NCBI RefSeq assembly: GCF_025502585.1
Contig: NZ_CP106679.1
Span: 2,697,501-2,761,500, forward strand
Direction: 5' to 3'
Source of the DNA: Reichenbachiella agarivorans
GTDB taxonomy: Bacteria > Bacteroidota > Bacteroidia > Cytophagales > Cyclobacteriaceae
Length of the DNA stretch: 64,000 bases
Positions 1 to 64,000 of this stretch are shown here, one piece after another. The position numbers and the translations under genes are program-made. Numbering within the stretch: the stretch's first letter is position 1; each line of letters begins with the position of its first letter. The notes below the pieces were generated by a model. It had not been told where the DNA came from, made no database searches, and saw only the letters and a program-made list of their open reading frames with translations.

Positions 1-890
1 ATAAGCGCGAGAATTACAAACAAGCGGCTCAGGATTTCACCTATTTGATCACCAATGTGGAAAAGTTGGAGACCAAGGCGATTGTATTCAAAGGGGTGTC
101 CTATGATGAAGATGGTGAGGTGCTCCTGTCTGGTATCTCGACCGTAGAAGAAATGAAGGCTGACATCTTTGTGCATCGAGCCATGACGTATGAAAAATTG
201 GGCTATAGTACTCCTGCGATGTTGGACTATGACAAGGCCATTGAATTGAACGAATTGGATCCTAACTACTACGTCTATCGTGGGATGTTTAGATTGGACA
301 GAGGGGACAAAGAGGGTGCGATCACAGACTATCGCAAAGCCTTGAAGATCAATCCTCATCACAGAAACGCACTCTATAACTTGAGCTTTTTGGTGGATGA
401 TGATGAACGAGATGAAATCAATAAAATTCTCTTTGGAAAGGGAGATTTTGCCAAGGCTTATTCCAAAAGAGCATTTGAGAGTTTTCAGAAGGGGAATTAT
501 GAGCAGGCATTGTTGGATTATGACTCTGCTCTCCTGATCAAAGCAGACAACGCCAGTGACCTGATGAATCGCGGAATTGTCAAATCCAAATTGGGTCAAT
601 ACACAGATGCCGTCAAAGATTTTAATTCATCCGTCTATACGGACAACTCTTTGGTGAGAAACTATGTGCTGATCGGAAATGCCTACCAAGAAATGGCCGA
701 CTACAATTCATCCATCAAGTATTATGAGCGATACATCAACAATGCTGGGCCAGACGCATCTGTCTATTACAACCTAGGGTTGGCGTACATGAAATACAAA
801 AAGGATACGGAGGCTTGTACTCAGTTTAGAAAGGCAATCGAGCTAGGAGAGGAGCGCGCTGAGAAACCAATGGACAAAGTTTGTTTTTAA
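1..890 (+). CDS. TPR-repeat protein, 5' end cut by window edge
   Basis: The reading frame is open from base 3 to the stop, so this is the C-terminal part (about 295 residues) of a longer protein. Tandem 34-residue TPR units are visible, with recurring patterns such as GYSTPAMLDYDKAIELN, GDKEGAITDYRKALKINP, GNYEQALLDYDSALLIK and GQYTDAVKDFNSSV. TPR arrays form helical scaffolds for protein contacts. No enzymatic motif is visible in the part present. The first in-frame TTG at position 45 should not be taken as the start, because the repeat pattern (KRENYKQAAQDFTYLI) continues upstream of it. Location and partner cannot be judged without the missing N-terminus. Confidence 0.85.
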   Translation, partial: KRENYKQAAQDFTYLITNVEKLETKAIVFKGVSYDEDGEVLLSGISTVEEMKADIFVHRAMTYEKLGYSTPAMLDYDKAIELNELDPNYYVYRGMFRLDRGDKEGAITDYRKALKINPHHRNALYNLSFLVDDDERDEINKILFGKGDFAKAYSKRAFESFQKGNYEQALLDYDSALLIKADNASDLMNRGIVKSKLGQYTDAVKDFNSSVYTDNSLVRNYVLIGNAYQEMADYNSSIKYYERYINNAGPDASVYYNLGLAYMKYKKDTEACTQFRKAIELGEERAEKPMDKVCF

Positions 891-948
891 TCTTAAACTT
901 CTGGTATATTTTCGCTTAGAGAATAAACGTAAATATTACATTTTTAGC

Positions 949-1890
949 ATGTACGAAGTTAAGAACCACCCCATCGGTCGATTTGAGGCCTATAGATTAA
1001 TCAATTCATCCACAGGCGAATACCTAGAGATTGTGTCAGGATTCGGAGCAGGAATCAATGATCTCGTTGTGAAAAATGGAGCAGGCAATCTGATTTCTAT
1101 CATTGACGGTTATAGGACGGAGGACGAAATCATGCAGAAGCATCATTCGGCATTCAAGGGATCAAAGCTCTCACCATTTCCTAACAGGCTGAAGGCAGGA
1201 AAATACCAGTTTGAGGGGCAGAGATATCAAATGATCATCAATGAAATCAGTAGGAACAACAATCTACATGCTTTGTTGCACTGCAGACCCTTCGAAGTGA
1301 TAGATGTGGTGGAGGGCGAAACTGAATGCAAGTTGTTTTTGGGATACGATTATCTAGGAACGGATCAAGGCTATCCTTTTGCTTACCAATTGATTATAGA
1401 AGTAATCTACGGTAAGGATGGTATCACGATTGATACGCAAATAGAAAACACAGGTACAAGCAACCTACCGATAGGCGATGGTTGGCATCCCTATTTTCAG
1501 TTTGACAATGGTATAGGGCAAGTGACCCTGCAAATGGGTGCTGCCAAGAGAGTGTCTTCATTTGGAAAAAAATCAGTGTCTAAGACACATGGCTATGAGA
1601 ATGGAAAGGATTTGGCTAATGCTGAGCTGGATGATTGTTTTATGATTACCGATGATGCACAGCCATTTGTGATATCGATGAAGGATCCATCTACTCAACT
1701 GGACATCCAACTCTGGCAAACAGGGCAATATGCCTATTATCAAATTTATTCTCCTCCTAGCCGCAAACAATTGGCAGTAGAACCTGTGACCTGTCCTCCC
1801 AATGCATTCAATACTGGCGAAGGATTGATCGTTTTGAAACCCTCAGAAAGGACCCAATTGAAGTGCGGGATCAAAGTAGTGAAGATATAA
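949..1890 (+). CDS. Aldose 1-epimerase family protein
   Basis: A 313-residue cytoplasmic protein of the galactose mutarotase-like fold, which interconverts alpha and beta anomers of aldoses. Family signatures include the substrate-pocket His in GDGWHPYFQF (near residue 180) and a C-terminal EPVTCPPNAFNTGEG segment whose Glu sits where the family's catalytic base lies. There is no signal peptide. It starts at an ATG after an AT-rich leader and stands alone between a TPR gene and a convergent DUF4159 gene, so it need not belong to the galactan locus. A second, clearly different mutarotase lies inside that locus at 56.3 kb. The exact sugar cannot be told from sequence; a hexose-6-phosphate mutarotase role is also possible. 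Confidence 0.85.
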   Translation: MYEVKNHPIGRFEAYRLINSSTGEYLEIVSGFGAGINDLVVKNGAGNLISIIDGYRTEDEIMQKHHSAFKGSKLSPFPNRLKAGKYQFEGQRYQMIINEISRNNNLHALLHCRPFEVIDVVEGETECKLFLGYDYLGTDQGYPFAYQLIIEVIYGKDGITIDTQIENTGTSNLPIGDGWHPYFQFDNGIGQVTLQMGAAKRVSSFGKKSVSKTHGYENGKDLANAELDDCFMITDDAQPFVISMKDPSTQLDIQLWQTGQYAYYQIYSPPSRKQLAVEPVTCPPNAFNTGEGLIVLKPSERTQLKCGIKVVKI

Positions 1891-2034
1891 TACTGTCTAT
1901 TTGGGTAAAAAATGCAATTGGTTGGGACACTAAACCAAAATTATTATACATTTTGCTAGGTGATTTGTAGCCTTACTTTAGGATGGGTTACTTTGGGTGC
2001 ACGCAAGATTTTTCACAAATGGTTTGAAATCAAT

Positions 2035-2700
2035 TCACTCCGAAAAAGCGTAACTGATGATGTTTGCACCCATTTTGAGTGCTTCTTGTCTTTTGCTTTC
2101 TGGGTCGTTGTAGATGCTTTGGTCTTCCCATCCATTGCCTAGGTCGGATTCATAGGAGTAGAAGCAGACGAGTCGGCCTTCGTAGATCAGTCCAAAACCT
2201 TGGGCAGGTTGTCCGTCGTGCTCGTGGATTTTGGGTAGTCCGTTGGGGAATTTGAATTTCTGTCTGTAGATAGGGTGATCAAAGGGCAGTTCTACAAAGT
2301 CCAGTTCAGGAAATACCTTTTTCATCTCTAGTCGGATGAACTGATCCAATCCATAGTTGTCATCGATGTGTAAGAAACCACCTGCTACCAGATAGTTTCT
2401 GAGGTTTTCTGCATCGTTGGGAGAGAAGACCACATTGCCGTGACCTGTGAGATAGATGTAGGGGTAGAGAAACAAATCAGGGCTACCGACTTCTACTATT
2501 TCGTCATCCGTGTCGAGATTGGTGCGTAGGGTTTGGTTGCAATAGGCGGCCAGATTGGGAAGTGCTGTTTTGTTGCCATACCAGTCGCCACCACCATCAT
2601 ATTTGAGTTTGGCGATCTGTATTTGTGTCTGAGCCAGTCCTATGTGTTGCAGCCCAGTCATGATTGTCAACAAGATGATTAGTGGCAATCGATCAATCAT
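2035..2700 (-). CDS. DUF4159-family exported protein
   Basis: I place the start at the ATG at 2700 rather than the longer frame, because that ATG is followed directly by a signal-peptide-like segment (MIDRLPLIILLTIMTGLQHI, then GLAQ). The mature part resembles DUF4159 proteins, common beside Bacteroidota envelope genes: KLKYDGGGDWYGN near the start, then YLTGHGNVVF and a GGFLHIDDNYGLD stretch typical of the glutamine-amidotransferase-like fold. The family's biochemical function is unknown. The first 8 bases overlap the end of the upstream outer membrane protein gene, so the two are probably translationally coupled. Confidence 0.8.
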   Translation of the reverse strand: MIDRLPLIILLTIMTGLQHIGLAQTQIQIAKLKYDGGGDWYGNKTALPNLAAYCNQTLRTNLDTDDEIVEVGSPDLFLYPYIYLTGHGNVVFSPNDAENLRNYLVAGGFLHIDDNYGLDQFIRLEMKKVFPELDFVELPFDHPIYRQKFKFPNGLPKIHEHDGQPAQGFGLIYEGRLVCFYSYESDLGNGWEDQSIYNDPESKRQEALKMGANIISYAFSE

Positions 2701-3607
2701 ACGCGCCAGGTTTGCTGAATATTTTTCCTTTTCGTCCTCTGCCTTTTTTAGACCTAAAGACATCCTTGGGTAGATAGACTTCCAGATTCATATTGAGCAG
2801 AAAGTAGCCGTCATTTTTTCCATTGCCTCGTTTGTTGCCAGGGACGAGTTGGTCAAATGCATCTTGGTTGACGATGTACACATCATCCTCAAATTTTCGG
2901 TTGCTCAATTTTGCCTCTACGGTGCCATCAGGATAGCCAGTACCATCACCATTGGGGTCTGCATAATTGCCATAAACGTCATCAAGATGCCCAGTAAAGG
3001 CAAAGCGATACCCTAGGTCTACGCCTAGGTTGATGAATTCTGTGACAGCCAATTTAACTCCTAAATTGACAGGCAAGATCAATGCGGAATTACCATAGCT
3101 GGATGTTTCGGTATGATAGTCCCTGAGGACATAGGTTTTGGGTTCACCCAGCGTGGAGACATTTGCTTTGGGGTTGTAAAACGTTTGCCCCAGTCCTAGG
3201 GCGAAATAGGGCTCGTAGGCTCTTCTTTTGTGATACTTCCCACCGTATTTGAAAAAATAGTACACCAGTTGCGCCTGCCATTCATGGTTTTGAGAGTGAA
3301 AAGACAGGTTGCGCTGTCTGTTGAATGAACTGTCGGCAGCATGGGAATCAGAGCCTTCGATCTTGTAGGTCGCATATTGGACTCTGGCGGCTATTTTGGT
3401 GTAGAGCCGAACCTCAGCTCCAATGTTGAAATGGGAGATCCCTTTGGTAAAGGGTGATCCGTTGGTCAAGTCACCTACATAGCCTGTCCATCCTGTACCT
3501 GCATAAACCGAAAAATAGCGGTCATGGTATCGCCAATCAAAGAAGTTTTGGGAACTTCCCACCAGCGAGGATAGCACAAGGACTGAAATAAGGATGATTC
3601 GACGCAT
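2693..3607 (-). CDS. Outer membrane beta-barrel protein (DUF6089-like)
   Basis: A 304-residue protein with an N-terminal signal peptide ending near LVGSSQ. The mature part alternates polar and hydrophobic residues in barrel-like strands (YFSVYAGTGWTGYVGDL, PYFALGLGQTFYNP, ILPVNLGVKLAV). It ends in a basic lysine/arginine-rich tail (FRSKKGRGRKGKIFSKPG), which is unusual for a barrel and could sit in the periplasm. This pattern fits DUF6089-type proteins, a group that includes PorG-like components of type IX secretion, but I cannot confirm that role here. It is the first gene of a two-gene unit with the overlapping DUF4159 gene. Confidence 0.7.
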   Translation of the reverse strand: MRRIILISVLVLSSLVGSSQNFFDWRYHDRYFSVYAGTGWTGYVGDLTNGSPFTKGISHFNIGAEVRLYTKIAARVQYATYKIEGSDSHAADSSFNRQRNLSFHSQNHEWQAQLVYYFFKYGGKYHKRRAYEPYFALGLGQTFYNPKANVSTLGEPKTYVLRDYHTETSSYGNSALILPVNLGVKLAVTEFINLGVDLGYRFAFTGHLDDVYGNYADPNGDGTGYPDGTVEAKLSNRKFEDDVYIVNQDAFDQLVPGNKRGNGKNDGYFLLNMNLEVYLPKDVFRSKKGRGRKGKIFSKPGAYD

Positions 3608-3696
3608 ATCTATCTTTTACCTTTTCAAAAGTATGGAATACCTATGATAAACCTGTTTTGATAGGCTGGTAATATTACGAATTATTGGAGCGAACA

Positions 3697-4320
3697 TTAC
3701 GCTTGGATTTGGTTTTTTCTCAAAACTAAGGTGGTCATGCTACGCATTTTGTCCACCACGACACTTTTGATAGGTTCTATGGGAGTAAAAGCAAAATCTG
3801 TTAGTAACTGAGAAATCAGTTCCTCGGTGATCAAGAATCGATAACTCCCGTCTGGCAAATTGTACTTTCCGTTTTCCGTTTCGGGCATTTCATCCAGACC
3901 TATGTCAGAGGTCATTCGGACGAACAGCACCCCGTTGGTTTTTAGTACACGGGTCATTTCTTTGATTCCTGCCCAAAAATCTTCTTGATTCTGTGCAAAA
4001 TGCAACACAGCACTGCTAATAATCCAGTCAAATGTTTCGTTAGGATAGGGGATTTGATCAATCGTGCCGATGTGGAAGTTGCCTTTGTTGATCTGTGGAT
4101 AGTTGGCTCCAAGGATAAATTGAAGCATACGGATGGCGTCTGGATTTTGGTCTATCCCGTGTACTTCATAGTGGTTGTTGAGAAAGTAGATGAGATTTCG
4201 ACCCTCACCACAACCGGCATCCAAAATTTTGGCATTAGTATCTATATTACCCTTTAGTATTTGATCCAATAGATATAAATCTATGTTGCCGAGTTCTTTG
4301 TTGAGTTGCTGGATTGTCAT
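3697..4320 (-). CDS. Class I SAM-dependent methyltransferase
   Basis: A 207-residue soluble protein with the Rossmann SAM-binding motif I ILDAGCGEGRNLIYFL (near residue 33), an acidic residue ending strand 2 (VHGIDQNP), and motif IV-like FDWIISSAVLHF. The layout is that of small-molecule methyltransferases of the UbiE/TehB-like type. The acceptor is not identifiable: nothing specific to quinones, tellurite or RNA is visible, and the neighbours (an outer membrane protein gene and a WG-repeat gene) give no pathway clue. It is probably transcribed alone from the spacer shared with the divergent gene at 4425. Confidence 0.85.
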   Translation of the reverse strand: MTIQQLNKELGNIDLYLLDQILKGNIDTNAKILDAGCGEGRNLIYFLNNHYEVHGIDQNPDAIRMLQFILGANYPQINKGNFHIGTIDQIPYPNETFDWIISSAVLHFAQNQEDFWAGIKEMTRVLKTNGVLFVRMTSDIGLDEMPETENGKYNLPDGSYRFLITEELISQLLTDFAFTPIEPIKSVVVDKMRSMTTLVLRKNQIQA

Positions 4321-4424
4321 AGTATGCTATTGAGCCTCAAAAGTAACAGAGTATTCGTTGCTAGAACTTATTAGACAGAGTAAAAATGAAATGATTAAAT
4401 TCGCTCTTAAACCAGTTGTAATCA

Positions 4425-7031
4425 TTGAATAAAGTACGATACATAAGTCTTTTGCTGATTCTATTTGTGCACATGGTGCATGCAGATAGATCCAAACAAG
4501 CATTGCGTGCCATAGAAAAGGAGGATTATGACAAGGCCAAGGAATACCTCCAGCGCTCCTATGACAAAGACAGTCTCAATCCTTTGGTTTCCTATAGCTA
4601 TGCGAAGCTCTACGTCGCTCAGACCTACGAAGGTCAAGATTTGGATATTGCCAATGATTACATTTTACATGCATTTTTACTGTTGCCCAATCGGACGGAG
4701 GCGCATACCAATGAGATCGAAAAGGCTGATTTGACTTTGCAGAGCTTTGACCAGCTCAAGGACGAGATCGATAGCTTGGCTTATATGAGAGCTGATACGC
4801 TACATGATGTGGCTCAGCTGGAACATTTCATTCTCCATCATGGGACAGCGGCACAAGTCCCTGCTGCAATAGCGCAGAGAGACTCCATCAGATTCAAGGA
4901 GGCGGAGGTTGACGGGACTTGGCAGGCTTATCAAGCCTTTATGAATGCTTATCCTGATGCCAATCAATTCCCTATCGCAAAGATTAGGTTTGACAAGCTC
5001 ATCTATGAGTCCACTCTGTTCTCAGACAAATTGAGTGAATTGGAAGAGTTTTTGGTCAAATACCCCCAGACACCCTTTAGGGGAAAAATTGAAAAAAGAA
5101 TCTATGACAAGAAAGTAGCCGGTCTACAGGAGGAGGATATTCTTTCTTTTATTCATACCTATCACAATGATCAATTGATCAGACGCGCATTGGGACTTTT
5201 GTATCACTCCGTAGGGATAAAGAAAGATAAATTGAAGAACTACAACCAGCAGGTGTACAAACAGTTTATGGATTCAGTGGCATACCTGGAGCAGTTGAAC
5301 GCAGCAGTACTATTTCCCATGTATTTGGATCACCAGTATTCCTTTTATGGATTAGCAGGAGACGAGTTTTTGAAGGGGCCTTATGATGAGATCAGTAGAA
5401 AATACTTGTGTGGCAATGTGACTGAGGAGATCCTAGAGGTAAAGCAAAATGGGGAGCAGTTGTTGCTCAACAGAGCAGGTACAGTGATATACCAAGGGCA
5501 GTTGGATGGCTATGAAGACTTGGGAGCGGGTGTGTTGGCTTTGACTTTGGACTCGCAAGTAGGAGCGATTACCATGACGGGAGATGTGATTTTGCCCATC
5601 GAGTATGAGGAAATCAAGGTGCTGGACGGTCATTTGATTTCATTTAGGGAAAAAGGAAAAATTGGGTTGGCAGGTATCACGGGTAAGGTTTTTCTCGAAC
5701 CTGCCTATGACGATATTTTCTTGGAAGGTGGTTTTTGGGTTGTGGAGTTGGACGGTGTGTTTGGAGTAACCAATCTTCGTGAAATCCTGTCCGATGAGAA
5801 AGAAATTGCCATCAAATATGAGGAAGTAGAACTGATCAATCAAGACTACATAGTGGGCTATACAGAGGAATTGGAATCATTGATCTCGGCAGACCTCAAG
5901 GTCGTGTCTCCAGACTCTACCCTCAGTATCAACACCATGCATGCCATTTGGGTTTTTAGAACGCCGGAGGGGTACAGGGTGTATGACAAAGAAAAGGCTA
6001 GCAGCGAAGAGGCGATCTACCATGACGTCCTTCAAAACGATGATTGGCTTGGACTCAGAAAGTATGGTAAATGGTCAGTGTATAGTCAAAACATTGAGAG
6101 TGAGCCTATTCTCAATGTGGATTCACTCAAACTGCTGGGGGATGACATAGCGATTGTATTTATGGGTAGTCAGGGGATGGCGATTTTCCCCAATCGTCAG
6201 GTGGTCAATGTCAATAAAGGGGAGTACTTGCAGGCTTTGAGTTCTAGCAGACGTACCCTTACTCACTATTTGGTGATCAAAAGAGGAGAAGAATTGGAAC
6301 TTTACCGCGATGGAAAACTGCAATTCCGTTCTGCCTATGATGAACTCGGATTTATCAGTGAAGGGTTCTTTTCAGTAAAGAAGGATGGTAAATATGGCGC
6401 GGTGGATGAAAAAGGGCGTTTGATCATGAAAGTACGATACAATGCGATCGGAGAGGCCAAAAAGGGGATTGCTGATGTGCTCGTAGATGGAAAGTTCGGG
6501 GCGTTCAATTTCGATGACAAAGTACTCTTGCGAACTAATTATTTTGAAAAGCTGAAGCCATACAATGACAACATTTTGGTTGTCAAGGAAGAAAATGGAT
6601 ATGGGCTCTTGGATAGAATGAATCAAGAATGGGTGCGAGGGAGTTATGAAAAAATCGAATATTGGAGCGACAGCACATTTTTAGGGCGCAAAAATGGAAA
6701 GTGGGAGCTTCGAGCAATCTATACCGATGAGGTATTGATCGGGGACATAGATCTATTTCAATACCTGAGCAACTCGCAAGACAAAAAGGTAATAGAGATC
6801 AGTGTCAATAGTCTGTATGGTGTGTACCATTCGGAGAGGGGATTGATTATACCTGCCGAATACAACGATATATACAATCTAGGGAGTGCAGAGCAGAATC
6901 TCTATTATGCAGAGAAGGCATTTCCAGAAGCTGACTACTATGTGGTGGTTTACTATGATGATCGAGGAGAAAAAATCAAGTCAGAAGCTTATCGTAGTGA
7001 TGAGTATGAATCGATCGTCTGTGACGAATGA
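4425..7031 (+). CDS. Large exported TPR / WG-repeat protein
   Basis: 868 residues. Translation appears to begin at a TTG codon: an in-frame stop lies just upstream at 4419 and the TTG gives an intact signal peptide (hydrophobic SLLLILFVHMVHA). Residues about 20-240 hold TPR-like helices (EDYDKAKEYLQRSYDKD). From about residue 330 the protein carries repeated WG/KWG-type units of the form DGKYGAVDEKGRLIMKV, KGKIGLAGITGKVFLEPAYDDI and DGKFGAFNFDDKVLL, which build beta-propeller or solenoid surfaces. WG proteins are usually extracytoplasmic and of unknown function. A symmetric terminator follows within 20 bases. Several short overlapping frames inside it are shadows. Confidence 0.8.
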   Translation: MNKVRYISLLLILFVHMVHADRSKQALRAIEKEDYDKAKEYLQRSYDKDSLNPLVSYSYAKLYVAQTYEGQDLDIANDYILHAFLLLPNRTEAHTNEIEKADLTLQSFDQLKDEIDSLAYMRADTLHDVAQLEHFILHHGTAAQVPAAIAQRDSIRFKEAEVDGTWQAYQAFMNAYPDANQFPIAKIRFDKLIYESTLFSDKLSELEEFLVKYPQTPFRGKIEKRIYDKKVAGLQEEDILSFIHTYHNDQLIRRALGLLYHSVGIKKDKLKNYNQQVYKQFMDSVAYLEQLNAAVLFPMYLDHQYSFYGLAGDEFLKGPYDEISRKYLCGNVTEEILEVKQNGEQLLLNRAGTVIYQGQLDGYEDLGAGVLALTLDSQVGAITMTGDVILPIEYEEIKVLDGHLISFREKGKIGLAGITGKVFLEPAYDDIFLEGGFWVVELDGVFGVTNLREILSDEKEIAIKYEEVELINQDYIVGYTEELESLISADLKVVSPDSTLSINTMHAIWVFRTPEGYRVYDKEKASSEEAIYHDVLQNDDWLGLRKYGKWSVYSQNIESEPILNVDSLKLLGDDIAIVFMGSQGMAIFPNRQVVNVNKGEYLQALSSSRRTLTHYLVIKRGEELELYRDGKLQFRSAYDELGFISEGFFSVKKDGKYGAVDEKGRLIMKVRYNAIGEAKKGIADVLVDGKFGAFNFDDKVLLRTNYFEKLKPYNDNILVVKEENGYGLLDRMNQEWVRGSYEKIEYWSDSTFLGRKNGKWELRAIYTDEVLIGDIDLFQYLSNSQDKKVIEISVNSLYGVYHSERGLIIPAEYNDIYNLGSAEQNLYYAEKAFPEADYYVVVYYDDRGEKIKSEAYRSDEYESIVCDE

Positions 7032-7045
7032 CCTGATAGGAAATC

Positions 7046-7080
7046 AAAAACCCGCCTGATATCAGACGGGTTTTCATTTT
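7046..7080. terminator. Bidirectional intrinsic terminator
   Basis: AAAACCCG and CGGGTTTT pair, followed inside by CTGAT/ATCAG with one mismatch. Runs of T follow on both strands. It lies between the stop of the WG-repeat gene (7031) and the convergent stop of tpx (7131), so it can serve both. Confidence 0.85.
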
Positions 7081-7130
7081 TTTGATTCCCCTACATGGGT
7101 AAATCAATCTCAAATCTTGAATTTCTGATC

Positions 7131-7628
7131 TCAAAGTGCCGCTAGTGCCTTGTCGTAGTTGGGTTCTTCGGTAGTTTCTGCGACCTGTTCAGTATAGATT
7201 ACTTTTCCATCTGTATCCAAAACCACAATGCATCGAGAGTGAAGTCCTTTGAGAGGGCCGTCGATGATGTCTAGTCCATAGGCTTTGCCAAAAGACCCAT
7301 CCACAAAATCTGAAAGCGTATCTACATTGGCGATCCCTTCAGCACCACAGAATCTGCCCTGCGCAAAAGGCAAGTCCCTAGAAATGCACAATACTTTCGT
7401 GTTTTCTAATCCTGCGGCTTTTTCATTGAATTTCCTCACAGAGGTGGCACATGTTCCCGTATCAATACTTGGGAAAATGTTCAAAATAACTTTCTGTCCT
7501 GCATAATCTGCCAAACTGGCTGTTGACAAGTCTGATTTGACCAATTTGAAATCTGCGGCTTTTGTGCCTACAGCTGGTAGTTGACTTGAGGTATGGATTT
7601 CGTTTCCTTTTAGTGTAATAGTCGACAT
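7131..7628 (-). CDS. tpx: Thiol peroxidase
   Basis: A 165-residue atypical 2-Cys peroxiredoxin that reduces hydrogen peroxide and organic peroxides using thioredoxin. The peroxidatic Cys lies in the Tpx-specific PSIDTGTCATSVRKFN and the resolving Cys in AQGRFCGAEG, which is the Tpx spacing. The start was set at the ATG at 7628 (MSTITLKGNEIHT), the canonical Tpx N-terminus, rather than an upstream in-frame ATG that would add 14 residues. There is no signal peptide, so it is cytoplasmic. It faces csaA across a 255-base spacer that must contain both promoters. Confidence 0.95.
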   Translation of the reverse strand: MSTITLKGNEIHTSSQLPAVGTKAADFKLVKSDLSTASLADYAGQKVILNIFPSIDTGTCATSVRKFNEKAAGLENTKVLCISRDLPFAQGRFCGAEGIANVDTLSDFVDGSFGKAYGLDIIDGPLKGLHSRCIVVLDTDGKVIYTEQVAETTEEPNYDKALAAL

Positions 7629-7883
7629 ATTGATTGTTCTTGAATGATAATAGTAAATATAGTTAAGCATACTCGTTTGGCGAATGATATGTTATGACTT
7701 ATCGCAGTTTTATCTTGATTGACGCTAAATCAGGATACAGGAATCAAGACAAATGCAGGAGTCACAGAAGGGTTTTATCAAACTGAAGAGAGAGTAATCA
7801 ATTTCTAATTTATCTCTAGCAGACAGAAATTCACGCTATTAAACTTTCTATTTTTATGCTTTCTGACTTTTAACTTCATATAC

Positions 7884-8222
7884 ATGAAAAACGATTTGAC
7901 CTGGAAAGAATTTGAACGAGTGGATATTCGGGTTGGGACAGTTGTCAGTGCTGAGGTTTTTGCAGAGGCGATCAAGCCTGCCTACCGATTGCAAATTGAC
8001 TTTGGAGAACTGGGTGTCCGCAAGACTTCTGCCCAAATCACGAAATTGTATGAACCTGAACAATTGGTAGGAAGACAAGTACTGGCTGTTGTCAATTTTC
8101 CACCCAAGCAGATTGCCAACTTGATGAGTGAGTGTCTGGTGCTAGGTGCGGTAGGGACAGACGGGGAGGTGACCTTGATTCGTCCCGATAGCACAGTCAT
8201 GAATGGACTGAAAATCGGGTGA
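7884..8222 (+). CDS. csaA: CsaA-like tRNA-binding domain protein
   Basis: 112 residues forming a single EMAP-II/OB-type tRNA-binding domain: FERVDIRVGTVVSAEVF, then KTSAQITKLY, VVNFPPKQIANLMSECLVLGA and a conserved end (TLIRPDSTVMNGLKIG). These are the hallmarks of the free-standing CsaA family, a dimeric chaperone-like protein linked to protein export in Bacillus. Length is full for the family. It starts at an ATG after a very AT-rich leader and appears to be monocistronic. Confidence 0.92.
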   Translation: MKNDLTWKEFERVDIRVGTVVSAEVFAEAIKPAYRLQIDFGELGVRKTSAQITKLYEPEQLVGRQVLAVVNFPPKQIANLMSECLVLGAVGTDGEVTLIRPDSTVMNGLKIG

Positions 8223-8351
8223 GTTAGATTATCAATAAGTTAAGTTTTTGGCAGAGAAGATGGTCTCAGATTAACCTTTGATTAAGGTCTCGTGTCGAGG
8301 TGTTTTTTCTTATCAATGCATGTTTGATTTGTGTGATTGACAAATGCAGCC

Positions 8352-8942
8352 ATGAAAAGAAAACTCCTATTTAGCATCCTATCTCTAATGTTATCCATCG
8401 GTATTTGTGCCCAGTCTGATGCTGTATTGACTAGCGGACATGTGGTGACTCACAATGACACGATACTTGGTGAGGTGAGTTTGAACATGGAAAGAAATGA
8501 TCTGATGATTAGATCTGGAAGAAACATCTACAACTGGACTGCTGACAAAGTGAAAAGTGCAACTACTTTGGATCAGCAAACTGGACTATCAGCTAAATAC
8601 CTTACGGGAGCTTTTGGGATGAATAGCAACAGTTTCTTTTTTGAGGTACTCTCTGAGGGCAAAATGACACTGATTTACAGAGAGGGATTGAAATTCGCAG
8701 AACATGACGAAATGGTGTATCCGCCATTTTATACTTATGACAATGGGGTCATACATTCACTCCCGATCAACAAAAAGGAGTTTCTTAATTTGTTTGAGGA
8801 GGAGTACGCTGCACAAATGGCTGAGTATTTTAAATTCCATCAAGTGGATTTGAGTGACAAAGAAGACATTAGAAAGATAGTCGAATTCTACAATTCAAAA
8901 TTTACGGGAGGAGCTAGCATGTTTGTGACGAATAAGAAGTGA
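8352..8942 (+). CDS. Secreted protein of unknown function
   Basis: 196 residues from the ATG at 8352, which leads directly into a signal peptide (MKRKLLFSILSLMLSIGI, then CAQ). An upstream in-frame TTG would add five residues and is less likely. The mature protein has short beta-type segments (GHVVTHNDTILGEVSLNM, NIYNWTADKVKSATTLD) and a C-terminal helical part; no catalytic motif is seen. I do not recognise the family. It probably works in the periplasm or outside the cell. It is followed by a gene-free stretch of 560 bases. Confidence 0.6.
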   Translation: MKRKLLFSILSLMLSIGICAQSDAVLTSGHVVTHNDTILGEVSLNMERNDLMIRSGRNIYNWTADKVKSATTLDQQTGLSAKYLTGAFGMNSNSFFFEVLSEGKMTLIYREGLKFAEHDEMVYPPFYTYDNGVIHSLPINKKEFLNLFEEEYAAQMAEYFKFHQVDLSDKEDIRKIVEFYNSKFTGGASMFVTNKK

Positions 8943-9504
8943 ATGTTCTTTATGTCAGGACTTTTAGATCAAGTAGGACGAAAAGTCCGAATAGTTTCGT
9001 AAGCTCAATCCTGCTCACACATTTCTTAGATGGGAGGATCATCATAGGTAGACTGTAGAAGAAGACAGTAACTGCTGACCCTGTTGGTTGAATCGCAGTT
9101 AGAATCCTAGAGCAATGACAGTTCCACTGGAGCAGACCAGCTATTGTATAATTTCAATGGTGCGTAGTTGGTGACAAGAGAGAAAAAAAGGGATTTGTCT
9201 CTCACATGAAATCAAATCATCTACAGACATCTAGCAAGCCAATACCAAATTCGTTGTGATTTTTTCAATATATCTGCTATTTATAGTAGATAATTCCCTA
9301 TTAATTCTCAATTTACTAGGAGACGCTGGTGTTTGTGTAGTGTGATTTGCTAGTAGAATTTCTAGCTTTTTACAATATGACAACACGCAGGTTTTTAACT
9401 GACTAAAGAGCTGGTTTTGATACGTATAAGCCATAACTATTTAGGTGGTCGCAGACTACTTTTGTCGAATAACGAAACGAGACAGGCACGAAAAGCTTAG
9501 GTGT
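8943..9504. other. Gene-free spacer, 562 bases
   Basis: No plausible gene on either strand. It starts with an 8-base perfect inverted repeat, GGACTTTT at 8958-8965 and AAAAGTCC at 8981-8988, without a following T run. Near the right end TACTTTTG at 9457-9464 matches the Bacteroidota -7 consensus TAnnTTTG, about 40 bases before the ATP-grasp start, but I see no convincing -33 TTTG at the right distance. The rest shows no clear structure. Confidence 0.5.
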
Positions 9505-10965
9505 ATGGAGGAAAAAATATTACAGTCATATCGGGTCAAAGAACACCTCTTGGATGAGGTTTTTGACCATAACGGAACGATCAAAAAACCCTATAAAAAA
9601 CTTTACAGTCACTTTAATAAGTACAATTCGGAGGACTTCAGGAAAGTCAATGACGCGACCAAATTATCCTTCTTGATGCAAGGGATCACGTTTGCGACCT
9701 ATGCGGAAAACCCCAAGGGTACGGAGAGGATTTTTCCGTTTGACCTGATGCCACGAATCATCACGAGTACAGAATGGGCAGAGTTGGAAAAGGGATTGAT
9801 TCAGAGAAATTTGGCGATCAACCTGTTTTTGAAGGATATCTATAACGATAAGAAAATTCTCAAGGATAAGGTCGTCCCTTCGGAGTTGATATTTTCCTCT
9901 GTGAATTACAACAAGTACATGGTAGATTTTGAGCCTCCAGGAGGAATCTATAACCATATCTCGGGTACGGATTTGATCAAACACAGCGATGGCAAATTTT
10001 ATGTCCTAGAGGATAATGTCAGATGTCCCTCTGGAGTGAGCTATGTATTGAGCAATCGCGACGCACTCAAAAAGGCTTTGTCCCTTTTGTTTAAGGAGCT
10101 CCGTGTTGGGACGGTCTTTGATTATGCAGAGGCATTGTCTACCTGTCTTCATTCTGTAGCGCCAGAGGGCGTAGATAGTGCCACATGTGCGGTATTGACG
10201 CCAGGTATGTACAATGCCGCTTACTTCGAACATAGCTTCTTGGCGCAAAGCATGGGATTACAGCTAGTCGAGGGGCGAGATTTGTTTGTGGATCATGGCT
10301 TTTTGTACATGAAGACCATCTATGGCAAGAAGAAACTGGATGTACTCTATCGTCGAGTGGATGATGAGTTTTTGGATCCATTGGTGTACCGTGCTGATTC
10401 TATGCTCGGCGTACCAGGATTGATGGATGTCTATAGACAGGGCAATGTCAGTATCATCAATGCTCCTGGTACAGGTGCATCTGATGACAAGGCGGTTTAT
10501 TCTTTCATTCCTCAAATCATCAAGTATTACTTGGACGAAGATCCGATTCTCAACAATGTACATACCTATCAGTGCGAAATCCCTGCTGAGATGGATCACG
10601 TCCTCAACAACATGGAGAATCTGGTGATCAAGCCCGTGGATCAAAGTGGCGGTTATGGTATTTTCATCGGGAGTGGTGCCAGCAAGGCCGAAATCGAAGA
10701 GATGAAACAAAAGATTAAAAGCGACCCAAGAGAGTATGTAGCGCAACCGATCATGAATCTATCGACACATTCGACCTTCATCGAGGAGTCCAATTGTTTC
10801 GAACCGAGACACGTCGATTTGAGAGCTTTCACCCTATTGGGGCATGATTACCAATACATCCTCAAGGGAGGTCTGACACGAGTCGCACTCAAGAAGGATA
10901 GCTTGATCGTGAACTCCTCGCAAGGTGGAGGGTCCAAGGATACATGGGTAGCGGATGTTGAATAA
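9505..10965 (+). CDS. Circularly permuted ATP-grasp type 2 protein
   Basis: 486 residues from the ATG at 9505 (MEEKILQSYRVKEHLLDEVF). It matches the circularly permuted ATP-grasp family (older names DUF404/DUF407): N-terminal NLFLKDIYNDKKIL, the conserved HISGTDLIKHSDGKFYVLEDN and VRCPSGVSYVLSNRD, GTGASDDKAVYSFIPQII, and the nucleotide-binding NLVIKPVDQSGGYGIF. These proteins are predicted carboxylate-amine ligases; no substrate is established. It leads a compact operon with an alpha-E gene and a transglutaminase-like gene, a combination conserved in many bacteria and proposed to make or attach a peptide. An in-frame GTG 60 bases upstream would add an atypical N-terminus. Confidence 0.9.
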   Translation: MEEKILQSYRVKEHLLDEVFDHNGTIKKPYKKLYSHFNKYNSEDFRKVNDATKLSFLMQGITFATYAENPKGTERIFPFDLMPRIITSTEWAELEKGLIQRNLAINLFLKDIYNDKKILKDKVVPSELIFSSVNYNKYMVDFEPPGGIYNHISGTDLIKHSDGKFYVLEDNVRCPSGVSYVLSNRDALKKALSLLFKELRVGTVFDYAEALSTCLHSVAPEGVDSATCAVLTPGMYNAAYFEHSFLAQSMGLQLVEGRDLFVDHGFLYMKTIYGKKKLDVLYRRVDDEFLDPLVYRADSMLGVPGLMDVYRQGNVSIINAPGTGASDDKAVYSFIPQIIKYYLDEDPILNNVHTYQCEIPAEMDHVLNNMENLVIKPVDQSGGYGIFIGSGASKAEIEEMKQKIKSDPREYVAQPIMNLSTHSTFIEESNCFEPRHVDLRAFTLLGHDYQYILKGGLTRVALKKDSLIVNSSQGGGSKDTWVADVE

Positions 10966-10980
10966 TAAAATTGAAAAGTT

Positions 10981-11916
10981 ATGTTGGCAAGAGTAGCAGA
11001 CAACCTTTATTGGTTGGGTAGATATATAGAAAGAACGGAACACCTGAGCAGGTATTTGAATATCCAATATTTTTCGGCCTTGGATACCACTTCCGATTAC
11101 CAGAGAGATTTGGCACTGAAGAGCATCGCCAACATGGTGGGCATAGATAGTGAAGGTGAGGGCTATGCCTTTGAGGAGGAGATTCTAGTAGCTGTGGCGA
11201 TGGATGAGTCCAACCAGGCATCAATCAAGTCTTGTATGCATTTTGCAAGAGAAAATGCCCGTGGTGCAAGAGATTTGATTTCCCGAGAAGTATGGAATGC
11301 AATCAACAAGTTTTACAGGTTTATCAATGACTATCCTGAGGATTATTACAAGACACAGGGCCTCTTTGATTTTACACACACCACGATCGAAAACTGCGCC
11401 ATCATCAAGAACCGTATCCAATCTACGATGCTGCACGACGAGGTGTGGGCATTCGCCAAAATGGGACTTCATATAGAACGTGCAACACAAATCACCCGAA
11501 TCTTGATTAGCAAGTTTGAAGACATTAAGCGAGTCAAGGAGAGGGACAACAAATCTGTTGAAAGTTTTCAGCTGGTCACTCTGCTCAAATCAGCAGAAGG
11601 ACTGGATATGTATCATCGAGAGTATTCTATCTTGCCACAGCAAAAGGAGACTTTGGAATTTATGGTGTTGAATGCCCGGTTTCCACGATCTATCACCTAC
11701 AATGTGAGCTCGTTGCGCAAGCACATCCTACAAGTAGCTCCCAATAAGGGTATCGAAAAAGATAGCATAGAGTGGAATATTGGGCGCATGAGCGAATATT
11801 TGAAATACCTGACCGTAGAAGAATTTGCTGACGACCCGTTGAGTTTTTTGAACAAAACACTCGTATATCTCAATGATTTGAATAGTTTGCTAAGCAAAGA
11901 ATATTTGAATCATTGA
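10981..11916 (+). CDS. Alpha-E domain protein (DUF403)
   Basis: 311 residues, all-helical, with the diagnostic start MLARVADNLYWLGRYIERTE and a later KMGLHIERATQITRIL. It is the obligate partner of the permuted ATP-grasp proteins; in some bacteria the two are fused. Its biochemical role is unknown. It begins 15 bases after the ATP-grasp stop and ends 3 bases before the transglutaminase-like gene, so all three should be co-translated. There is no signal peptide. Confidence 0.92.
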   Translation: MLARVADNLYWLGRYIERTEHLSRYLNIQYFSALDTTSDYQRDLALKSIANMVGIDSEGEGYAFEEEILVAVAMDESNQASIKSCMHFARENARGARDLISREVWNAINKFYRFINDYPEDYYKTQGLFDFTHTTIENCAIIKNRIQSTMLHDEVWAFAKMGLHIERATQITRILISKFEDIKRVKERDNKSVESFQLVTLLKSAEGLDMYHREYSILPQQKETLEFMVLNARFPRSITYNVSSLRKHILQVAPNKGIEKDSIEWNIGRMSEYLKYLTVEEFADDPLSFLNKTLVYLNDLNSLLSKEYLNH

Positions 11917-11919
11917 CCC

Positions 11920-12765
11920 ATGTCCAAATACAAACTGACGTATCAGACAACCAACTCGTACGAGAATATCGTCAAAGAGGCGTTGTTCGCTTTGAAGGTC
12001 ATTCCTATCTCTAACGAGCAACAACAACTGTTGTCGTATTCTGCCAAAAACAACCTGTGTGAGGATTTTTATCTGCAGCCCAATTTGTTCGGATTTAATC
12101 AGTTGATGCTTCGGATTGCCAAGCGTTTTGATCAACTGGATGTCACAGTGGTTTGTCACGTGGAGGTCGCACCGATCAATCCGTACCAGTCTTTGGATGT
12201 GGCTGTGGAGGAAGAAAAGGATTTAATTCATTCGTTAGATTTCAAGATAGATCATCATACATTTTTGGATATGACGCCAAGTACTTTTATAGATTTGGCC
12301 AGCTTACCCAAAGATTTGGTCAAATCCCATGATCAAACATGCGAATCCTATCTCAAGGATTTGAATGCCTATATCTATACACAGTTTCAGTTCAATGACG
12401 ATGTGAATAGTTTTTCCAATACACCTCAAGACACATTTCAGCAAAAAAATGGCGTATGTCAGGATTTTGCTCAAGTATTCATTGCTTCGTGCAGGGCCAA
12501 CGGCATCCCAGCTCGTTATGTCTCTGGTTATTTGAATCAGGGGGCGGGCTATGTAGGATCCGCCATGATGCATGCATGGGTAGAGGCTTTCATTCCAGGC
12601 AAAGGTTGGCAAGGCTATGATCCAACCAACAACTTGTTGCGTGATAGCAACTATGTCAAGGTCTGTCATGGGGTTGACTATGACGACTGTGCACCGATCA
12701 AAGGAATTTTGAATACACATGGAGAGAACCAGACTGCCTACAAAGTGGAGGTCGTTCAGCAGTGA
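11920..12765 (+). CDS. Transglutaminase-like cysteine protease family protein
   Basis: 281 residues with an N-terminal beta domain (SKYKLTYQTTNSYENIVKEA) and a C-terminal transglutaminase core. The catalytic triad is visible: Cys in KNGVCQDFAQVF, His in SAMMHAWVEAFIPG, and Asp in GWQGYDPTNN. Members act as peptidases or amide-forming enzymes on peptides. Placement directly behind the ATP-grasp and alpha-E genes is the usual one and suggests it processes the same product. No signal sequence is seen. No proteasome-like Anbu gene, sometimes found in such clusters, is nearby. Confidence 0.9.
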   Translation: MSKYKLTYQTTNSYENIVKEALFALKVIPISNEQQQLLSYSAKNNLCEDFYLQPNLFGFNQLMLRIAKRFDQLDVTVVCHVEVAPINPYQSLDVAVEEEKDLIHSLDFKIDHHTFLDMTPSTFIDLASLPKDLVKSHDQTCESYLKDLNAYIYTQFQFNDDVNSFSNTPQDTFQQKNGVCQDFAQVFIASCRANGIPARYVSGYLNQGAGYVGSAMMHAWVEAFIPGKGWQGYDPTNNLLRDSNYVKVCHGVDYDDCAPIKGILNTHGENQTAYKVEVVQQ

Positions 12766-12833
12766 GTTACCTTCGCAGATACTTAGTTTTGTCACTGGAC
12801 GAACAGTGGCTTCAAATGTAACGTATAGGATCA

Positions 12834-12853
12834 ATATGCTGTTTTGAGCATAT
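12834..12853. promoter_or_regulatory. Inverted repeat before ogt
   Basis: Perfect 7-base arms ATATGCT and AGCATAT around a 6-base loop GTTTTG. It ends 17 bases before the ogt start and lacks a T run, so an operator or leader hairpin is more likely than a terminator. Confidence 0.4.
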
Positions 12854-12870
12854 GAACACTGATACAAACC

Positions 12871-13401
12871 ATGCAAAACTTTATTTCTATTCAGTATTAT
12901 CATAGTCCAGTAGGCGAGCTGTTGTTGGGTGCTTATGAAAATCAACTTTGTATATGTGACTGGCGATACCGCAAAATGCGCCCAACTGTTGACAAGCGTA
13001 TTCAGGCTGCTGTGAATGCTGTTTACGTGGAGCAAGAGGATCAGGTGATCTCTCAATGTATCACGCAGCTAGAGGAATATTTCCGAAAGGAGCGAAGAAC
13101 ATTTGATATCCCACTTTTAATGCTAGGGTCTGATTTTCAAAAGCACGTATGGAACGAACTGATACTGATACCGTTTGGTGAAACTCAATCCTATATGGGA
13201 CTCGCACAAAAACTAAACAATGTGGGAGCGATCCGCGCAGTGGCCTCTGCCAATGGAGCCAATGCACTTTCAATATTGGTGCCTTGTCATCGCATCATCG
13301 GCTCTGATGGAGATTTGACTGGATATGCGGGAGGCTTGTCTGCCAAAAAAAGGCTTTTGGAGTTAGAAGGAAGTCTGTCGCAGCAGATGACACTATTCTA
13401 G
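12871..13401 (+). CDS. ogt: Methylated-DNA--protein-cysteine methyltransferase
   Basis: 176 residues. It repairs O6-alkylguanine by transferring the alkyl group to its own Cys. The acceptor site is in ILVPCHRIIGSDG (PCHR), preceded by the conserved AIRAVASANGANALS segment and followed by GYAGGLSAKKRLLELE. An N-terminal ribonuclease-like domain (FISIQYYHSPVGELLLGAY) is present and no Ada-type regulatory domain is attached, so this is the Ogt form. It appears monocistronic; the inverted repeat just upstream may control it. Confidence 0.93.
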   Translation: MQNFISIQYYHSPVGELLLGAYENQLCICDWRYRKMRPTVDKRIQAAVNAVYVEQEDQVISQCITQLEEYFRKERRTFDIPLLMLGSDFQKHVWNELILIPFGETQSYMGLAQKLNNVGAIRAVASANGANALSILVPCHRIIGSDGDLTGYAGGLSAKKRLLELEGSLSQQMTLF

Positions 13402-13432
13402 TCAGCCAACTGTTTTTTTACACAATGTTAAT

Positions 13433-13460
13433 ATTAGAATGAATCAACAATCATTCTAAT
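13433..13460. promoter_or_regulatory. 10-base inverted repeat before chemoreceptor gene
   Basis: Perfect arms ATTAGAATGA (13433-13442) and TCATTCTAAT (13451-13460) with an 8-base loop, 47 bases before the chemoreceptor start. No T run follows on the plus strand, so an operator is a better guess than a terminator for ogt, although a weak terminator cannot be excluded. Confidence 0.45.
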
Positions 13461-13507
13461 CACCTAGTCTTGTAGCGCAGTTAATTCATGAAAAATTAGG
13501 TTCAGCT

Positions 13508-15943
13508 ATGCAGATTTTCAAAGGCCTCTCAGGGAAATTCATCATTTCCTATTTACTCACTTTGCTGTTTGGGGTATGGACTTATTTTGCCCTTCAGAAT
13601 ATTTCCAATTATGAATCATTGAAGGACAGTCTTCAGGATATGCACTTGTCACTGCTACAGGCTCGACAATTTGAACATGAGTTTTTGACCAGGGATTTTA
13701 GGGAAGTTGATTTCTTGGAGACTGGTTATTCTATCAACCTGACCAACAATCAATCAATCATAGACAGTCTCAGGGCTTTCAATTTCCAGTTGAGGGAAGA
13801 AGAAATAATTGCAGCGGATGAGTTAGATTCTACTGCAGCCCTCTTACATAGTTATTCAGAGATTATGTCACAGTTGGCGCTACAGTTGCACCAGCGTGGA
13901 TTCAAGGATCATGGCATGGAAGGCAGGCTACGTCGAGCCATACATGAGGTGGAAAACGCCGATTACGAATACGATAAAGTACTGATGCTGATGCTAAGAA
14001 GGCATGAAAAGGACTTTTTTCTGAGACATGATTTGAAGTACTTAGACAAGTTCAACGAGGGTATAATTGATTTGAAAAACAACATCATGGAGGTAGGAAA
14101 GCAAGATTTGGATAAACGAGATCAGATTTTGGCACGCATCGATTCCTATCAGAAGAATTTCAATCAAATCGTAGAAATGAATCAAGTGATCGGACTGGAC
14201 GAGAACGATGGACTTTTGGGGGAACTTAATGTGGTTTCTATGGCTCTTTCTGCCGCAGTAGACGACCTCATTTTAAAGGTGGGGATACATGCGGATCGAA
14301 AGGTCAGGTACAATATATATGCTGTGGTTGTATTGATGATTATCATCCTAGCCATAGGAGTGGTGATCTTATATACCCATATATTTAAAATCACCAGAAA
14401 TATCAATGTTATCAATAGCAGTGCAACCAAATTGGCAAATGGTCGATTTCCGACCTTGGCCAAGGTGAATTCTCGGGATGAACTGGGTAAAGCTCACAGC
14501 GCACTCAATGTATTGATTGAAGGTTTGAGAGCCAAAACGCAGTTTGCTTTGGAGGTAGGGCAAGGTAAACTAGATACACAACTGGATGTACTAGGTAAAA
14601 AGGATCAACTGGGTAGTTCGCTCATAGAGCTAAAAGTTAACCTCAAACGTGCCTTGTTGGAAATCCATCATGTGGTGAGAGAAGCGGGTAAAAATGGTGA
14701 GTTAAAAACTCGTGTTTCACTGGATGACAAATTGGGAGTTTGGGAAGATTTTAGCAAGGCTATCAATAAGCTGTTGGAGTCACTGACGCTTCCTTTCGAA
14801 CAGGTCAATCAAATCGTGCAGGATATGTCCAACGGAGATTTTACGACTAGGTACCAAGGAGAGACCAAAGGCGAGATAGCCCTCTTGGCACAAAACCTCA
14901 ACAGTTCACTAGACAAGTTGAATGAATTGCTGATCAATATATCTGAACATGCAGATCAAATCAATGATTCTTCGTCAGCTATGTTGGTACTCAATGCCGA
15001 AATGGGAAACAGTACCTCAGAGATCGCCTCAGCTACCTCTCAAATGAGTGCAGGAGCTCAAAATCAGGTAATCAAAGTAGATGAATCTTCTACACTGGTA
15101 GAAGCAATTCTAAACTCATCTGATGAAATGGCGAAGCGGTCCGAGTCTATCAATTTGGCAGCCAAAACAGGCTATGAAGACAGTGAGCATGGAGCCAAGA
15201 TGTCGCGTGAGATGGTCAATAGCATCACACAAATTGCGAACTACACAGAGGAAGCCAATCAATCCATGGATGTACTCACCGAGCGATCCAAGGAAATCAA
15301 CAGAGTGCTACGGGTTATGAATGATATCTCATCTCAAACCAATCTGCTGGCACTCAATGCCGCAATAGAGGCGGCGCAGGCGGGGGATTCTGGAAGAGGA
15401 TTTGCGGTAGTAGCAGAAGAAATCAGAAAATTGGCAGAAGATTCTAAGAAGGCTGCCAAAGAAATAGAGATACTGGTTTCGGATGTACAGAAAGATACCT
15501 CGTCCGCATCCCAAGTAATAGACTTGATGCGCTCTGCCGTAGATTCAGGAGAAAAAATCTCTAAAGAGGCAGAAGAGGTGTTTTACAGAATATCCAAGTC
15601 ATCAGCCAATACACTATCCCTGTCTCAGGATATTTTGGATGCCTCAGCGACACAAAAGGGAGACATTACCCAGATCGTGAGTATCACAGAAAGTATCGTG
15701 GTGATCGCTGAGCAAACCGCCGCAGGTACAGAGCAAGTAGCGACTTCTGCCGTAGAACTAGCGCAGGGCATGAAGGATTATAATTCTCGTTCACGCGCCC
15801 TATCGGATATTGCTCATGACTTGAAGTTGATTTTGTCGAGATTCAAAACCAAAGTCGGTGTTGAGGAAGCTGTTCAAACTCAGGTAGATCTATACGAACC
15901 ACAACCGATGAAACAACCGCCCCTTGCGCAGGAATTGGCTTAG
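13508..15943 (+). CDS. Methyl-accepting chemotaxis protein with several HAMP units
   Basis: 811 residues. Membrane segments at about 10-29 and 268-291 enclose a helical periplasmic sensor of some 240 residues. [19 protein letters not shown] and ARQFEHEFL in it resemble the helical bimodular (HBM) sensor type. After the second membrane segment I see four HAMP-like units (about 292-338, 343-385, 388-428, 431-473) instead of one. The signalling domain follows, with the conserved hairpin tip around [20 protein letters not shown] (near residue 610). It should couple to CheA/CheW, none of which is in the window. It lacks a C-terminal receptor-methylase tether pentapeptide. Confidence 0.92.
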
Positions 15944-15989
15944 TCTACAGTGAATCATCGATCGTGGGCTTGATCCAGAATAGGACTGT

Positions 15990-16364
15990 TTAGGTTTTGA
16001 TCACGTATGAGTGCATTTCTTTGATGATGGAGCTGCCTGCACTGGCAAAATGATATACATCACAAAAGGCGTACGTTTTATCTCCCATTTTCATCTCCCC
16101 ATTGAGTGAAGCTTCTTTGCCGTGCGTAATGATAGTATGTATGACTACTTCGTCTGCTACATAGCTTTTCATGGCATTGATTTCCAAGGAAAACTGTTCT
16201 TTTCCTTGGATGGATTGGTCTCCGTAGATCTCCCATAGGATATCATCGCTGACATGCTTGATGATAAAATCCACATCTCCTGTTGCAAAGGCAATGTTAA
16301 AATCTTTGAGGAAGCTTTTTCTGGGGGCGTTTCCACAATCGGGTATGACAGTTATTTTGGTCAT
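15990..16364 (-). CDS. SnoaL/NTF2-like small protein
   Basis: 124 residues with the pattern of the NTF2-like cone fold: an N-terminal helix ending in FATGDVDFIIKHVSDDILWEI, a GDQSIQGKEQF turn, and strands KMGDKTYAFCDVYHF. Such proteins are small-molecule isomerases, hydratases or binding proteins; the catalytic residues here cannot be assigned. It lies in a group with a VOC-family gene on the same strand and a GlxA-type regulator on the other, a common arrangement for stress or metabolite-response genes. Confidence 0.7.
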   Translation of the reverse strand: MTKITVIPDCGNAPRKSFLKDFNIAFATGDVDFIIKHVSDDILWEIYGDQSIQGKEQFSLEINAMKSYVADEVVIHTIITHGKEASLNGEMKMGDKTYAFCDVYHFASAGSSIIKEMHSYVIKT

Positions 16365-16433
16365 TGTATTGATACAATTTATATGGTGGTAGACAAGGTT
16401 TTGAAGTCATTGTGCAAATGATGTTTAGTCATT

Positions 16434-16826
16434 TTACATTTTGTGATGATCCATATACAAGAGATTCCATCGGTGACCATCTAGGTCTGCAAAGGCACAG
16501 CCATACATCCACCCTTGAATGTCAGCGGGTGATGAAAACACCTTACCTCCAGCTGCTTCTACTTTCAAGACCATATCATCGATATATGCCCTATCAGGCG
16601 CACCTATCGAAATGAGTACTTCTGTACTCTTAGTAGTATCTGTGATTGTTTGTAAGGCATATTTTTCAAACTGTGTTTTGGTCACCATCATGACAGGAAC
16701 TCCTCCGATTTTAAATCCAATCATTTCTGGAGCATCACGCAAGGCCTCAAAGCCTAATGCACTGAAAAATGCCTTTGTTTTTGTTAAATCTCTTACGGGC
16801 AGATTGAGCCACAACTCTTGTTTCAT
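16434..16826 (-). CDS. VOC (glyoxalase-like) family protein
   Basis: 130 residues from the ATG at 16826 (MKQELWLNLPVRDLTKTKAF). The longer frame would add 16 atypical residues. The two beta-alpha-beta-beta-beta modules of the vicinal oxygen chelate fold are recognisable: LPVRDLTKTKAFFSALGFEA, and AGGKVFSSPADIQGWMYGCA followed by DLDGHRWNLLYMD. Members include glyoxalases, dioxygenases and antibiotic-binding proteins; substrate and metal dependence are not apparent. It is divergent from the GlxA-type regulator, so that regulator may control it. Confidence 0.8.
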   Translation of the reverse strand: MKQELWLNLPVRDLTKTKAFFSALGFEALRDAPEMIGFKIGGVPVMMVTKTQFEKYALQTITDTTKSTEVLISIGAPDRAYIDDMVLKVEAAGGKVFSSPADIQGWMYGCAFADLDGHRWNLLYMDHHKM

Positions 16827-16940
16827 AGTTTTGTTTGTTTTTGTTTTATCAAAAATCCGAAAAATGATTGTCAATTATACTGTGCTGATACGACATTGTG
16901 AGGGGTTGATCGCGACACGATTAGTTTGTAGCTTGCTTGT

Positions 16941-17936
16941 ATGAAGCACATCTCTATTCTTGTACCAGAAGGTGACACCAGTCTCAGCAATCTAGAGGCT
17001 ACATACAAAATGTTTACCATGACCAATGGTCATTTAGCACGCGTCGGTCAATCGCAACGCTTCGATGTACATCTGGTAGGCCTCACCAAACGAAACCAAC
17101 TGAGCAACGGTATATTTAGGATCCATCCAGATACGACTATTGATGAAGTGAGCAAGACAGATCTTATCATTATTCCTGCTATTCATGGAGACATTCATAC
17201 GGTTTTGAAACTCAACCAGGCATTTATTCCATGGATTGTAGGTCAATATGCGAAGGGAGCTGAAGTGGCTAGCCTATGCATAGGCGCTTTTTTGCTGGCC
17301 AAAACGGGTCTACTAGATGGAAAGAACTGTGCGACACATTGGTTGATGACCAAGGAGTTTCGAGATATGTATCCAGACGTCAACCTAGTGGATGACAAAA
17401 TCATCACTGACGAACAAGGTATCTACACGAGTGGGGGTGCTTATTCCTCTTTGAACCTCAACCTGTACCTCATCGAGAAATTTGTTAACAGAGACATGGC
17501 CATACTTTCTTCAAAAATCTTTGAAATCGACATCAACCGACACAGTCAATCTCCCTTCATCATTTTTAAGGGACAGAAAGATCATGAGGATGAGGTCGTA
17601 GTACAAGCTCAGGAATATATCGAAACCCATTTTGCTGAAAAAATCAGTATCGATGAACTTTGTGATCGCTTTTCTACTGGTAGACGGACCTTTGAACGGA
17701 GGTTCAAAAAGGCCACTTCAAACACCATTGTGGAATATTTACAGCGAGTAAGGGTCGAAGCAGCCAAAAAATTGTTAGAATCTGACCGAGCAGGTGTCAA
17801 TCAAGTCATGTATGAAGTAGGCTATACAGATACGAAGGCATTTAGGGAGCTATTCAAAAAGATTGCTGGCATGTCACCTTTGGATTATCGCAATCGGTAT
17901 TGCAAGCAGGCGGTCATGAATCCTACCATCGGGTAG
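16941..17936 (+). CDS. GlxA-family AraC regulator (DJ-1/PfpI plus AraC HTH)
   Basis: 331 residues. The N-terminal half is a DJ-1/PfpI-like domain (KHISILVPEGDTSLSNLEA; nucleophile-elbow region EVASLCIGAFLLAKTGLLDG with Cys; THWLMTKEF). The C-terminal 100 residues are an AraC helix-turn-helix pair (ISIDELCDRFSTGRRTFERR and VMYEVGYTDTKAFRELFKK). Such proteins are transcription regulators that probably sense a small metabolite through the DJ-1 part. It diverges from the VOC gene at 16826, so the 114-base spacer is the likely control region. Confidence 0.92.
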   Translation: MKHISILVPEGDTSLSNLEATYKMFTMTNGHLARVGQSQRFDVHLVGLTKRNQLSNGIFRIHPDTTIDEVSKTDLIIIPAIHGDIHTVLKLNQAFIPWIVGQYAKGAEVASLCIGAFLLAKTGLLDGKNCATHWLMTKEFRDMYPDVNLVDDKIITDEQGIYTSGGAYSSLNLNLYLIEKFVNRDMAILSSKIFEIDINRHSQSPFIIFKGQKDHEDEVVVQAQEYIETHFAEKISIDELCDRFSTGRRTFERRFKKATSNTIVEYLQRVRVEAAKKLLESDRAGVNQVMYEVGYTDTKAFRELFKKIAGMSPLDYRNRYCKQAVMNPTIG

Positions 17937-17942
17937 TGGGCT

Positions 17943-17974
17943 AAAAAAGAAAAAGCCCCGACTTGATCAGGGCT
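17943..17974 (-). terminator. Intrinsic terminator of the cold-shock gene
   Basis: On the minus strand AGCCCTGA pairs with TCGGGGCT (one G-T wobble) around a 5-base loop and is followed by a long T-rich run (complement of 17943-17954). It lies 34 bases beyond the cold-shock stop and may also halt transcription arriving from the GlxA-type gene. Confidence 0.85.
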
Positions 17975-18007
17975 CAGTAATGAAAAAAAAGTTTGTATAT
18001 CTTAAAA

Positions 18008-18199
18008 TTAAATCGCTCGTACACTCACAGCGTTCAATCCCTTTTTACCTTCCTTTAATTCAAATTCGACATGGTCGCCTTCTTTTACATCGTCAACCAA
18101 ACCTGAGACATGTACGAAGTACTCTTTTTTTGTGTCACTATCAATAACAAAACCATATCCCTTGGATTCGTTAAAGAACTTTACTGTACCGTTATTCAT
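18008..18199 (-). CDS. Cold-shock domain protein
   Basis: 63 residues forming a single cold-shock OB fold that binds single-stranded RNA or DNA. RNP1 is KGYGFV; RNP2 is YFVHVSG rather than the usual VFVHFS form, a drift seen in Bacteroidota Csp proteins. The leader of about 180 bases between this start and the universal stress gene is very AT-rich, which would fit the long 5' leaders of cold-inducible csp mRNAs. A strong terminator follows, so it is monocistronic. Confidence 0.93.
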   Translation of the reverse strand: MNNGTVKFFNESKGYGFVIDSDTKKEYFVHVSGLVDDVKEGDHVEFELKEGKKGLNAVSVRAI

Positions 18200-18377
18200 T
18201 GTATTAGTTATAAAATTAGATTAGAAAGGTAAACTTATTTTTTTACTATCCATAAAATATGAAAATAATTCCTGTCTAAAAGACTATAATTTAACATCAA
18301 TTTTACTCGGAATGGCGGTTATTAAACTATTTTATAAACTTGATTAAGAGACTACTAATGAGGTTATCTCATGATCA

Positions 18378-19154
18378 TTAATCAATGACTAGTAATGGAA
18401 TTTTGCTGTGTAATGCTAAAACTTTGGTTAATTTCCCTTTAGAAGGAGGGTTGTGTACAGCATGTATTCTTGGAATGATCGCCAAGGTATCAATTTGATG
18501 AGCTAATACATAGGTGTTGATTCCGTCTTCAATGTCACTGTTTTTTGGAAAGGAATAGTGATAATCCAAATTATCTAAATAGTATTCCATCGTACTTTCC
18601 TTTTTGAGCGACGCAGGACCTTGAATTTGATTTTCAGTGTCAATTTTGAGTAAGTGTACTTTGGCATTGTACCATTTGGCTATGTCATGAAAAAATCGAA
18701 GTCCTGCAGGACTATCCCATTCATTTTCGTCTAATGCCATAGCTATGTTGCGTAATTGAAAACCATGAGTGTTTTCTGGGATGATCCAAACAGGACAATT
18801 TACTTTTTCCAAAATTTCTACTGTGTGAGTTTTATTGTTTGTGTTTTCACTGCCACCAGTACCCATGATGATTAAATCTACTTTCAATTTTTCTTTGAGT
18901 TGGATAATGTTATCTGCCAATAGACCTGTAGTGACAAGAACTTCGCATGGGATACCAAAGGGCTCAAATAGATCTGAAGCTATTTGATCAAGTTTATATT
19001 CCACTTCTGTCAATTGATTTTTGTCAGAAGACACATTGAGTAAAGTGTATTTTATCTTTCGATCTCCTTTGGACATACCGATGGCATATTGTATTGCAGA
19101 CATTGCACTATTTGAAAAATCAATTGGAATCAGAATGTGATTAATAATGTTCAT
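18378..19154 (-). CDS. Universal stress protein, two UspA domains
   Basis: 258 residues. The first domain (about 1-135) starts with ILIPIDFSNSAMSAIQYAI and has the ATP-binding loop signature IIMGTGGSENTNNKTHTVEI, close to the G-2x-G-9x-G-S/T form. The second (about 145-258) is degenerate, without a complete ATP loop (LAIIPRIHAVHNPPSKGK). Tandem Usp proteins are cytoplasmic stress factors. It is alone on this strand and upstream of the cold-shock gene, from which it is separated by 178 bases. Confidence 0.9.
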   Translation of the reverse strand: MNIINHILIPIDFSNSAMSAIQYAIGMSKGDRKIKYTLLNVSSDKNQLTEVEYKLDQIASDLFEPFGIPCEVLVTTGLLADNIIQLKEKLKVDLIIMGTGGSENTNNKTHTVEILEKVNCPVWIIPENTHGFQLRNIAMALDENEWDSPAGLRFFHDIAKWYNAKVHLLKIDTENQIQGPASLKKESTMEYYLDNLDYHYSFPKNSDIEDGINTYVLAHQIDTLAIIPRIHAVHNPPSKGKLTKVLALHSKIPLLVID

Positions 19155-19298
19155 GGCATTTAGGTTTTGTACAGCACAAATATCCGATCAAAAAGAAAGA
19201 TTGTTTGTGATCTAAATCATGAGACCATGTGATATATATTATTTGAGGTTTTTACAACAGAATATCGTGATTTATAGAAACCAATTTATATTGTGAGT

Positions 19299-19976
19299 AT
19301 GAAAAATGTTCTCTTTTTAGTACTACTGCTATTCAGTATGTCGGGCTGCATGGTGTCTCAAGACAATTGTTGCAAACTATTGATCGAAGCTGAGTCTCAG
19401 ACTTTTGATGTGATAGTGGTGCCAGGCATCCCGTACGAAAATGGAGATTGGGACATGGTTATGAGAGGCAGAGTGTACTGGAGCAAATATCTGTATGATC
19501 GAGGGATTGCCAAAAATATCATGTACTCGGGCAGTTCTGTGTATTCTCCCTATTATGAGGCAAAAATCATGGCATTGTATGCTCAGAAACTGGGTGTGCC
19601 TGATAGTGTGATTTATACTGAAATTCGAGCAGAGCACAGCACAGAGAATATTTATTATTCGTATAAAAAATCGAAGAACCTGGGATTTGATAAAATCGCA
19701 CTGGCAACAGATCCGTTTCAAACCAAAATGTTGAGGAGTTTTATCAAGAAAAAAGTAGACCCCTCGATCGCTTTGATTCCTTTTGTGATCGATACGTTGC
19801 GCAAACTCAATACAGACTCCTTGACCATAACCATCAATGATTCATCGGCATTCAATCCAAACTTTGTCTCCATCAAGGAGAGAGAGTCCTTTTGGAAGAG
19901 ACTGAGCGGAACTAGAGGACACAATCTCAATGAATCCTATTACAGCGATGGGAAGTTGGAGGATGAGGGAATCTAG
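19299..19976 (+). CDS. DUF218 (ElyC/SanA/YdcF-like) lipoprotein
   Basis: 225 residues from the ATG at 19299, which opens a lipoprotein signal peptide (MKNVLFLVLLLFSMSG, then CMVSQ). A GTG six bases earlier is also possible. The DUF218 core is clear: DVIVVPGIPYENGDWD, RGIAKNIMYSGS, an IYTEIRAEHSTENIYYSY segment and DKIALATDPFQTKMLRSF. DUF218 proteins are membrane-associated and linked to envelope and peptidoglycan homeostasis, but the reaction is not established. It converges on the TPR-CHAT gene with a 21-base gap. Confidence 0.85.
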   Translation: MKNVLFLVLLLFSMSGCMVSQDNCCKLLIEAESQTFDVIVVPGIPYENGDWDMVMRGRVYWSKYLYDRGIAKNIMYSGSSVYSPYYEAKIMALYAQKLGVPDSVIYTEIRAEHSTENIYYSYKKSKNLGFDKIALATDPFQTKMLRSFIKKKVDPSIALIPFVIDTLRKLNTDSLTITINDSSAFNPNFVSIKERESFWKRLSGTRGHNLNESYYSDGKLEDEGI

Positions 19977-19997
19977 TAGCGCATCACTGGTGTTTTG

Positions 19998-22900
19998 TTA
20001 CTTCCCTACAATATTGAATGCCCCCCAATATTTGGGACTAGGATGGAGTTCTTTGAGTGCCAGTTGCGCTTCTCGGAATGTTACATGCTTGTCTCTGGCG
20101 GTTTCGAGTCTTGCATAGAAGTCGCTCATCAACTCCATCGTGGTTTGATCATTGACTTTCCACATACTCATGATCACGGATTTGGATCCAGCGATGAGAA
20201 AGGCTCTTTGCAGACCATAAACGCCTTCTCCATTTTCGATTCTACCCATGCCTGTTTCACAGGCTGATAGCACGACCATTTGGGTCTGTGAGAGATTGAG
20301 ATGCATGGCTTCATAGGCAGTCAAGATTCCATCTTCACCTTCTTGTTTTTTCAATCGGTAGTTGCTCGTGGCACCTGATAGGAACAGTCCAGAGTAGAGC
20401 AATGGATTGTCTCTATCCGAAGATTCCTCGAAATAGCCATGCGTAGCTATGTGCAGGATCGTAGGGCTGGAGACTGCTTTGATGGTTCCTTCCAGTGCAG
20501 CGTTTCCTGTCAGTACCTTGGTTTTCCATTTCGAGCTTTTGAGCAAAGTGGCGATTTTGTTGACCTCTGAGTAGGTGCCAGGGAGTGGAGTCAGGTACTC
20601 CAAGCTAGTAAATGCCCTCGTACCCATCATGTCAATGTTTTCATCAACATCAATCTTAGAATTGGGTTCACTGTCCATCTCAAAACTTGGGAAACCTACC
20701 AAAAGCACGTCTCCTCTTTTGGGCAGTTCTGGAGTGGTTTTGAGGAGGTCTCTTGTACTGGTGATCAACCTGATATCCAGCTGATCGATCACGTATTGGT
20801 TAGATTGACTGTGGTAGAGGGTGTTGAGATTGATCTTGTGGTAGATGCCATCACCAGCGAAATACGCTTTTTGGATTTGGGCGAGTTTTTCTTTGATCGG
20901 AGACCAAAATAAGTCATGGGAGACGCGATCCTCTAGTTCATACTCGATGGCATTGACATAGGCCAAGTAGTGGCGGTTTTCAAGTTCGTTGCCTTGGTCG
21001 AGCATCACATAGTCGATCATGTCACGATCACCACGCAGGATCAGGGCGAGGTATTGAACCTGGTCGGTAAAGGAACCTCCCTTGGCAAAGTCATAATTTC
21101 TGAATCTCACAATTTCGATGGCTGCTTCATTGGGTTTGAGTTGACCTTTGACCTTCTTCACTAGGTTTTCTTCGTATACCTGATTGGTAGATAGGTTTAT
21201 ATCTGAGCGCAGGAGTTGGGTTTCCAAGCTGTCTATTTGCAGCTGTATTTTATCGACGTTGATGTTTCGAGAGCTTCTTTCTTCTTCGTCAAATGTGATG
21301 GATCTGGCCAATAGGTTCTTTTTGGTAATGAGCTGTGTGTATAGCTTTTTTAGGTTTTGATCATCCGAATTCAGAACACTCCTTTGGATTTTGATTGCGT
21401 TGTTGAAGAGCAGACCCTTGATCATGAGTTGGTTTTCATACATCTGAGTCAATACTTCTTGATTCATGTTGGTATGATTCACAGCAAAGGAGTTGAAGGA
21501 TTCGAAATACTGTTTTACCTCCCTGTAGAACAGCAGTTTTCCGTTTTCGTTCATCGCCGGGAAAAAATCCTTGATCTGACCAATGAGGTTGAAATTCAGG
21601 GCGACATAGTTGTGATAAGCCAGGTCAATTTGATCGAGATTGACGGTGATGCCTATGTAGTTTTGGATGAAGGGTGTGAGACTCAAATGAATAGGGTTGG
21701 ACTCTTGTAAACTCTGGAAATAAGGGAAGGACTTTTCTATATATTCATTTGCTTCGTTGTACATCCCCGCCTGATAGTACACTTGTGCGGATCCAAAATC
21801 TAGTGCGGATTCCTGGCCCTTCATGTCATGATTTTTTTGTAGGTCAAGCATTTCTTCAAGTGCTTTTTGTGCCTTGTCATATTGGAGGTCTGCAGAGTAA
21901 GACAGTGCCAATTCTTTTTTGGCCAATGCCAAAAGATCATTTTGTGCTTTGTCAACATGAGTCAGCGCCTTTTGGTGATAATAGACAGCACTGTCAGACA
22001 GTCCCCACTTGCGATAGTAAACACCGAGGTTGGTATAGGCATCGTACAACTTGTCCTCTTGGTGATATGCCAATAGGTATTGGATAGACAATCGACCGGT
22101 TTTTAGTGCGTTGGGGTAATCTCCCCATGCATAGTAGATCATGGATAAATTGGCTGCTAAACTGGCTTGATCTGTTGTCAGGTTGTGTTGTACAGCGAGA
22201 TTGAGCGCCTGCTGTGAAGTATGGACAGCATCGGCATATGCGCCAGTCTCACGATAACAGTGAGTCAACCAAGCAAGGATAGAAACTGTCCATGCGGGCT
22301 CGTTGTATTCCAATCTGCTATAGACATCGTGACACTGATGAAATTTTTCTATGGCTGCATAAAAGTCAAATGATTGTGCCAAAGTAACCGCCTCTTGGTA
22401 ATATTTGGGGTAGCCTTTGTTGTCGTAAGGTGAGTCTGAGACGACCGTTTCTCGGAAGTTGTAGCTGGCCAGATCAGGAAAATTCTCAATGTACATGTCG
22501 AGGTAAGCATCCGTTGCGGGGTTGATTTTGAGGGCTGATCGGATCAGAGGTACCGAGGCAGTGAGGTTGCCACTCATCAGCTCTACACCTGCCAAGGCCA
22601 TCTGTGCATAGGCAAAATCAGGGAAGTAACGAAGACTATTTTCGAAATGAATGCGCATCTGATCTAAGTCACCGAGTGCCCAATAAATCTGTCCCAGGGC
22701 AAAGTTGGCCTTGTAGTTTTTGGGAGAAATCTCCAAGGCATGGTTGTAGTGCTCAATGGCTTCATCTGCCATGTCCATGGCAGCATAGTATGAACCCAGC
22801 TCCTGATGCAGTTCGAAAAGCTTGGGGTCTATTTCAAGTGCTTTTTGGACGTAAAAGTGTTCTGTTTTAGCCAGTCCTTCGACGGGTTCTTGTGTCCAGA

Positions 22901-23342
22901 GGTAGTAGTATGCACGGCCATTGTCAGGAAAACGAAGGTTGACATATTGAAAGTCTGTCTTGGCATTTTCTCGTTGCTCGTTGTAGAGGTACATCAGACC
23001 ACGGAGCAGAAGATTGTCTGCTCGGTCAGGGTATTGTTTGTCCAGTGTTTTGGCTAGGCCAAGCGCCTGATTGTAATTAGTCTTGGCAGCTCCTGTATTG
23101 CCGTTGAATTGTAACTGATTGCCTAACTCGAATAACGAACGAACCATTCCTTGCAGTGCTGTTTCACTGTTGGCCTTTTCATTGGATTTTTGGAATGCTT
23201 TGAACGCCTCCTCATAAACCAAGTCTTCGTACAAAGCTTGGGCTTGGGATAGCATGCTTTGTGCATCGTTTTTTTGTGCCCAAAGGGAAGTGTTAGCAGA
23301 TAGAATGAATAGGATGAGGAGATAAGGCCGTAGGTTTTTCAC
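19998..23342 (-). CDS. Giant exported TPR-CHAT protein (caspase-like peptidase)
   Basis: 1114 residues with a signal peptide (LLILFILSANTSLWAQ). Residues about 30-600 are TPR units (AIEHYNHALEISPKNYKANF, SDSAVYYHQKALTHVDKAQN). The C-terminal 300 residues are a CHAT domain of the caspase clan: the His of ILHIATHGYF (about residue 968) and the Cys of VVLSACETGMG (about 1028) form the dyad, followed by GVYGLQRAFLIAGSKSVIMS. Both catalytic residues are intact. CHAT proteins cleave protein targets after a trigger, often with partner genes alongside; here the flanking genes are a DUF218 lipoprotein and a small membrane protein, and neither is an obvious substrate. Confidence 0.9.
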   Translation of the reverse strand: MKNLRPYLLILFILSANTSLWAQKNDAQSMLSQAQALYEDLVYEEAFKAFQKSNEKANSETALQGMVRSLFELGNQLQFNGNTGAAKTNYNQALGLAKTLDKQYPDRADNLLLRGLMYLYNEQRENAKTDFQYVNLRFPDNGRAYYYLWTQEPVEGLAKTEHFYVQKALEIDPKLFELHQELGSYYAAMDMADEAIEHYNHALEISPKNYKANFALGQIYWALGDLDQMRIHFENSLRYFPDFAYAQMALAGVELMSGNLTASVPLIRSALKINPATDAYLDMYIENFPDLASYNFRETVVSDSPYDNKGYPKYYQEAVTLAQSFDFYAAIEKFHQCHDVYSRLEYNEPAWTVSILAWLTHCYRETGAYADAVHTSQQALNLAVQHNLTTDQASLAANLSMIYYAWGDYPNALKTGRLSIQYLLAYHQEDKLYDAYTNLGVYYRKWGLSDSAVYYHQKALTHVDKAQNDLLALAKKELALSYSADLQYDKAQKALEEMLDLQKNHDMKGQESALDFGSAQVYYQAGMYNEANEYIEKSFPYFQSLQESNPIHLSLTPFIQNYIGITVNLDQIDLAYHNYVALNFNLIGQIKDFFPAMNENGKLLFYREVKQYFESFNSFAVNHTNMNQEVLTQMYENQLMIKGLLFNNAIKIQRSVLNSDDQNLKKLYTQLITKKNLLARSITFDEEERSSRNINVDKIQLQIDSLETQLLRSDINLSTNQVYEENLVKKVKGQLKPNEAAIEIVRFRNYDFAKGGSFTDQVQYLALILRGDRDMIDYVMLDQGNELENRHYLAYVNAIEYELEDRVSHDLFWSPIKEKLAQIQKAYFAGDGIYHKINLNTLYHSQSNQYVIDQLDIRLITSTRDLLKTTPELPKRGDVLLVGFPSFEMDSEPNSKIDVDENIDMMGTRAFTSLEYLTPLPGTYSEVNKIATLLKSSKWKTKVLTGNAALEGTIKAVSSPTILHIATHGYFEESSDRDNPLLYSGLFLSGATSNYRLKKQEGEDGILTAYEAMHLNLSQTQMVVLSACETGMGRIENGEGVYGLQRAFLIAGSKSVIMSMWKVNDQTTMELMSDFYARLETARDKHVTFREAQLALKELHPSPKYWGAFNIVGK

Positions 23343-23390
23343 AGGTGTCTGGTTTTGCTTGCAAGATTACTTCAAATTCAATTGTTTAAA

Positions 23391-23430
23391 AAAAGTTATA
23401 AAGTTCAAAAGTTGAAAGTGGGAAAGTTTG
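23391..23430. repeat. Iterated AAAGTT word in spacer
   Basis: Between the TPR-CHAT start and the next stop the sequence repeats AAAGTT/GAAAGTT words several times in about 40 bases. The same word family occurs again at 23757-23790. Confidence 0.55.
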
Positions 23431-23452
23431 CTTGCAAATAAGCCCCTTAGGG

Positions 23453-23752
23453 TCACGAGTCCCCCATCTTGTCCTTTAGTAGTTTCAAGACCAATGCGCC
23501 AAGCACGCCACCTAGGATTGATACCAAGAGATTGATCACAAGTAGGAGAAGATTGAGTTCACCGCCATCGACTATGCTAGTAGGATCAAAGCCCATTCGT
23601 CCCAAGGACTTGATCAAGAAGATGCTCCCAAATACACCTGCGATGCTGTTGCTCGTCATTCCGAATTGGAAGCGAGGCATCAGCCAGCCCAAGCCATTCG
23701 CTCCCGCAATGCCACAGATGATGCTCAGTAAGGAAATGGAGGTTTCGGTCAC
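23453..23752 (-). CDS. Small hydrophobic membrane protein, unknown
   Basis: 99 residues with about three membrane segments: ISLLSIICGIAGANGLGWLM at the N-terminus, SIAGVFGSIFLIKSLG in the middle and LLLLVINLLVSILGGVLGAL near the C-terminus, then a short charged tail KLLKDKMGDS. The Gly-rich helices resemble small YeaQ/GlsB-like membrane proteins in texture, but I cannot assign a family. It ends 110 bases before the TPR-CHAT start on the same strand, so co-transcription is possible. The spacers on both sides consist of iterated short words. Confidence 0.65.
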   Translation of the reverse strand: MTETSISLLSIICGIAGANGLGWLMPRFQFGMTSNSIAGVFGSIFLIKSLGRMGFDPTSIVDGGELNLLLLVINLLVSILGGVLGALVLKLLKDKMGDS

Positions 23753-23756
23753 AATG

Positions 23757-23850
23757 GGTTGAAAGTTTGAAAGTTAAAAGTTTGAAAGTCGTCGATGGTC
23801 AATAGTCCATGGTTGTCTTGATTCTTAATTCTTGTTTTCTTGATTCAAGT
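23757..23850. repeat. Two iterated-word tracts in the spacer before the membrane protein
   Basis: 23757-23790 repeats GAAAGTTT/AAAGTTAA words; 23815-23850 repeats TCTTGATTC/TTCTTAATTC words. Together they fill most of the gap between the cydB stop and the small membrane protein. Confidence 0.6.
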
Positions 23851-23876
23851 CAGTCGACTGTAGCGCCAAGCGACAA

Positions 23877-24941
23877 TCAATGTCCATAATCCATGTCGTC
23901 AATCTTACCTGCTGTGAGTCTCTTTTGGATGAACATATAGACAGCTCCTAGTAGTACACCTACGATGATCCAATTCACTGCTACTGACATGCCGTATTCG
24001 GTTGTGCTGGTATTGTAGATGGTGAGAGATTCGTTCACATCATTGGTGGAGGGCAGGATCATAGGGAAAATAGAGGCCAAGGAAGAGGTGATTCCTCCTA
24101 CGATGACCAAAGACGAACTCCCAAACTTCATGCGGTCGCTTTTAGTGAAGAACAAGCCTGCTATCCCTGCAAGGTAAATGAGCGGAAATACGATCAACAG
24201 GGGCTTATCTGCAAAGTTCCCGAAAGGTTGGGGATGAATGACATGCCATACGATCAGAGAGAAGATCGTCAGTGCTACCAGTACCAAGCTCAATCGGAAG
24301 ATGACTGTTTTGAGTTTTTCGTTGATGGAGGAGTTGGTTTTGAGGCGAATCCAGTTGGCGCCATGGATGGCTAGGGTCACCACGGCGATCACTCCGATGA
24401 TGACGGTGAACCAGTCGATCACTCCGGGGTGCGTCCGCTCGGGACTAAAGTGCGCATTCCATAGTGGGAGGAAAAAATAATGAGCCTCATAGGCAGATAT
24501 GTCGTTTTCGACTCCACCGAGATTGACACCACGCACGACATTGCCCAATGCTATGCCAAAAAATAGTGCCAAGAGCAAACTCGATACGCCGAATGATTTG
24601 TCCCAGATACTTTTCCACATCGGATAGTCAAATTGACCTCTCAGTTCCAGTCCAATGGCTCTGAATATCATCAGCCACAGCACCAGAATCAGCGGCAAGT
24701 AAAAACCACTGAACACCGAGGCATAAAAGGTAGGGAACGCCATGAACAACAAGCCTCCCCCTGCAACGAGCCAGACCTCGTTGGAGTCCCAAAACAAACC
24801 TGCCGCTTTCGCGATGACTGCTTTGTCTTTTTCTTCCTTGGCCATGAACAAATGAATGATACCTGTGCCAAAATCATAGCCATCCAGTATGAAAAATACA
24901 GTCAGTACGATAGCGATAATGATATACCAAAAGATCTCCAT
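23877..24941 (-). CDS. cydB: Cytochrome bd ubiquinol oxidase subunit II
   Basis: 354 residues with eight or more membrane segments. The N-terminus WYIIIAIVLTVFFILDGYDF followed by GTGIIHLF is diagnostic for CydB. With CydA it forms the quinol oxidase that reduces oxygen to water at high affinity and is not a proton pump. It starts 3 bases after the cydA stop, so the two are co-translated. No CydX-like small subunit or CydCD transporter is adjacent. Confidence 0.95.
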   Translation of the reverse strand: MEIFWYIIIAIVLTVFFILDGYDFGTGIIHLFMAKEEKDKAVIAKAAGLFWDSNEVWLVAGGGLLFMAFPTFYASVFSGFYLPLILVLWLMIFRAIGLELRGQFDYPMWKSIWDKSFGVSSLLLALFFGIALGNVVRGVNLGGVENDISAYEAHYFFLPLWNAHFSPERTHPGVIDWFTVIIGVIAVVTLAIHGANWIRLKTNSSINEKLKTVIFRLSLVLVALTIFSLIVWHVIHPQPFGNFADKPLLIVFPLIYLAGIAGLFFTKSDRMKFGSSSLVIVGGITSSLASIFPMILPSTNDVNESLTIYNTSTTEYGMSVAVNWIIVGVLLGAVYMFIQKRLTAGKIDDMDYGH

Positions 24942-24944
24942 GAT

Positions 24945-26276
24945 TTAGTGTGTTTGAGGTTTAGGGCCAGCGTAGATCGCTTTTCCGACTAGGAGTAAAA
25001 ACAACAGACCGAGTAAGAGGTACAAGCCCACAAAGCCTAGTAGCGTGAACAGTGTATTGCCTGATGATACGGTAGGAGAGATGCCGTCAATTGTACGGAG
25101 CAATCCATAGACTAAATAAGGTTGACGACCCAGCTCTGCGACATACCATCCCGTGATGTTGGCGATGTAGGGGAAGGGAAACAGGAACATAATCACCCAC
25201 AGCAGCGGGGCAAAGCTGTACAGTTTTTTCCTCCAAAGCAGGAAGGCTGCCAAGGCCATCACGCCGATGAAGATCGTGCCCAGCCCCACCATCATGTGGT
25301 AGGAATAGTAGAGTGCGGGGATGTTTTGTGGGAGTTCTGATTTGTCAAACTCCTCCATGCCCTTGACCTGCTTGTCCCATTCTTGGTAGGTGAGGAAGCT
25401 AAGGATGTTGGGTACGGCGATTTTGTTGTCGAGCTTCTTCTCGACCATGTTGGGCTGGCCGATCAGGACGATCTCTGCGCCTCCGTCTTCGGTATGGAAG
25501 ATGCCCTCCATCGCGGCAAAGGCTGCGGGCTGATACTTGACGACATTCTTGGCATTCCAGTCACCAGTCGGGAAGGCCACCAATAGACTGGACACCAAAC
25601 CGAAGAGGATGCCTGTCTTGAGGAAGAGTTTGCCATACTCCTCGTTCTTTTGACTCAAGAGGTAGAAAGCGCCGATGCTCGCCACGACAAAGGAAGAGGT
25701 CACCACAGAGGCCATCTGGTTGTGCAAGAAGGCAGGAAGCAACCAAGGGTTGCTAAATAATGCCGTGAAGTGCGTCAGCACGAATTGGCCATTGGCGAGG
25801 ATCTCGTAACCTACGGGGTGCTGCATCCAAGCGTTGGTGGCGAGGATGAAGTAGCCACTCGCCCATGAACCCAGAAAGACCAGAAAGCCCGTCAGTAGGT
25901 GCAGCTTTTGCCCCATCAGCTTCTCTCCAAAAATGAAGAGTGCTAGAAATGAGGACTCCAGAAAAAAAGAAAATGTACCCTCCATCGCCAAGGTCTGTCC
26001 GATGATGTTGCCTGTGAGTTCGGAGAACTTGGCCCAGTTGGTACCGAACTGAAACTCCATGGGGATGCCTGTGATGACACCCATTGTGAAGTTGATGGCA
26101 AAGATCTTCATGAAGAACTTGGCGGCATCATTGTAGGTCTCGGTTTTAGTCCTCAGGTACTGCCATTTGAAGTAGACGATGATCAGCGACAGTCCCATGG
26201 TCAGCTGAGGAAATAGGTAGTGAAAGGTGATAGTGAATGCAAACTGCAGCCTATCATAGAATATCATATCTTCCAT
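24945..26276 (-). CDS. cydA: Cytochrome bd ubiquinol oxidase subunit I
   Basis: 443 residues. The N-terminus carries RLQFAFTITFHYLFPQLTMG, whose His binds heme b595. Later conserved parts include TNAWMQHPVGYEI, the Q-loop side PALYYSYHMMVGLG (Met and neighbouring His as heme b558 ligands) and GWYVAELGRQPYLVYGLLRT. The length suggests the short Q-loop form rather than the long E. coli form. It is the first gene of the cydAB pair, with a 252-base upstream spacer holding no gene. Confidence 0.95.
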   Translation of the reverse strand: MEDMIFYDRLQFAFTITFHYLFPQLTMGLSLIIVYFKWQYLRTKTETYNDAAKFFMKIFAINFTMGVITGIPMEFQFGTNWAKFSELTGNIIGQTLAMEGTFSFFLESSFLALFIFGEKLMGQKLHLLTGFLVFLGSWASGYFILATNAWMQHPVGYEILANGQFVLTHFTALFSNPWLLPAFLHNQMASVVTSSFVVASIGAFYLLSQKNEEYGKLFLKTGILFGLVSSLLVAFPTGDWNAKNVVKYQPAAFAAMEGIFHTEDGGAEIVLIGQPNMVEKKLDNKIAVPNILSFLTYQEWDKQVKGMEEFDKSELPQNIPALYYSYHMMVGLGTIFIGVMALAAFLLWRKKLYSFAPLLWVIMFLFPFPYIANITGWYVAELGRQPYLVYGLLRTIDGISPTVSSGNTLFTLLGFVGLYLLLGLLFLLLVGKAIYAGPKPQTH

Positions 26277-26528
26277 GGTAGTGGGTTAGAATCTGAGGTC
26301 AAAGCTAGCATCAAAGTCCAGATTAGAGAAGCATCACCGCTGGAAGTTTTCATGTTCTTTGTCATGGCCAAAACAACCTGGGCTTTTACTCTTCTGTCTG
26401 GAGATAGTTCGGGATGGAAGTGTTTAGTTTTTTAGGTGAATCCCACATCTTCATTTCCGAACCAATAGGAGTTTGCTATTGTACAATTTGGGATTCAAAA
26501 TGAATAAGATATTAGCTAGAGCTGTGAA

Positions 26529-27107
26529 TTAGTTTTTCTTCACAAACTTGGTAAGGATGACGATGTGCTGACCATTGACTTTGCCTTCAATGTGTTCTGC
26601 ATTGTCGTAGGTCAAGGTGATGTTTCGGACAGCAGTACCACGCTTGGCAGTGAAGTTGGCTCCCTTTACATTGAGATCCTTGATCAGCGTCACAGTGTCT
26701 CCAGCTGACAGCAGAGCGCCGTTGCTATCTACATGCTTGAGAGCGGTTGATTCCCCGTTTTCTGTCAAGCCATCTTTGGCCCATGTCAGGGTTTCCTCAT
26801 CAAGGTAGAGCATTTCTAGTAGGTTTTGAGCCCAGCCCTCGTTGATCAGTTGCGTGAGAGTCCTCCATGCCAATACCTGTACGGCGGGTACTTCGCTCCA
26901 CATGCTTTCGTTGAGGCAGTGCCAATGTTGTGTTTGTAATTTTTCAGGATTTAATACCTGATCCAGACAAGTGTCGCATAGTAGTGCGTTTTCAGAGATG
27001 TCCTGCCCTGTTTTGGGTGTGACAATGTGTACCGACAGATCGCCAGTTGCATTACATAGTTCACATTTGGATCCACTTCTGTTATGCAATTTTTGTTCAA
27101 TATTCAT
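26529..27107 (-). CDS. PhnA/YjdM-like zinc-ribbon protein
   Basis: 192 residues. The N-terminal part has paired Cys typical of a zinc ribbon (SGSKCELCNATGD and LLCDTCLDQVL). The C-terminal part is the PhnA domain, an SH3-like beta module (GDTVTLIKDLNVKGANFTAK, RGTAVRNITLT, GKVNGQHIVILTKFVKK). The name PhnA comes from the E. coli phosphonate region, but the protein is not required for phosphonate use and its role is unknown. No phosphonate genes are nearby. It is a soluble cytoplasmic protein. Confidence 0.88.
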   Translation of the reverse strand: MNIEQKLHNRSGSKCELCNATGDLSVHIVTPKTGQDISENALLCDTCLDQVLNPEKLQTQHWHCLNESMWSEVPAVQVLAWRTLTQLINEGWAQNLLEMLYLDEETLTWAKDGLTENGESTALKHVDSNGALLSAGDTVTLIKDLNVKGANFTAKRGTAVRNITLTYDNAEHIEGKVNGQHIVILTKFVKKN

Positions 27108-27207
27108 GTTTTGTCCTGGACTGATGTTCGATTTTGACAGGCTGGCAAATATAGTCAGACTCTGTAGAAGAAGCTTTCAATCCCCAGAAGTCAAAACATG
27201 ATCTGCG

Positions 27208-27576
27208 TCACTTTTTGAACATGAAGTAAACGGCCAACACGAGTAGAACAAAGGCTATGATGTGATTGAAGCGAAAAGTTTCTGTTTTGAAAACTACCAA
27301 GGTAAAAATGGCAAAGACGATCAAAGTGATTACCTCTTGTATGACTTTGAGTTGGATGAGAGAAAAAGGTCCGCCATTGTTTTGAAACCCGATCTTGTTG
27401 GCAGGGACTTGAAATAGGTACTCAAATAGTGCAATGCCCCAGCTGATCAGGATGATAGAAAGCAACCCCAGTTTGCTAAACCATTTCCATTCAGCAAATT
27501 TTAGATGACCGTACCATGCAAAAGTCATAAAACTGTTGGATAGGATCAAAAGGACAATGGTGTAAAAGCCTTTCAT
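27208..27576 (-). CDS. DUF486 / DMT-family small membrane protein
   Basis: 122 residues with four membrane helices. The conserved DUF486 features are visible: LLILSNSFMTFAWYGHLKF, ISWGIALFEYLFQVPANKIG, and FSLIQLKVIQEVITLIVF. This family is related to small drug/metabolite transporters but no substrate is known. It starts 11 bases after the stop of another small membrane protein gene on the same strand, which implies one transcript. Confidence 0.88.
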   Translation of the reverse strand: MKGFYTIVLLILSNSFMTFAWYGHLKFAEWKWFSKLGLLSIILISWGIALFEYLFQVPANKIGFQNNGGPFSLIQLKVIQEVITLIVFAIFTLVVFKTETFRFNHIIAFVLLVLAVYFMFKK

Positions 27577-27587
27577 CGTTTACTCAT

Positions 27588-27917
27588 TTATTGAGCCGTG
27601 CCACTGCCAAAAAGTTCGAGATACAAAATCCATAACCCCAGAAGTGTGAATAGGATACCCCAGTATTGCATAGGAATCCAGAATATGCTGTGGTTGGTTT
27701 TAAGATTAATCTTCTCACCAGTGTTTTTGTCAATAATGATTCTGCCGGGGTGGTTGTTCCACCTTTTACCCAAAAACCAACTGAATATACCTGTAATCAA
27801 CAGCGCATAAGAAACTGCGTGAAGCTCGTATCCTTTGGGCAATACGATGATAAAACCAACAAATGAAAGCAATAAAACCAATACTGAGAGGATACCTCTA
27901 CCTGACCAAACGACCAT
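27588..27917 (-). CDS. Small membrane protein, unknown
   Basis: 109 residues with about three membrane segments (GILSVLVLLLSFVGFIIVLP, VSYALLITGIFSWFLG, IFWIPMQYWGILFTLLGLWI). Between the second and third lies a polar loop NHPGRIIIDKNTGEKINLKT with the NPGR-type motif often seen near Bacteroidota membrane proteins of unknown role. It precedes the DUF486 gene by 11 bases, so the two are probably one operon. Confidence 0.7.
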   Translation of the reverse strand: MVVWSGRGILSVLVLLLSFVGFIIVLPKGYELHAVSYALLITGIFSWFLGKRWNNHPGRIIIDKNTGEKINLKTNHSIFWIPMQYWGILFTLLGLWILYLELFGSGTAQ

Positions 27918-28013
27918 TTTCTAAATTTTAAAGTTGTACTTTCTTCTTTTGCGAAGACCTATGCGCCAATGAGGGTAGAAAGTTAGAGCATAGATCGGAT
28001 GAACAAAAGCAGC

Positions 28014-28031
28014 TCGTAGAAATTTCTACGA
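28014..28031. promoter_or_regulatory. 18-base perfect palindrome
   Basis: TCGTAGAAATTTCTACGA is a perfect palindrome lying 5 bases beyond the monooxygenase stop. There is no proper T run on either strand after it, so it could be a dimeric regulator site or a weak terminator hairpin. Confidence 0.45.
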
Positions 28032-28036
28032 TAGAT

Positions 28037-29191
28037 TTAGTTTATCAATGCTGTCGGGCTAAAACTAACAGCTTCTATTTTTTTCATTTGGCGGTGATCC
28101 AAGAATTTAGGCATCCTTTTGAAAGCTGCATTGCGTAGCTTGATGAGCAGCGGATTTTCTATTTGAGCCAATTGCCCTAGCTTGAGGGAAGTGTCGGTGA
28201 TCCATTGTGTGCGAGACAGTCGGAGTTGCTCGAATGATTTGAATACCAGCTCAAAGTGCTGGTGCTGTTTCATGCATTGAGCCAGAACTACGGCATCTTC
28301 TACGGCTTGACCAGCTCCTTGCCCTAGGTTTGGGGTGCTAGCATGTGCGGCGTCTCCGATGAGCACGATTCGATCAAAGGCAAAATTTTGGAGAGGTTTG
28401 ATGTCAAATAGATCATTCCATAAGAGGTTTTTGTCATCACTGTGTTGGATGATCTTGAGGATTGGGTCGTGGTAGTTTTGGAAATGAGTGATCAAATCTT
28501 GCGTGCCAAAATGCTTGAAATGAGGATCGTTTTGACTCGCATTGATGCAGGCGTACCAATAGGTTCTGTGATCTCTGAGGGGTACGATCCCAAAGCGCCC
28601 TGCCGATCCCCATGTTTCTGTGGCTTGTGTGATGTGCATCGGATGGTCGAGGACCGAGCGCCAACAGGTATATCCTGCATAGCGGGGCAGTGACTGGGGG
28701 ATCAGTTTTTTTCTGACCGCAGAATGAATCCCATCTGCTACGATCAAATAGTCAGTATCATATCGACTACCATCCTCAAAGTTCAATGTTGTTTTATTTG
28801 GTTCAATGTCAACATCTGTAAGTTTTTTGCCTAACAGGACAGTGGATGAATCTAATTGGGAGAGCAAAAATTGCTGCAAGTCTGCTCGATGAATGGTGCA
28901 GAGTGATGAGAATCGGCCTTGACTATTGTCTGTCTGTTTGATCGGGTTGCCCTTATGGTCAAGAATGGCAAAACCTGGTAATAAATTGCCTCTTTGACAG
29001 ATCTCATCATGGATACCCAATACCTCAAATGCCATCAGGGCATTTTTGCTCAGTCCCAAACCTGCTCCGATGGGTTTTATTTCTGGACTGCTTTCAAAAA
29101 TGGTCGCTTGGATACCTATTTGTTGGAGCGCAAGGGCAGTAGTCAATCCTGCTATTCCTCCTCCTAAGATGCTTACGGTCTTGTGTTTCAT
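28037..29191 (-). CDS. FAD-dependent monooxygenase (group A flavoprotein)
   Basis: 384 residues of the single-component aromatic hydroxylase fold. It has the dinucleotide-binding motif SILGGGIAGLTTALAL at the N-terminus, the DG motif YLIVADGIHSAVRKKL, and the GD motif LIGDAAHASTPNLGQGAGQA. These bind FAD and NAD(P)H. Members hydroxylate aromatic or related compounds (urate, hydroxybenzoates, tetracyclines); the substrate is unknown here. A Crp-type regulator gene lies 58 bases upstream on the same strand and may control it. It has no signal peptide. Confidence 0.9.
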   Translation of the reverse strand: MKHKTVSILGGGIAGLTTALALQQIGIQATIFESSPEIKPIGAGLGLSKNALMAFEVLGIHDEICQRGNLLPGFAILDHKGNPIKQTDNSQGRFSSLCTIHRADLQQFLLSQLDSSTVLLGKKLTDVDIEPNKTTLNFEDGSRYDTDYLIVADGIHSAVRKKLIPQSLPRYAGYTCWRSVLDHPMHITQATETWGSAGRFGIVPLRDHRTYWYACINASQNDPHFKHFGTQDLITHFQNYHDPILKIIQHSDDKNLLWNDLFDIKPLQNFAFDRIVLIGDAAHASTPNLGQGAGQAVEDAVVLAQCMKQHQHFELVFKSFEQLRLSRTQWITDTSLKLGQLAQIENPLLIKLRNAAFKRMPKFLDHRQMKKIEAVSFSPTALIN

Positions 29192-29249
29192 AGTGAAGGC
29201 AAAATTCTTTATTGACCACTACAATTGCCTTTACATATGTTAAATAATG

Positions 29250-29816
29250 CTACTGGACTCCTGCACGGATTCTGCTGATACTCACTTGTGTAGTCCCTAG
29301 ATAGGATGCGATGTAGTGCAAAGGACATCTGTTGGTGATTCCTGGATATTTTTTCTCCATGAGATCGTATCTTTCTTTTACAGAGTAAAAACGTAGACTT
29401 TCGATTCTCTCCTGTTCGTCGAGCAAGGCATAGGAGGTGATGATTCTGGTGGCATGTTCTAGAGAGTGGTGTTTGGCACAGCATGCTTCAAACGCTGCGG
29501 CATCAAAGTGGTATATGTCGGATGCTTCGATGAGGTGGATTCCTTTGTGGCTGGGTTGTCCTGTGAATAGGCTGGGTACCGCTCCGATGAACTGCCCATC
29601 TATGGCGAAATAATCAGTCACATCCTTGCCGTCATGGTAGTAATAGGCTCTTGCCAGCCCTTTGTGGATGTAAAACATGGATTTGGCCTTTTTGCCAATT
29701 TCTAGCAGTGTGGTGTTTTTGGAGAAATGATCGAAGCGAATGATCTGGGAGAAATCAGTCAATGCTTTGTCGTCAAGCGCTGCGATTTGTCCAAATAGGG
29801 TTAGGATTGGATTCAT
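29250..29816 (-). CDS. Crp/Fnr-family transcription regulator
   Basis: 188 residues: an N-terminal cyclic-nucleotide-binding-type beta roll (TTLLEIGKKAKSMFYIHKGL, then DYFAIDGQFIGAVPSLFTGQ) and a C-terminal helix-turn-helix (HYIASYLGTTQVSISRIRAG). No Fe-S-ligating N-terminal Cys cluster is seen, so it is not a classical oxygen-sensing Fnr. Bacteroidota carry many such short Crp proteins with unknown ligands. It lies directly before the FAD monooxygenase gene and after the pgk terminator, so these two probably form one unit. Confidence 0.9.
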   Translation of the reverse strand: MNPILTLFGQIAALDDKALTDFSQIIRFDHFSKNTTLLEIGKKAKSMFYIHKGLARAYYYHDGKDVTDYFAIDGQFIGAVPSLFTGQPSHKGIHLIEASDIYHFDAAAFEACCAKHHSLEHATRIITSYALLDEQERIESLRFYSVKERYDLMEKKYPGITNRCPLHYIASYLGTTQVSISRIRAGVQ

Positions 29817-29844
29817 AGGTTAGAAGATTGGAATCTGCATGATT

Positions 29845-29876
29845 CAAAAAAAGCGTCCCATGATTGAGACGCTTTT
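29845..29876 (-). terminator. Intrinsic terminator of pgk
   Basis: On the minus strand a perfect 9-base stem AAAAGCGTC/GACGCTTTT with a 10-base loop is followed by a T run (complement of 29845-29851). It begins 24 bases past the pgk stop. Confidence 0.9.
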
Positions 29877-29899
29877 AGTATTTTTAGAACTTGAAGGTA

Positions 29900-31087
29900 T
29901 TAAGACTGCAAAGCTGCTACGCCTGGCAATACTTTTCCTTCCATGTACTCTAGCAAAGCACCACCGCCTGTTGAGACATAAGATACCTTGTCACCATACC
30001 CGAGGTTGTTGATCGCAGAGGCAGAATCACCGCCACCGATCAAGGAGAAGCCATCGTTCATCGTGGCTTCTACTACTGCCTCAGCGATAGCCTCTGTGCC
30101 CACTGCAAATGTTGGGAACTCGAATACACCCATTGGGCCGTTCCAAAGCACAGTTTTTGAATTAGAAACAACTTCGGAGAAAAGCTTGACAGTCTCTGGT
30201 CCGATATCTAATCCTTCCCATCCGTCAGGAATTTCACCTCTGCCAACCACTTTCGTATTGGCGTCATTGTTGAAGTCATCAGCGATCATGTTGTCAACTG
30301 GCAGGTACAATTTTACCCCTTTGGCTTCTGCTTTTTTAACCAATTCTTTGGTCAACTCCATTTTGTCATCTTCACACAGTGAGTTACCGATTTTGCCGCC
30401 ATTGGCTTTGGAGAAAGTATATGACATCCCACCACCGATGATCAAATTGTCCACTTTGTCGAGCAATTTTTCGATGATCATGATTTTGTCGGATACTTTG
30501 GCTCCACCCATGATCGCTGTGAATGGTCTCACAGGAGCATTCAATACTTTTTCAGCATTGTCTAGCTCTGCTTGCATCACATAGCCACAGATTTTGTCTT
30601 TGAAGTATTTAGCCACGATGGTAGTAGAGGCGTGTGCTCTGTGTGCTGTACCGAAGGCATCATTCACATAGACGTCACCAAGCTTAGAAAGCTTCTCAGC
30701 GAACGCTTCGTCACCTTTTTCTTCTTCTTTGTAGAATCTGAGGTTGTTGAGCAACAACACTTCGCCGGCTTGTAGACCAGCTGCTAGATCTACTGCATCT
30801 TGTCCGATACAATCCTCGGCGAATTTGACAGTCGTGCCAAATGCTTTGGACAAGGTAGGTACCAAGTGCTTCAAAGATGATTTCTCTTCAGGTCCATTTT
30901 TTGGTCGTCCCAAGTGACTCATCAAGATGGCAGAACCACCGTCTTTCAAGATTTTTTTGATGGTCGGGGTTGCCGCTTTGATTCTTGTCAAATCAGTAAT
31001 TGCAAATTTGTCATTCAACGGTACGTTGAAATCTACTCTGATCAAGGCTTTTTTGCCTTTGAAATTGTATTGGTCTAAGGTTATCAT
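29900..31087 (-). CDS. pgk: Phosphoglycerate kinase
   Basis: 395 residues, the normal family length. It converts 1,3-bisphosphoglycerate and ADP to 3-phosphoglycerate and ATP in glycolysis. The N-terminal signature [11 protein letters not shown] is present, as are [31 protein letters not shown], the hinge-region [11 protein letters not shown] and the C-terminal nucleotide-site [13 protein letters not shown]. It is monocistronic, with a strong terminator downstream, and is cytoplasmic. Confidence 0.97.
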
Positions 31088-31165
31088 CTCCTATATATAG
31101 ATTTTAAATATAATTTTATGCTTGATTGCAAATGTCACATTGTGGGTCAATATTGAGTGTTGCGG

Positions 31166-31774
31166 TCAAGATTCCAATGTATTGAGAATGTCTGCTTCTG
31201 CAATGGCACCTTGTCGCAAAATAAGGGGTTTTTCCCCGTTAAACCCAACAATAGTTGATTCAAATCCAATTTGACATTCGCCACCGTCTAGGATGTATTC
31301 TATGAGGTCGCCGAGTTGGCTATTGACTTGTGCTGCAGTGACAGGACTGGGCTGTCCGTGGAGGTTGGCACTGGGCAGAGCTACTGGGAAGTCTAATAGC
31401 TCCAATAGCTCTAATGTCAGCGGATGGTCGCAAATACGCACGCCTACCGTACGGCCATTTGCCAGCATTTCCGTGGGTATCTTTTCATTGGCATCCAAAA
31501 TCAAAGTCAGTGCACCAGGCCAATATTTGCTGGCTAGGCTTTCAGCATTCGCTGGAAAACTAGTCACAAAGCCTTTGATCTTTTCGATGGAATTGGTTTG
31601 TGCGATGAATGCCTTGCTTTTGGGTCTCCCTTTGACTTGGTAAATCTGCTCAATGGCATTTGTGTCAAATGCATTGCCTGCCAGTCCATAGACCGTATCA
31701 GTTGGGATGGCAACCAGCTTTCCTTCTTTGAGTAGTTGTGCTGCTTTGTGTATGTCTTTTCCTATTTCAGCCAT
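31166..31774 (-). CDS. tsaC: L-threonylcarbamoyladenylate synthase (YrdC/Sua5 family)
   Basis: 202 residues from the ATG at 31774 (MAEIGKDIHKAAQLLKEG); an upstream in-frame ATG would add 11 hydrophobic residues that the family lacks. It makes the threonylcarbamoyl adenylate used for t6A37 modification of ANN-decoding tRNAs. Signatures: KLVAIPTDTVYGLAGNAFD, KGRPKSKAF, YWPGALTLIL, and PLPSAN-type VALPSANLHGQPSPVTA. It lacks the C-terminal Sua5 extension, so the short TsaC form. It is divergent from rnhB. Confidence 0.92.
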   Translation of the reverse strand: MAEIGKDIHKAAQLLKEGKLVAIPTDTVYGLAGNAFDTNAIEQIYQVKGRPKSKAFIAQTNSIEKIKGFVTSFPANAESLASKYWPGALTLILDANEKIPTEMLANGRTVGVRICDHPLTLELLELLDFPVALPSANLHGQPSPVTAAQVNSQLGDLIEYILDGGECQIGFESTIVGFNGEKPLILRQGAIAEADILNTLES

Positions 31775-31780
31775 GAAAAA

Positions 31781-31812
31781 AATCAAGATTAGAATTTCAA
31801 GATTCAAGGTTA
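31781..31812. repeat. Iterated TCTTGA-type words between tsaC and rnhB
   Basis: Read on the minus strand the tract repeats TTGAATC, TTGAAATTC and TAATCTTGA words. The same word family occurs at 7101-7130, 23815-23850 and 57341-57380. Confidence 0.5.
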
Positions 31813-31882
31813 ATCGAAATAAGTCAAATATGTTAAATCTCTAATTTCAAATTTATAATTTCGAATCAAACTTTGATTGATC

Positions 31883-32485
31883 ATGCCCTTACTATCCTTT
31901 CATCAACCCAATACCATCGAAGCAGGCTGTGACGAGGCAGGCAGAGGTTGTCTGGCTGGCCCTGTGGTAGCTGCCGCGGTGATATTACCAGTGGATTTTA
32001 GTCATCACGTATTGAACGACTCCAAGAAATTGAGTGCCAAGCAGCGGGAGGACTTGGTCGATGAGATCAAGTCTCGTGCGATCGCTTGGGGCATCGGAGT
32101 GGTGGACAATCATGAGATTGACGAGATCAACATTCTGAATGCTTCTTTTCTGGCGATGCATCGTGCTTTGGATCAATTGCAGGTTACACCAGAACTGTTG
32201 CTCATCGATGGCAATCGCTTTACCGCCTACGAGCAAATTCCGCATGAAACGATGATCAAAGGAGATGGTAGATTTTACTCTATAGCGGCAGCATCTGTCT
32301 TGGCAAAAACCTACCGAGACGAGCTCATGACTGAGCATGCCATTCAATACCCTCATTATGCTTGGGAGCGAAATGCGGGCTACCCTACCAAAGCCCATCG
32401 ACAGGCTATCCGAGAATATGGCACCACACCACTCCATCGAATGAGTTTCAGATTGCTGCCTGAGCAGCTCGAATTATTTGTTTGA
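31883..32485 (+). CDS. rnhB: Ribonuclease HII
   Basis: 200 residues. It cleaves RNA in RNA-DNA hybrids and starts removal of misincorporated ribonucleotides. The four acidic catalytic positions are recognisable: the DE pair in [13 protein letters not shown], Asp in LLIDGNRF, and Asp in [12 protein letters not shown]. The start was set at the ATG at 31883 ([20 protein letters not shown]), since the upstream TTG adds only two residues. It has its own promoter region shared with divergent tsaC. Confidence 0.95.
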
Positions 32486-32637
32486 TCCCCAGATATGGGT
32501 ATATTCATCGTTTATCTGATGTCTTTTGGCTAAAGAGTTATAAAAGTTTGATGTCTGTGAGTAACTTCGTCTTAACCTTATGAACGTAGAATCCTCATAA
32601 AGCTATTGTATGATCGGGTTGCCAAAGCTCGATTCTG

Positions 32638-32668
32638 AAAAAGAAGCCAGCATCCGTTGGCTTCTTTT
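32638..32668. terminator. Bidirectional intrinsic terminator, rnhB/hppD
   Basis: A perfect 11-base stem AAAAGAAGCCA (32639-32649) and TGGCTTCTTTT (32658-32668) with an 8-base loop and T runs on both strands. It sits between convergent rnhB and hppD. Confidence 0.92.
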
Positions 32669-32686
32669 ATTTGGGACAACCAGAGT

Positions 32687-33814
32687 TTAAAGTGTCCCCC
32701 GCAGCTCTTGCTCCCTCTCGATGGCTTCAAAGAGTGCTTTGAAGTTACCTTTGCCAAATGACTGGGCACCTTTTCTTTGGATGATTTCAAAGAAGACGGT
32801 AGGCCGTGACTCTACGGGTTTGGTGAATATCTGTAGCAAGTAGCCTTCGTCATCTCTATCTATCAAGATCCCGAGTTGTTTCAAGGGTTCGAGGTCTTCG
32901 TCGATGCTGCCGACTCGATCCAGTACCGTGTCATAGTAGGAAGAGGGTACATTGAGGAACTCCACACCTCTGCTCTGCATGGCGGTGACAGTCTCGATGA
33001 TGTTGTCCGTGGCAACTGCGATGTGCTGGACACCTGGCCCACCGTAGAAGTCTAGGTACTCTTCGATCTGCGATTTTTTCTTGCCTTCTGCAGGTTCGTT
33101 GATGGGGAATTTGATTCTGCCATTGCCGTTGCTCATGACCTTGCTCATCAGAGCGGTGTAATCTGTCGAGATATCCTTGTCATCAAAGGAAATCAACTGT
33201 GCAAATCCCATCACGCGGGCATAGAAGTCGACCCACTGGTTCATCTCTCCCCAGCCGACATTGCCGACCATGTGATCCACATATTTGAGCCCAGTGGGTG
33301 CAGGCTGATAGCTAGTTTCCCATCTTTCATAGCCAGGCAGGAAGACGCCTTGATAGTTCTTTCTCTCGATGAAATAATGAATGGTTTCGCCGTAGGTGTG
33401 AATGGCCGCTACCACCACTTCGCCATGCTTGTCTTTTCGGGTCTCAGGCTTGAGGTAGGATTTTGCGCCACGCTTGACAGTTTCTTGGTAAGAGTAGGTC
33501 GCATCATCCACCCATAGCGCAATGGCTTTGACCCCATCTCCATGTTGGTCGATGTGCTTGCCTACAGGCGTGCCAGCTTTGAGGGGAGAGGTCAGTACCA
33601 GTCTGATTTTGTCCTGTACCAAGACATAGGAATCATAGTTCTGATTGCCTGTCTCCAATCCTGAGTGGGCGAGGGATTGAAATCCAAAAGCTGTTTTGTA
33701 GTAGTGTGCTGCTTGCTTGGCATTGCCCACATACAGCTCGATGAAATCTGTGCCGTTGATGGGCAGGAAGTCTTCCGCTGCAGCGAATATTTTTTTAATT
33801 TCTTTCGTTTCCAT
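32687..33814 (-). CDS. hppD: 4-hydroxyphenylpyruvate dioxygenase
   Basis: 375 residues. It converts 4-hydroxyphenylpyruvate to homogentisate with a non-heme iron. The two VOC halves are visible: N-terminal FIELYVGNAKQAAHYYKTAF and C-terminal half starting YVDHMVGNVGWGEMNQW. The iron ligands are His in YVDHMV, His in GVQHIAVATDN and Glu in VFFEIIQRKG. It follows the amino acid dehydrogenase gene by 29 bases, so the pair may turn tyrosine into homogentisate. Homogentisate dioxygenase and fumarylacetoacetase are not in the window. Confidence 0.95.
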   Translation of the reverse strand: METKEIKKIFAAAEDFLPINGTDFIELYVGNAKQAAHYYKTAFGFQSLAHSGLETGNQNYDSYVLVQDKIRLVLTSPLKAGTPVGKHIDQHGDGVKAIALWVDDATYSYQETVKRGAKSYLKPETRKDKHGEVVVAAIHTYGETIHYFIERKNYQGVFLPGYERWETSYQPAPTGLKYVDHMVGNVGWGEMNQWVDFYARVMGFAQLISFDDKDISTDYTALMSKVMSNGNGRIKFPINEPAEGKKKSQIEEYLDFYGGPGVQHIAVATDNIIETVTAMQSRGVEFLNVPSSYYDTVLDRVGSIDEDLEPLKQLGILIDRDDEGYLLQIFTKPVESRPTVFFEIIQRKGAQSFGKGNFKALFEAIEREQELRGTL

Positions 33815-33843
33815 TGTCTTGTTTGTTATGCTGTCTTTCGTTT

Positions 33844-35094
33844 CTAAATCACCGCTATTTGTTCGCTGGGCAGCAATTGCGCCAGTGAATTTTCGAAGGC
33901 TGTCTTGGTCAAGAGGGTTTTACCAGGGTTTTGATCGTGAATTCGCAGGAGTGCCTTTCTGATAGTTTTGGCAGTGTCATTGAATATCGCTTCGTCCGAC
34001 ATGTCCGCTTTTCCTTCCATGAAATAGGCAAATACCCGTGCCATGCCGCAGTTGGCGATGAAGTCTGGGATCACGGCTGCTTGTCGGTCGGCATACTCAC
34101 TGATCGGTCCATAGAATATCTCCTTGTCGGCAAAGGGCACATTGGCTCCACAGCTGATCAATTCTAATCCACCTGTGAGCATTCTATCGATTTGTTCACG
34201 GGTTACCAGTCTGGAAGCAGCCGCTGGGATGAAAATCTGTGTACCCAAGTCCCAGACTTTGTTGTCCATTTCTTCAAAGGGAATCAAATCGGGATGTATC
34301 AAAGTGTTGCCTTTTTTGTGAATAAAAAGTTCTGTAATGTCTTCTTTGGTGAATCCCATTTCGTTGATCAAGCCACCTTCTTTGTCGATGATGGCGACAA
34401 TCTGCGCACCATAGGATGCTAGGTAAAATGCTGCCGCAGCACCGACATTGCCCCAACCCTGGATAGTTACTTTTTTGCCTGCGAGATCACCACCCCATAT
34501 ATTGTAGTATTGGAGAACACTCTGCGCCACCCCAAAACCCGTGATCATGTCTGCTATGCTGTATTTTCTTTTAGGATCGGGAGAGTATATGGATTCTTCG
34601 ATGACTTTGATTACGCCGAGGCGGAGTTGACCGATTCGGTTGATTTTGTCCGCCTGATTGGGTTGGAAGTGGCCATTGAAGACGCCCTCTTGTGGATGCC
34701 ACAGTCCGTTGATTTCCGTGATAGGAATTACTTCATGGATTTCGTCCACATTGAGGTCTCCACCTGTGCCGTAATAGTGCTTGAGTAGAGGTTTGACGGC
34801 TGCAAACCAACGCTGCAATACTTCGTGTTTTCGAGGATCGGAGGGGTCAAAATTGATGCCTGACTTGGCGCCACCGATAGGAGGGCCAGAGATGCTAAAT
34901 TTGATTTCCATGGTTTTGGCGAGTGACTCTACTTCGTTGCGGTTGAGACCTTTCCTCATCCTTGTGCCACCACCTGCCGCTCCACCTCTGAGAGAATTGA
35001 TCACAATCCAGCCTTCAGCATCTGTCTCTGCGTCATGCCATTCAATTACCACCTCGGGTCTTTTGGCCTCAAACTGTTTTAATAATTCTTTCAA
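33844..35094 (-). CDS. Glu/Leu/Phe/Val dehydrogenase family protein
   Basis: 416 residues. NAD(P)-dependent oxidative deamination of an amino acid. The substrate-side Lys lies in GPPIGGAKSGINFDP and the nucleotide-binding Rossmann motif in VTIQGWGNVGAAAAFYLA; GTGGDLNVDEIHEV replaces the usual APDVGT segment, so this is a divergent branch. The late FIPAAASRLV and GANVPF motifs fit the family. Its operon with hppD suggests tyrosine or phenylalanine as substrate, though the general role of glutamate or branched-chain deamination is also possible. It is divergent from an Lrp gene, the likely regulator. Confidence 0.85.
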   Translation of the reverse strand: MKELLKQFEAKRPEVVIEWHDAETDAEGWIVINSLRGGAAGGGTRMRKGLNRNEVESLAKTMEIKFSISGPPIGGAKSGINFDPSDPRKHEVLQRWFAAVKPLLKHYYGTGGDLNVDEIHEVIPITEINGLWHPQEGVFNGHFQPNQADKINRIGQLRLGVIKVIEESIYSPDPKRKYSIADMITGFGVAQSVLQYYNIWGGDLAGKKVTIQGWGNVGAAAAFYLASYGAQIVAIIDKEGGLINEMGFTKEDITELFIHKKGNTLIHPDLIPFEEMDNKVWDLGTQIFIPAAASRLVTREQIDRMLTGGLELISCGANVPFADKEIFYGPISEYADRQAAVIPDFIANCGMARVFAYFMEGKADMSDEAIFNDTAKTIRKALLRIHDQNPGKTLLTKTAFENSLAQLLPSEQIAVI

Positions 35095-35262
35095 TGTGTA
35101 GGATGTTTTTAAAGGATAAAAGTATTTATTTGTACGTCTATAAAGTGATAAATTCTATGCAAGTTTTTATTTGTAGAATAATCAAATTTATATTCATTGA
35201 TTTGACTGGATTATTCCTTTTTTGGGATCAAAGAATGGAGAAGAGGTAATAATTTTCTAAAA
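35095..35262. promoter_or_regulatory. Divergent control region, dehydrogenase / Lrp
   Basis: A 168-base, strongly AT-rich spacer between two start codons on opposite strands. It must hold promoters for the dehydrogenase-hppD and lrp-deiodinase units. AT-richness fits Lrp-type binding, but I cannot define individual boxes with confidence. Confidence 0.5.
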
Positions 35263-35727
35263 ATGGCGCTGTTAGACGAAGTAGATATCAAAATACTGGA
35301 CATACTCCAGGTAGAGGGTAGGATTACCAACAAGGCATTGGCGGATAGGTTGGGATTGTCCACCACGCCGATTTTTGAGCGAATGAAACGACTCGAAAGG
35401 GATGGTGTAATCAGGCAGTACGCCGCACTATTGGATCAACGGAAAATTGATCAGAAGATCACAGTCTTTGTTTTTATCTCGCTCAAGAACCATACTCGGT
35501 CTTATCTGGACAAGTTTATCGGAGAAATGAATGATTATCCTGAGGTACAGGAGTGCTACCACATCGCTGGTGATTTTGATTACATGCTCAAGATCGTGAG
35601 TCGAGACATTGATACGTATCAGGCCTTCATCCTCGCCAAGCTTTCTGTCAATTCCAATATTGCGCATGTGAAGAGCCAATTTGTTCTATCCAAAAACAAA
35701 CACACGACAGCCTTTAAATTGAAGTAA
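35263..35727 (+). CDS. Lrp/AsnC-family transcription regulator
   Basis: 154 residues: an N-terminal winged helix-turn-helix (EVDIKILDILQVEGRITNKA, then LADRLGLSTTPIFERMKRLE) and a C-terminal ligand-binding RAM domain (ITVFVFISLKNHTRSYLDKF; GDFDYMLKIVSRDIDTYQAF). Lrp proteins respond to amino acids, often the substrate of the neighbouring enzyme. Here it is divergent from the amino acid dehydrogenase and only one base separates its stop from the next gene, so its ligand is probably an aromatic or halogenated amino acid. That is an inference from position. Confidence 0.95.
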   Translation: MALLDEVDIKILDILQVEGRITNKALADRLGLSTTPIFERMKRLERDGVIRQYAALLDQRKIDQKITVFVFISLKNHTRSYLDKFIGEMNDYPEVQECYHIAGDFDYMLKIVSRDIDTYQAFILAKLSVNSNIAHVKSQFVLSKNKHTTAFKLK

Positions 35728-35728
35728 G

Positions 35729-36409
35729 ATGAAGACAAAAGAAATCAATGGCTTTACTCATGTAGCCTACGAGGGAGTGACTTTCTCGGAGGCAGAAATG
35801 CTCCAACGTAGCAAGGAATATCATGAGTGGAATGACAAGCGCAGGAGTGTCAGGGATATTTCGGCTAGGGAATTTCCTAGAAAAATCTTGGATCAAATCA
35901 TTATGACGGCATCTACCGCACCATCTGGTGCGCACAAACAGCCCTGGATATTTTGTGTGGTCAGTGATGCTGAGATCAAATCCAAGATCAGAACTGCTGC
36001 CGAAAAAGAAGAGTACGATAGCTATCATGGACGCATGAGCGAGCGATGGCTGGATGATTTGAAACCGATAGGTACGGATTGGCAGAAGCCATTTTTGGAG
36101 CAAGCGCCCTATCTGGTAGTCCTTTTCAAAAAAGTGTATGATAAAGATGCGAATGGTGGAAAAGTCAACAATTACTACGTCAACGAGTCTGTAGGAATCG
36201 CTGCGGGGATGTTTATCTCAGCAGTGCATCATGCGGGGTTGGTGACATTGACGCACACGCCGAGCCCCATGAACTTCCTGTCTGAAATACTGGAGCGTCC
36301 CGACAATGAAAGAGCTTTTTTGGTGCTGCCAGTGGGGTATGCTGCCGATGATGTGTACGTCCCTGATTTACGACGCAAAGAGCTAGAGGAAGTGGCAGTT
36401 TACTACTGA
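35729..36409 (+). CDS. Iodotyrosine deiodinase-like nitroreductase-fold flavoprotein
   Basis: 226 residues, FMN-binding nitroreductase fold. It resembles animal and bacterial iodotyrosine deiodinase more than ordinary nitroreductases: RRSVRDIS near residue 38, TASTAPSGAHKQPWIF (60-75), RMSERWLDDLKPI and the C-terminal VPDLRRKELEEV. The three residues that clamp the halotyrosine zwitterion in IYD (Glu, Tyr four later, Lys 21 after the Tyr) are present at E95, Y99 and K120. The family removes iodide or bromide from halotyrosines using FMN. It lacks the membrane anchor of the animal enzyme. It is one base behind the Lrp gene and close to hppD. Confidence 0.85.
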   Translation: MKTKEINGFTHVAYEGVTFSEAEMLQRSKEYHEWNDKRRSVRDISAREFPRKILDQIIMTASTAPSGAHKQPWIFCVVSDAEIKSKIRTAAEKEEYDSYHGRMSERWLDDLKPIGTDWQKPFLEQAPYLVVLFKKVYDKDANGGKVNNYYVNESVGIAAGMFISAVHHAGLVTLTHTPSPMNFLSEILERPDNERAFLVLPVGYAADDVYVPDLRRKELEEVAVYY

Positions 36410-36523
36410 GTAAACTAGGTAATCCCCCTTTTGATTACGTAGGCTTAGTTGATTTGAAAGAGAACAATTTTGAAATTAGAGAGATTTGCGCTCTATTTAA
36501 CAATAGCAGCAGCCTAGTCTTAC

Positions 36524-37969
36524 GTGAAAAACTTAATTAACTTAATCAATTATACTGATGACAGATTGTGGTCATATGATCACAATTTGATTTGCACATG
36601 CTCCAATGAACAAGCCAAAATAGATTATTTAAACGCTTTCGGTGTAGAACTAGTGCCAGGGGTGAGTGTGTTGGAAGGTGTGCCAGAACCGATTCGTACG
36701 GAATGGAAGCAAGTTTATCTAAGAGGGTTGCAGGGTAAAAAAATCAGTTTCATTCACAGTTTTGGTCTTGAAGAATTACCAGCCTATCTAAAAATCACTT
36801 TGGTTCCAATATTAGAAAAGGATGAAGTAGTAGGTGTTGCATGCACATCACATGATATCACCGAATTGAAGATAGTCGAGCGACAGATGCTACAAAATGA
36901 AGCTTATCTAACCGCTCAGATCGAAAATACCAAAGACGCTATCTGGTCTGTTGACCGTGATTATAAACTATTGATCGTGAATACAGCGATGATTCACGGT
37001 TATATGGCAGCATATGGCAGGCAGTTGAAGGTAGGCGAAAACATGATAGAAAGTGCACCTGAAGAGATGCGCGAAGTATGGATTGAAAGATACGAACGTG
37101 CGCTCAAAGGAGAGGTGTTTAGTGTATTGGAGGAGTTTAATTTTGGAGAGCAAACACAATACATAGAGCTATCTCTGAACCCTATTCGCGTCAAAAATGC
37201 AGTAGTGGGAGTGGCGTGTTTTGGCAAGGATATCACACCAGTAAAGAGTTCGGAAATAGCACTGCAAAAAAGTGTAGAACTAAAGGATCGCTTCTTTTCT
37301 ATCATCGCACATGATCTCAAAGGACCAGTGGGTAACATCCGAGAATTGGTCAAGATGCTGGCGTCAACTTCGCTAAAACTGTCACAAGATCAACAAAATG
37401 AAATTGTGTCACATCTCAGCAATGCAACCCATGGCGTGTATGAATTGTTGGACAATCTGCTTGCTTGGGCGATGTCTCAGCAGAATTTTGTGAAAGTGAA
37501 AAAGGAACGGTTGAACGTCAACAAACTAATAGAAGACAGTATCAAAGCCTACAGAACCAGTGCAGAATCCAAAAATATTACTACTACAATAAAGGTAGAT
37601 CACCAGACAGAAGTCTTTGCTGATAAAAGAGCTTTGTCTAGCACAATCGCCAATCTCTACAACAATGCCATCAAGTTTACAAACGAATCAGGTACCATCA
37701 CTCTATCGGCAAAGAATCTTGTCCAACATCTGGAATTTTGTGTCAGTGATACAGGTGTGGGTATGGACGAAGAAGTACTCTCTTCTCTTTTTGATGAAAC
37801 CAAGGTGCTGACCAAAGCAGGCACCAGAAAGGAACGCGGCACAGGCTTAGGCTTGCTACTCTGCAAGGAATTTGTGATGCTCAATGGAGGAGAATTATGG
37901 GTAAAAAGTAAACTCGGAGAAGGCAGTGCATTTTGCTTCACAGTTCCTTTGGTCGAGGTTAATATTTAG
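36524..37969 (+). CDS. Soluble PAS-PAS histidine kinase
   Basis: 481 residues from a GTG start. Two PAS domains (about 8-120 and 125-245) lead into a HisKA domain with the phosphoacceptor in FSIIAHDLKGPVGNIREL and an HATPase domain with N box LYNNAIKFTNESG and G1/G2 boxes VSDTGVGMDEE and RGTGLGLLLCKEF. No membrane segment is present, so it senses a cytoplasmic signal. No response regulator gene is adjacent, making it an orphan kinase. PAS ligands cannot be inferred. Confidence 0.92.
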   Translation: MKNLINLINYTDDRLWSYDHNLICTCSNEQAKIDYLNAFGVELVPGVSVLEGVPEPIRTEWKQVYLRGLQGKKISFIHSFGLEELPAYLKITLVPILEKDEVVGVACTSHDITELKIVERQMLQNEAYLTAQIENTKDAIWSVDRDYKLLIVNTAMIHGYMAAYGRQLKVGENMIESAPEEMREVWIERYERALKGEVFSVLEEFNFGEQTQYIELSLNPIRVKNAVVGVACFGKDITPVKSSEIALQKSVELKDRFFSIIAHDLKGPVGNIRELVKMLASTSLKLSQDQQNEIVSHLSNATHGVYELLDNLLAWAMSQQNFVKVKKERLNVNKLIEDSIKAYRTSAESKNITTTIKVDHQTEVFADKRALSSTIANLYNNAIKFTNESGTITLSAKNLVQHLEFCVSDTGVGMDEEVLSSLFDETKVLTKAGTRKERGTGLGLLLCKEFVMLNGGELWVKSKLGEGSAFCFTVPLVEVNI

Positions 37970-38039
37970 ACAAAAGTTCATCAAGTCTTTCCGATCACGT
38001 CAGGTGTACGTCTCTCCCTATATGACCACATGAAGAACC

Positions 38040-38337
38040 TATTTTGTACATTAACTATTAAAGTCCCCTGCGGAAGATTTAATCTAACAGGGAGAAATTA
38101 CGCTGGGCTGCAGGGACTATTAGCCGTAGAAATAAAGATGCAGTAACCAGAGTTCGATTCTTAAAGAAGGCTCATGAACCACAATAGGGTAAAAAAAATG
38201 GCCTTTGATAAAAAGTGCATAAAAACCCTTCAAGGGTTCTCTTCCAGATCATAGACAAAACGAATGATATACCAAACCCTGCCCTAACTATTGGGGTATG
38301 ATCACCTTGTAAATCAATGATTTGCAAGGCTTTTTTT
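38040..38337 (+). ncRNA. Possible structured RNA in gene-free stretch
   Basis: The 379-base spacer 37970-38348 has no credible gene. AGTCCCCTGC (38062-38071) pairs with GCAGGGACT (38110-38118), with one bulged base, and a strong plus-strand terminator ends the stretch at 38337. A transcript here would be either a very long 3' end of the kinase mRNA or an independent small RNA. I do not recognise a known RNA family. Confidence 0.3.
38305..38337 (+). terminator. Orphan intrinsic terminator
   Basis: CCTTGTAAATC pairs with GATTTGCAAGG (11 bases, one wobble) around a 3-base loop and is followed by seven T on the plus strand. The nearest upstream plus-strand gene ends 335 bases earlier. Confidence 0.85.
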
Positions 38338-38348
38338 GTTGTAAGATT

Positions 38349-40058
38349 TTATTCAATACTGGCAATGATGTCTTCTAGATTTTCACTTCTCTCTAGATTC
38401 ATTTTCTTTCGCAAGCGATAGCGTGTTGTGTGCACACTTTCGACTGATATACCGAGGAGTTTGGCCATGTCCTTGCTCGAAAAATTAAGTTTTACCAAGG
38501 CGCATATTTTTTTATCACTTTGTGATAAATCTGGATATCTGTTGTGCAATTCTTTGTAGAACCTTTTGTTGACAGAGATAAACCTTGCCTCAAATTCCTT
38601 CCAGTCATTACTGGTTGTTGTATTGATGCTTTTTGCGAGTTTGCTCAATTTGCTTTTGTCGGGATTTTCTTTTTGCTCATTGAGCTGACGCTTTAGATCT
38701 CCTAGCGTTTCTTCTCTTTGAATGACCTGTAGGGCAGATGCAGTCAGTTCTTTGTTTTTGACTTCCAATACCTCTCGCATCTTTTGTCTTTCTAGCTGAC
38801 GCTTTTCGTCCAGCAGATGTTTTTTTGCTTTGTATTTGGATCTAAAGAAGCGATAGGTAAGAAAAATGAGTGTGATCAAAAAACCAATCGTTCCATATAG
38901 GATGTAAGACCTTAAGACCCAAATTTTTTCCTCTTGTTCCAAATCTCTTATTTTTTGCTCTTTCAGTATAGCTGCTTGTTTTTCTTTGGATATCCTAAAT
39001 TCATCTTTTATTTCCAATAGAAATTTGTTGTTCTTGCTGCGACTGCCGAATTGCATTTCAGTTTGTTCTTTGGCTTTTTTGAGCATTTCGTATGCTTTCT
39101 GAGCCTTTCCTTGGCTCATCAGGAGTTCGGAATAATGCTCATATACGTCTGGTAGCAAATCCGCATGACTTTTATGTAATTGCCCTGCTTTGATAGCACT
39201 GTTGAAATACAAATCACTCAATTGATACTCATTCAGGTTTTGGTAAATCATGGCTAGAAAATAATGATACATGACCAAGTAACTATGAAATTGAGTACTG
39301 AGGTGATCATTTAGTGGTAGCAACATTCTGAGTGCTTCATTGCTTTTCCCTTCATAATACAGGATGTATCCTCTTTCGGCTGTGATAAATGCCGAGCCAA
39401 AGGGTTCCTCACTAATAATTGTTTTCACATAGGTACAACTGTCCAAATAGGTTTTGGCCATTTCATACTGACCTCTTTTTCTATACAAGGAGGCTAGTGC
39501 GTAATATTCTGGAATGAAAATCTCTCTGTTATCCCCCAGCTCCTTAATGTGTTTTCTTTTTAAGTCAAGGGAGTGGTTGAAATACAATATGGCCTGCTCG
39601 TCTCTTTGATACAAAATGTATAGCCAACCCAAACCCTGATACACTTTTGATTTGCTCAATATATCACTCGTGTGTTCGGCGAGCAGCAGAGCTTCCCAAT
39701 ACCCATCATAGGAGCTGCTAAAATTTCCATTGTGTGCATATAAATCCGAAAGTTCTGTAAGACAATCGATGACCATTAGCGTGTCTTGCTTTTTCAGAAA
39801 CTTGTTTTGACTTAACTTAAATAGAAGCATTGAACTATCGGGGTTTTCAAACTTTAATAGTTTGGCTTTTTCTAGTAATCTATAGGGGAGAGAATCTGTA
39901 GGTATTGATTGACTTTGAGCAATGACTGGACAAATACCAATAGTGAGGGCTGTAATTACTAGTATTATTTGTCTAGTTGTGAATATTCGGATATCTGAAT
40001 ATGTTTTTGATGTAAATGATAGATATACAGCTGTTTGATTATTATTTCTGTGCTTCAT
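38349..40058 (-). CDS. Membrane-bound TPR regulator with LuxR-type HTH
   Basis: 569 residues. A signal-type hydrophobic segment at about 30-47 precedes TPR units (AILYFNHSLDLKRKHI, YEMAKTYLDSCTYVK, YQLSDLYFNSAIKAGQ). A membrane helix at about 385-405 (LYGTIGFLITLIFLTYRFF) is followed by a basic coiled coil. The C-terminal helix-turn-helix is LuxR-like (FSSKDMAKLLGISVESVHTT). The design places the TPR sensor in the periplasm and the DNA-binding end in the cytoplasm. It is divergent from the SusC gene and is the most likely regulator of the galactan locus. Confidence 0.85.
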   Translation of the reverse strand: MKHRNNNQTAVYLSFTSKTYSDIRIFTTRQIILVITALTIGICPVIAQSQSIPTDSLPYRLLEKAKLLKFENPDSSMLLFKLSQNKFLKKQDTLMVIDCLTELSDLYAHNGNFSSSYDGYWEALLLAEHTSDILSKSKVYQGLGWLYILYQRDEQAILYFNHSLDLKRKHIKELGDNREIFIPEYYALASLYRKRGQYEMAKTYLDSCTYVKTIISEEPFGSAFITAERGYILYYEGKSNEALRMLLPLNDHLSTQFHSYLVMYHYFLAMIYQNLNEYQLSDLYFNSAIKAGQLHKSHADLLPDVYEHYSELLMSQGKAQKAYEMLKKAKEQTEMQFGSRSKNNKFLLEIKDEFRISKEKQAAILKEQKIRDLEQEEKIWVLRSYILYGTIGFLITLIFLTYRFFRSKYKAKKHLLDEKRQLERQKMREVLEVKNKELTASALQVIQREETLGDLKRQLNEQKENPDKSKLSKLAKSINTTTSNDWKEFEARFISVNKRFYKELHNRYPDLSQSDKKICALVKLNFSSKDMAKLLGISVESVHTTRYRLRKKMNLERSENLEDIIASIE

Positions 40059-40241
40059 GTCTAGTTGTATTTTTGGTATTTTTTCTGAATGTACAGTTTG
40101 TGTATAGTGTCAAAATAAGGATAAAATTATGACATCAACCATATTTGACTTACGAATTGTTTCAGAGAAGTCTAAGAAATAGATGTCTTGGATGGTCATC
40201 AAACATTCGGATTACTATTGTTTAACATAAAGCATAATTGA
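40059..40241. promoter_or_regulatory. Divergent control region of the galactan locus
   Basis: A 183-base AT-rich spacer between the TPR/HTH regulator and SusC starts. TACTATTG at 40213-40220 is one base off the Bacteroidota -7 consensus TAnnTTTG, with CTTG at 40187-40190 as a poor -33 element 22 bases earlier. The match is suggestive only. Confidence 0.35.
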
Positions 40242-43200
40242 ATGAAAAGACTATTTACATTATTAAAATGTTCGGTCATTTTGATCTTACTAATTTGCCT
40301 GAGTATGCCTGTATTGGCTCAGACCAAAGTAGTAGGTAAGGTGATTGATGACAATGATGCCCAAGGTATTCCTGGTGTCAATGTTCTAATCAAAGGAAGT
40401 GCTGTAGGTACTGTTACGGACTTAAATGGTATCTATAGTATTGAAGTTCCTGCAGATGCAGAAGCTCTTGTTTTTAGCTACATCGGATACCTCAAGCAGG
40501 AGGTAGTTATCTCTGGTCGTTCTACGATTGACGTAGCTATGCAGACAGATATTGAGCAGCTGGACGAGGTAGTGGTAGTGGGTTACGGTGTTCAGAAAAA
40601 GAAAGAGTTGACTGGTGCAGTGGGCTCTATTAAATCTGAAGAATTGCTCAAAAACGCCACTTCTGATATCGGAGATGCAATGCAAGGTCAGATTGCTGGT
40701 GTAAACGTTCAAGCCTCAAGTGGAAGACCAGGTTCTAAATCCAACATTCAAATCAGAGGAATAGGCTCAGTGAACTCTGGTGCCCTGGGACCCTTGTATG
40801 TCGTAGATGGTGTTCCATTTCAGAATGATCCAAACATTGCGCCTGAACAGATAGAATCAATGGAGATTTTGAAAGATGGTGCTGCTGCTGCGATCTATGG
40901 TGTACGTGCATCGAATGGTGTGATTTTGATCACAACCAAAAGAGGTAAAGCTGGTAGAATGCAAGTTGACTTTTCAGCATATGGCGGAGTACAAGAGATT
41001 TATTCGGGTACCCCACTGATGAATACACAGGAGCAGATGTATGTGGAAGATGTAAAATTAGATGCCGTAGGCAAAGAGCCACTTATTTTTGTTTTTAATC
41101 CTGATGCACTGGATTATGATACGGACTTTGTTGATGAAGTACAAAATGACAATGCCAAAATGCAGAGCTACAATATCAACGTGTCAGGTGGTCAAGAGAA
41201 TTTGACTTTGAACTTGAGCGCCAATTATTTTCAGCAAGATGGTGTTTTGATCAATTCAGGATTTGATCGTTTTACCACTCGACTCAATGGAGAATATAAT
41301 CTTGGCAAATTCAGGGCATTTGCCTCTCTGGGCATGACTGAGGAAAATACCCAACAAGAGCCTTGGGCACTGTACGAATATGCTATTATTCAAAAACCTT
41401 GGCAGAGAGGGTTGAACGATCTGGAGACCAATGGGCAGAATGAAGTAATCGTACCTTCTGACAACCCTATTCAGTATGGATACCTGTCTAGACAACTCAA
41501 CAACGAGGACAATAGAAAAGTAAGAAGCAACAACATAGCAATCAACCTTGAGTATGAGTTCATTGATGGCTTGAGTTTTCAGGTCAACTTGGGTAGAAAC
41601 GACTGGAACTATCAGCGTACATTCTTTCAGCCACAGTATTTGGCATATACTGCAGACGGTGACTTGCAGCCAGGTGGATCTAATCTGGATGCCATGTTAA
41701 ATGAAGACTATATTTTCACAACTAAGAATACCCTGGAGAATATTTTGAAATTCCGAAGAGATTTTGGGAAGCACAATGTAGGCGCTACTTTGGTTTTGTC
41801 TTATGAAAACTATGACTACAAAACCACCGGAGTAGGAGTAATCGGACTGTTGAGCAACGATACTGATGTGTTGAGCGCTGGGGTCAAAGGTGCTGCACCT
41901 ACAGGTGTGAGAAACACTCAGAATATTGTCGGTAAGATGGCAAGAGTGCAGTATGGTTATGACGAGAGATATTTATTGTCTGCGAGTATCCGATATGACG
42001 GCTCTTCGATTTTTGGTGAAGAGAATCGTTACAATCCTTTTTATGGTATTTCTGCTGGTTGGAACATCAGCGAGGAAGGATTCTTTAAGAATGCAGCTGG
42101 GTTAGATTTTATCAGCAATTTGAAACTGAGAGGTAGTTATGCAGAATTGGGTAATCAAAGTGTAGCACCTTATCAATACGCTGCAAGTATTGAGGGTGGT
42201 GTCAATTATCCATTTGGTACCGAAGGCAGTGAGTACTTAGGCGTAGGAAATATTCAAAGAAGGTATGCCAACCCATTTATTCAGTGGGAGACGACCATCT
42301 CTAGAAATATTGGTTTGGACCTGAGTATGTTCGATGGCAGATTGAATTTCTCTGCAGACGTGTACCGCAATAACAAAGAGGACATGCTTTTGTCCGAGAG
42401 ATTGGCTCCTTCATCTGGAACTTGGCAGACCAGAGCAACAGAAACTTACAACTCTAGAACCATCAATGCAGGTAACATGCAAAACCAAGGTATTGAACTG
42501 GCTTTGGGGTATAGAGATGAGACCAATTTTGGTTTGAACTGGAGTGTCAACGGGACATTTACTAAAAATGTCAATGAAATAACGGATTTGAATGGTGTAG
42601 AGGGAATAGCCTATGCAGGCGGTCGCCCGATCACTTCGAGAGGAGAAAGTACAGATTATACCACTTACCTATCACAAGGCTATGAAGGCGGTGCATTCTT
42701 CCTCCTAAAGCACGAAGGGGTAATTAAAACTGCTGAACAACTATCAGACTATCAGGCCTTGGATCCAAGTGCTATGATGGGAGACATGATGTACAAAGAT
42801 CAATTGACCGTAGATACAGATGGTGACGGTGTCCCTGATGCAGGTGACGGTGTGATCAATGACAATGACCGTGTTTATGCAGGTTCGGGACAGCCAGCAT
42901 TCGAGGCGGGCTTGATGCTAAACGGTGCTTACAAGGGATTCGATCTGTTTGTGCAGGCATACTGCTCTTATGGAGCGGAAATCTACAATGGATCTAAATT
43001 GTTTGCCTATGGCGCTGGACGTCACAAAGATTTATACTATGCTTGGTCTCCACAGAATCCTGATTCGGATATTCCAGCCGTTCGAACTTCACAAGAGCAC
43101 AACAATACAAGAGCTAGATCTGACTACTTCTTAGAAGACGGTTCTTACTTGAGAATCAGAAACATCACCTTGGGTTACACTATTCCAAACAGTGTTTTGA

Positions 43201-43376
43201 AAAACAAAGTGAGCAAGTTGAGATTCTATTTGACAGGTCAAAACTTGTTCACATTCACAAAGTATGAAGGTTATGACCCTGAGGTAGGAGGGGATGGTCT
43301 ATCTACTCGTGGTGTAGATCAAGGTAACTATCCAGTGACTCGCAAGTTTTTGGCTGGTGTGCAACTTCAGTTTTAA
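40242..43376 (+). CDS. susC: SusC-family TonB-dependent transporter
   Basis: 1044 residues with a signal peptide ending in VLAQ. A carboxypeptidase-D-like regulatory domain (GIPGVNVLIKGSAVGTVTDL) follows, then the TonB-box region QLDEVVVVGYG, a plug domain (residues about 115-230, with SIQIRGIGSV-type NIQIRGIGSVNSGALGPLYV) and a 22-strand barrel. It imports galactan oligosaccharides across the outer membrane, powered by TonB. It has no STN domain, so it does not signal to a FecR/sigma pair. SusD and a glycan-binding protein follow at spacings of about 18 bases. A VDTDGDGVPDAGDGVIND loop near residue 870 looks like a calcium site. Confidence 0.95.
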   Translation: MKRLFTLLKCSVILILLICLSMPVLAQTKVVGKVIDDNDAQGIPGVNVLIKGSAVGTVTDLNGIYSIEVPADAEALVFSYIGYLKQEVVISGRSTIDVAMQTDIEQLDEVVVVGYGVQKKKELTGAVGSIKSEELLKNATSDIGDAMQGQIAGVNVQASSGRPGSKSNIQIRGIGSVNSGALGPLYVVDGVPFQNDPNIAPEQIESMEILKDGAAAAIYGVRASNGVILITTKRGKAGRMQVDFSAYGGVQEIYSGTPLMNTQEQMYVEDVKLDAVGKEPLIFVFNPDALDYDTDFVDEVQNDNAKMQSYNINVSGGQENLTLNLSANYFQQDGVLINSGFDRFTTRLNGEYNLGKFRAFASLGMTEENTQQEPWALYEYAIIQKPWQRGLNDLETNGQNEVIVPSDNPIQYGYLSRQLNNEDNRKVRSNNIAINLEYEFIDGLSFQVNLGRNDWNYQRTFFQPQYLAYTADGDLQPGGSNLDAMLNEDYIFTTKNTLENILKFRRDFGKHNVGATLVLSYENYDYKTTGVGVIGLLSNDTDVLSAGVKGAAPTGVRNTQNIVGKMARVQYGYDERYLLSASIRYDGSSIFGEENRYNPFYGISAGWNISEEGFFKNAAGLDFISNLKLRGSYAELGNQSVAPYQYAASIEGGVNYPFGTEGSEYLGVGNIQRRYANPFIQWETTISRNIGLDLSMFDGRLNFSADVYRNNKEDMLLSERLAPSSGTWQTRATETYNSRTINAGNMQNQGIELALGYRDETNFGLNWSVNGTFTKNVNEITDLNGVEGIAYAGGRPITSRGESTDYTTYLSQGYEGGAFFLLKHEGVIKTAEQLSDYQALDPSAMMGDMMYKDQLTVDTDGDGVPDAGDGVINDNDRVYAGSGQPAFEAGLMLNGAYKGFDLFVQAYCSYGAEIYNGSKLFAYGAGRHKDLYYAWSPQNPDSDIPAVRTSQEHNNTRARSDYFLEDGSYLRIRNITLGYTIPNSVLKNKVSKLRFYLTGQNLFTFTKYEGYDPEVGGDGLSTRGVDQGNYPVTRKFLAGVQLQF

Positions 43377-43393
43377 TCCTAAAACATAGCAAG

Positions 43394-45121
43394 ATGAAAA
43401 AGAAACTTTTATATATATTAATGATACCTGTCTTCATGTTTACAACTAGTTGCAACGAAGACGAGTTTTTGACGCAGGTCAACCCCAATTCTATCACTAC
43501 AGATGTGTATTGGGAGACAAGTGATGATTTTGAGAAAGGATTGTACACGGTCTATGGCGCCTTGCAATTTCCTTCAATCTCTGGAGCCCAATTTACCAAC
43601 AACTGGGTAATGGGTGATTTGGCTGGAGCCGAATCTTGGATGAAGACATTCGAGTTTGTGACGCTCAATTTCAATGATGCATCTGAGCATGTAAAGAACA
43701 AATGGAATGAGCTGTATGTAGGTATATTCAGAGCCAATCAGGTGATTGAATATATTCAAGATGCAGAAATCTCAAGCAGTGAAAAGGCACTGATTGTAGC
43801 ACAAGCTAGATTCCTGAGAGCTTTTTTCTATTTCGAATTGGCACATAGCTATGGTGGAGCAGTCATTCATACCGTAGTCCCTGTGACAGACGAAGACTTT
43901 CAAAAGGCCTTTGATTCGATTGATAAAGTCACCACAGATGTAATCATACCTGACTTGGAGTTTGCCAAGGCAAATTTAGAAGGTGTGGAGTGGACTGGTG
44001 ATGATTTGGGACGTGCGACATGGGGTGCTGCTACTGCCCTTATGGGTAAAGTATATCTGTACAACAAGGATTGGGTCAATGCTGCGGATGAATTTAAGAA
44101 AATCATCGACTCAGGTATATACAGCTTGACTCCTGATTTTATGGATAATTTCACTGATGAGAACGAATTCAACAGTGAGTCTATTTTCGAAGTAGCGTAT
44201 TCTGCAGTAGCTGGTGATACAGGTGCCAATGGCAACAACATTGATACCACACCCAACGAAATAGGATCAGAGGCAAATACCATTGATGCAAAAGTCGGCC
44301 AGTTAAATTCTGGAGGATACAATGAGGTCTTGGGATCATATTATTTGCATGAGCTATTGTACAATGATGAAATAGATCCAACCAAAGGCATCAACAATGG
44401 TTTTACACAGTCACAAAGAATGTATGCAAGTGTACTCACCAAGGATGGAGATGGTAGTTATTTTAGCGTACCAGTGACTGAGCTGAAAGGATTTGGATTT
44501 GCTCAGACTGCATATGTGAAAAAATACACCAACTGGTATCAGTATGATTTGATCAATACAACCAATCCACGATCAGGGATCAATATCAGACATATTCGAT
44601 ACTCAGATGTACTATTGATGTATGCCGAGGCGATACTCAACGCCCAAGGTGATGCCGCTGCTGCAGAGGCCCTTACCTATATCGACAGAATACGTGCGAG
44701 AGCAGGTGTCGTGACTCTTCAGGATTATTTGAACAACAATGCCAATACTTTTCCTGCTATGCACGTGAGCAAAGTAGTGAATGGTGCTTACAATTTGGTC
44801 GCACCTACTGCTGACAACTTGTTGACACACATCATGATGGTAGAGAGACCGATTGAGTTGTGTTTTGAAGGTCACAGATGGAAAGATTTGACTAGATGGG
44901 GTATTGTGAAGGAGGTTTTGACGGCCCGTCGTGCTGATGAGCTATGGTTGCTAGCCAATTGGGATGCAATCATGAATACAGCTCCTTTCTACTTTGTGGA
45001 CGAAGCTCAGAAGGTAAGAACAGACTATGCAGTATGTGCAGCTAGTTACACCCCTTCAGCACATGATTATTTACCAATTCCCACAGATGAAAGACAAATC
45101 AATTCAGCGCTGGGTAATTAA
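43394..45121 (+). CDS. susD: SusD-family glycan-binding lipoprotein
   Basis: 575 residues with a lipoprotein signal peptide (lipobox FTTSC). The SusD/RagB fold is recognisable: N-terminal TTDVYWETSDDFEKGLYTVY, helical LIVAQARFLRAFFYFELAHS, the ADEFKKIIDSGIYSL repeat-like helix, and the C-terminal LCFEGHRWKDLTRWGIVKEV that is diagnostic. It sits on the cell surface as the lid of the SusC pore and binds the incoming oligosaccharide. The glycan specificity cannot be read from sequence, but the neighbours point to agar or porphyran. Confidence 0.95.
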   Translation: MKKKLLYILMIPVFMFTTSCNEDEFLTQVNPNSITTDVYWETSDDFEKGLYTVYGALQFPSISGAQFTNNWVMGDLAGAESWMKTFEFVTLNFNDASEHVKNKWNELYVGIFRANQVIEYIQDAEISSSEKALIVAQARFLRAFFYFELAHSYGGAVIHTVVPVTDEDFQKAFDSIDKVTTDVIIPDLEFAKANLEGVEWTGDDLGRATWGAATALMGKVYLYNKDWVNAADEFKKIIDSGIYSLTPDFMDNFTDENEFNSESIFEVAYSAVAGDTGANGNNIDTTPNEIGSEANTIDAKVGQLNSGGYNEVLGSYYLHELLYNDEIDPTKGINNGFTQSQRMYASVLTKDGDGSYFSVPVTELKGFGFAQTAYVKKYTNWYQYDLINTTNPRSGINIRHIRYSDVLLMYAEAILNAQGDAAAAEALTYIDRIRARAGVVTLQDYLNNNANTFPAMHVSKVVNGAYNLVAPTADNLLTHIMMVERPIELCFEGHRWKDLTRWGIVKEVLTARRADELWLLANWDAIMNTAPFYFVDEAQKVRTDYAVCAASYTPSAHDYLPIPTDERQINSALGN

Positions 45122-45140
45122 TAAATTAAAAAAGAAAGAG

Positions 45141-46733
45141 ATGAAAAATATTCTAAAATATATAATGGTTCTGACCCTGTTGACATGGGTAGTCAGTGCA
45201 TGTGAAGAAGAATATCAAGCACCAAATGATGGCGCTAAACACAGCGTGATTTATGCTTCGGAGTTGAGTGCTGGGAATCAAGTACAGGTGTTTGGAGACA
45301 TATCCTTTGGAGATGCTTCTGCAGGTGTGAAACACCGTGAGTGGATAGTACCTGAGGGTATTGGCTATATCATTTCGGATGATAGTGCTTCTAGTTCTGA
45401 TTTGGCGAATATTAAAGTGATATTTAATCAAGCGGGTACATTTGAAGTCAAACTACACCAAGAATTTGATGGTGATTTTTATGTTGGAAACAATGTGCAC
45501 AATGCGACTTATGATACCACTATGATGGTGACGGTTTTGGATTCTGTCAAGATGGGATTCACAGCAAACTACCTCAATGATGATGGCTCCCTAGGTGCAG
45601 CTTTGGTAATTGCAGATGGTGCCAAGAACCAGTTGACGGCCAGCAAGTCTGTTCGATTTACCTACCATTCCGAAGGCGTTCCACAGGAGCTAGTTTGGAC
45701 ATACGAAGGGGGTGATCCAGAAACTATTGATTATGACGGGGTTGAAATCGCTGATGGTACGGCTGACGAAACAGACGTAAAGTTCAAAAAAATTGGTGTA
45801 TTTGATGTGAGTTTGATTGGTTCCAGAGAGAGACCATTTGGAGCAGATACCATCAGTTTCACAGACATTATTGAAGTGATTCCATCCACAGAACCAGTTG
45901 TGTTGGATCAATTGATCAATGATGGCAACAACATAATTTTGAATTATAGCAGAGAGATAGATCCTAATTCTGTCAACTCAAATGATTTTGCGGTCAGAAT
46001 CGAAAACGGTACTGTCATCAATCCATCAATTAGCTCTGTGTCTGTAGATACAAAGTCAGGTAATCTTGTAATTGTGAAATTATCAAACGAGAGTCTCTAT
46101 GATGATGATACGGTGTATGTGAGCTACACTCCAGGTGCTATGCAGACCACTGATTTGGTCAAGGCGGATGCAATCTCTGAGATGGTCATGGAACACAAGA
46201 AGGGCACCAATGCCATGGCAGTCAATGGATATGATGTAGGTATGGAAAAATCAACTTCTGCCAATTGGCCATACTTGTTTTGGGGTCCTCCATACGATGG
46301 ATTCACGACTAGCTTCCCGACTGTTCAACCTCATTCGGGGTCTAAAAGTATGCTCATGAGCTGGACTGCTGGAGGAGGATGTATCGTAGATCACAAGGAC
46401 AACCTCGGTACTCAATATACCTTCGCACTAGAAGCTAATAAGGCATATGAGTTTGGATTCTGGATCTATATTGAGAATTTGGGAGATAACACAACAGGTG
46501 ATGGTTTGGTACCGGATCTAAGATTCTATCCAGATGATTGGTCTGCTGAGTTGGCTTTCTTTTTTGATGCGGCTTTCCCTACGGGTCAGTGGGTGTATCA
46601 ATCAACCCGATGGACTCCTAGTAATTCTAGAGATTTCTTCTTCATGATGAGAGGATATAATGCGAGTAGTTCAGTACTAATGAACTTCTACCTAGATGAT
46701 TTGGGTATCTACGAATTAAACTTGAGACCATAA
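45141..46733 (+). CDS. Surface glycan-binding lipoprotein (SusE-position)
   Basis: 530 residues from the ATG at 45141, which opens a lipoprotein signal peptide (LTLLTWVVSAC). The longer upstream frame overlaps susD and lacks this feature. Residues about 30-160 and 170-260 look like PKD/Ig-like beta domains (FGADTISFTDIIEVIPSTEP); about 265-355 is a further Ig-like unit (LDQLINDGNNIILNYSREID). The final 170 residues resemble a jelly-roll carbohydrate-binding module rich in Trp/Phe/Tyr (WPYLFWGPPYDGFTT, YEFGFWIYIENLGD). Third place after susCD is the usual spot for surface glycan-binding proteins. No catalytic motif is visible. Confidence 0.8.
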   Translation: MKNILKYIMVLTLLTWVVSACEEEYQAPNDGAKHSVIYASELSAGNQVQVFGDISFGDASAGVKHREWIVPEGIGYIISDDSASSSDLANIKVIFNQAGTFEVKLHQEFDGDFYVGNNVHNATYDTTMMVTVLDSVKMGFTANYLNDDGSLGAALVIADGAKNQLTASKSVRFTYHSEGVPQELVWTYEGGDPETIDYDGVEIADGTADETDVKFKKIGVFDVSLIGSRERPFGADTISFTDIIEVIPSTEPVVLDQLINDGNNIILNYSREIDPNSVNSNDFAVRIENGTVINPSISSVSVDTKSGNLVIVKLSNESLYDDDTVYVSYTPGAMQTTDLVKADAISEMVMEHKKGTNAMAVNGYDVGMEKSTSANWPYLFWGPPYDGFTTSFPTVQPHSGSKSMLMSWTAGGGCIVDHKDNLGTQYTFALEANKAYEFGFWIYIENLGDNTTGDGLVPDLRFYPDDWSAELAFFFDAAFPTGQWVYQSTRWTPSNSRDFFFMMRGYNASSSVLMNFYLDDLGIYELNLRP

Positions 46734-46746
46734 TCAGATCATAAGT

Positions 46747-46784
46747 AAAACTGGGGAGGATATGATGATCCACCCCAGTTTTTT
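46747..46784 (+). terminator. Intrinsic terminator after susCD-SGBP
   Basis: Perfect 10-base stem AAAACTGGGG (46747-46756) and CCCCAGTTTT (46773-46782) followed by T residues. It separates the uptake genes from the enzyme genes. Confidence 0.92.
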
Positions 46785-46912
46785 ATCTCATTTAGGAAGT
46801 AATTCACTCCTAAAAAGTGAGAGTATAATGTCTAGTATTTGTTCAGTTATCTCTGTACAAAGCACTGGGGCTATGTTATAGTTTATAACCGTGATTTAAC
46901 TCAATACAAATA

Positions 46913-49117
46913 ATGAAAGTGAAATATTTACATATTGCCTGTGGAATGCTATGCCTCGCGATAGGTGCCAAGGCACAGGTACGCGTAGATATCAACCTCG
47001 ACCTCAAACACCAAGTCGGCCAAATTGACCAGTTTGACCGAAACAAATTCGTTGCGATTCACGCCAATACAACGGAGCGAGAATGGGACGGAGACAATTT
47101 TACAACAGACCTAAGAAACGACTTTTTGAACGGGTACGATGTGTACCTAGGACGTGATACAGGAGGCATCTCCTGGGCACTCAATAGCAATACCAACGAA
47201 GACCCTGCTCGTCCTGGATTCGCAGACCCTGCGGGTATCGAGAGCTACGGTACGACAGTCAAAAATAATTATGCTGCACAGACCAGTTGGCATCCATATG
47301 AGGATAGAAATGACCAAATCCTGGCGGCACAGCTACACCCTTTTTGGCCTGATGGTCAAGAGACCAACCGAGGATGGGCGTTTTCAGAAGCAGATACTGA
47401 GGCAGAGCCTTTTGGGACAGCTACTGGGGAGTACATGGGGCGCTATATACGAGATAGCTATGGTACGGGAGGTACAACAGGCGCCAAAAAGCCACTTTAT
47501 GTAGAGGTGATCAACGAACCACTTTGGCATCTTGTTGATTTTGGGACAGATGAACCAGAGAAGATCTTCAGGTTTCACAATGCAGTCGCCGACCAAATCC
47601 GAATATACAATGACGATGTCTTGATCGGTGGTTTTTGTACTGCATTTCCTGACCATGAAAATCGAGGGTTCGCGCAATGGAATGAAAGGTGGAAGCTTTT
47701 CATGGATATGTCTGGCGATAAAATGGATTATTGGACGATCCATCTCTATGATTTTCCCTCGATCAACAATGGTAAGCAACGCTACCGAAAGGGCAGCAAC
47801 ATGGAGGCAACCTTCGATTTGATGGAACAATACAGTTATATGCAATTTGGAGAAGTGAAGCCATTTATGATCTCCGAATATGGGGCTCAGATGCACGATT
47901 ATTTCGGTGCTTGGTCTCCCTACAGAGATTGGTTGCATCTCAAATCCGTCAATTCCATGATGATGCAGTTCATGGAGCGTGCAAACATCATCAACAAGAC
48001 CCTCAATTTTTTGCCTGTCAAGGCAGAATGGGGTACCAATGGGGTGGACGATACTTACAACCACCGGTTGATGCGAAAGGCAGACGAACCACAGGCCTAT
48101 ACAGGAGAGTGGGTCTATTCGGACATGGTCAAGACCTATCAGCTATGGTCTGAAGTCAAGGGGACACGTGTGGACAGCTATGCCACCTCACTAGACCTAT
48201 TGGTGGATGCCTATGTTGATGGCAAGACAGCTTACGTGATTCTCAACAACCTCAAGTTCGAAGCAGTCCAAATCGAGCTGAACGCGCTAGGGCTGTCGAC
48301 TGCTGTAGTGGAAGAGATAGACCTCAAGCACCTCTACCTAGAGGGACAGGTGCCTGTACTTGAGCAATCCAATCAACAGGGGCTACCTGAGGCTGTGAGC
48401 TTGGAGAGTGAAGCCACGATGATACTCAAACTGACGCTGAGCGAGGCACCGAGTATTGACCAAACTTCAGTGGAGACGAAATACTATGCGACGGATTACC
48501 TCCAAGAGATCCATGCCAATGAGCCACTTACTTTTACGATTTCGGGAGTGCAGTTGGGGGATCATGGTGAGGCCATGCTGCGTCTAGGCATGGGCAGAGC
48601 ACATGGAAAGTCTCTCGTGCCGACCGTTCTAGTCAACGGGTTCGCACTAGATGTGCCGGTAGATTTTCGAGGAGATGATCAGGCGGACAGAGACAGTTTT
48701 TTTGGAGTGATAGAAATCCCTGTGCCCTACCAACAGCTGCAAAGTAGCAACGAAGTGAAAGTGACTTTCGCAGATGAAGGTGGACATCTGAGCAGTGTCG
48801 CCATGCAGGTGTATGGGTTTAGTCGTGAGGTCGATCGCTCGAATCCTGTGCTGGGACTTGAGGACAAAATAGCCTCAACCAGCCTACAAATGAAAGTATA
48901 TCCCAACCCAAGTTTTGATAGTGTCCGTCTCGAAGTGGCCCCTGATTTTGTCGGTGGACAGTGGCAAATCATGACACTATCGGGACAAGTAGCACAAGAA
49001 GCAAGGATTGATCAGGAGGTGATGCTCGTGGATGCTTCTGTACTCCCTAGCGGTGTGTACCTGATTCGGGTGAGCAACTACGGGGAAGTTTTAACAAGGA
49101 AATTAGTATTGAAATAA
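46913..49117 (+). CDS. GH86 beta-agarase/porphyranase with T9SS sorting domain
   Basis: 734 residues with a signal peptide (IGAKA, then Q). The catalytic (beta/alpha)8 domain shows the GH86 pattern: the acid/base Glu in LYVEVINEPLW (E202) and the nucleophile Glu in KPFMISEYGAQ (E322), as in characterised GH86 porphyranases and agarases that cut beta-1,4 galactose links endo-wise. Beta-sandwich domains follow. The last 80 residues are a type IX secretion domain (MKVYPNPSFDSVRLEV, GVYLIRVSNYGEVLTRKLVL), so the enzyme is exported to the surface. Agarase versus porphyranase specificity cannot be settled here. It lies 2 bases before the GH2 gene. Confidence 0.9.
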   Translation: MKVKYLHIACGMLCLAIGAKAQVRVDINLDLKHQVGQIDQFDRNKFVAIHANTTEREWDGDNFTTDLRNDFLNGYDVYLGRDTGGISWALNSNTNEDPARPGFADPAGIESYGTTVKNNYAAQTSWHPYEDRNDQILAAQLHPFWPDGQETNRGWAFSEADTEAEPFGTATGEYMGRYIRDSYGTGGTTGAKKPLYVEVINEPLWHLVDFGTDEPEKIFRFHNAVADQIRIYNDDVLIGGFCTAFPDHENRGFAQWNERWKLFMDMSGDKMDYWTIHLYDFPSINNGKQRYRKGSNMEATFDLMEQYSYMQFGEVKPFMISEYGAQMHDYFGAWSPYRDWLHLKSVNSMMMQFMERANIINKTLNFLPVKAEWGTNGVDDTYNHRLMRKADEPQAYTGEWVYSDMVKTYQLWSEVKGTRVDSYATSLDLLVDAYVDGKTAYVILNNLKFEAVQIELNALGLSTAVVEEIDLKHLYLEGQVPVLEQSNQQGLPEAVSLESEATMILKLTLSEAPSIDQTSVETKYYATDYLQEIHANEPLTFTISGVQLGDHGEAMLRLGMGRAHGKSLVPTVLVNGFALDVPVDFRGDDQADRDSFFGVIEIPVPYQQLQSSNEVKVTFADEGGHLSSVAMQVYGFSREVDRSNPVLGLEDKIASTSLQMKVYPNPSFDSVRLEVAPDFVGGQWQIMTLSGQVAQEARIDQEVMLVDASVLPSGVYLIRVSNYGEVLTRKLVLK

Positions 49118-49119
49118 GG

Positions 49120-51672
49120 ATGAAAAGGACAATAAATAGGGTACTCGGATTGGCGCTTGGTTTGGCTATATCTTGGGGAGCAAAAGCGACTGAAGCCGTT
49201 GATTTTAATTTTGATTGGCAGTTTAGACTGACACAAGACTCTGTCATGGGCGGGGATTACACGCACAATCTCCAAACGGATGATGGATGGACAGAGGTCA
49301 GACTACCGCACGATTGGGTCATCGGTGGGACTTACGATCAGGCCAATGCACAGTTTGCGCCAGCGACAGGCTACATCTATGGAGGTGGATACGGTTGGTA
49401 CCAGAAAACCTTTGACCTCCATGTCAGCGAGGACAGCTTGCACCATATTTTGTTTGACGGGGTGTACAATCACTCCGAAGTATGGATCAACGGTCATTCT
49501 CTCGGAGAGCATCCCTACGGTTATTCGCCCTTCTACTATGACTTGACTCCCTATCTCAATGCAGATGGAAAAGACAACCTATTGGTCGTCAAGATCGATC
49601 ATACGCGCTATGCGGATAGCAGATGGTACACGGGGGCGGGAATCTACCGCAACGTCAAGTTGGTGTCCAGCCACAAACTGCGTGTACCGATATGGGGCAC
49701 CTTCGTCCAAACACCCGAAGTGACGACCGAGCAAGCGCTCGTCAGCATGGAGTTTACCTTGGACAATGGACTAGACAAGAATACCAAAGCATCCTACACC
49801 GTGGAGATTGTAGATCCTATGGGAATTGTCGTGGCGACTCAAACCGAAAAGATCAAGCTGGCACAGTCTAGTCAGCAAAAGGTTAAAGTGAATCTGACCG
49901 TGGATCACCCTCAACTATGGGGAATAGATGATCCGAAGCTTTACCAGGCAGTCACGACCGTTTATGTCAAGGATACCCCAGTGGATCAGCAGAAAACTCG
50001 TTTTGGCATTCGTACGATCCGCTTCGATGCGAACGAGGGTTTTTTCCTCAATGGAGAAAACATGAAAATCAAAGGGGTCTGCTTGCATCATGATGGTGGA
50101 CTTGTGGGTACTGCAGTACCTCGTGGCGTGTGGGCGCGTAGGTTTAAGGTATTGAAAGAGGCGGGGTGCAACGCGATTCGCATTTCACACAATCCAGGTT
50201 CTGAGGAGTTTTTGCAATTGTGCGACGAGATGGGGTTTTTGGTACAGGATGAGTTTTTTGACGAGTGGGACAACCCCAAAGACAAACGTTGGAACACCAA
50301 AGAGAAAGAAGTTCACTACGAGACTCAAGGGGCGTCACAGTATTTTCAGGAGTGGGCTGAGAGTGACCTGAAGTCAGTCATGTTGGCACATAGAAACCAT
50401 CCGAGTATCATCCAATGGAGCATCGGTAACGAGATCGAATGGACTTATCCACGGACTGCAGAGGCCACAGGATTTTTCAACAACATGGATTGGAATGGTA
50501 ACTATTTTTGGTCAGAGCCACCTTACAATACGGAGCAGATTGCTCAGAGATTGGACACTCTTCCTAGAGGCAAGTACGATATCGGAGAGACGGCACAAAA
50601 GCTCGCAGCATGGACCAGAGAGATGGATACGTCTCGACCTGTAGTGGCCAATTGTATCCTGCCCTCGGCCAGCCATCTGACTGGGTATGGACAGACCTTG
50701 GACATAGTTGGGTACAGCTACCGTCGTATTCTTTATGATTATGGACATGAAAACTACCCTGACAAAGTCATCATGGGGACAGAGAATCTGGCGCAATACC
50801 ATGAATGGAAGGCGATCATGGAGCGACCGTTTATTTCAGGTACCTATTTGTGGACAGGGATTGATTACTTGGGAGAGATCAGGGGACCATGGCCCAAAAA
50901 AGGCACGGGAAGTGGGATAGTGGATTTTGCGGGGTTCGCCAAGCCGTCTTACTACATGATGAAGTCCCTCTGGAACGAGGAACCAAGCATCTACATCGCT
51001 ACGCAGACACTTGATCGATCCATCAACGCGATAGACGAAGCTACTGGCCTCATGGTGGCCAAGGATCCAGAGGCTTGGCAGCATGCACTTTGGGAGTGGC
51101 ATGATGTCAACAACTACTGGGAGTACAAAGAGGGAGAAATGATCAGTGTCGAACTGTACTCCAACTGTGATGAGATTGAGTTGTTTTTGAATGACAGCAG
51201 CTTGGGCAAACGTATTTTGTCGGAGTTTGAAGATCATATCTACAAGTGGGCCGTGCCTTTTGCTCAAGGAGAACTCAAAGCGGTCGGTACGCTGGATGGT
51301 ACTCAGATAGAGGAGGTGCTTTACAGTACCACGGCTCCATATGCAGTAGAGCTCAAGGTAGATCAGCAGCAGATCGATGCAGATGGGTACGATGTGGTAC
51401 ATGTCGTAGCACAGCTAGTGGATAGAAGCGGTCACCCTGTCAAAGACCAAAACAGAAAAATCACATTCGATATCGCTGGAGAAGCGAGACTGCTGGGTGT
51501 AGACACAGGGTCGGTGTACAATGTGCAACAGCACAGTACCAATGCGCTGGTCACTGATCAGGGCAGGGCTTTGATGATTTTTCAATCCATCAAAGGGAAA
51601 ACAGGAGAAGTCAAAGTGACCGTCTCGGCAGACGGATTGGAAGCTGGCGTAGCGAAGGTCACAATCAAATAA
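49120..51672 (+). CDS. GH2 beta-galactosidase
   Basis: 850 residues with a signal peptide (MKRTINRVLGLALGLAISWG). Domain order is the usual GH2: sugar-binding jelly roll (about 30-185), Ig-like domain (190-300), TIM barrel (305-620) and C-terminal Ig-like domains. The acid/base Glu lies in IIQWSIGNEIEW (E438) and the nucleophile Glu in KVIMGTENLAQY (E555). GCNAIRISHNPGSEEFLQLC is a family landmark. It probably removes non-reducing galactose from agaro- or porphyran-oligosaccharides in the periplasm. It has no sorting domain. GH2 enzymes are a frequent member of agar/porphyran loci. Confidence 0.9.
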   Translation: MKRTINRVLGLALGLAISWGAKATEAVDFNFDWQFRLTQDSVMGGDYTHNLQTDDGWTEVRLPHDWVIGGTYDQANAQFAPATGYIYGGGYGWYQKTFDLHVSEDSLHHILFDGVYNHSEVWINGHSLGEHPYGYSPFYYDLTPYLNADGKDNLLVVKIDHTRYADSRWYTGAGIYRNVKLVSSHKLRVPIWGTFVQTPEVTTEQALVSMEFTLDNGLDKNTKASYTVEIVDPMGIVVATQTEKIKLAQSSQQKVKVNLTVDHPQLWGIDDPKLYQAVTTVYVKDTPVDQQKTRFGIRTIRFDANEGFFLNGENMKIKGVCLHHDGGLVGTAVPRGVWARRFKVLKEAGCNAIRISHNPGSEEFLQLCDEMGFLVQDEFFDEWDNPKDKRWNTKEKEVHYETQGASQYFQEWAESDLKSVMLAHRNHPSIIQWSIGNEIEWTYPRTAEATGFFNNMDWNGNYFWSEPPYNTEQIAQRLDTLPRGKYDIGETAQKLAAWTREMDTSRPVVANCILPSASHLTGYGQTLDIVGYSYRRILYDYGHENYPDKVIMGTENLAQYHEWKAIMERPFISGTYLWTGIDYLGEIRGPWPKKGTGSGIVDFAGFAKPSYYMMKSLWNEEPSIYIATQTLDRSINAIDEATGLMVAKDPEAWQHALWEWHDVNNYWEYKEGEMISVELYSNCDEIELFLNDSSLGKRILSEFEDHIYKWAVPFAQGELKAVGTLDGTQIEEVLYSTTAPYAVELKVDQQQIDADGYDVVHVVAQLVDRSGHPVKDQNRKITFDIAGEARLLGVDTGSVYNVQQHSTNALVTDQGRALMIFQSIKGKTGEVKVTVSADGLEAGVAKVTIK

Positions 51673-51709
51673 GTGGGTTTTAAAACAATGAATAATAAGA
51701 GACAAAACG

Positions 51710-52729
51710 ATGAAGGCAGCATTTTATAAAGAAAAAGGGAAGTTCGAAATTGGTGAAGGTCAGCAGATCAAACCTGGAGCGGGCGAAGTAAGATTAGATG
51801 TGGCGTACTGCGGCGTATGCGGGACAGATGTACACATCTATCACGGGGTGATGGATGCGAGAGTGAAGCCGCCGATGACCGTAGGACACGAAGCATCTGC
51901 TACGGTAGCTGAATTGGGCGAAGGAGTATCCAACGTCAAAGTGGGAGACAAAGTAGCAGTTCGTCCGTTGCACTTTGGTGCACCGCATGCTTTTGACAAA
52001 GGCTTTGCGCATGTAGGCAAAAACTTGAAGTTTATCGGAATCGATAGCCAGGGAGCTTTTCAAAATAGCTGGACGGTGCCTGCCTATACTTTGCACAAGT
52101 TGCCCGAGAGCTTGTCGCTCAAGCATGGTGCATTTATCGAACCATTGGCAGTGGCGTGTCACGATGTGAAAATCGGACGTGTAGTCGCTGGTGAGCATAC
52201 GCTGGTGATTGGAGGTGGTCCTATTGGGACTTTGATCGCGTATGTATTGGAAGAAAAGGGAGCGCATGTCATCATCTCTGAAGTCAACGAAAACAGACTG
52301 AAGATGCTCAATGACCTAGGGTTCACAACGATCAATCCTGCCAAAGAAAGTCTGACAGAGCGCATCAGTGAGCTCACCAACGAAAAAATGATTGACTGTG
52401 CATTTGAAGTGTCGGGTTCTGCACCTGGAGTAGAGGCGATGACGCAGGTAGTCAATGTGAGAGGTCGCATCGTGATGGTGGCCATCCACGGGGGAGAGAA
52501 GAAACCCGTCGATTTGTTCAAATTCTTCTGGTCAGAGATCGAGCTATTGGGCGCGAGATTGTACGAGGAGGAGGATTATGAGGAGGCCATCCGTATCGCA
52601 GATTCAGGGCAAGTGCCTTTCGAAAAACTCATCACACAAGTGGATACTTTGGACAATATCCAGTCGATTTTCGAAACGATCGACAACAATCCTGCAGGTA
52701 TGAAATACTTGATTGACTGTCAACAGTAA
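51710..52729 (+). CDS. Zinc-type medium-chain alcohol dehydrogenase, no structural zinc lobe
   Basis: 339 residues, MDR superfamily. The catalytic zinc site is present (YCGVCGTDVHIYHG with C37, GHEAS with H60-E61) and the coenzyme motif is VIGGGPIGTLIAYVLEEKGA. The four-Cys structural zinc lobe, normally around residues 90-110, is absent: that region reads RPLHFGAPHAFDKGFAHVG. It is cytoplasmic. In the known anhydrogalactose route, L-2-keto-3-deoxygalactonate is oxidized to the 2,5-diketo acid, and this gene is the best candidate for that step given its place between GH2 and an SDR. The assignment is inferred from context. Confidence 0.8.
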   Translation: MKAAFYKEKGKFEIGEGQQIKPGAGEVRLDVAYCGVCGTDVHIYHGVMDARVKPPMTVGHEASATVAELGEGVSNVKVGDKVAVRPLHFGAPHAFDKGFAHVGKNLKFIGIDSQGAFQNSWTVPAYTLHKLPESLSLKHGAFIEPLAVACHDVKIGRVVAGEHTLVIGGGPIGTLIAYVLEEKGAHVIISEVNENRLKMLNDLGFTTINPAKESLTERISELTNEKMIDCAFEVSGSAPGVEAMTQVVNVRGRIVMVAIHGGEKKPVDLFKFFWSEIELLGARLYEEEDYEEAIRIADSGQVPFEKLITQVDTLDNIQSIFETIDNNPAGMKYLIDCQQ

Positions 52730-52768
52730 ACAGAACTACCAATAGAAATTCACACAACATAAGATACA

Positions 52769-53539
52769 ATGAGCATATTAGATACATTCAAATTAGAAGG
52801 AAAAGTAGCCCTAGTGACGGGGTGCAAGAGAGGAATCGGCAAAGCCATGGCGGTAGGTTTGGCAGAGGCAGGGGCAGACATCATCGGGGTGAGTGCTTCT
52901 TTGGAAAAATCTGGATCAGAAGTCGAAAAGGCAGTGACTGCTTTGGGCAGAAAGTTCAAGGCTTACACATGTGATTTTTCGGATAGAAACGCTTTGTATG
53001 AGTTCATCAAAGAAGTGAAAGGAGACTTTCCAGTGATCGATATTTTGGTCAACAATGCGGGAACCATCCTCAGGACACCAGCTGCTGAGCATCCAGATGA
53101 AATGTGGGACAAGGTCATCGAAGTGAATCAAAATGCGCAATTCATTTTGACACGAGAGATTGGGAAAGAAATGGTTGCTAGAGGCAGTGGCAAAGTGATT
53201 TTTACGGCTTCTCTATTGACTTTCCAAGGCGGCATCACCGTACCTGGTTATGCTGCGAGCAAGGGAGCAATCGGTCAGATGACGATGGCTTTTGCCAACG
53301 AATGGGCAGGCAAAGGGGTCAATGTCAATGCAGTTGCACCAGGCTACATCAGCACTGACAATACCGAGGCATTGAGAAACGATGCGGACAGATCTGCGTC
53401 GATTCTCTCTAGAATTCCCGCAGGACGGTGGGGCGAAGCGACGGATTTTGCAGGACCTACAGTGTTCCTCGCATCTGCGGCATCTAGCTACATGCACGGC
53501 AGCATCATGCTAGTCGACGGAGGCTGGATGGGACGTTAA
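52769..53539 (+). CDS. Short-chain dehydrogenase, KduD-like
   Basis: 256 residues, classical SDR. Coenzyme motif TGCKRGIGKAMAVG near residue 18, NNAG at about 93-96, catalytic Ser in FTASLL and YxxxK in VPGYAASKGAIG. The pattern (KLEGKVALVTG, LVDGGWMGR end) resembles 2-deoxy-D-gluconate / KduD-type dehydrogenases. In agar loci such enzymes are proposed to reduce 2,5-diketo-3-deoxygalactonate to 2-keto-3-deoxygluconate. It is cytoplasmic and 39 bases behind the zinc dehydrogenase, with which it would form an oxidation-reduction pair that epimerizes C5. Confidence 0.85.
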   Translation: MSILDTFKLEGKVALVTGCKRGIGKAMAVGLAEAGADIIGVSASLEKSGSEVEKAVTALGRKFKAYTCDFSDRNALYEFIKEVKGDFPVIDILVNNAGTILRTPAAEHPDEMWDKVIEVNQNAQFILTREIGKEMVARGSGKVIFTASLLTFQGGITVPGYAASKGAIGQMTMAFANEWAGKGVNVNAVAPGYISTDNTEALRNDADRSASILSRIPAGRWGEATDFAGPTVFLASAASSYMHGSIMLVDGGWMGR

Positions 53540-53543
53540 TGAG

Positions 53544-53635
53544 TGCTCAGTACTTGGTACTATAGACTAAGTACTGAATCTCTTTTACCTATAAAATATT
53601 AAGAGTCTTTGTGCTCTCTACTTAGTACTAAATAC
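53544..53635. repeat. Direct repeat of an AGTACT-containing unit
   Basis: A 24-base unit at 53544-53567 recurs at 53612-53635 with 19 matches. Inside the first copy and its flank, CAGTACTT and AAGTACTG form an 8-base inverted repeat. The pair fills the gap between the SDR and aldehyde dehydrogenase genes. Confidence 0.65.
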
Positions 53636-53643
53636 TTGAAAAA

Positions 53644-55083
53644 ATGAAGGATTACAAATTGTTTATCAACGGAGAGTGGGTAGAATCCACGACTGGAGAC
53701 AGAGATACCGTATATAGCCCGATCGACGAGAGCAGTGTAGCTACTACGGCGATGGGAGTAGAAGCAGATGCTGTTCTCGCCCTCCAAGCGGCAGAAGCAG
53801 CGCAGAAGGAATGGAAAAAATGGCCAGCCAAAAAGAGAGCAGACTTATTGAGGAAGTTTGCAGCTGAGATTCGTGCCAACCGAGATAGACTCGGTGAGTT
53901 GCTCACCAGAGAGCAAGGCAAATTGCTGTCGTTGGCCAAGTTCGAAGTAGATGTGACGGCCAGTTTCATCGAGTATGCCTGTGATGGTGCCAGAGCCATA
54001 GAAGGAGATATCGTCCAGTCGGACAACCCTGATGAGCACATTTGGATTCACAAAATCCCGAGAGGAGTGGTCGTAGCGATCACGGCATGGAACTTCCCAC
54101 TGGCACTGGCTGGTCGCAAGATCGGACCAGCATTGGTGGCGGGCAATGCCATCGTGGTGAAGCCTACGCAGGAGACTCCTTTGGCGACTCTGGAGCTAGG
54201 AGATATTGCCAACAAAGTTGGCTTGCCAAAGGGACTATTGAATATCGTCACTGGTTCAGGTCGTGTATTGGGCGAAGCATTGGTAGCCAATCCAATCACC
54301 AAGATGGTGACCATGACGGGTAGTACGCCCGCAGGTCAGTCGATCTTCAAGACTGCTGCGCAGAATTTGACACATGTACAGTTGGAGTTGGGAGGCAAAG
54401 CACCATCAATAGTTTTCGCGGATGCGGACATAGATCAGGCGGTAGAGGCGACTTTTCACTCACGATGGGACAACTGCGGACAGGTATGCACCTGCAATGA
54501 ACGCATGTATGTGCACGAGGATATCTACGACGTATTTATGGAGAAGTTTCTCGCCAAGACGCGCGCAATCAAAGTGGGCAATCCGATGGAAGAGGGCATA
54601 GATATGGGGCCAAAAGTCAACGCCAACGAGCTCAAAAACATGGAGCATCTGGTAGCGAAAAGTATCGAAGAAGGCGCGAAGATCGCATTTGGAGGCAAGA
54701 AACCTACCGGCAAGGGATTTGACAAAGGGTACTGGTTCGAACCGACCGTGATCACGGATGTGACCCAAGACATGACGATCGTACACGAGGAGGCTTTTGG
54801 ACCGATTTTGCCCGTTATCAAGTTCAAGGATTTTGATCAAGTGATCGCTTGGGCCAACGACTGTGCGTACGGATTGGCTGCTATGGTGTTCACGACTGAC
54901 ATGAAGAAAATCCTCAGACTCAACGACGAGTTGGAGTTCGGGGAGATCTATGTCAACAGAGGACATGGCGAACAGCACCAAGGATTCCACAACGGCTACA
55001 AACTCAGCGGTAGCGGAGGAGAAGACGGTAAATATGGTTTCGAACAGTACATGGAGAAGAAAACGTTTTACGTGAAATATTAA
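53644..55083 (+). CDS. Aldehyde dehydrogenase, probable 3,6-anhydro-L-galactose dehydrogenase
   Basis: 479 residues, NAD(P)-dependent aldehyde dehydrogenase. Catalytic Glu in VQLELGGKAPSIV (E248) and Cys in NCGQVCTCNERM (C282), the usual 34-residue spacing. Cofactor motifs AITAWNFPLALAGRKIGPAL and GSTPAG are present. Its closest general type is AldA, a lactaldehyde/glycolaldehyde dehydrogenase. In an agar locus the first step in anhydrogalactose use is oxidation of this aldehyde sugar to 3,6-anhydro-L-galactonate, and this is the only aldehyde dehydrogenase present, next to the cycloisomerase. It is cytoplasmic. Confidence 0.88.
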   Translation: MKDYKLFINGEWVESTTGDRDTVYSPIDESSVATTAMGVEADAVLALQAAEAAQKEWKKWPAKKRADLLRKFAAEIRANRDRLGELLTREQGKLLSLAKFEVDVTASFIEYACDGARAIEGDIVQSDNPDEHIWIHKIPRGVVVAITAWNFPLALAGRKIGPALVAGNAIVVKPTQETPLATLELGDIANKVGLPKGLLNIVTGSGRVLGEALVANPITKMVTMTGSTPAGQSIFKTAAQNLTHVQLELGGKAPSIVFADADIDQAVEATFHSRWDNCGQVCTCNERMYVHEDIYDVFMEKFLAKTRAIKVGNPMEEGIDMGPKVNANELKNMEHLVAKSIEEGAKIAFGGKKPTGKGFDKGYWFEPTVITDVTQDMTIVHEEAFGPILPVIKFKDFDQVIAWANDCAYGLAAMVFTTDMKKILRLNDELEFGEIYVNRGHGEQHQGFHNGYKLSGSGGEDGKYGFEQYMEKKTFYVKY

Positions 55084-55140
55084 AATAGTCGGGAGTCCAT
55101 GATATATGGGCTCCTGATTATTGCCTATAGATTTTTCAAA

Positions 55141-56262
55141 ATGAGCAAAATAAAAAATATCAAAGTACGGCTTTTTAATGTCCCACTATCGGAGGTGCTG
55201 TCGGATGCCAAGCATGGTGATCATACACACTTCGAGTTGGTGACTACTACGATCACACTAGAGGATGGTAGTGAAGGTACGGGCTATACCTATACAGGTG
55301 GCAAAGGAGGGCACAGCATCAAGGCGATGCTAGAGCATGACATAGCACCTGCTCTGCTAGGCAAGGATGGTACTGCCATCGACGAGATTTATGATTTCAT
55401 GGAGTGGCACATTCACTACGTGGGCAGAGGTGGGATTGCTTCGTTTGCGATCTCTACGGTGGACATAGCACTATGGGATATCAAGGGCAAAAAGACAGGC
55501 CAGCCCCTCTGGAAAATGGCTGGCGGTGCGGGGCATACGTGCAAGGCATATTGTGGCGGGATCGACTTGATGTTTCCCCTCGAAAAGCTATTGAACAACA
55601 TGAAGGGCTACCTCGCAGCAGGTTTCAATGCCGTCAAAATCAAGATAGGAAGAGAAAATCTCGACGAAGATATCGCGCGCATCAAGGCAGTACGCGAATA
55701 CATCGGTCCAGACGTGACCTTCATGGTGGATGCCAACTACTCGATGAGCGTAGACAAGGCCATCGAGTGCTCCAAGAGGATGGAGGAGTGTGATATCACG
55801 TGGTTCGAAGAACCGACGATTCCGGATGACTATTTGGGCTTTGCCAAAATTGCAGAGGCAACCAATGTGCCTTTGGCGATGGGAGAAAACCTACATACCA
55901 TCCATGAGTTCGAATATGCATTTGAGCAAGCCAAACTAGGTTTCATTCAGCCAGATGCATCCAACTGTGGAGGCATCACAGGATGGCTCAAAGCGGCCGA
56001 ACTGTCCAGAAAATACAACACACCTGTTTGTTCGCATGGGATGCAGGAACTACACGTGAGCTTGGTGTCTGCACAGCCCAACAGTGGGTGGCTGGAGGTA
56101 CACAGCTTCCCAATAGATGAGTACACCACTCGTCCATTGGTAGTAGAAAACCACAGAGCTGTAGCTCCAGATGAGCCAGGGATAGGAGTCACTTTTGAGT
56201 GGAACAAGTTGGAACCATACGAAGTGAAGAGTGCGCCCGTGGCTTATTCGGGGCATGTGTAG
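55141..56262 (+). CDS. Enolase-superfamily protein, probable anhydrogalactonate cycloisomerase
   Basis: 373 residues from the ATG at 55141 ([20 protein letters not shown]); an upstream in-frame ATG at 55099 would add 14 hydrophobic residues and is unlikely. Mandelate racemase/muconate-lactonizing subgroup: Lys pair in AVKIKIG (K166, K168), metal ligands D197, E223 and E249, and H299 in CSHGMQELH. Such enzymes abstract a proton alpha to a carboxylate. In agar loci this family opens 3,6-anhydro-L-galactonate to 2-keto-3-deoxy-L-galactonate. It follows the aldehyde dehydrogenase, which makes that substrate. Confidence 0.9.
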
Positions 56263-56282
56263 ACATTGAAACAAAGCATGAT

Positions 56283-57311
56283 ATGAAAGTAGAGAAAAGA
56301 GCATTTGGGAAATATGAAGGTGAGGACATCGAGCAATATGTCTTGTCCAACGACCAAGGGATGAAGGTAAAGATCATTACCTACGGTGCAACGATCAGTT
56401 CGATCGAGCTGCCTACAGCGGATGGTCATGTCGATGTGGTGTGTGGATTCAATTCGATGGAAGGATACCAGTCTGAAGCCTATTTGGCGAATGCCCCTTA
56501 TTTTGGGTGTACGGTGGGTCGATTTGCTTCGCGTATCAAGGATGGTAGATTCTCTGTGGATGGAATAGAGTATAGCGTCGCGACCAATGATGGCTCCAAT
56601 CATTTGCATGGAGGTGTCAAGGCTTTCAACAAACGAATATGGAAAGGGGAAGTCATCGATGGAGGTGTAGCGATGAGCCTCTTTAGCCCTCACATGGAAG
56701 AGGGATTTCCTGGCAATGTGCAAGTCACCGTGCAGTTCGTGCTCAATGAGGCCAACGAGCTGTCCATTAGTTACCATGCTGCGACGGACCAAAAGACACC
56801 ACTTTCACTCACCAATCATTCGTATTTCAACCTGTCGGGATTTCAAAAAACGATTGAAGATACCCAAGCAACCATTTTGGCAGATTGCTACCTGAAACCA
56901 GACACAACCAATGTACCCAACGGGGAACTGGCGTCTGTGGTAGGGGATCCGTCGGATTTGCGTGAAGGAAAAAGGTTCAGCGAGGCACTTGCTCAGATGG
57001 AGACTGGATTCGAGCATTATTATGTGTTTGATGAAAATACGGAGCTACGTAAGGTGGCGATTTTTGACGAACCAGCCACTGACCGCAAGTTGGAGATATT
57101 GACGACCGAGCCAGGCATGTTATTTTATTCTGGTTATTTCACCTCCGATGCGCTGCATCGTGAATCGGGAGAGCAGTACGGTAGATACCGTGGCTTTTGC
57201 TGCGAGACCCACCGCTATCCCAACGGCCCGAATATAGCAGGAGCTCCAGAAGTATTTGCGACAGCAGGAGCACCATACAAGAGCCAGACGGTGTACAGAT
57301 TTGATTTTTAA
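56283..57311 (+). CDS. galM: Aldose 1-epimerase (galactose mutarotase)
   Basis: 342 residues from the ATG at 56283 (MKVEKRAFGKYEGEDIEQYV); the longer frame runs into the upstream gene. GalM motifs: TYGATISSIELP, GCTVGRFASRIKDGRF, the His of DGSNHLHGGVKAFNKRIW, the second His in SLTNHSYFNLSG and a C-terminal GRYRGFCCETHRYPNGPN with the catalytic Glu. It converts beta- to alpha-galactose for galactokinase. The gene is 20 bases behind the cycloisomerase gene, so it handles the galactose released by the GH2 and GH50 enzymes. Confidence 0.92.
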   Translation: MKVEKRAFGKYEGEDIEQYVLSNDQGMKVKIITYGATISSIELPTADGHVDVVCGFNSMEGYQSEAYLANAPYFGCTVGRFASRIKDGRFSVDGIEYSVATNDGSNHLHGGVKAFNKRIWKGEVIDGGVAMSLFSPHMEEGFPGNVQVTVQFVLNEANELSISYHAATDQKTPLSLTNHSYFNLSGFQKTIEDTQATILADCYLKPDTTNVPNGELASVVGDPSDLREGKRFSEALAQMETGFEHYYVFDENTELRKVAIFDEPATDRKLEILTTEPGMLFYSGYFTSDALHRESGEQYGRYRGFCCETHRYPNGPNIAGAPEVFATAGAPYKSQTVYRFDF

Positions 57312-57340
57312 TAAATGAGAACCATGAGCCATAGAAGCAA

Positions 57341-57380
57341 GAGAGAATCTTGACTCTTGATTTTTGACTCTAAAATCTAA
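57341..57380. repeat. Iterated TTGACTC-type words in spacer
   Basis: The spacer before the transporter repeats TCTTGACTCTTGATTTTTGA words. They belong to the same word family as the tracts at 7101, 23815 and 31781. Confidence 0.5.
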
Positions 57381-57385
57381 AGAAC

Positions 57386-58387
57386 ATGATAGAAGGAATA
57401 CTATGGGCCGTATTGGCCGGACTGATGCTAGGGCTGTATGCCTTGCCAGAGAAATTTACCAAGGATTTCGAATTTGAAAACACTTGGAGTTTGTTTTTTG
57501 CCATCAACACTTTCGTGGTACCCAATGTAGCGGCATTTCTACTGATCGATGGGTTCAGTGAAGTGCTGGCAGCCATCCCTTCGGGCATACTGATCGGCAT
57601 GGTCGTAGCGAGTTTGCTATGGGGTATTGGTGTGATGATGTGGGGCAAGGCCATCAACCATATCGGTTTGTCACTCGGTTTCTCTCTTTTCATAGGGACG
57701 ATCATATTGGTGGGGTCATTGATACCATTCGTGATCAATGGACTGCCAGAGAGGCCAGTCTTTGCGACGATCATGGGAGGGATATTCGTGGTACTCGTAG
57801 GGGTAGTGGCCAATGGCAAAGCGGGTATTATGCGCCAAGCCGATGAACAAGGAACCCAGGAGAAAAAGGGCTCGATGGCTACAGGTATTTTGATTGCTGT
57901 GGTGGGCGGATTGCTCGCTACAGGATTCAGCTATGCCAATACCGTCGGAGGAGCTGTCATTCATGAGGCGGTCATCACGCAGGGCAATCCCGAATGGATG
58001 AGTGCTGTAGCGGTGATGTATGTGATCTACATGGCTGGAGGAGTAGCCATCGCAGTTTATTTCATCCAGCAGTTGACTGCCAAGAAGCTGTGGTCAAAAT
58101 TCAACTCACCGAGTTTTGGTAGAAACGCAGGGTTGGCGACCGTGATGGGGATACTCAACTTCGCGGCATCTGCCGGATTTGCGTATGCAGCTTTCAAACT
58201 CGGTAGTACAGGGGGGACAGTAGGATACGCTATATTTAATACCGTATCGGTAGCCGTGGCGATCGTCAGTGGCTTGATCACCAAAGAGTGGATCAATGCC
58301 TCTTCCAAATCAAAAAATGCCCTGTATTTGGGATTGACCTGCATGATCTTGGGTATTGTGATCGTAGCGATTGGCAATGGTCTGTAG
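57386..58387 (+). CDS. RhaT-family sugar/proton symporter
   Basis: 333 residues with about ten membrane helices (GILWAVLAGLMLGLYALP, NTFVVPNVAAFLLIDGF, GILIGMVVASLLWGIGVMMW, TGILIAVVGGLLATGF). It matches the L-rhamnose-proton symporter family of the DMT superfamily, with the typical KINHIGLSLGFSLFIGTI-like stretch. There are no rhamnose catabolism genes nearby. In this locus it most likely brings galactose, anhydrogalactose or a related monosaccharide across the inner membrane. That substrate is inferred only from the neighbouring enzymes. Confidence 0.85.
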   Translation: MIEGILWAVLAGLMLGLYALPEKFTKDFEFENTWSLFFAINTFVVPNVAAFLLIDGFSEVLAAIPSGILIGMVVASLLWGIGVMMWGKAINHIGLSLGFSLFIGTIILVGSLIPFVINGLPERPVFATIMGGIFVVLVGVVANGKAGIMRQADEQGTQEKKGSMATGILIAVVGGLLATGFSYANTVGGAVIHEAVITQGNPEWMSAVAVMYVIYMAGGVAIAVYFIQQLTAKKLWSKFNSPSFGRNAGLATVMGILNFAASAGFAYAAFKLGSTGGTVGYAIFNTVSVAVAIVSGLITKEWINASSKSKNALYLGLTCMILGIVIVAIGNGL

Positions 58388-58426
58388 GCATAAGAGATGT
58401 AATTAGGGAAGATAAATTAGAACAAA

Positions 58427-59659
58427 ATGAGCAAAAAAATGGGATTACAAAAGATAGCAGTAGCGCTGATGGTAGCAGCAGGGTTGAATGCCTGTCAGCC
58501 ACCGGTGGCCGAAAAAGATTGTGACAAGATTGTCATCACTCCAGAAAAGGTAGACTTCTTGGGGATCACAGACACGACACACCTGAGTGCAGCATCCAAG
58601 CGTGCACTGAGGTGGCCCGATGAGTTGACCAATGAGTGGTTTGGTGAGTTTGAGCAGTTCTATCTCCAAGGAGACTTAGCCTATGAAGAAGGAGTGGTTC
58701 GTAGAGACCCAAGTGCCTTGATCAAGGTCGATGGCAAATATTTCGTATGGTATAGCAAGAGTGTCGGTCCGACAGACGGTTTTGCCGGAGATATCGAAAC
58801 CGAAAAGGTGTTCCCATGGGATAGATGTGATATCTGGTATGCAACGTCCGAAGACGGCATCACCTGGAAAGAAGAAGGAATGGCCGTCGCTCGTGGCGAA
58901 AAAGGAGCCTATGACGATCGTTCAGTATTCACCGTCGAGATCATGGAGTGGGAGGGGATGTACTACCTCAGCTACCAGACCGTCAAATCCCCCTACAACG
59001 TACGGGTAAAAAATCAAGTCGGTCTGGCATGGTCTGATTCTCCTCATGGTCCCTGGACGAAAAGCAAAGAACCAATCCTCAGCCCTGCTGACAATGGCGT
59101 CTGGGCAGGTACCGAAGACAACCGATTCAAAGTGGAGAAAAAAGGGGATTTTGATAGTCACAAAGTTCATGATCCATGCATCTTGCCATACAAGGGCAAG
59201 TTCTATCTCTACTACAAAGGAGAGCAAATGGGAGAACAAATTACTTTTGGCGGACGCCAAATCAGACATGGTGTCGCCATCGCGGACAACCCAAAAGGAC
59301 CCTATGTCAAGTCGCCGTACAATCCGATCTCCAACAGTGGACACGAAATCTGCGTATGGCCGCACAAGGGAGGGATTGCTTCGCTGATCACCACTGACGG
59401 CCCAGAAAAGAACACCGTACAGTGGTCTCCTGATGGGATCAATTTTGACATCATCGCTTCCATCCCTGCTCCACCACATGCAATAGGACTGGATAGAACC
59501 AAAGATACCGAAGAGCCATTTGCAATTTTCGGTTTTGGTCTCACACACGAGTATGTGTCCTATGACTACCAGTGCATCAAAGGGTTCAGAGGCAAAAGAA
59601 AAACGACCCATGTAGGCAAAGGAGAGGCTGGCTCTACGAAAGGGAGTGACGAGAAATAA
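58427..59659 (+). CDS. GH117 alpha-1,3-(3,6-anhydro)-L-galactosidase
   Basis: 410 residues with a lipoprotein signal (VAAGLNAC, then QPP). The five-bladed propeller of GH117 is evident, and catalytic residues align in spacing with the characterised enzymes: Asp in VVRRDPSALIK (D94), Asp in KVHDPCIL (D249) and the His-Glu pair in SNSGHEICVW (H306, E307). It splits neoagarooligosaccharides from the non-reducing end, releasing 3,6-anhydro-L-galactose for the dehydrogenase and cycloisomerase upstream. Lipidation places it in the periplasm or at the outer membrane. This is the most specific clue that the locus targets agar-type galactan. Confidence 0.92.
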   Translation: MSKKMGLQKIAVALMVAAGLNACQPPVAEKDCDKIVITPEKVDFLGITDTTHLSAASKRALRWPDELTNEWFGEFEQFYLQGDLAYEEGVVRRDPSALIKVDGKYFVWYSKSVGPTDGFAGDIETEKVFPWDRCDIWYATSEDGITWKEEGMAVARGEKGAYDDRSVFTVEIMEWEGMYYLSYQTVKSPYNVRVKNQVGLAWSDSPHGPWTKSKEPILSPADNGVWAGTEDNRFKVEKKGDFDSHKVHDPCILPYKGKFYLYYKGEQMGEQITFGGRQIRHGVAIADNPKGPYVKSPYNPISNSGHEICVWPHKGGIASLITTDGPEKNTVQWSPDGINFDIIASIPAPPHAIGLDRTKDTEEPFAIFGFGLTHEYVSYDYQCIKGFRGKRKTTHVGKGEAGSTKGSDEK

Positions 59660-59678
59660 GTAGTTTGATTTAGTAATT

Positions 59679-59709
59679 GTTGCTGCCTCACTCGAGGTAG
59701 CAACATTTT
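59679..59709 (+). terminator. Intrinsic terminator-like hairpin after GH117
   Basis: GTTGCTGCCTC (59679-59689) pairs with GAGGTAGCAAC (59694-59704) through 11 bases with one G-T wobble and a 4-base loop, followed by ATTTT. The T run is short, so it may end only part of the transcripts before GH50. Confidence 0.7.
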
Positions 59710-59732
59710 CCAATCCGTATAAAAGCACTCAA

Positions 59733-61853
59733 GTGTATTTTCATAAAACCATTTCAATACCCAAACTATTTTTGGTAGCAGCCATGCTGTGGTCATCGTG
59801 CGCTGATCAACGTATGACAAATAGTGACCGTACCAGTTTGTTGTTTGACGCACAGGGCAGCCTAGATACCTCACGTCTGCAAGTGTCGGGACTAGACTAT
59901 CAGTTGATCAATACAGACGGTGGAGTGGGTTTGCGCATCCGTACCAACGAAGAAGTAAAAGGGCAATTTTTGACACTACGCAGTGCGGCAAACCAACCAT
60001 GGGAGTTGGGGGATACATGGCAAGTCCAGGCCGTGGTTTCCAACATCGGCAGTGAGCTCATGCAGGCAGAGATGTTTGTAGGCAATGATCCCGATGGTCT
60101 TGTACGCTGGTACTGTTCGGACTATATCGACTTGGTGCCAGGCCAAACGGACATGATCACGGTCAATCTAGCTTGGACGCCATGGATCAACGAACCCGCA
60201 GTTCCTCTTGTCGGGATGCGTGGAGCTCCAGGCATGACCAAAACCGATTTGGCTAAAATTCAATCGATACAGTTCAGGCCTAGGTATGCGACTCGTGAGA
60301 CCGTATTTGTGCTGCACGATGTGTGGGCTGTAGGGTCACTACAGTGGCATTCCTCCGAATCATTTTTACCTTTCATTGATTCATTTGGTCAATACAAGCA
60401 TCAAGATTGGCCAGGCAAAACGCACAGCACACAAGAGTTGAAAGACAACTACACCCAAGAGATCGAGACAATGAGTGCCTCGAAATCAGGATGGATATTT
60501 GATCCATACGGGGGCTATGCTCAAGGGCCACTACGCAAAGCTACAGGCTTTTTTAGAGTGGAAAAGTATGAAGGGAAATGGTGGATGGTAGACCCAGAGG
60601 GACGTTTGTTTTGGAGCAATGGACTCAACTGTGTCAATGCCAACATGACATTGACAGGTATAGATGGGAGAGAGAACTATTTTGAAGGATTACCCACCGA
60701 ACTTGAGCCTTTGGGGCAGTTTTACAGAGCCGGTACTTGGGCCTCCCATGGTTTTTACAAGGACAAAATACCTTTCCAAGCTTACAGCTTTTTGGAGGCC
60801 AACCTATACCGAACATTCGGTGATACATGGAAAGAAGAGTTCCTTGATTTGACACACAGACGTATGCGATACTGGGGGATGAATACGCTCGGCAATGTGT
60901 CCGATGCACAACTCAAAGCACAACAACGAACACCCTACGTCGGTACTGTCTGGATTCGCAATACTCCCAAAATCGAAGGGTCTGAGGGGTTTTGGGGCAA
61001 GTTTCACGATGTGTTTGATCCTGCGTTTAGGCTCGCAGTGCGTGACAACATGGCTTCACAGCGACAGGGTGCAGGTGATCCATGGTGTATGGGCTTTTTC
61101 GTGGACAATGAAATGTCATGGGGATTGAAAGGTTCTTTGGCTATCGCTGCGCTCCATAGCCCAGCTACTCAAGCTTCCAAAATTGAATTTGTCAAGGATC
61201 TTCAAGAAAAATACATCGACATCAAAGCATTGAATGGCGCATGGAAGACGGATTATGCCTCATGGCAGGATTTGCTAATTCGCCAAGAGCATGAGGAATT
61301 GGAAAATGCACAATCCGATTTGAATGCGTTTTATGGGAAGATCGCTGAAACCTATTTTCGAATAGTGAGCGAAGAGCTTCATCGTATCGCTCCCAATCAG
61401 ATGTACCTAGGCTGTCGTTTTGCCTGGGCCAACAATGACCTAACGGTGGCTGCTGCTGCGGAGTACTGCGACATAGTGAGTTTCAACAAGTACGAGTACA
61501 GCATCGCCAATTTGAGCCTGCCGACTGGGATAGATCGCCCCATCATGATCGGAGAGTATCACTTCGGAGCGACTGATCGCGGACATACGCATCCTGGCGT
61601 GAAGGTGGCCAAAAACCAAGCCGATAGAGGACACAAGTATGCCGAGTACATCCGTGGTGCGCTAGCCAATCCACAGATTGTAGGGGCACATTGGTTTCAG
61701 TACACGGATCAAGCGGTGACTGGACGTGAGGACGGAGAAAACTACAATGTAGGGTTTGTAACCATCACGAATACGCCCTACCAAGAGTTGGTGGATTCGG
61801 TGCGGATGGTCAATCATCAGATGTACCAGAGACGATTGAGAGAAATTGAATAA
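59733..61853 (+). CDS. GH50 beta-agarase
   Basis: 706 residues from a GTG start, since no ATG gives a complete signal peptide; lipobox LWSSC, then ADQ. Residues about 30-205 form a beta-sandwich (VRWYCSDYIDLVPGQTDMIT) and 250-700 the GH50 barrel. The putative acid/base Glu is in GFFVDNEMSWG (E460) and the nucleophile in IMIGEYHFGATDRG (E608). GH50 enzymes release neoagarobiose exo-wise from agar oligosaccharides, giving the substrate for GH117. The enzyme is a lipoprotein without a sorting domain. It follows the GH117 gene after a terminator-like hairpin. Confidence 0.9.
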   Translation: MYFHKTISIPKLFLVAAMLWSSCADQRMTNSDRTSLLFDAQGSLDTSRLQVSGLDYQLINTDGGVGLRIRTNEEVKGQFLTLRSAANQPWELGDTWQVQAVVSNIGSELMQAEMFVGNDPDGLVRWYCSDYIDLVPGQTDMITVNLAWTPWINEPAVPLVGMRGAPGMTKTDLAKIQSIQFRPRYATRETVFVLHDVWAVGSLQWHSSESFLPFIDSFGQYKHQDWPGKTHSTQELKDNYTQEIETMSASKSGWIFDPYGGYAQGPLRKATGFFRVEKYEGKWWMVDPEGRLFWSNGLNCVNANMTLTGIDGRENYFEGLPTELEPLGQFYRAGTWASHGFYKDKIPFQAYSFLEANLYRTFGDTWKEEFLDLTHRRMRYWGMNTLGNVSDAQLKAQQRTPYVGTVWIRNTPKIEGSEGFWGKFHDVFDPAFRLAVRDNMASQRQGAGDPWCMGFFVDNEMSWGLKGSLAIAALHSPATQASKIEFVKDLQEKYIDIKALNGAWKTDYASWQDLLIRQEHEELENAQSDLNAFYGKIAETYFRIVSEELHRIAPNQMYLGCRFAWANNDLTVAAAAEYCDIVSFNKYEYSIANLSLPTGIDRPIMIGEYHFGATDRGHTHPGVKVAKNQADRGHKYAEYIRGALANPQIVGAHWFQYTDQAVTGREDGENYNVGFVTITNTPYQELVDSVRMVNHQMYQRRLREIE

Positions 61854-61896
61854 GAAAAATAGTTGCAAGCGATTTGTTACGCAACGAGATAGGCTG

Positions 61897-61919
61897 TGCT
61901 TTCTGGTGATCGGAAAGCA
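61897..61919. repeat. Inverted repeat in the GH50-sulfatase spacer
   Basis: TGCTTTC (61897-61903) and GAAAGCA (61913-61919) form a 7-base stem with a 9-base loop, about 40 bases before the sulfatase start. No T run follows. Confidence 0.35.
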
Positions 61920-61960
61920 TCTACCACAGAAAATTAAGATTGGATATTAAATTGAGAAGG

Positions 61961-63499
61961 ATGCAATACAGATACATCAAAACATTTATTCTACTCGCCG
62001 TGGTTGGGGGCTTGGTTTCCTGTCAAGAGCAAGTACAAAAAAGAACGATAGTGGAAAAACCCAACATCGTCATCTTCTATGTAGATGACTTGGGCTATGG
62101 AGATGTTGGCTGCTATGGAGCCAAGGGGGTGCAAACACCCGTAGTGGATCGGCTGGCTGCACAGGGCTTGCGCATGACAGATGCTCATAGTGGGGCGTCT
62201 ACTTGTACTCCATCCCGTTATTCGCTGTTGACGGGACGATATGCCTTTCGCAATCAAGCTGCCGTGTTGCCCGGTGATGCGCCATTGTTGATCGATACGG
62301 CTCAGATGACCTTGCCTAAGTTGCTTGGGCGTGCAGGCTATCGCAGTGCAGTAGTTGGCAAGTGGCACTTGGGCTTGGGCAATGGCAATATCGACTGGAA
62401 TGGGTCGGTATCGCCGGGTCCGTTGGAGATAGGTTTTGATTACAGCTATTTGTTGCCTGCCACGGGTGATCGAGTACCCACGGTGTACCTCGAAAATCAT
62501 GAAGTGGTGAATTTGGATCCAAATGATCCGATCAGTGTGTCCTATGGAGCGCCAATCGGCGACCGACCGCTAGGATACGAGCATCCGGAGTTGCTGCGCT
62601 ATGGCGCGGATCGTCAGCATGGCGAAACCATCGTCAACGGCATCAGCCGCATAGGCTACATGGCCGGTGGCGAAGAGGCACTTTGGGTAGACGAAGAGTT
62701 TCCAGAGGTGCTCAATCAAAAGGCGATTAATTTCATCCAGGAGAGCAAGGATGATCCTTTCTTTTTGTTCTATTCATTTCATGACATCCACGTGCCCCGC
62801 TTACCCAATGAACAGTTTCAAGGTGCCTCTACCATGGGTGTGAGAGGGGACGCGATCGCGCAAATGGACTGGACAGTAGGTCAGATATTGAATGAAATCG
62901 AGCGTTTGGGATTGGCTGAGAATACCTTGGTGATTTTTACCAGCGACAATGGCCCAGTGCTCAATGATGGCTATGATGATCAGGCCGTCGAATTGCTCGG
63001 TGATCATCTGCCTGGCGGCATATACAGAGGGGGCAAGTATTCTGCTTTCGAAGCGGGCACGCGTGTACCGACGATCGTTTACTGGCCTGGACAGGTGCAG
63101 CCTGCCGTGTCAGAGGCGCTTTTTACGCAAGTGGATCTCATGGCTTCTTTGAGTGCGCTGGCTGGTGTACAGGCTACAGACAGCGAACTGAGCGACAGTC
63201 GAAACCAACTGGAGGCCATGCTTGGGCGCTCGGCGCAAGGGCGAAAGTACATGCTCGAAGAGGCGTACACCATGGCAATTCGCAGCAAGGATTGGAAATA
63301 CATCGCGCCAGTGCCTGCTGACAAAGCCTATCCTGCATGGCTAAAGGATAAGGACGTGGAAGGGGGAATGGATACCATCCCACAACTCTACCATGTAGCC
63401 AATGACCCTAGCGAACAGGTAAACGTCGCGGCACAAAACCCTGAAGTAGTAGCCGAATTGACAAATGAATTGAATGAGATATTGAAAGACAATATATGA
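61961..63499 (+). CDS. Family S1 formylglycine sulfatase, lipoprotein
   Basis: 512 residues from the ATG at 61961, which opens a lipoprotein signal ([11 protein letters not shown]); a TTG 21 bases earlier is possible. It hydrolyses sulfate esters. The formylglycine site is [14 protein letters not shown] (C82), metal ligands lie in [18 protein letters not shown] (D42, D43) and [10 protein letters not shown], and the KWHLG motif is present ([10 protein letters not shown]). It needs a formylglycine-generating enzyme, which is not in the window. In this locus the substrate is most likely a sulfated galactose or L-galactose-6-sulfate unit. The stop overlaps the next sulfatase start by 4 bases. Confidence 0.9.
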
Positions 63500-64000
63500 A
63501 ATCGCTAAAGCGAATAATGGTAGCCTATGGCCTGCTCGGGTTTTTATGTTTCACTTACCCGACGGTACATGCACAGCCCAATGTGCTGCTGATATTTTCA
63601 GACGATGCAGGCTATGCGGATTTTGGATTTCAGGGTAGCGAAGAGATCAAGACGCCAAATCTGGATCAATTGGCCACCGAAGGTATGCGTTTTGAACAGG
63701 CATACGTGTCTGCTGCTGTCTGTGGGCCGTCTAGGGCTGGGCTGCTGACGGGGCGATACCAGCAGCGATTTGGCTATGAGGAAAATAACGTGCCGGGGTA
63801 TATGAGTACGTCTTGTTTGCCTGATGACATGATGGGGCTGCCCTTAGACCAAGTGACTGTTGCCAATTATCTGAAGGAACAGGGGTATCGTACTGGACTG
63901 TTTGGCAAATGGCATTTGGGCAATGACGATCAGTTTCACCCCACCAAGCGTGGTTTTGATGAGTTTTATGGTTTTCGAGGAGGTGCGAGGAGCTACTTCG
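63496..64000 (+). CDS. Second S1 sulfatase, 3' end cut by window edge
   Basis: The ATG overlaps the previous stop (ATGA), so the two sulfatases are translationally coupled. The 168 residues present run open to the window end. A signal peptide ([13 protein letters not shown]) is followed by [18 protein letters not shown] (metal ligands), the formylglycine motif [14 protein letters not shown] (C76) and the FGKWHLG motif near residue 135. It differs from the first in the motif (CGPSR against CTPSR) and lacks a lipobox, so it should be periplasmic. A different sulfate position is likely, but cannot be shown. Confidence 0.9.

Follow-up and report, generated by a model that had tools for sequence, protein, structure and literature searches.

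To our knowledge, the use which bacteria make of iodotyrosine deiodinase (IYD) and the reductant of this enzyme are still open questions. IYD has been reported from mammals through to bacteria (PMC13078365), and the mammalian enzyme DEHAL1, produced in HEK293 cells, debrominated bromotyrosine in vitro (PMC4708624). In the literature searched, which was missing some primary work on bacterial IYD, no publication naming both iodotyrosine deiodinase and 4-hydroxyphenylpyruvate dioxygenase was found, and iodotyrosine together with homogentisate occurred only in a glioma study. While IYD is already known, the locus of Reichenbachiella agarivorans described here departs from the known forms of tyrosine catabolism and is unreported in the literature searched.

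Locus layout and identity of the deiodinase

All positions refer to the window, i.e., the whole stretch of 64,000 nt which was analyzed (R. agarivorans NZ_CP106679.1, 2,697,501 to 2,761,500, assembly GCF_025502585.1). The open reading frames of HPPD, dehydrogenase, Lrp and IYD were verified at the positions which the preliminary description had given:

32687-33814, minus strand: 4-hydroxyphenylpyruvate dioxygenase (HPPD), 375 aa, matched by NCBIfam TIGR01263 and PDB 1t47
33844-35094, minus strand: amino-acid dehydrogenase of the Glu/Leu/Phe/Val type, 416 aa, TTG start, Pfam ELFV_dehydrog 1.5e-24
35095-35262, no strand: divergent intergenic region, 168 bp
35263-35727, plus strand: Lrp/AsnC-family regulator, 154 aa, Pfam AsnC_trans_reg 6.4e-21 and HTH_24 5.6e-18
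35729-36409, plus strand: predicted IYD of the FMN nitroreductase fold, 226 aa, assigned by phmmer, Foldseek and residues
36524-37969, plus strand: PAS sensor histidine kinase, encoded downstream of the IYD gene, assigned by profile matches

A single base (35728) lies between the Lrp stop codon and the ATG of the IYD gene, as had been described, and the divergent orientation of the dehydrogenase and HPPD unit relative to lrp was borne out by ORF coordinates and family matches. The proposed red-alga context is likewise supported, because a beta-porphyranase gene opens the galactan-type locus at 46913-61853. Taken as a whole, the arrangement suggests that the cell removes halogen from tyrosine and uses the resulting amino acid as food.

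The protein encoded at 35729-36409 had been described as deiodinase-like, with the triad E95-Y99-K120, and phmmer, the structure model, Foldseek and the aligned residues agree with this. It matches PDB 5ko7 with 1.8e-88 and mouse IYD with 1.2e-57 (phmmer). The predicted structure (pLDDT 90.3, protein modeled without FMN) has the FMN-binding nitroreductase fold and a TM of 0.90 to 5ko8. E95, Y99, and K120 are all there, at the alignment columns occupied by E, Y, and K in mouse IYD and in the H. hydrossis enzyme. Together with T177, they are taken here as substrate-binding or active-site positions, of which E, Y, and K presumably bind the amino-acid moiety of the substrate. Of 143 distinct aligned rows, window included, every one has K120 and T177, and 142 have E95 and Y99; in the sole row departing from E95/Y99 (L230), the frame in the genome of origin contains stops. 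Nine of 172 loci gave no IYD row owing to ORF picking, and loci L268-L271 as well as the plasmid loci lie outside this set.

An ordinary nitroreductase or a BluB-like flavoprotein could have been mistaken for an IYD, as the Pfam and NCBIfam matches of the protein are only to nitroreductase, BluB and FbiB-type models. This identity was rejected and is very improbable: the BluB model reaches 37.5 bits, below its cut-off of 150, and the best 25 Foldseek rows are without exception IYD chains (5ko8 being 60% identical), after which the E-value jumps from 1.7e-15 to 2.6e-11. In addition, the three other nitroreductases of the genome lack E95, Y99, and T177 in the same alignment, one of them having a K at position 120. 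Placement among ordinary nitroreductases had been set beforehand as a refutation test, and the nearest known structures are IYDs. By sequence, modeled fold and active-site residues, the protein is thus predicted to be a bacterial IYD and not an ordinary nitroreductase. Rooting a tree on the nitroreductase paralogues was of no use, because their branches measured 8-10.

Tyrosine-degradation genes, dehydrogenase and regulator

HPPD scores 455 bits with NCBIfam TIGR01263 (cut-off 277) and matches PDB 1t47 with 6e-125. Genes for homogentisate dioxygenase, fumarylacetoacetase (FAH) and the CoA-transferase subunits A and B are located at G000:C1:4283642-4288479 (L072), about 1.55 Mb from the IYD locus, the dioxygenase and FAH genes lying together there. 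This distal cluster also encodes a flavin reductase of 305 aa (G000:C1:4283642-4284559, L072 5643-6560). FAH passes its curated cut-off, whereas the HmgA-like protein is divergent (67 bits vs. a cut-off of 511), and a search for a maiA-type maleylacetoacetate isomerase found none. A phenylalanine hydroxylase is encoded as well. The HPPD score and the HmgA-like, FAH and CoA-transferase genes uphold the earlier claim of a tyrosine pathway beside IYD.

The 416-residue dehydrogenase finds glutamate dehydrogenases at the top of similarity searches. However, the lysine which we take to bind the side-chain carboxylate of glutamate is replaced by Gly41 (in 11 of 11 aligned sequences), while K65, K77, and D113 are retained. 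This weakens the glutamate dehydrogenase reading, and the enzyme was therefore not filed as such. A profile search also gave a weak match to a phenylalanine dehydrogenase, 1bxg (8.3e-7). The structure model was poor (mean pLDDT 72.5, weak N-terminal domain) and was set aside, as its pocket was not inspectable. All 53 sampled genomes carrying the dehydrogenase also encode HPPD, compared with 206 of 395 overall, in counts uncorrected for kinship. HPPD lies within 2 kb of the dehydrogenase in only three of the 53 carriers (window, G320 and G002, by visual comparison of coordinates). Moreover, the dehydrogenase of three relatives adjoins genes read as anmK. For both reasons, its substrate may be other than tyrosine.

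Both the HTH and the AsnC ligand-binding domain of the Lrp regulator were matched in Pfam, and its scores are under the cut-offs of all nine NCBIfam models listed. The 168-bp intergenic region is expected to hold both promoters and the regulator sites. An AGAAT/ATTCT inverted repeat was found in all seven Reichenbachiella intergenic sequences; it is only a hint, since the species are related, a 5-letter dyad in all seven was also reached by 10 of 200 single-letter shuffles, and TAAAA likewise occurs in 7/7.

Conservation within and outside the genus

The preliminary description had proposed to look for the same genes in related genomes and had named the lack of a conserved neighborhood as a refutation; the genes are kept together in Reichenbachiella, and the conservation is confined to that genus. 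A dehydrogenase gene divergent from lrp-IYD, with HPPD in the dehydrogenase arm, is present in seven of eight genomes, and the eighth (G401), searched at thresholds of 1e-30, 1e-80, and 1e-60, has none of the three enzymes. The Lrp-IYD junction measures -1 to +4 bases in 7/7 loci. The neighborhood within the genus exceeds chance. In three of the seven (G396, G397, and G399), the divergent arm comprises dehydrogenase, homogentisate dioxygenase, HPPD, fumarylacetoacetase and a flavin reductase, the gene families having been searched on G396 only; the additional genes mark this arm as a tyrosine-degradation operon. The PAS histidine kinase occurs at only four of the seven loci and is therefore probably not essential to the system. 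A quick tree built without the paralogues and L230 places the seven IYD rows of the genus on a single branch (SH-aLRT 94).

Outside the genus, HPPD was found near IYD in one of 114 sampled Bacteroidota IYD genomes and at one of 35 further loci. By a rough Poisson estimate, these two linkages do not differ significantly from the roughly 0.5 expected (P about 0.08), so the link is rare and near chance there, and a Bacteroidota-wide rule was rejected. HPPD is absent (E 1e-80) in 40 of 115 IYD genomes, and IYD is therefore not dependent on the homogentisate pathway. Nor does the dehydrogenase go together with IYD across the phylum, occurring in 10/115 IYD genomes vs. 43/280. Two other genera have the same Lrp-dehydrogenase-homogentisate locus with IYD located elsewhere, and IYD was therefore probably recruited to this locus. 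Lrp, HPPD and homogentisate dioxygenase are also near IYD in G219, and in two actinobacteria a divergent lrp lies beside IYD. Eight of nine plasmid-collection matches were examined, H3 being left out.

At 5 of the 35 loci, a phenylalanine hydroxylase gene similar to the copy of the R. agarivorans genome is located 4-9 kb from IYD on the opposite strand. This proximity was not counted as support, because genes read as his intervene in four of the five, and it is probably an inherited neighborhood.

Proposed function and comparison with known systems

The best reading, which we consider moderately probable, is that halogenated tyrosine is salvaged under the control of Lrp and fed into the homogentisate pathway. 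It starts from gene families, a gene order, a conservation in the genus and downstream genes which are all present; its substrates, reductant, regulation and nutritional use are what we infer. The locus would serve tyrosine degradation, with a reductive dehalogenase as an addition. The regulator gene points away from the catabolic unit and probably shares a transcript with IYD; its product would most likely respond to tyrosine or to an aromatic amino acid related to it, controlling both arms. IYD with reduced FMN would exchange the halogen on the ring of mono- or dihalotyrosine (bromo or iodo, perhaps also chloro) for hydrogen, yielding tyrosine, which the dehydrogenase would deaminate to 4-hydroxyphenylpyruvate and HPPD convert to homogentisate. 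The second cluster, with homogentisate dioxygenase, fumarylacetoacetase and 3-oxoacid CoA-transferase, would complete the pathway. Besides the IYD identity, the tight junction, the fuller arm in three species, the distal cluster and phenylalanine hydroxylase of the genome and the debromination by DEHAL1, salvage is favored because the genus keeps the arrangement in all but one genome, which lacks all three enzymes together, because HPPD accompanies the dehydrogenase in every sampled carrier and this enzyme is without the glutamate-binding lysine, and because of the G219 linkage and the actinobacterial lrp genes. A general role of IYD as entry to the homogentisate pathway is disfavored by the rarity of the link outside the genus and by the IYD genomes without HPPD.

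IYD might instead serve protection, repairing halotyrosine which is made by hypohalous acids or haloperoxidases and thereby keeping it from being charged onto tRNA or from becoming toxic halogenated intermediates of the pathway; its place in a tyrosine locus would then be due to a tyrosine-like substrate already sensed by the regulator. The chemistry and the gene evidence are equally compatible with this, the 40 HPPD-free genomes indicate that IYD is useful without the catabolic pathway, and a study of HepG2 cells traced bromotyrosine both through debromination and into protein (PMC4708624). Nevertheless, we regard protection as rather unlikely, as the fuller catabolic operon in three species fits substrate use better than repair, and all three enzymes are jointly absent in the eighth genome, although this joint absence is a single event. 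Still less likely is that IYD is a passenger which moved behind lrp once in the genus ancestor and acts on other substrates, e.g., free halophenols or nitroaromatics. The single branch makes one origin of the linkage probable, IYD neighborhoods vary in other genera, and the title of 5krd names the H. hydrossis enzyme crystallized with 2-iodophenol. Against a passenger stand the tight junction, kept in all seven species despite rearrangement elsewhere in the locus, the retained E, Y, and K with their presumed hold on the amino-acid end, and the separate Lrp-IYD pairs in the two actinobacteria.

An extension of the salvage reading is tentative, and we hold it to be more doubtful than not: bacterial IYDs in more than one phylum would have a dedicated Lrp-type regulator, and Reichenbachiella would catabolize halotyrosine by means of a (halo)tyrosine-sensing Lrp and a dehalogenase followed by the homogentisate route, the missing electron donor being the flavin reductase of the tyrosine operon. 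Such a pathway would give bacterial IYD a physiological role. In a genus with cultured species, a locus that physically links IYD with a regulator of amino-acid type and with the breakdown of tyrosine makes the role of bacterial IYD directly testable. The locus would also offer bacteria a way of returning organic bromine and iodine of algal material to halide.

The IYD of H. hydrossis (PDB 5ko7, 5ko8, and 5krd) shares about 60% identity over 216 columns (5ko8), the fold and the E/Y/K/T residues with that of R. agarivorans. It is known here as a solved structure alone, and Saprospiraceae loci nearby in the tree have other neighbors. Mammalian IYD/DEHAL1 (PDB 3tnz and 4ttc) is about 45% identical with an identical residue set, but is a membrane protein (PMC3930498), and its role is iodide recycling, not catabolism. 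With Lrp/AsnC feast-famine regulators, the Lrp protein has the HTH and ligand-binding domains in common; it differs in falling below the nine NCBIfam cut-offs and in that its gene abuts IYD. Finally, the homogentisate pathway (HPPD, HmgA, and FAH) is matched by HPPD and FAH above curated cut-offs and by the HmgA-like protein and CoA-transferase, whereas here a dehydrogenase gene stands at the entry step, HmgA is divergent, no maiA-type isomerase was found, and a dehalogenase with its Lrp regulator has been added.

The four-gene locus and its flavoprotein

In the 4.47 Mb genome of Reichenbachiella agarivorans, which consists of one contig, ORFs were confirmed at the positions given for four genes in the preliminary description:

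32687–33814, minus strand: 4-hydroxyphenylpyruvate dioxygenase (HPPD)
33844–35094, minus strand: dehydrogenase of the Glu/Leu/Phe/Val family
35263–35727, plus strand: Lrp/AsnC regulator, both domains detected
35729–36409, plus strand: iodotyrosine deiodinase (IYD)

HPPD scores 455 bits on its curated model, above the cut-off of 277. Elsewhere in the window (28037–29816), a protein with a cyclic-nucleotide-binding domain adjoins an FAD-binding monooxygenase-type protein.

The flavoprotein, previously described as IYD-like from its sequence landmarks, is assigned to this family by sequence comparison and structure prediction. Its top sequence match among solved structures is the IYD of H. hydrossis (1.8e-88), mammalian IYDs match at about 1e-57 and a further IYD (6pz0) at 8.4e-24, and other nitroreductases appear only from 2.4e-8 onward, after all these IYDs. 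In a Foldseek search with the AlphaFold model (pLDDT 90.3), rows 1–25 were all IYD chains (best 5ko8, 60% identity, TM 0.90), with four orders of magnitude from the last IYD to the weaker first non-IYD. Furthermore, the residues E95, Y99, K120, and T177 line up with the IYDs of H. hydrossis and mouse. In 143 distinct rows, including the window protein and leaving out nine further loci for which the ORF selection yielded no IYD row, E and Y are conserved in 142 and K and T in all 143. E95, Y99, and T177 are missing from the genome's remaining three nitroreductases, one of which has a lysine at position 120.

Conservation and gene content in Reichenbachiella

The arrangement of the four genes is kept in seven of the eight Reichenbachiella genomes, as a look-up in related genomes revealed. 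IYD, dehydrogenase and HPPD each occur in the same seven, and the eighth (G401) matched none of them. In all seven, the Lrp-IYD pair is divergent from the arm with dehydrogenase and HPPD, and the Lrp-IYD junctions measure 1, 3, 4, -1, 1, 2, and -1 bases with the IYD start aligned to that of the window. A PAS histidine kinase gene (window 36524–37969) follows IYD in four of these loci and does not adjoin it in three.

HPPD comes directly after the dehydrogenase in four genomes (window, G395, G398, G400). In the other three (G396, G397, G399) the order is dehydrogenase, HmgA-like homogentisate dioxygenase, HPPD, fumarylacetoacetase and flavin reductase; the families were searched on G396 proteins, to which those of G397 and G399 are 83–93% identical in homogentisate dioxygenase, fumarylacetoacetase and flavin reductase. 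Because these three enzymes join dehydrogenase and HPPD there, the divergent arm is predicted to be a tyrosine-degradation operon.

About 1.55 Mb from the locus, the window genome carries its own homogentisate dioxygenase, fumarylacetoacetase and flavin reductase genes, adjacent and on the same strand as CoA-transferase genes:

L072:6627–10480 (distal cluster): homogentisate genes, 3-oxoacid CoA-transferase A and B

With Pfam, the HmgA-like proteins lie above the HgmA_N cut-off; with the NCBIfam model they reach only about 67 bits (cut-off 511). A phenylalanine hydroxylase is present at another site, and no maiA-type maleylacetoacetate isomerase was found in this genome. A flavin-reductase-like protein (PF01613), a candidate electron donor of IYD, ends tyrosine gene clusters at L113:2232–3131 (a further genus locus) and L072:5643–6560.

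Profile and single-sequence searches with the dehydrogenase ranked glutamate dehydrogenases at the top, leucine and phenylalanine dehydrogenases being weak. Its Gly41, invariant in 11 relatives like K65, K77, and D113, aligns with the lysine binding the glutamate side chain, and therefore a non-acidic amino acid is the likely substrate. Tyrosine is inferred from the operon context. In three relatives (G273, G186, and G111) the dehydrogenase gene adjoins a putative anmK (by reading).

Linkage outside the genus and its origin

Among 395 evenly sampled Bacteroidota genomes, IYD is found in 115 (threshold 1e-30), HPPD in 206 and the dehydrogenase in 53 (both 1e-80). A tblastn search around IYD in each of the 114 IYD genomes that do not belong to Reichenbachiella, covering up to about 9 kb per side with some stretches ended by contig ends, found HPPD near IYD only in G219, a distant member of the phylum. 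There the order (L143:45–5578) is IYD, putative alpha/beta hydrolase, putative NUDIX, a distant Lrp (30% identical), and divergent HPPD with homogentisate dioxygenase. A second set comprised 36 further IYD loci, one of them the genus member L036, from the same genome as L110. Of the remaining 35, L051 alone shows HPPD close to IYD, at a distance of about 500 bases and separated from it by a short, oppositely oriented ORF. These two linkages do not differ significantly from the roughly 0.5 expected (rough Poisson estimate, 4-Mb genomes).

Uncorrected for kinship, HPPD occurs in 75 of 115 IYD genomes versus 131 of 280 others, somewhat above count alone, leaving 40 IYD genomes without it; every one of the 53 genomes with the dehydrogenase also carries HPPD, and no positive association is seen between IYD and the dehydrogenase (10/115 versus 43/280). 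HPPD lies within 2 kb of the dehydrogenase in three of the 53 (window, G320, G002; coordinates compared by eye).

In two other genera, represented by G320 (same family) and Splendidivirga (G546), dehydrogenase, homogentisate dioxygenase and HPPD are divergent from an Lrp gene (58 and 65% identical, respectively). The IYD of G320 is on a different contig from this locus (L124 versus L117). Within 10 kb either side of the Splendidivirga IYD (L041, L254) none of the tyrosine-locus genes was found; it adjoins putative DAHP synthase, prephenate dehydrogenase and aminotransferase genes (by reading). A quick tree (144 rows) unites the seven Reichenbachiella IYDs in a single branch (SH-aLRT 94), with three Marinoscillum rows, whose IYDs have other gene neighbors, as weakly supported tree neighbors (77). 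The most parsimonious scenario has IYD joining a pre-existing Lrp-linked tyrosine locus in the genus ancestor.

Lrp genes also occur beside IYD elsewhere. Nine records of a plasmid collection contain IYD, eight of which were inspected; the Nonomuraea record is chromosome-sized (11.9 Mb). In Streptomyces sp. NBC_00525 (L262:6294–7666) and Nonomuraea gerenzanensis (L263:6385–7639) an Lrp/AsnC gene is divergent from and directly adjoins IYD, the two regulators being 63% identical. No Lrp gene lies beside IYD in the third actinobacterium inspected, Streptomyces sp. Caat 7-52. A profile from eight of these Lrps, run on 160 IYD loci, detected Lrps at the genus loci (L036, L110–L115) and at L143, L262, and L263; in L210 it picked up a fragment lying at the far end. 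The window's Lrp, used alone in tblastn, gave no match at L268–L271.

Proposed pathway and known systems

The homogentisate route to fumarate and acetoacetate is an established pathway. In the proposed scheme, IYD would convert halotyrosine to tyrosine and the dehydrogenase would form 4-hydroxyphenylpyruvate, which would pass via homogentisate to these end products. Red algae, rich in halogenated phenolics, had been suggested as the likely food source, and a utilization locus in the window supports this diet:

46913–63499: galactan-type utilization locus with beta-porphyranase, GH2, alcohol, short-chain and aldehyde dehydrogenases, MR/MLE enzyme, RhaT-like transporter, GH43-like protein (weaker match), and sulfatase

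The protein at 59733–61853 within it has no Pfam match. The description of three species of the genus with agar and carrageenan enzymes (PMC10752948) points the same way.

A search of open literature, which covers the primary work on bacterial IYD only in part, yielded no description of IYD linked to a tyrosine operon and an Lrp gene. Bacterial IYD as such is already known. The bromo route is chemically sound, since mammalian-type DEHAL1 debrominates bromotyrosine in vitro (PMC4708624).
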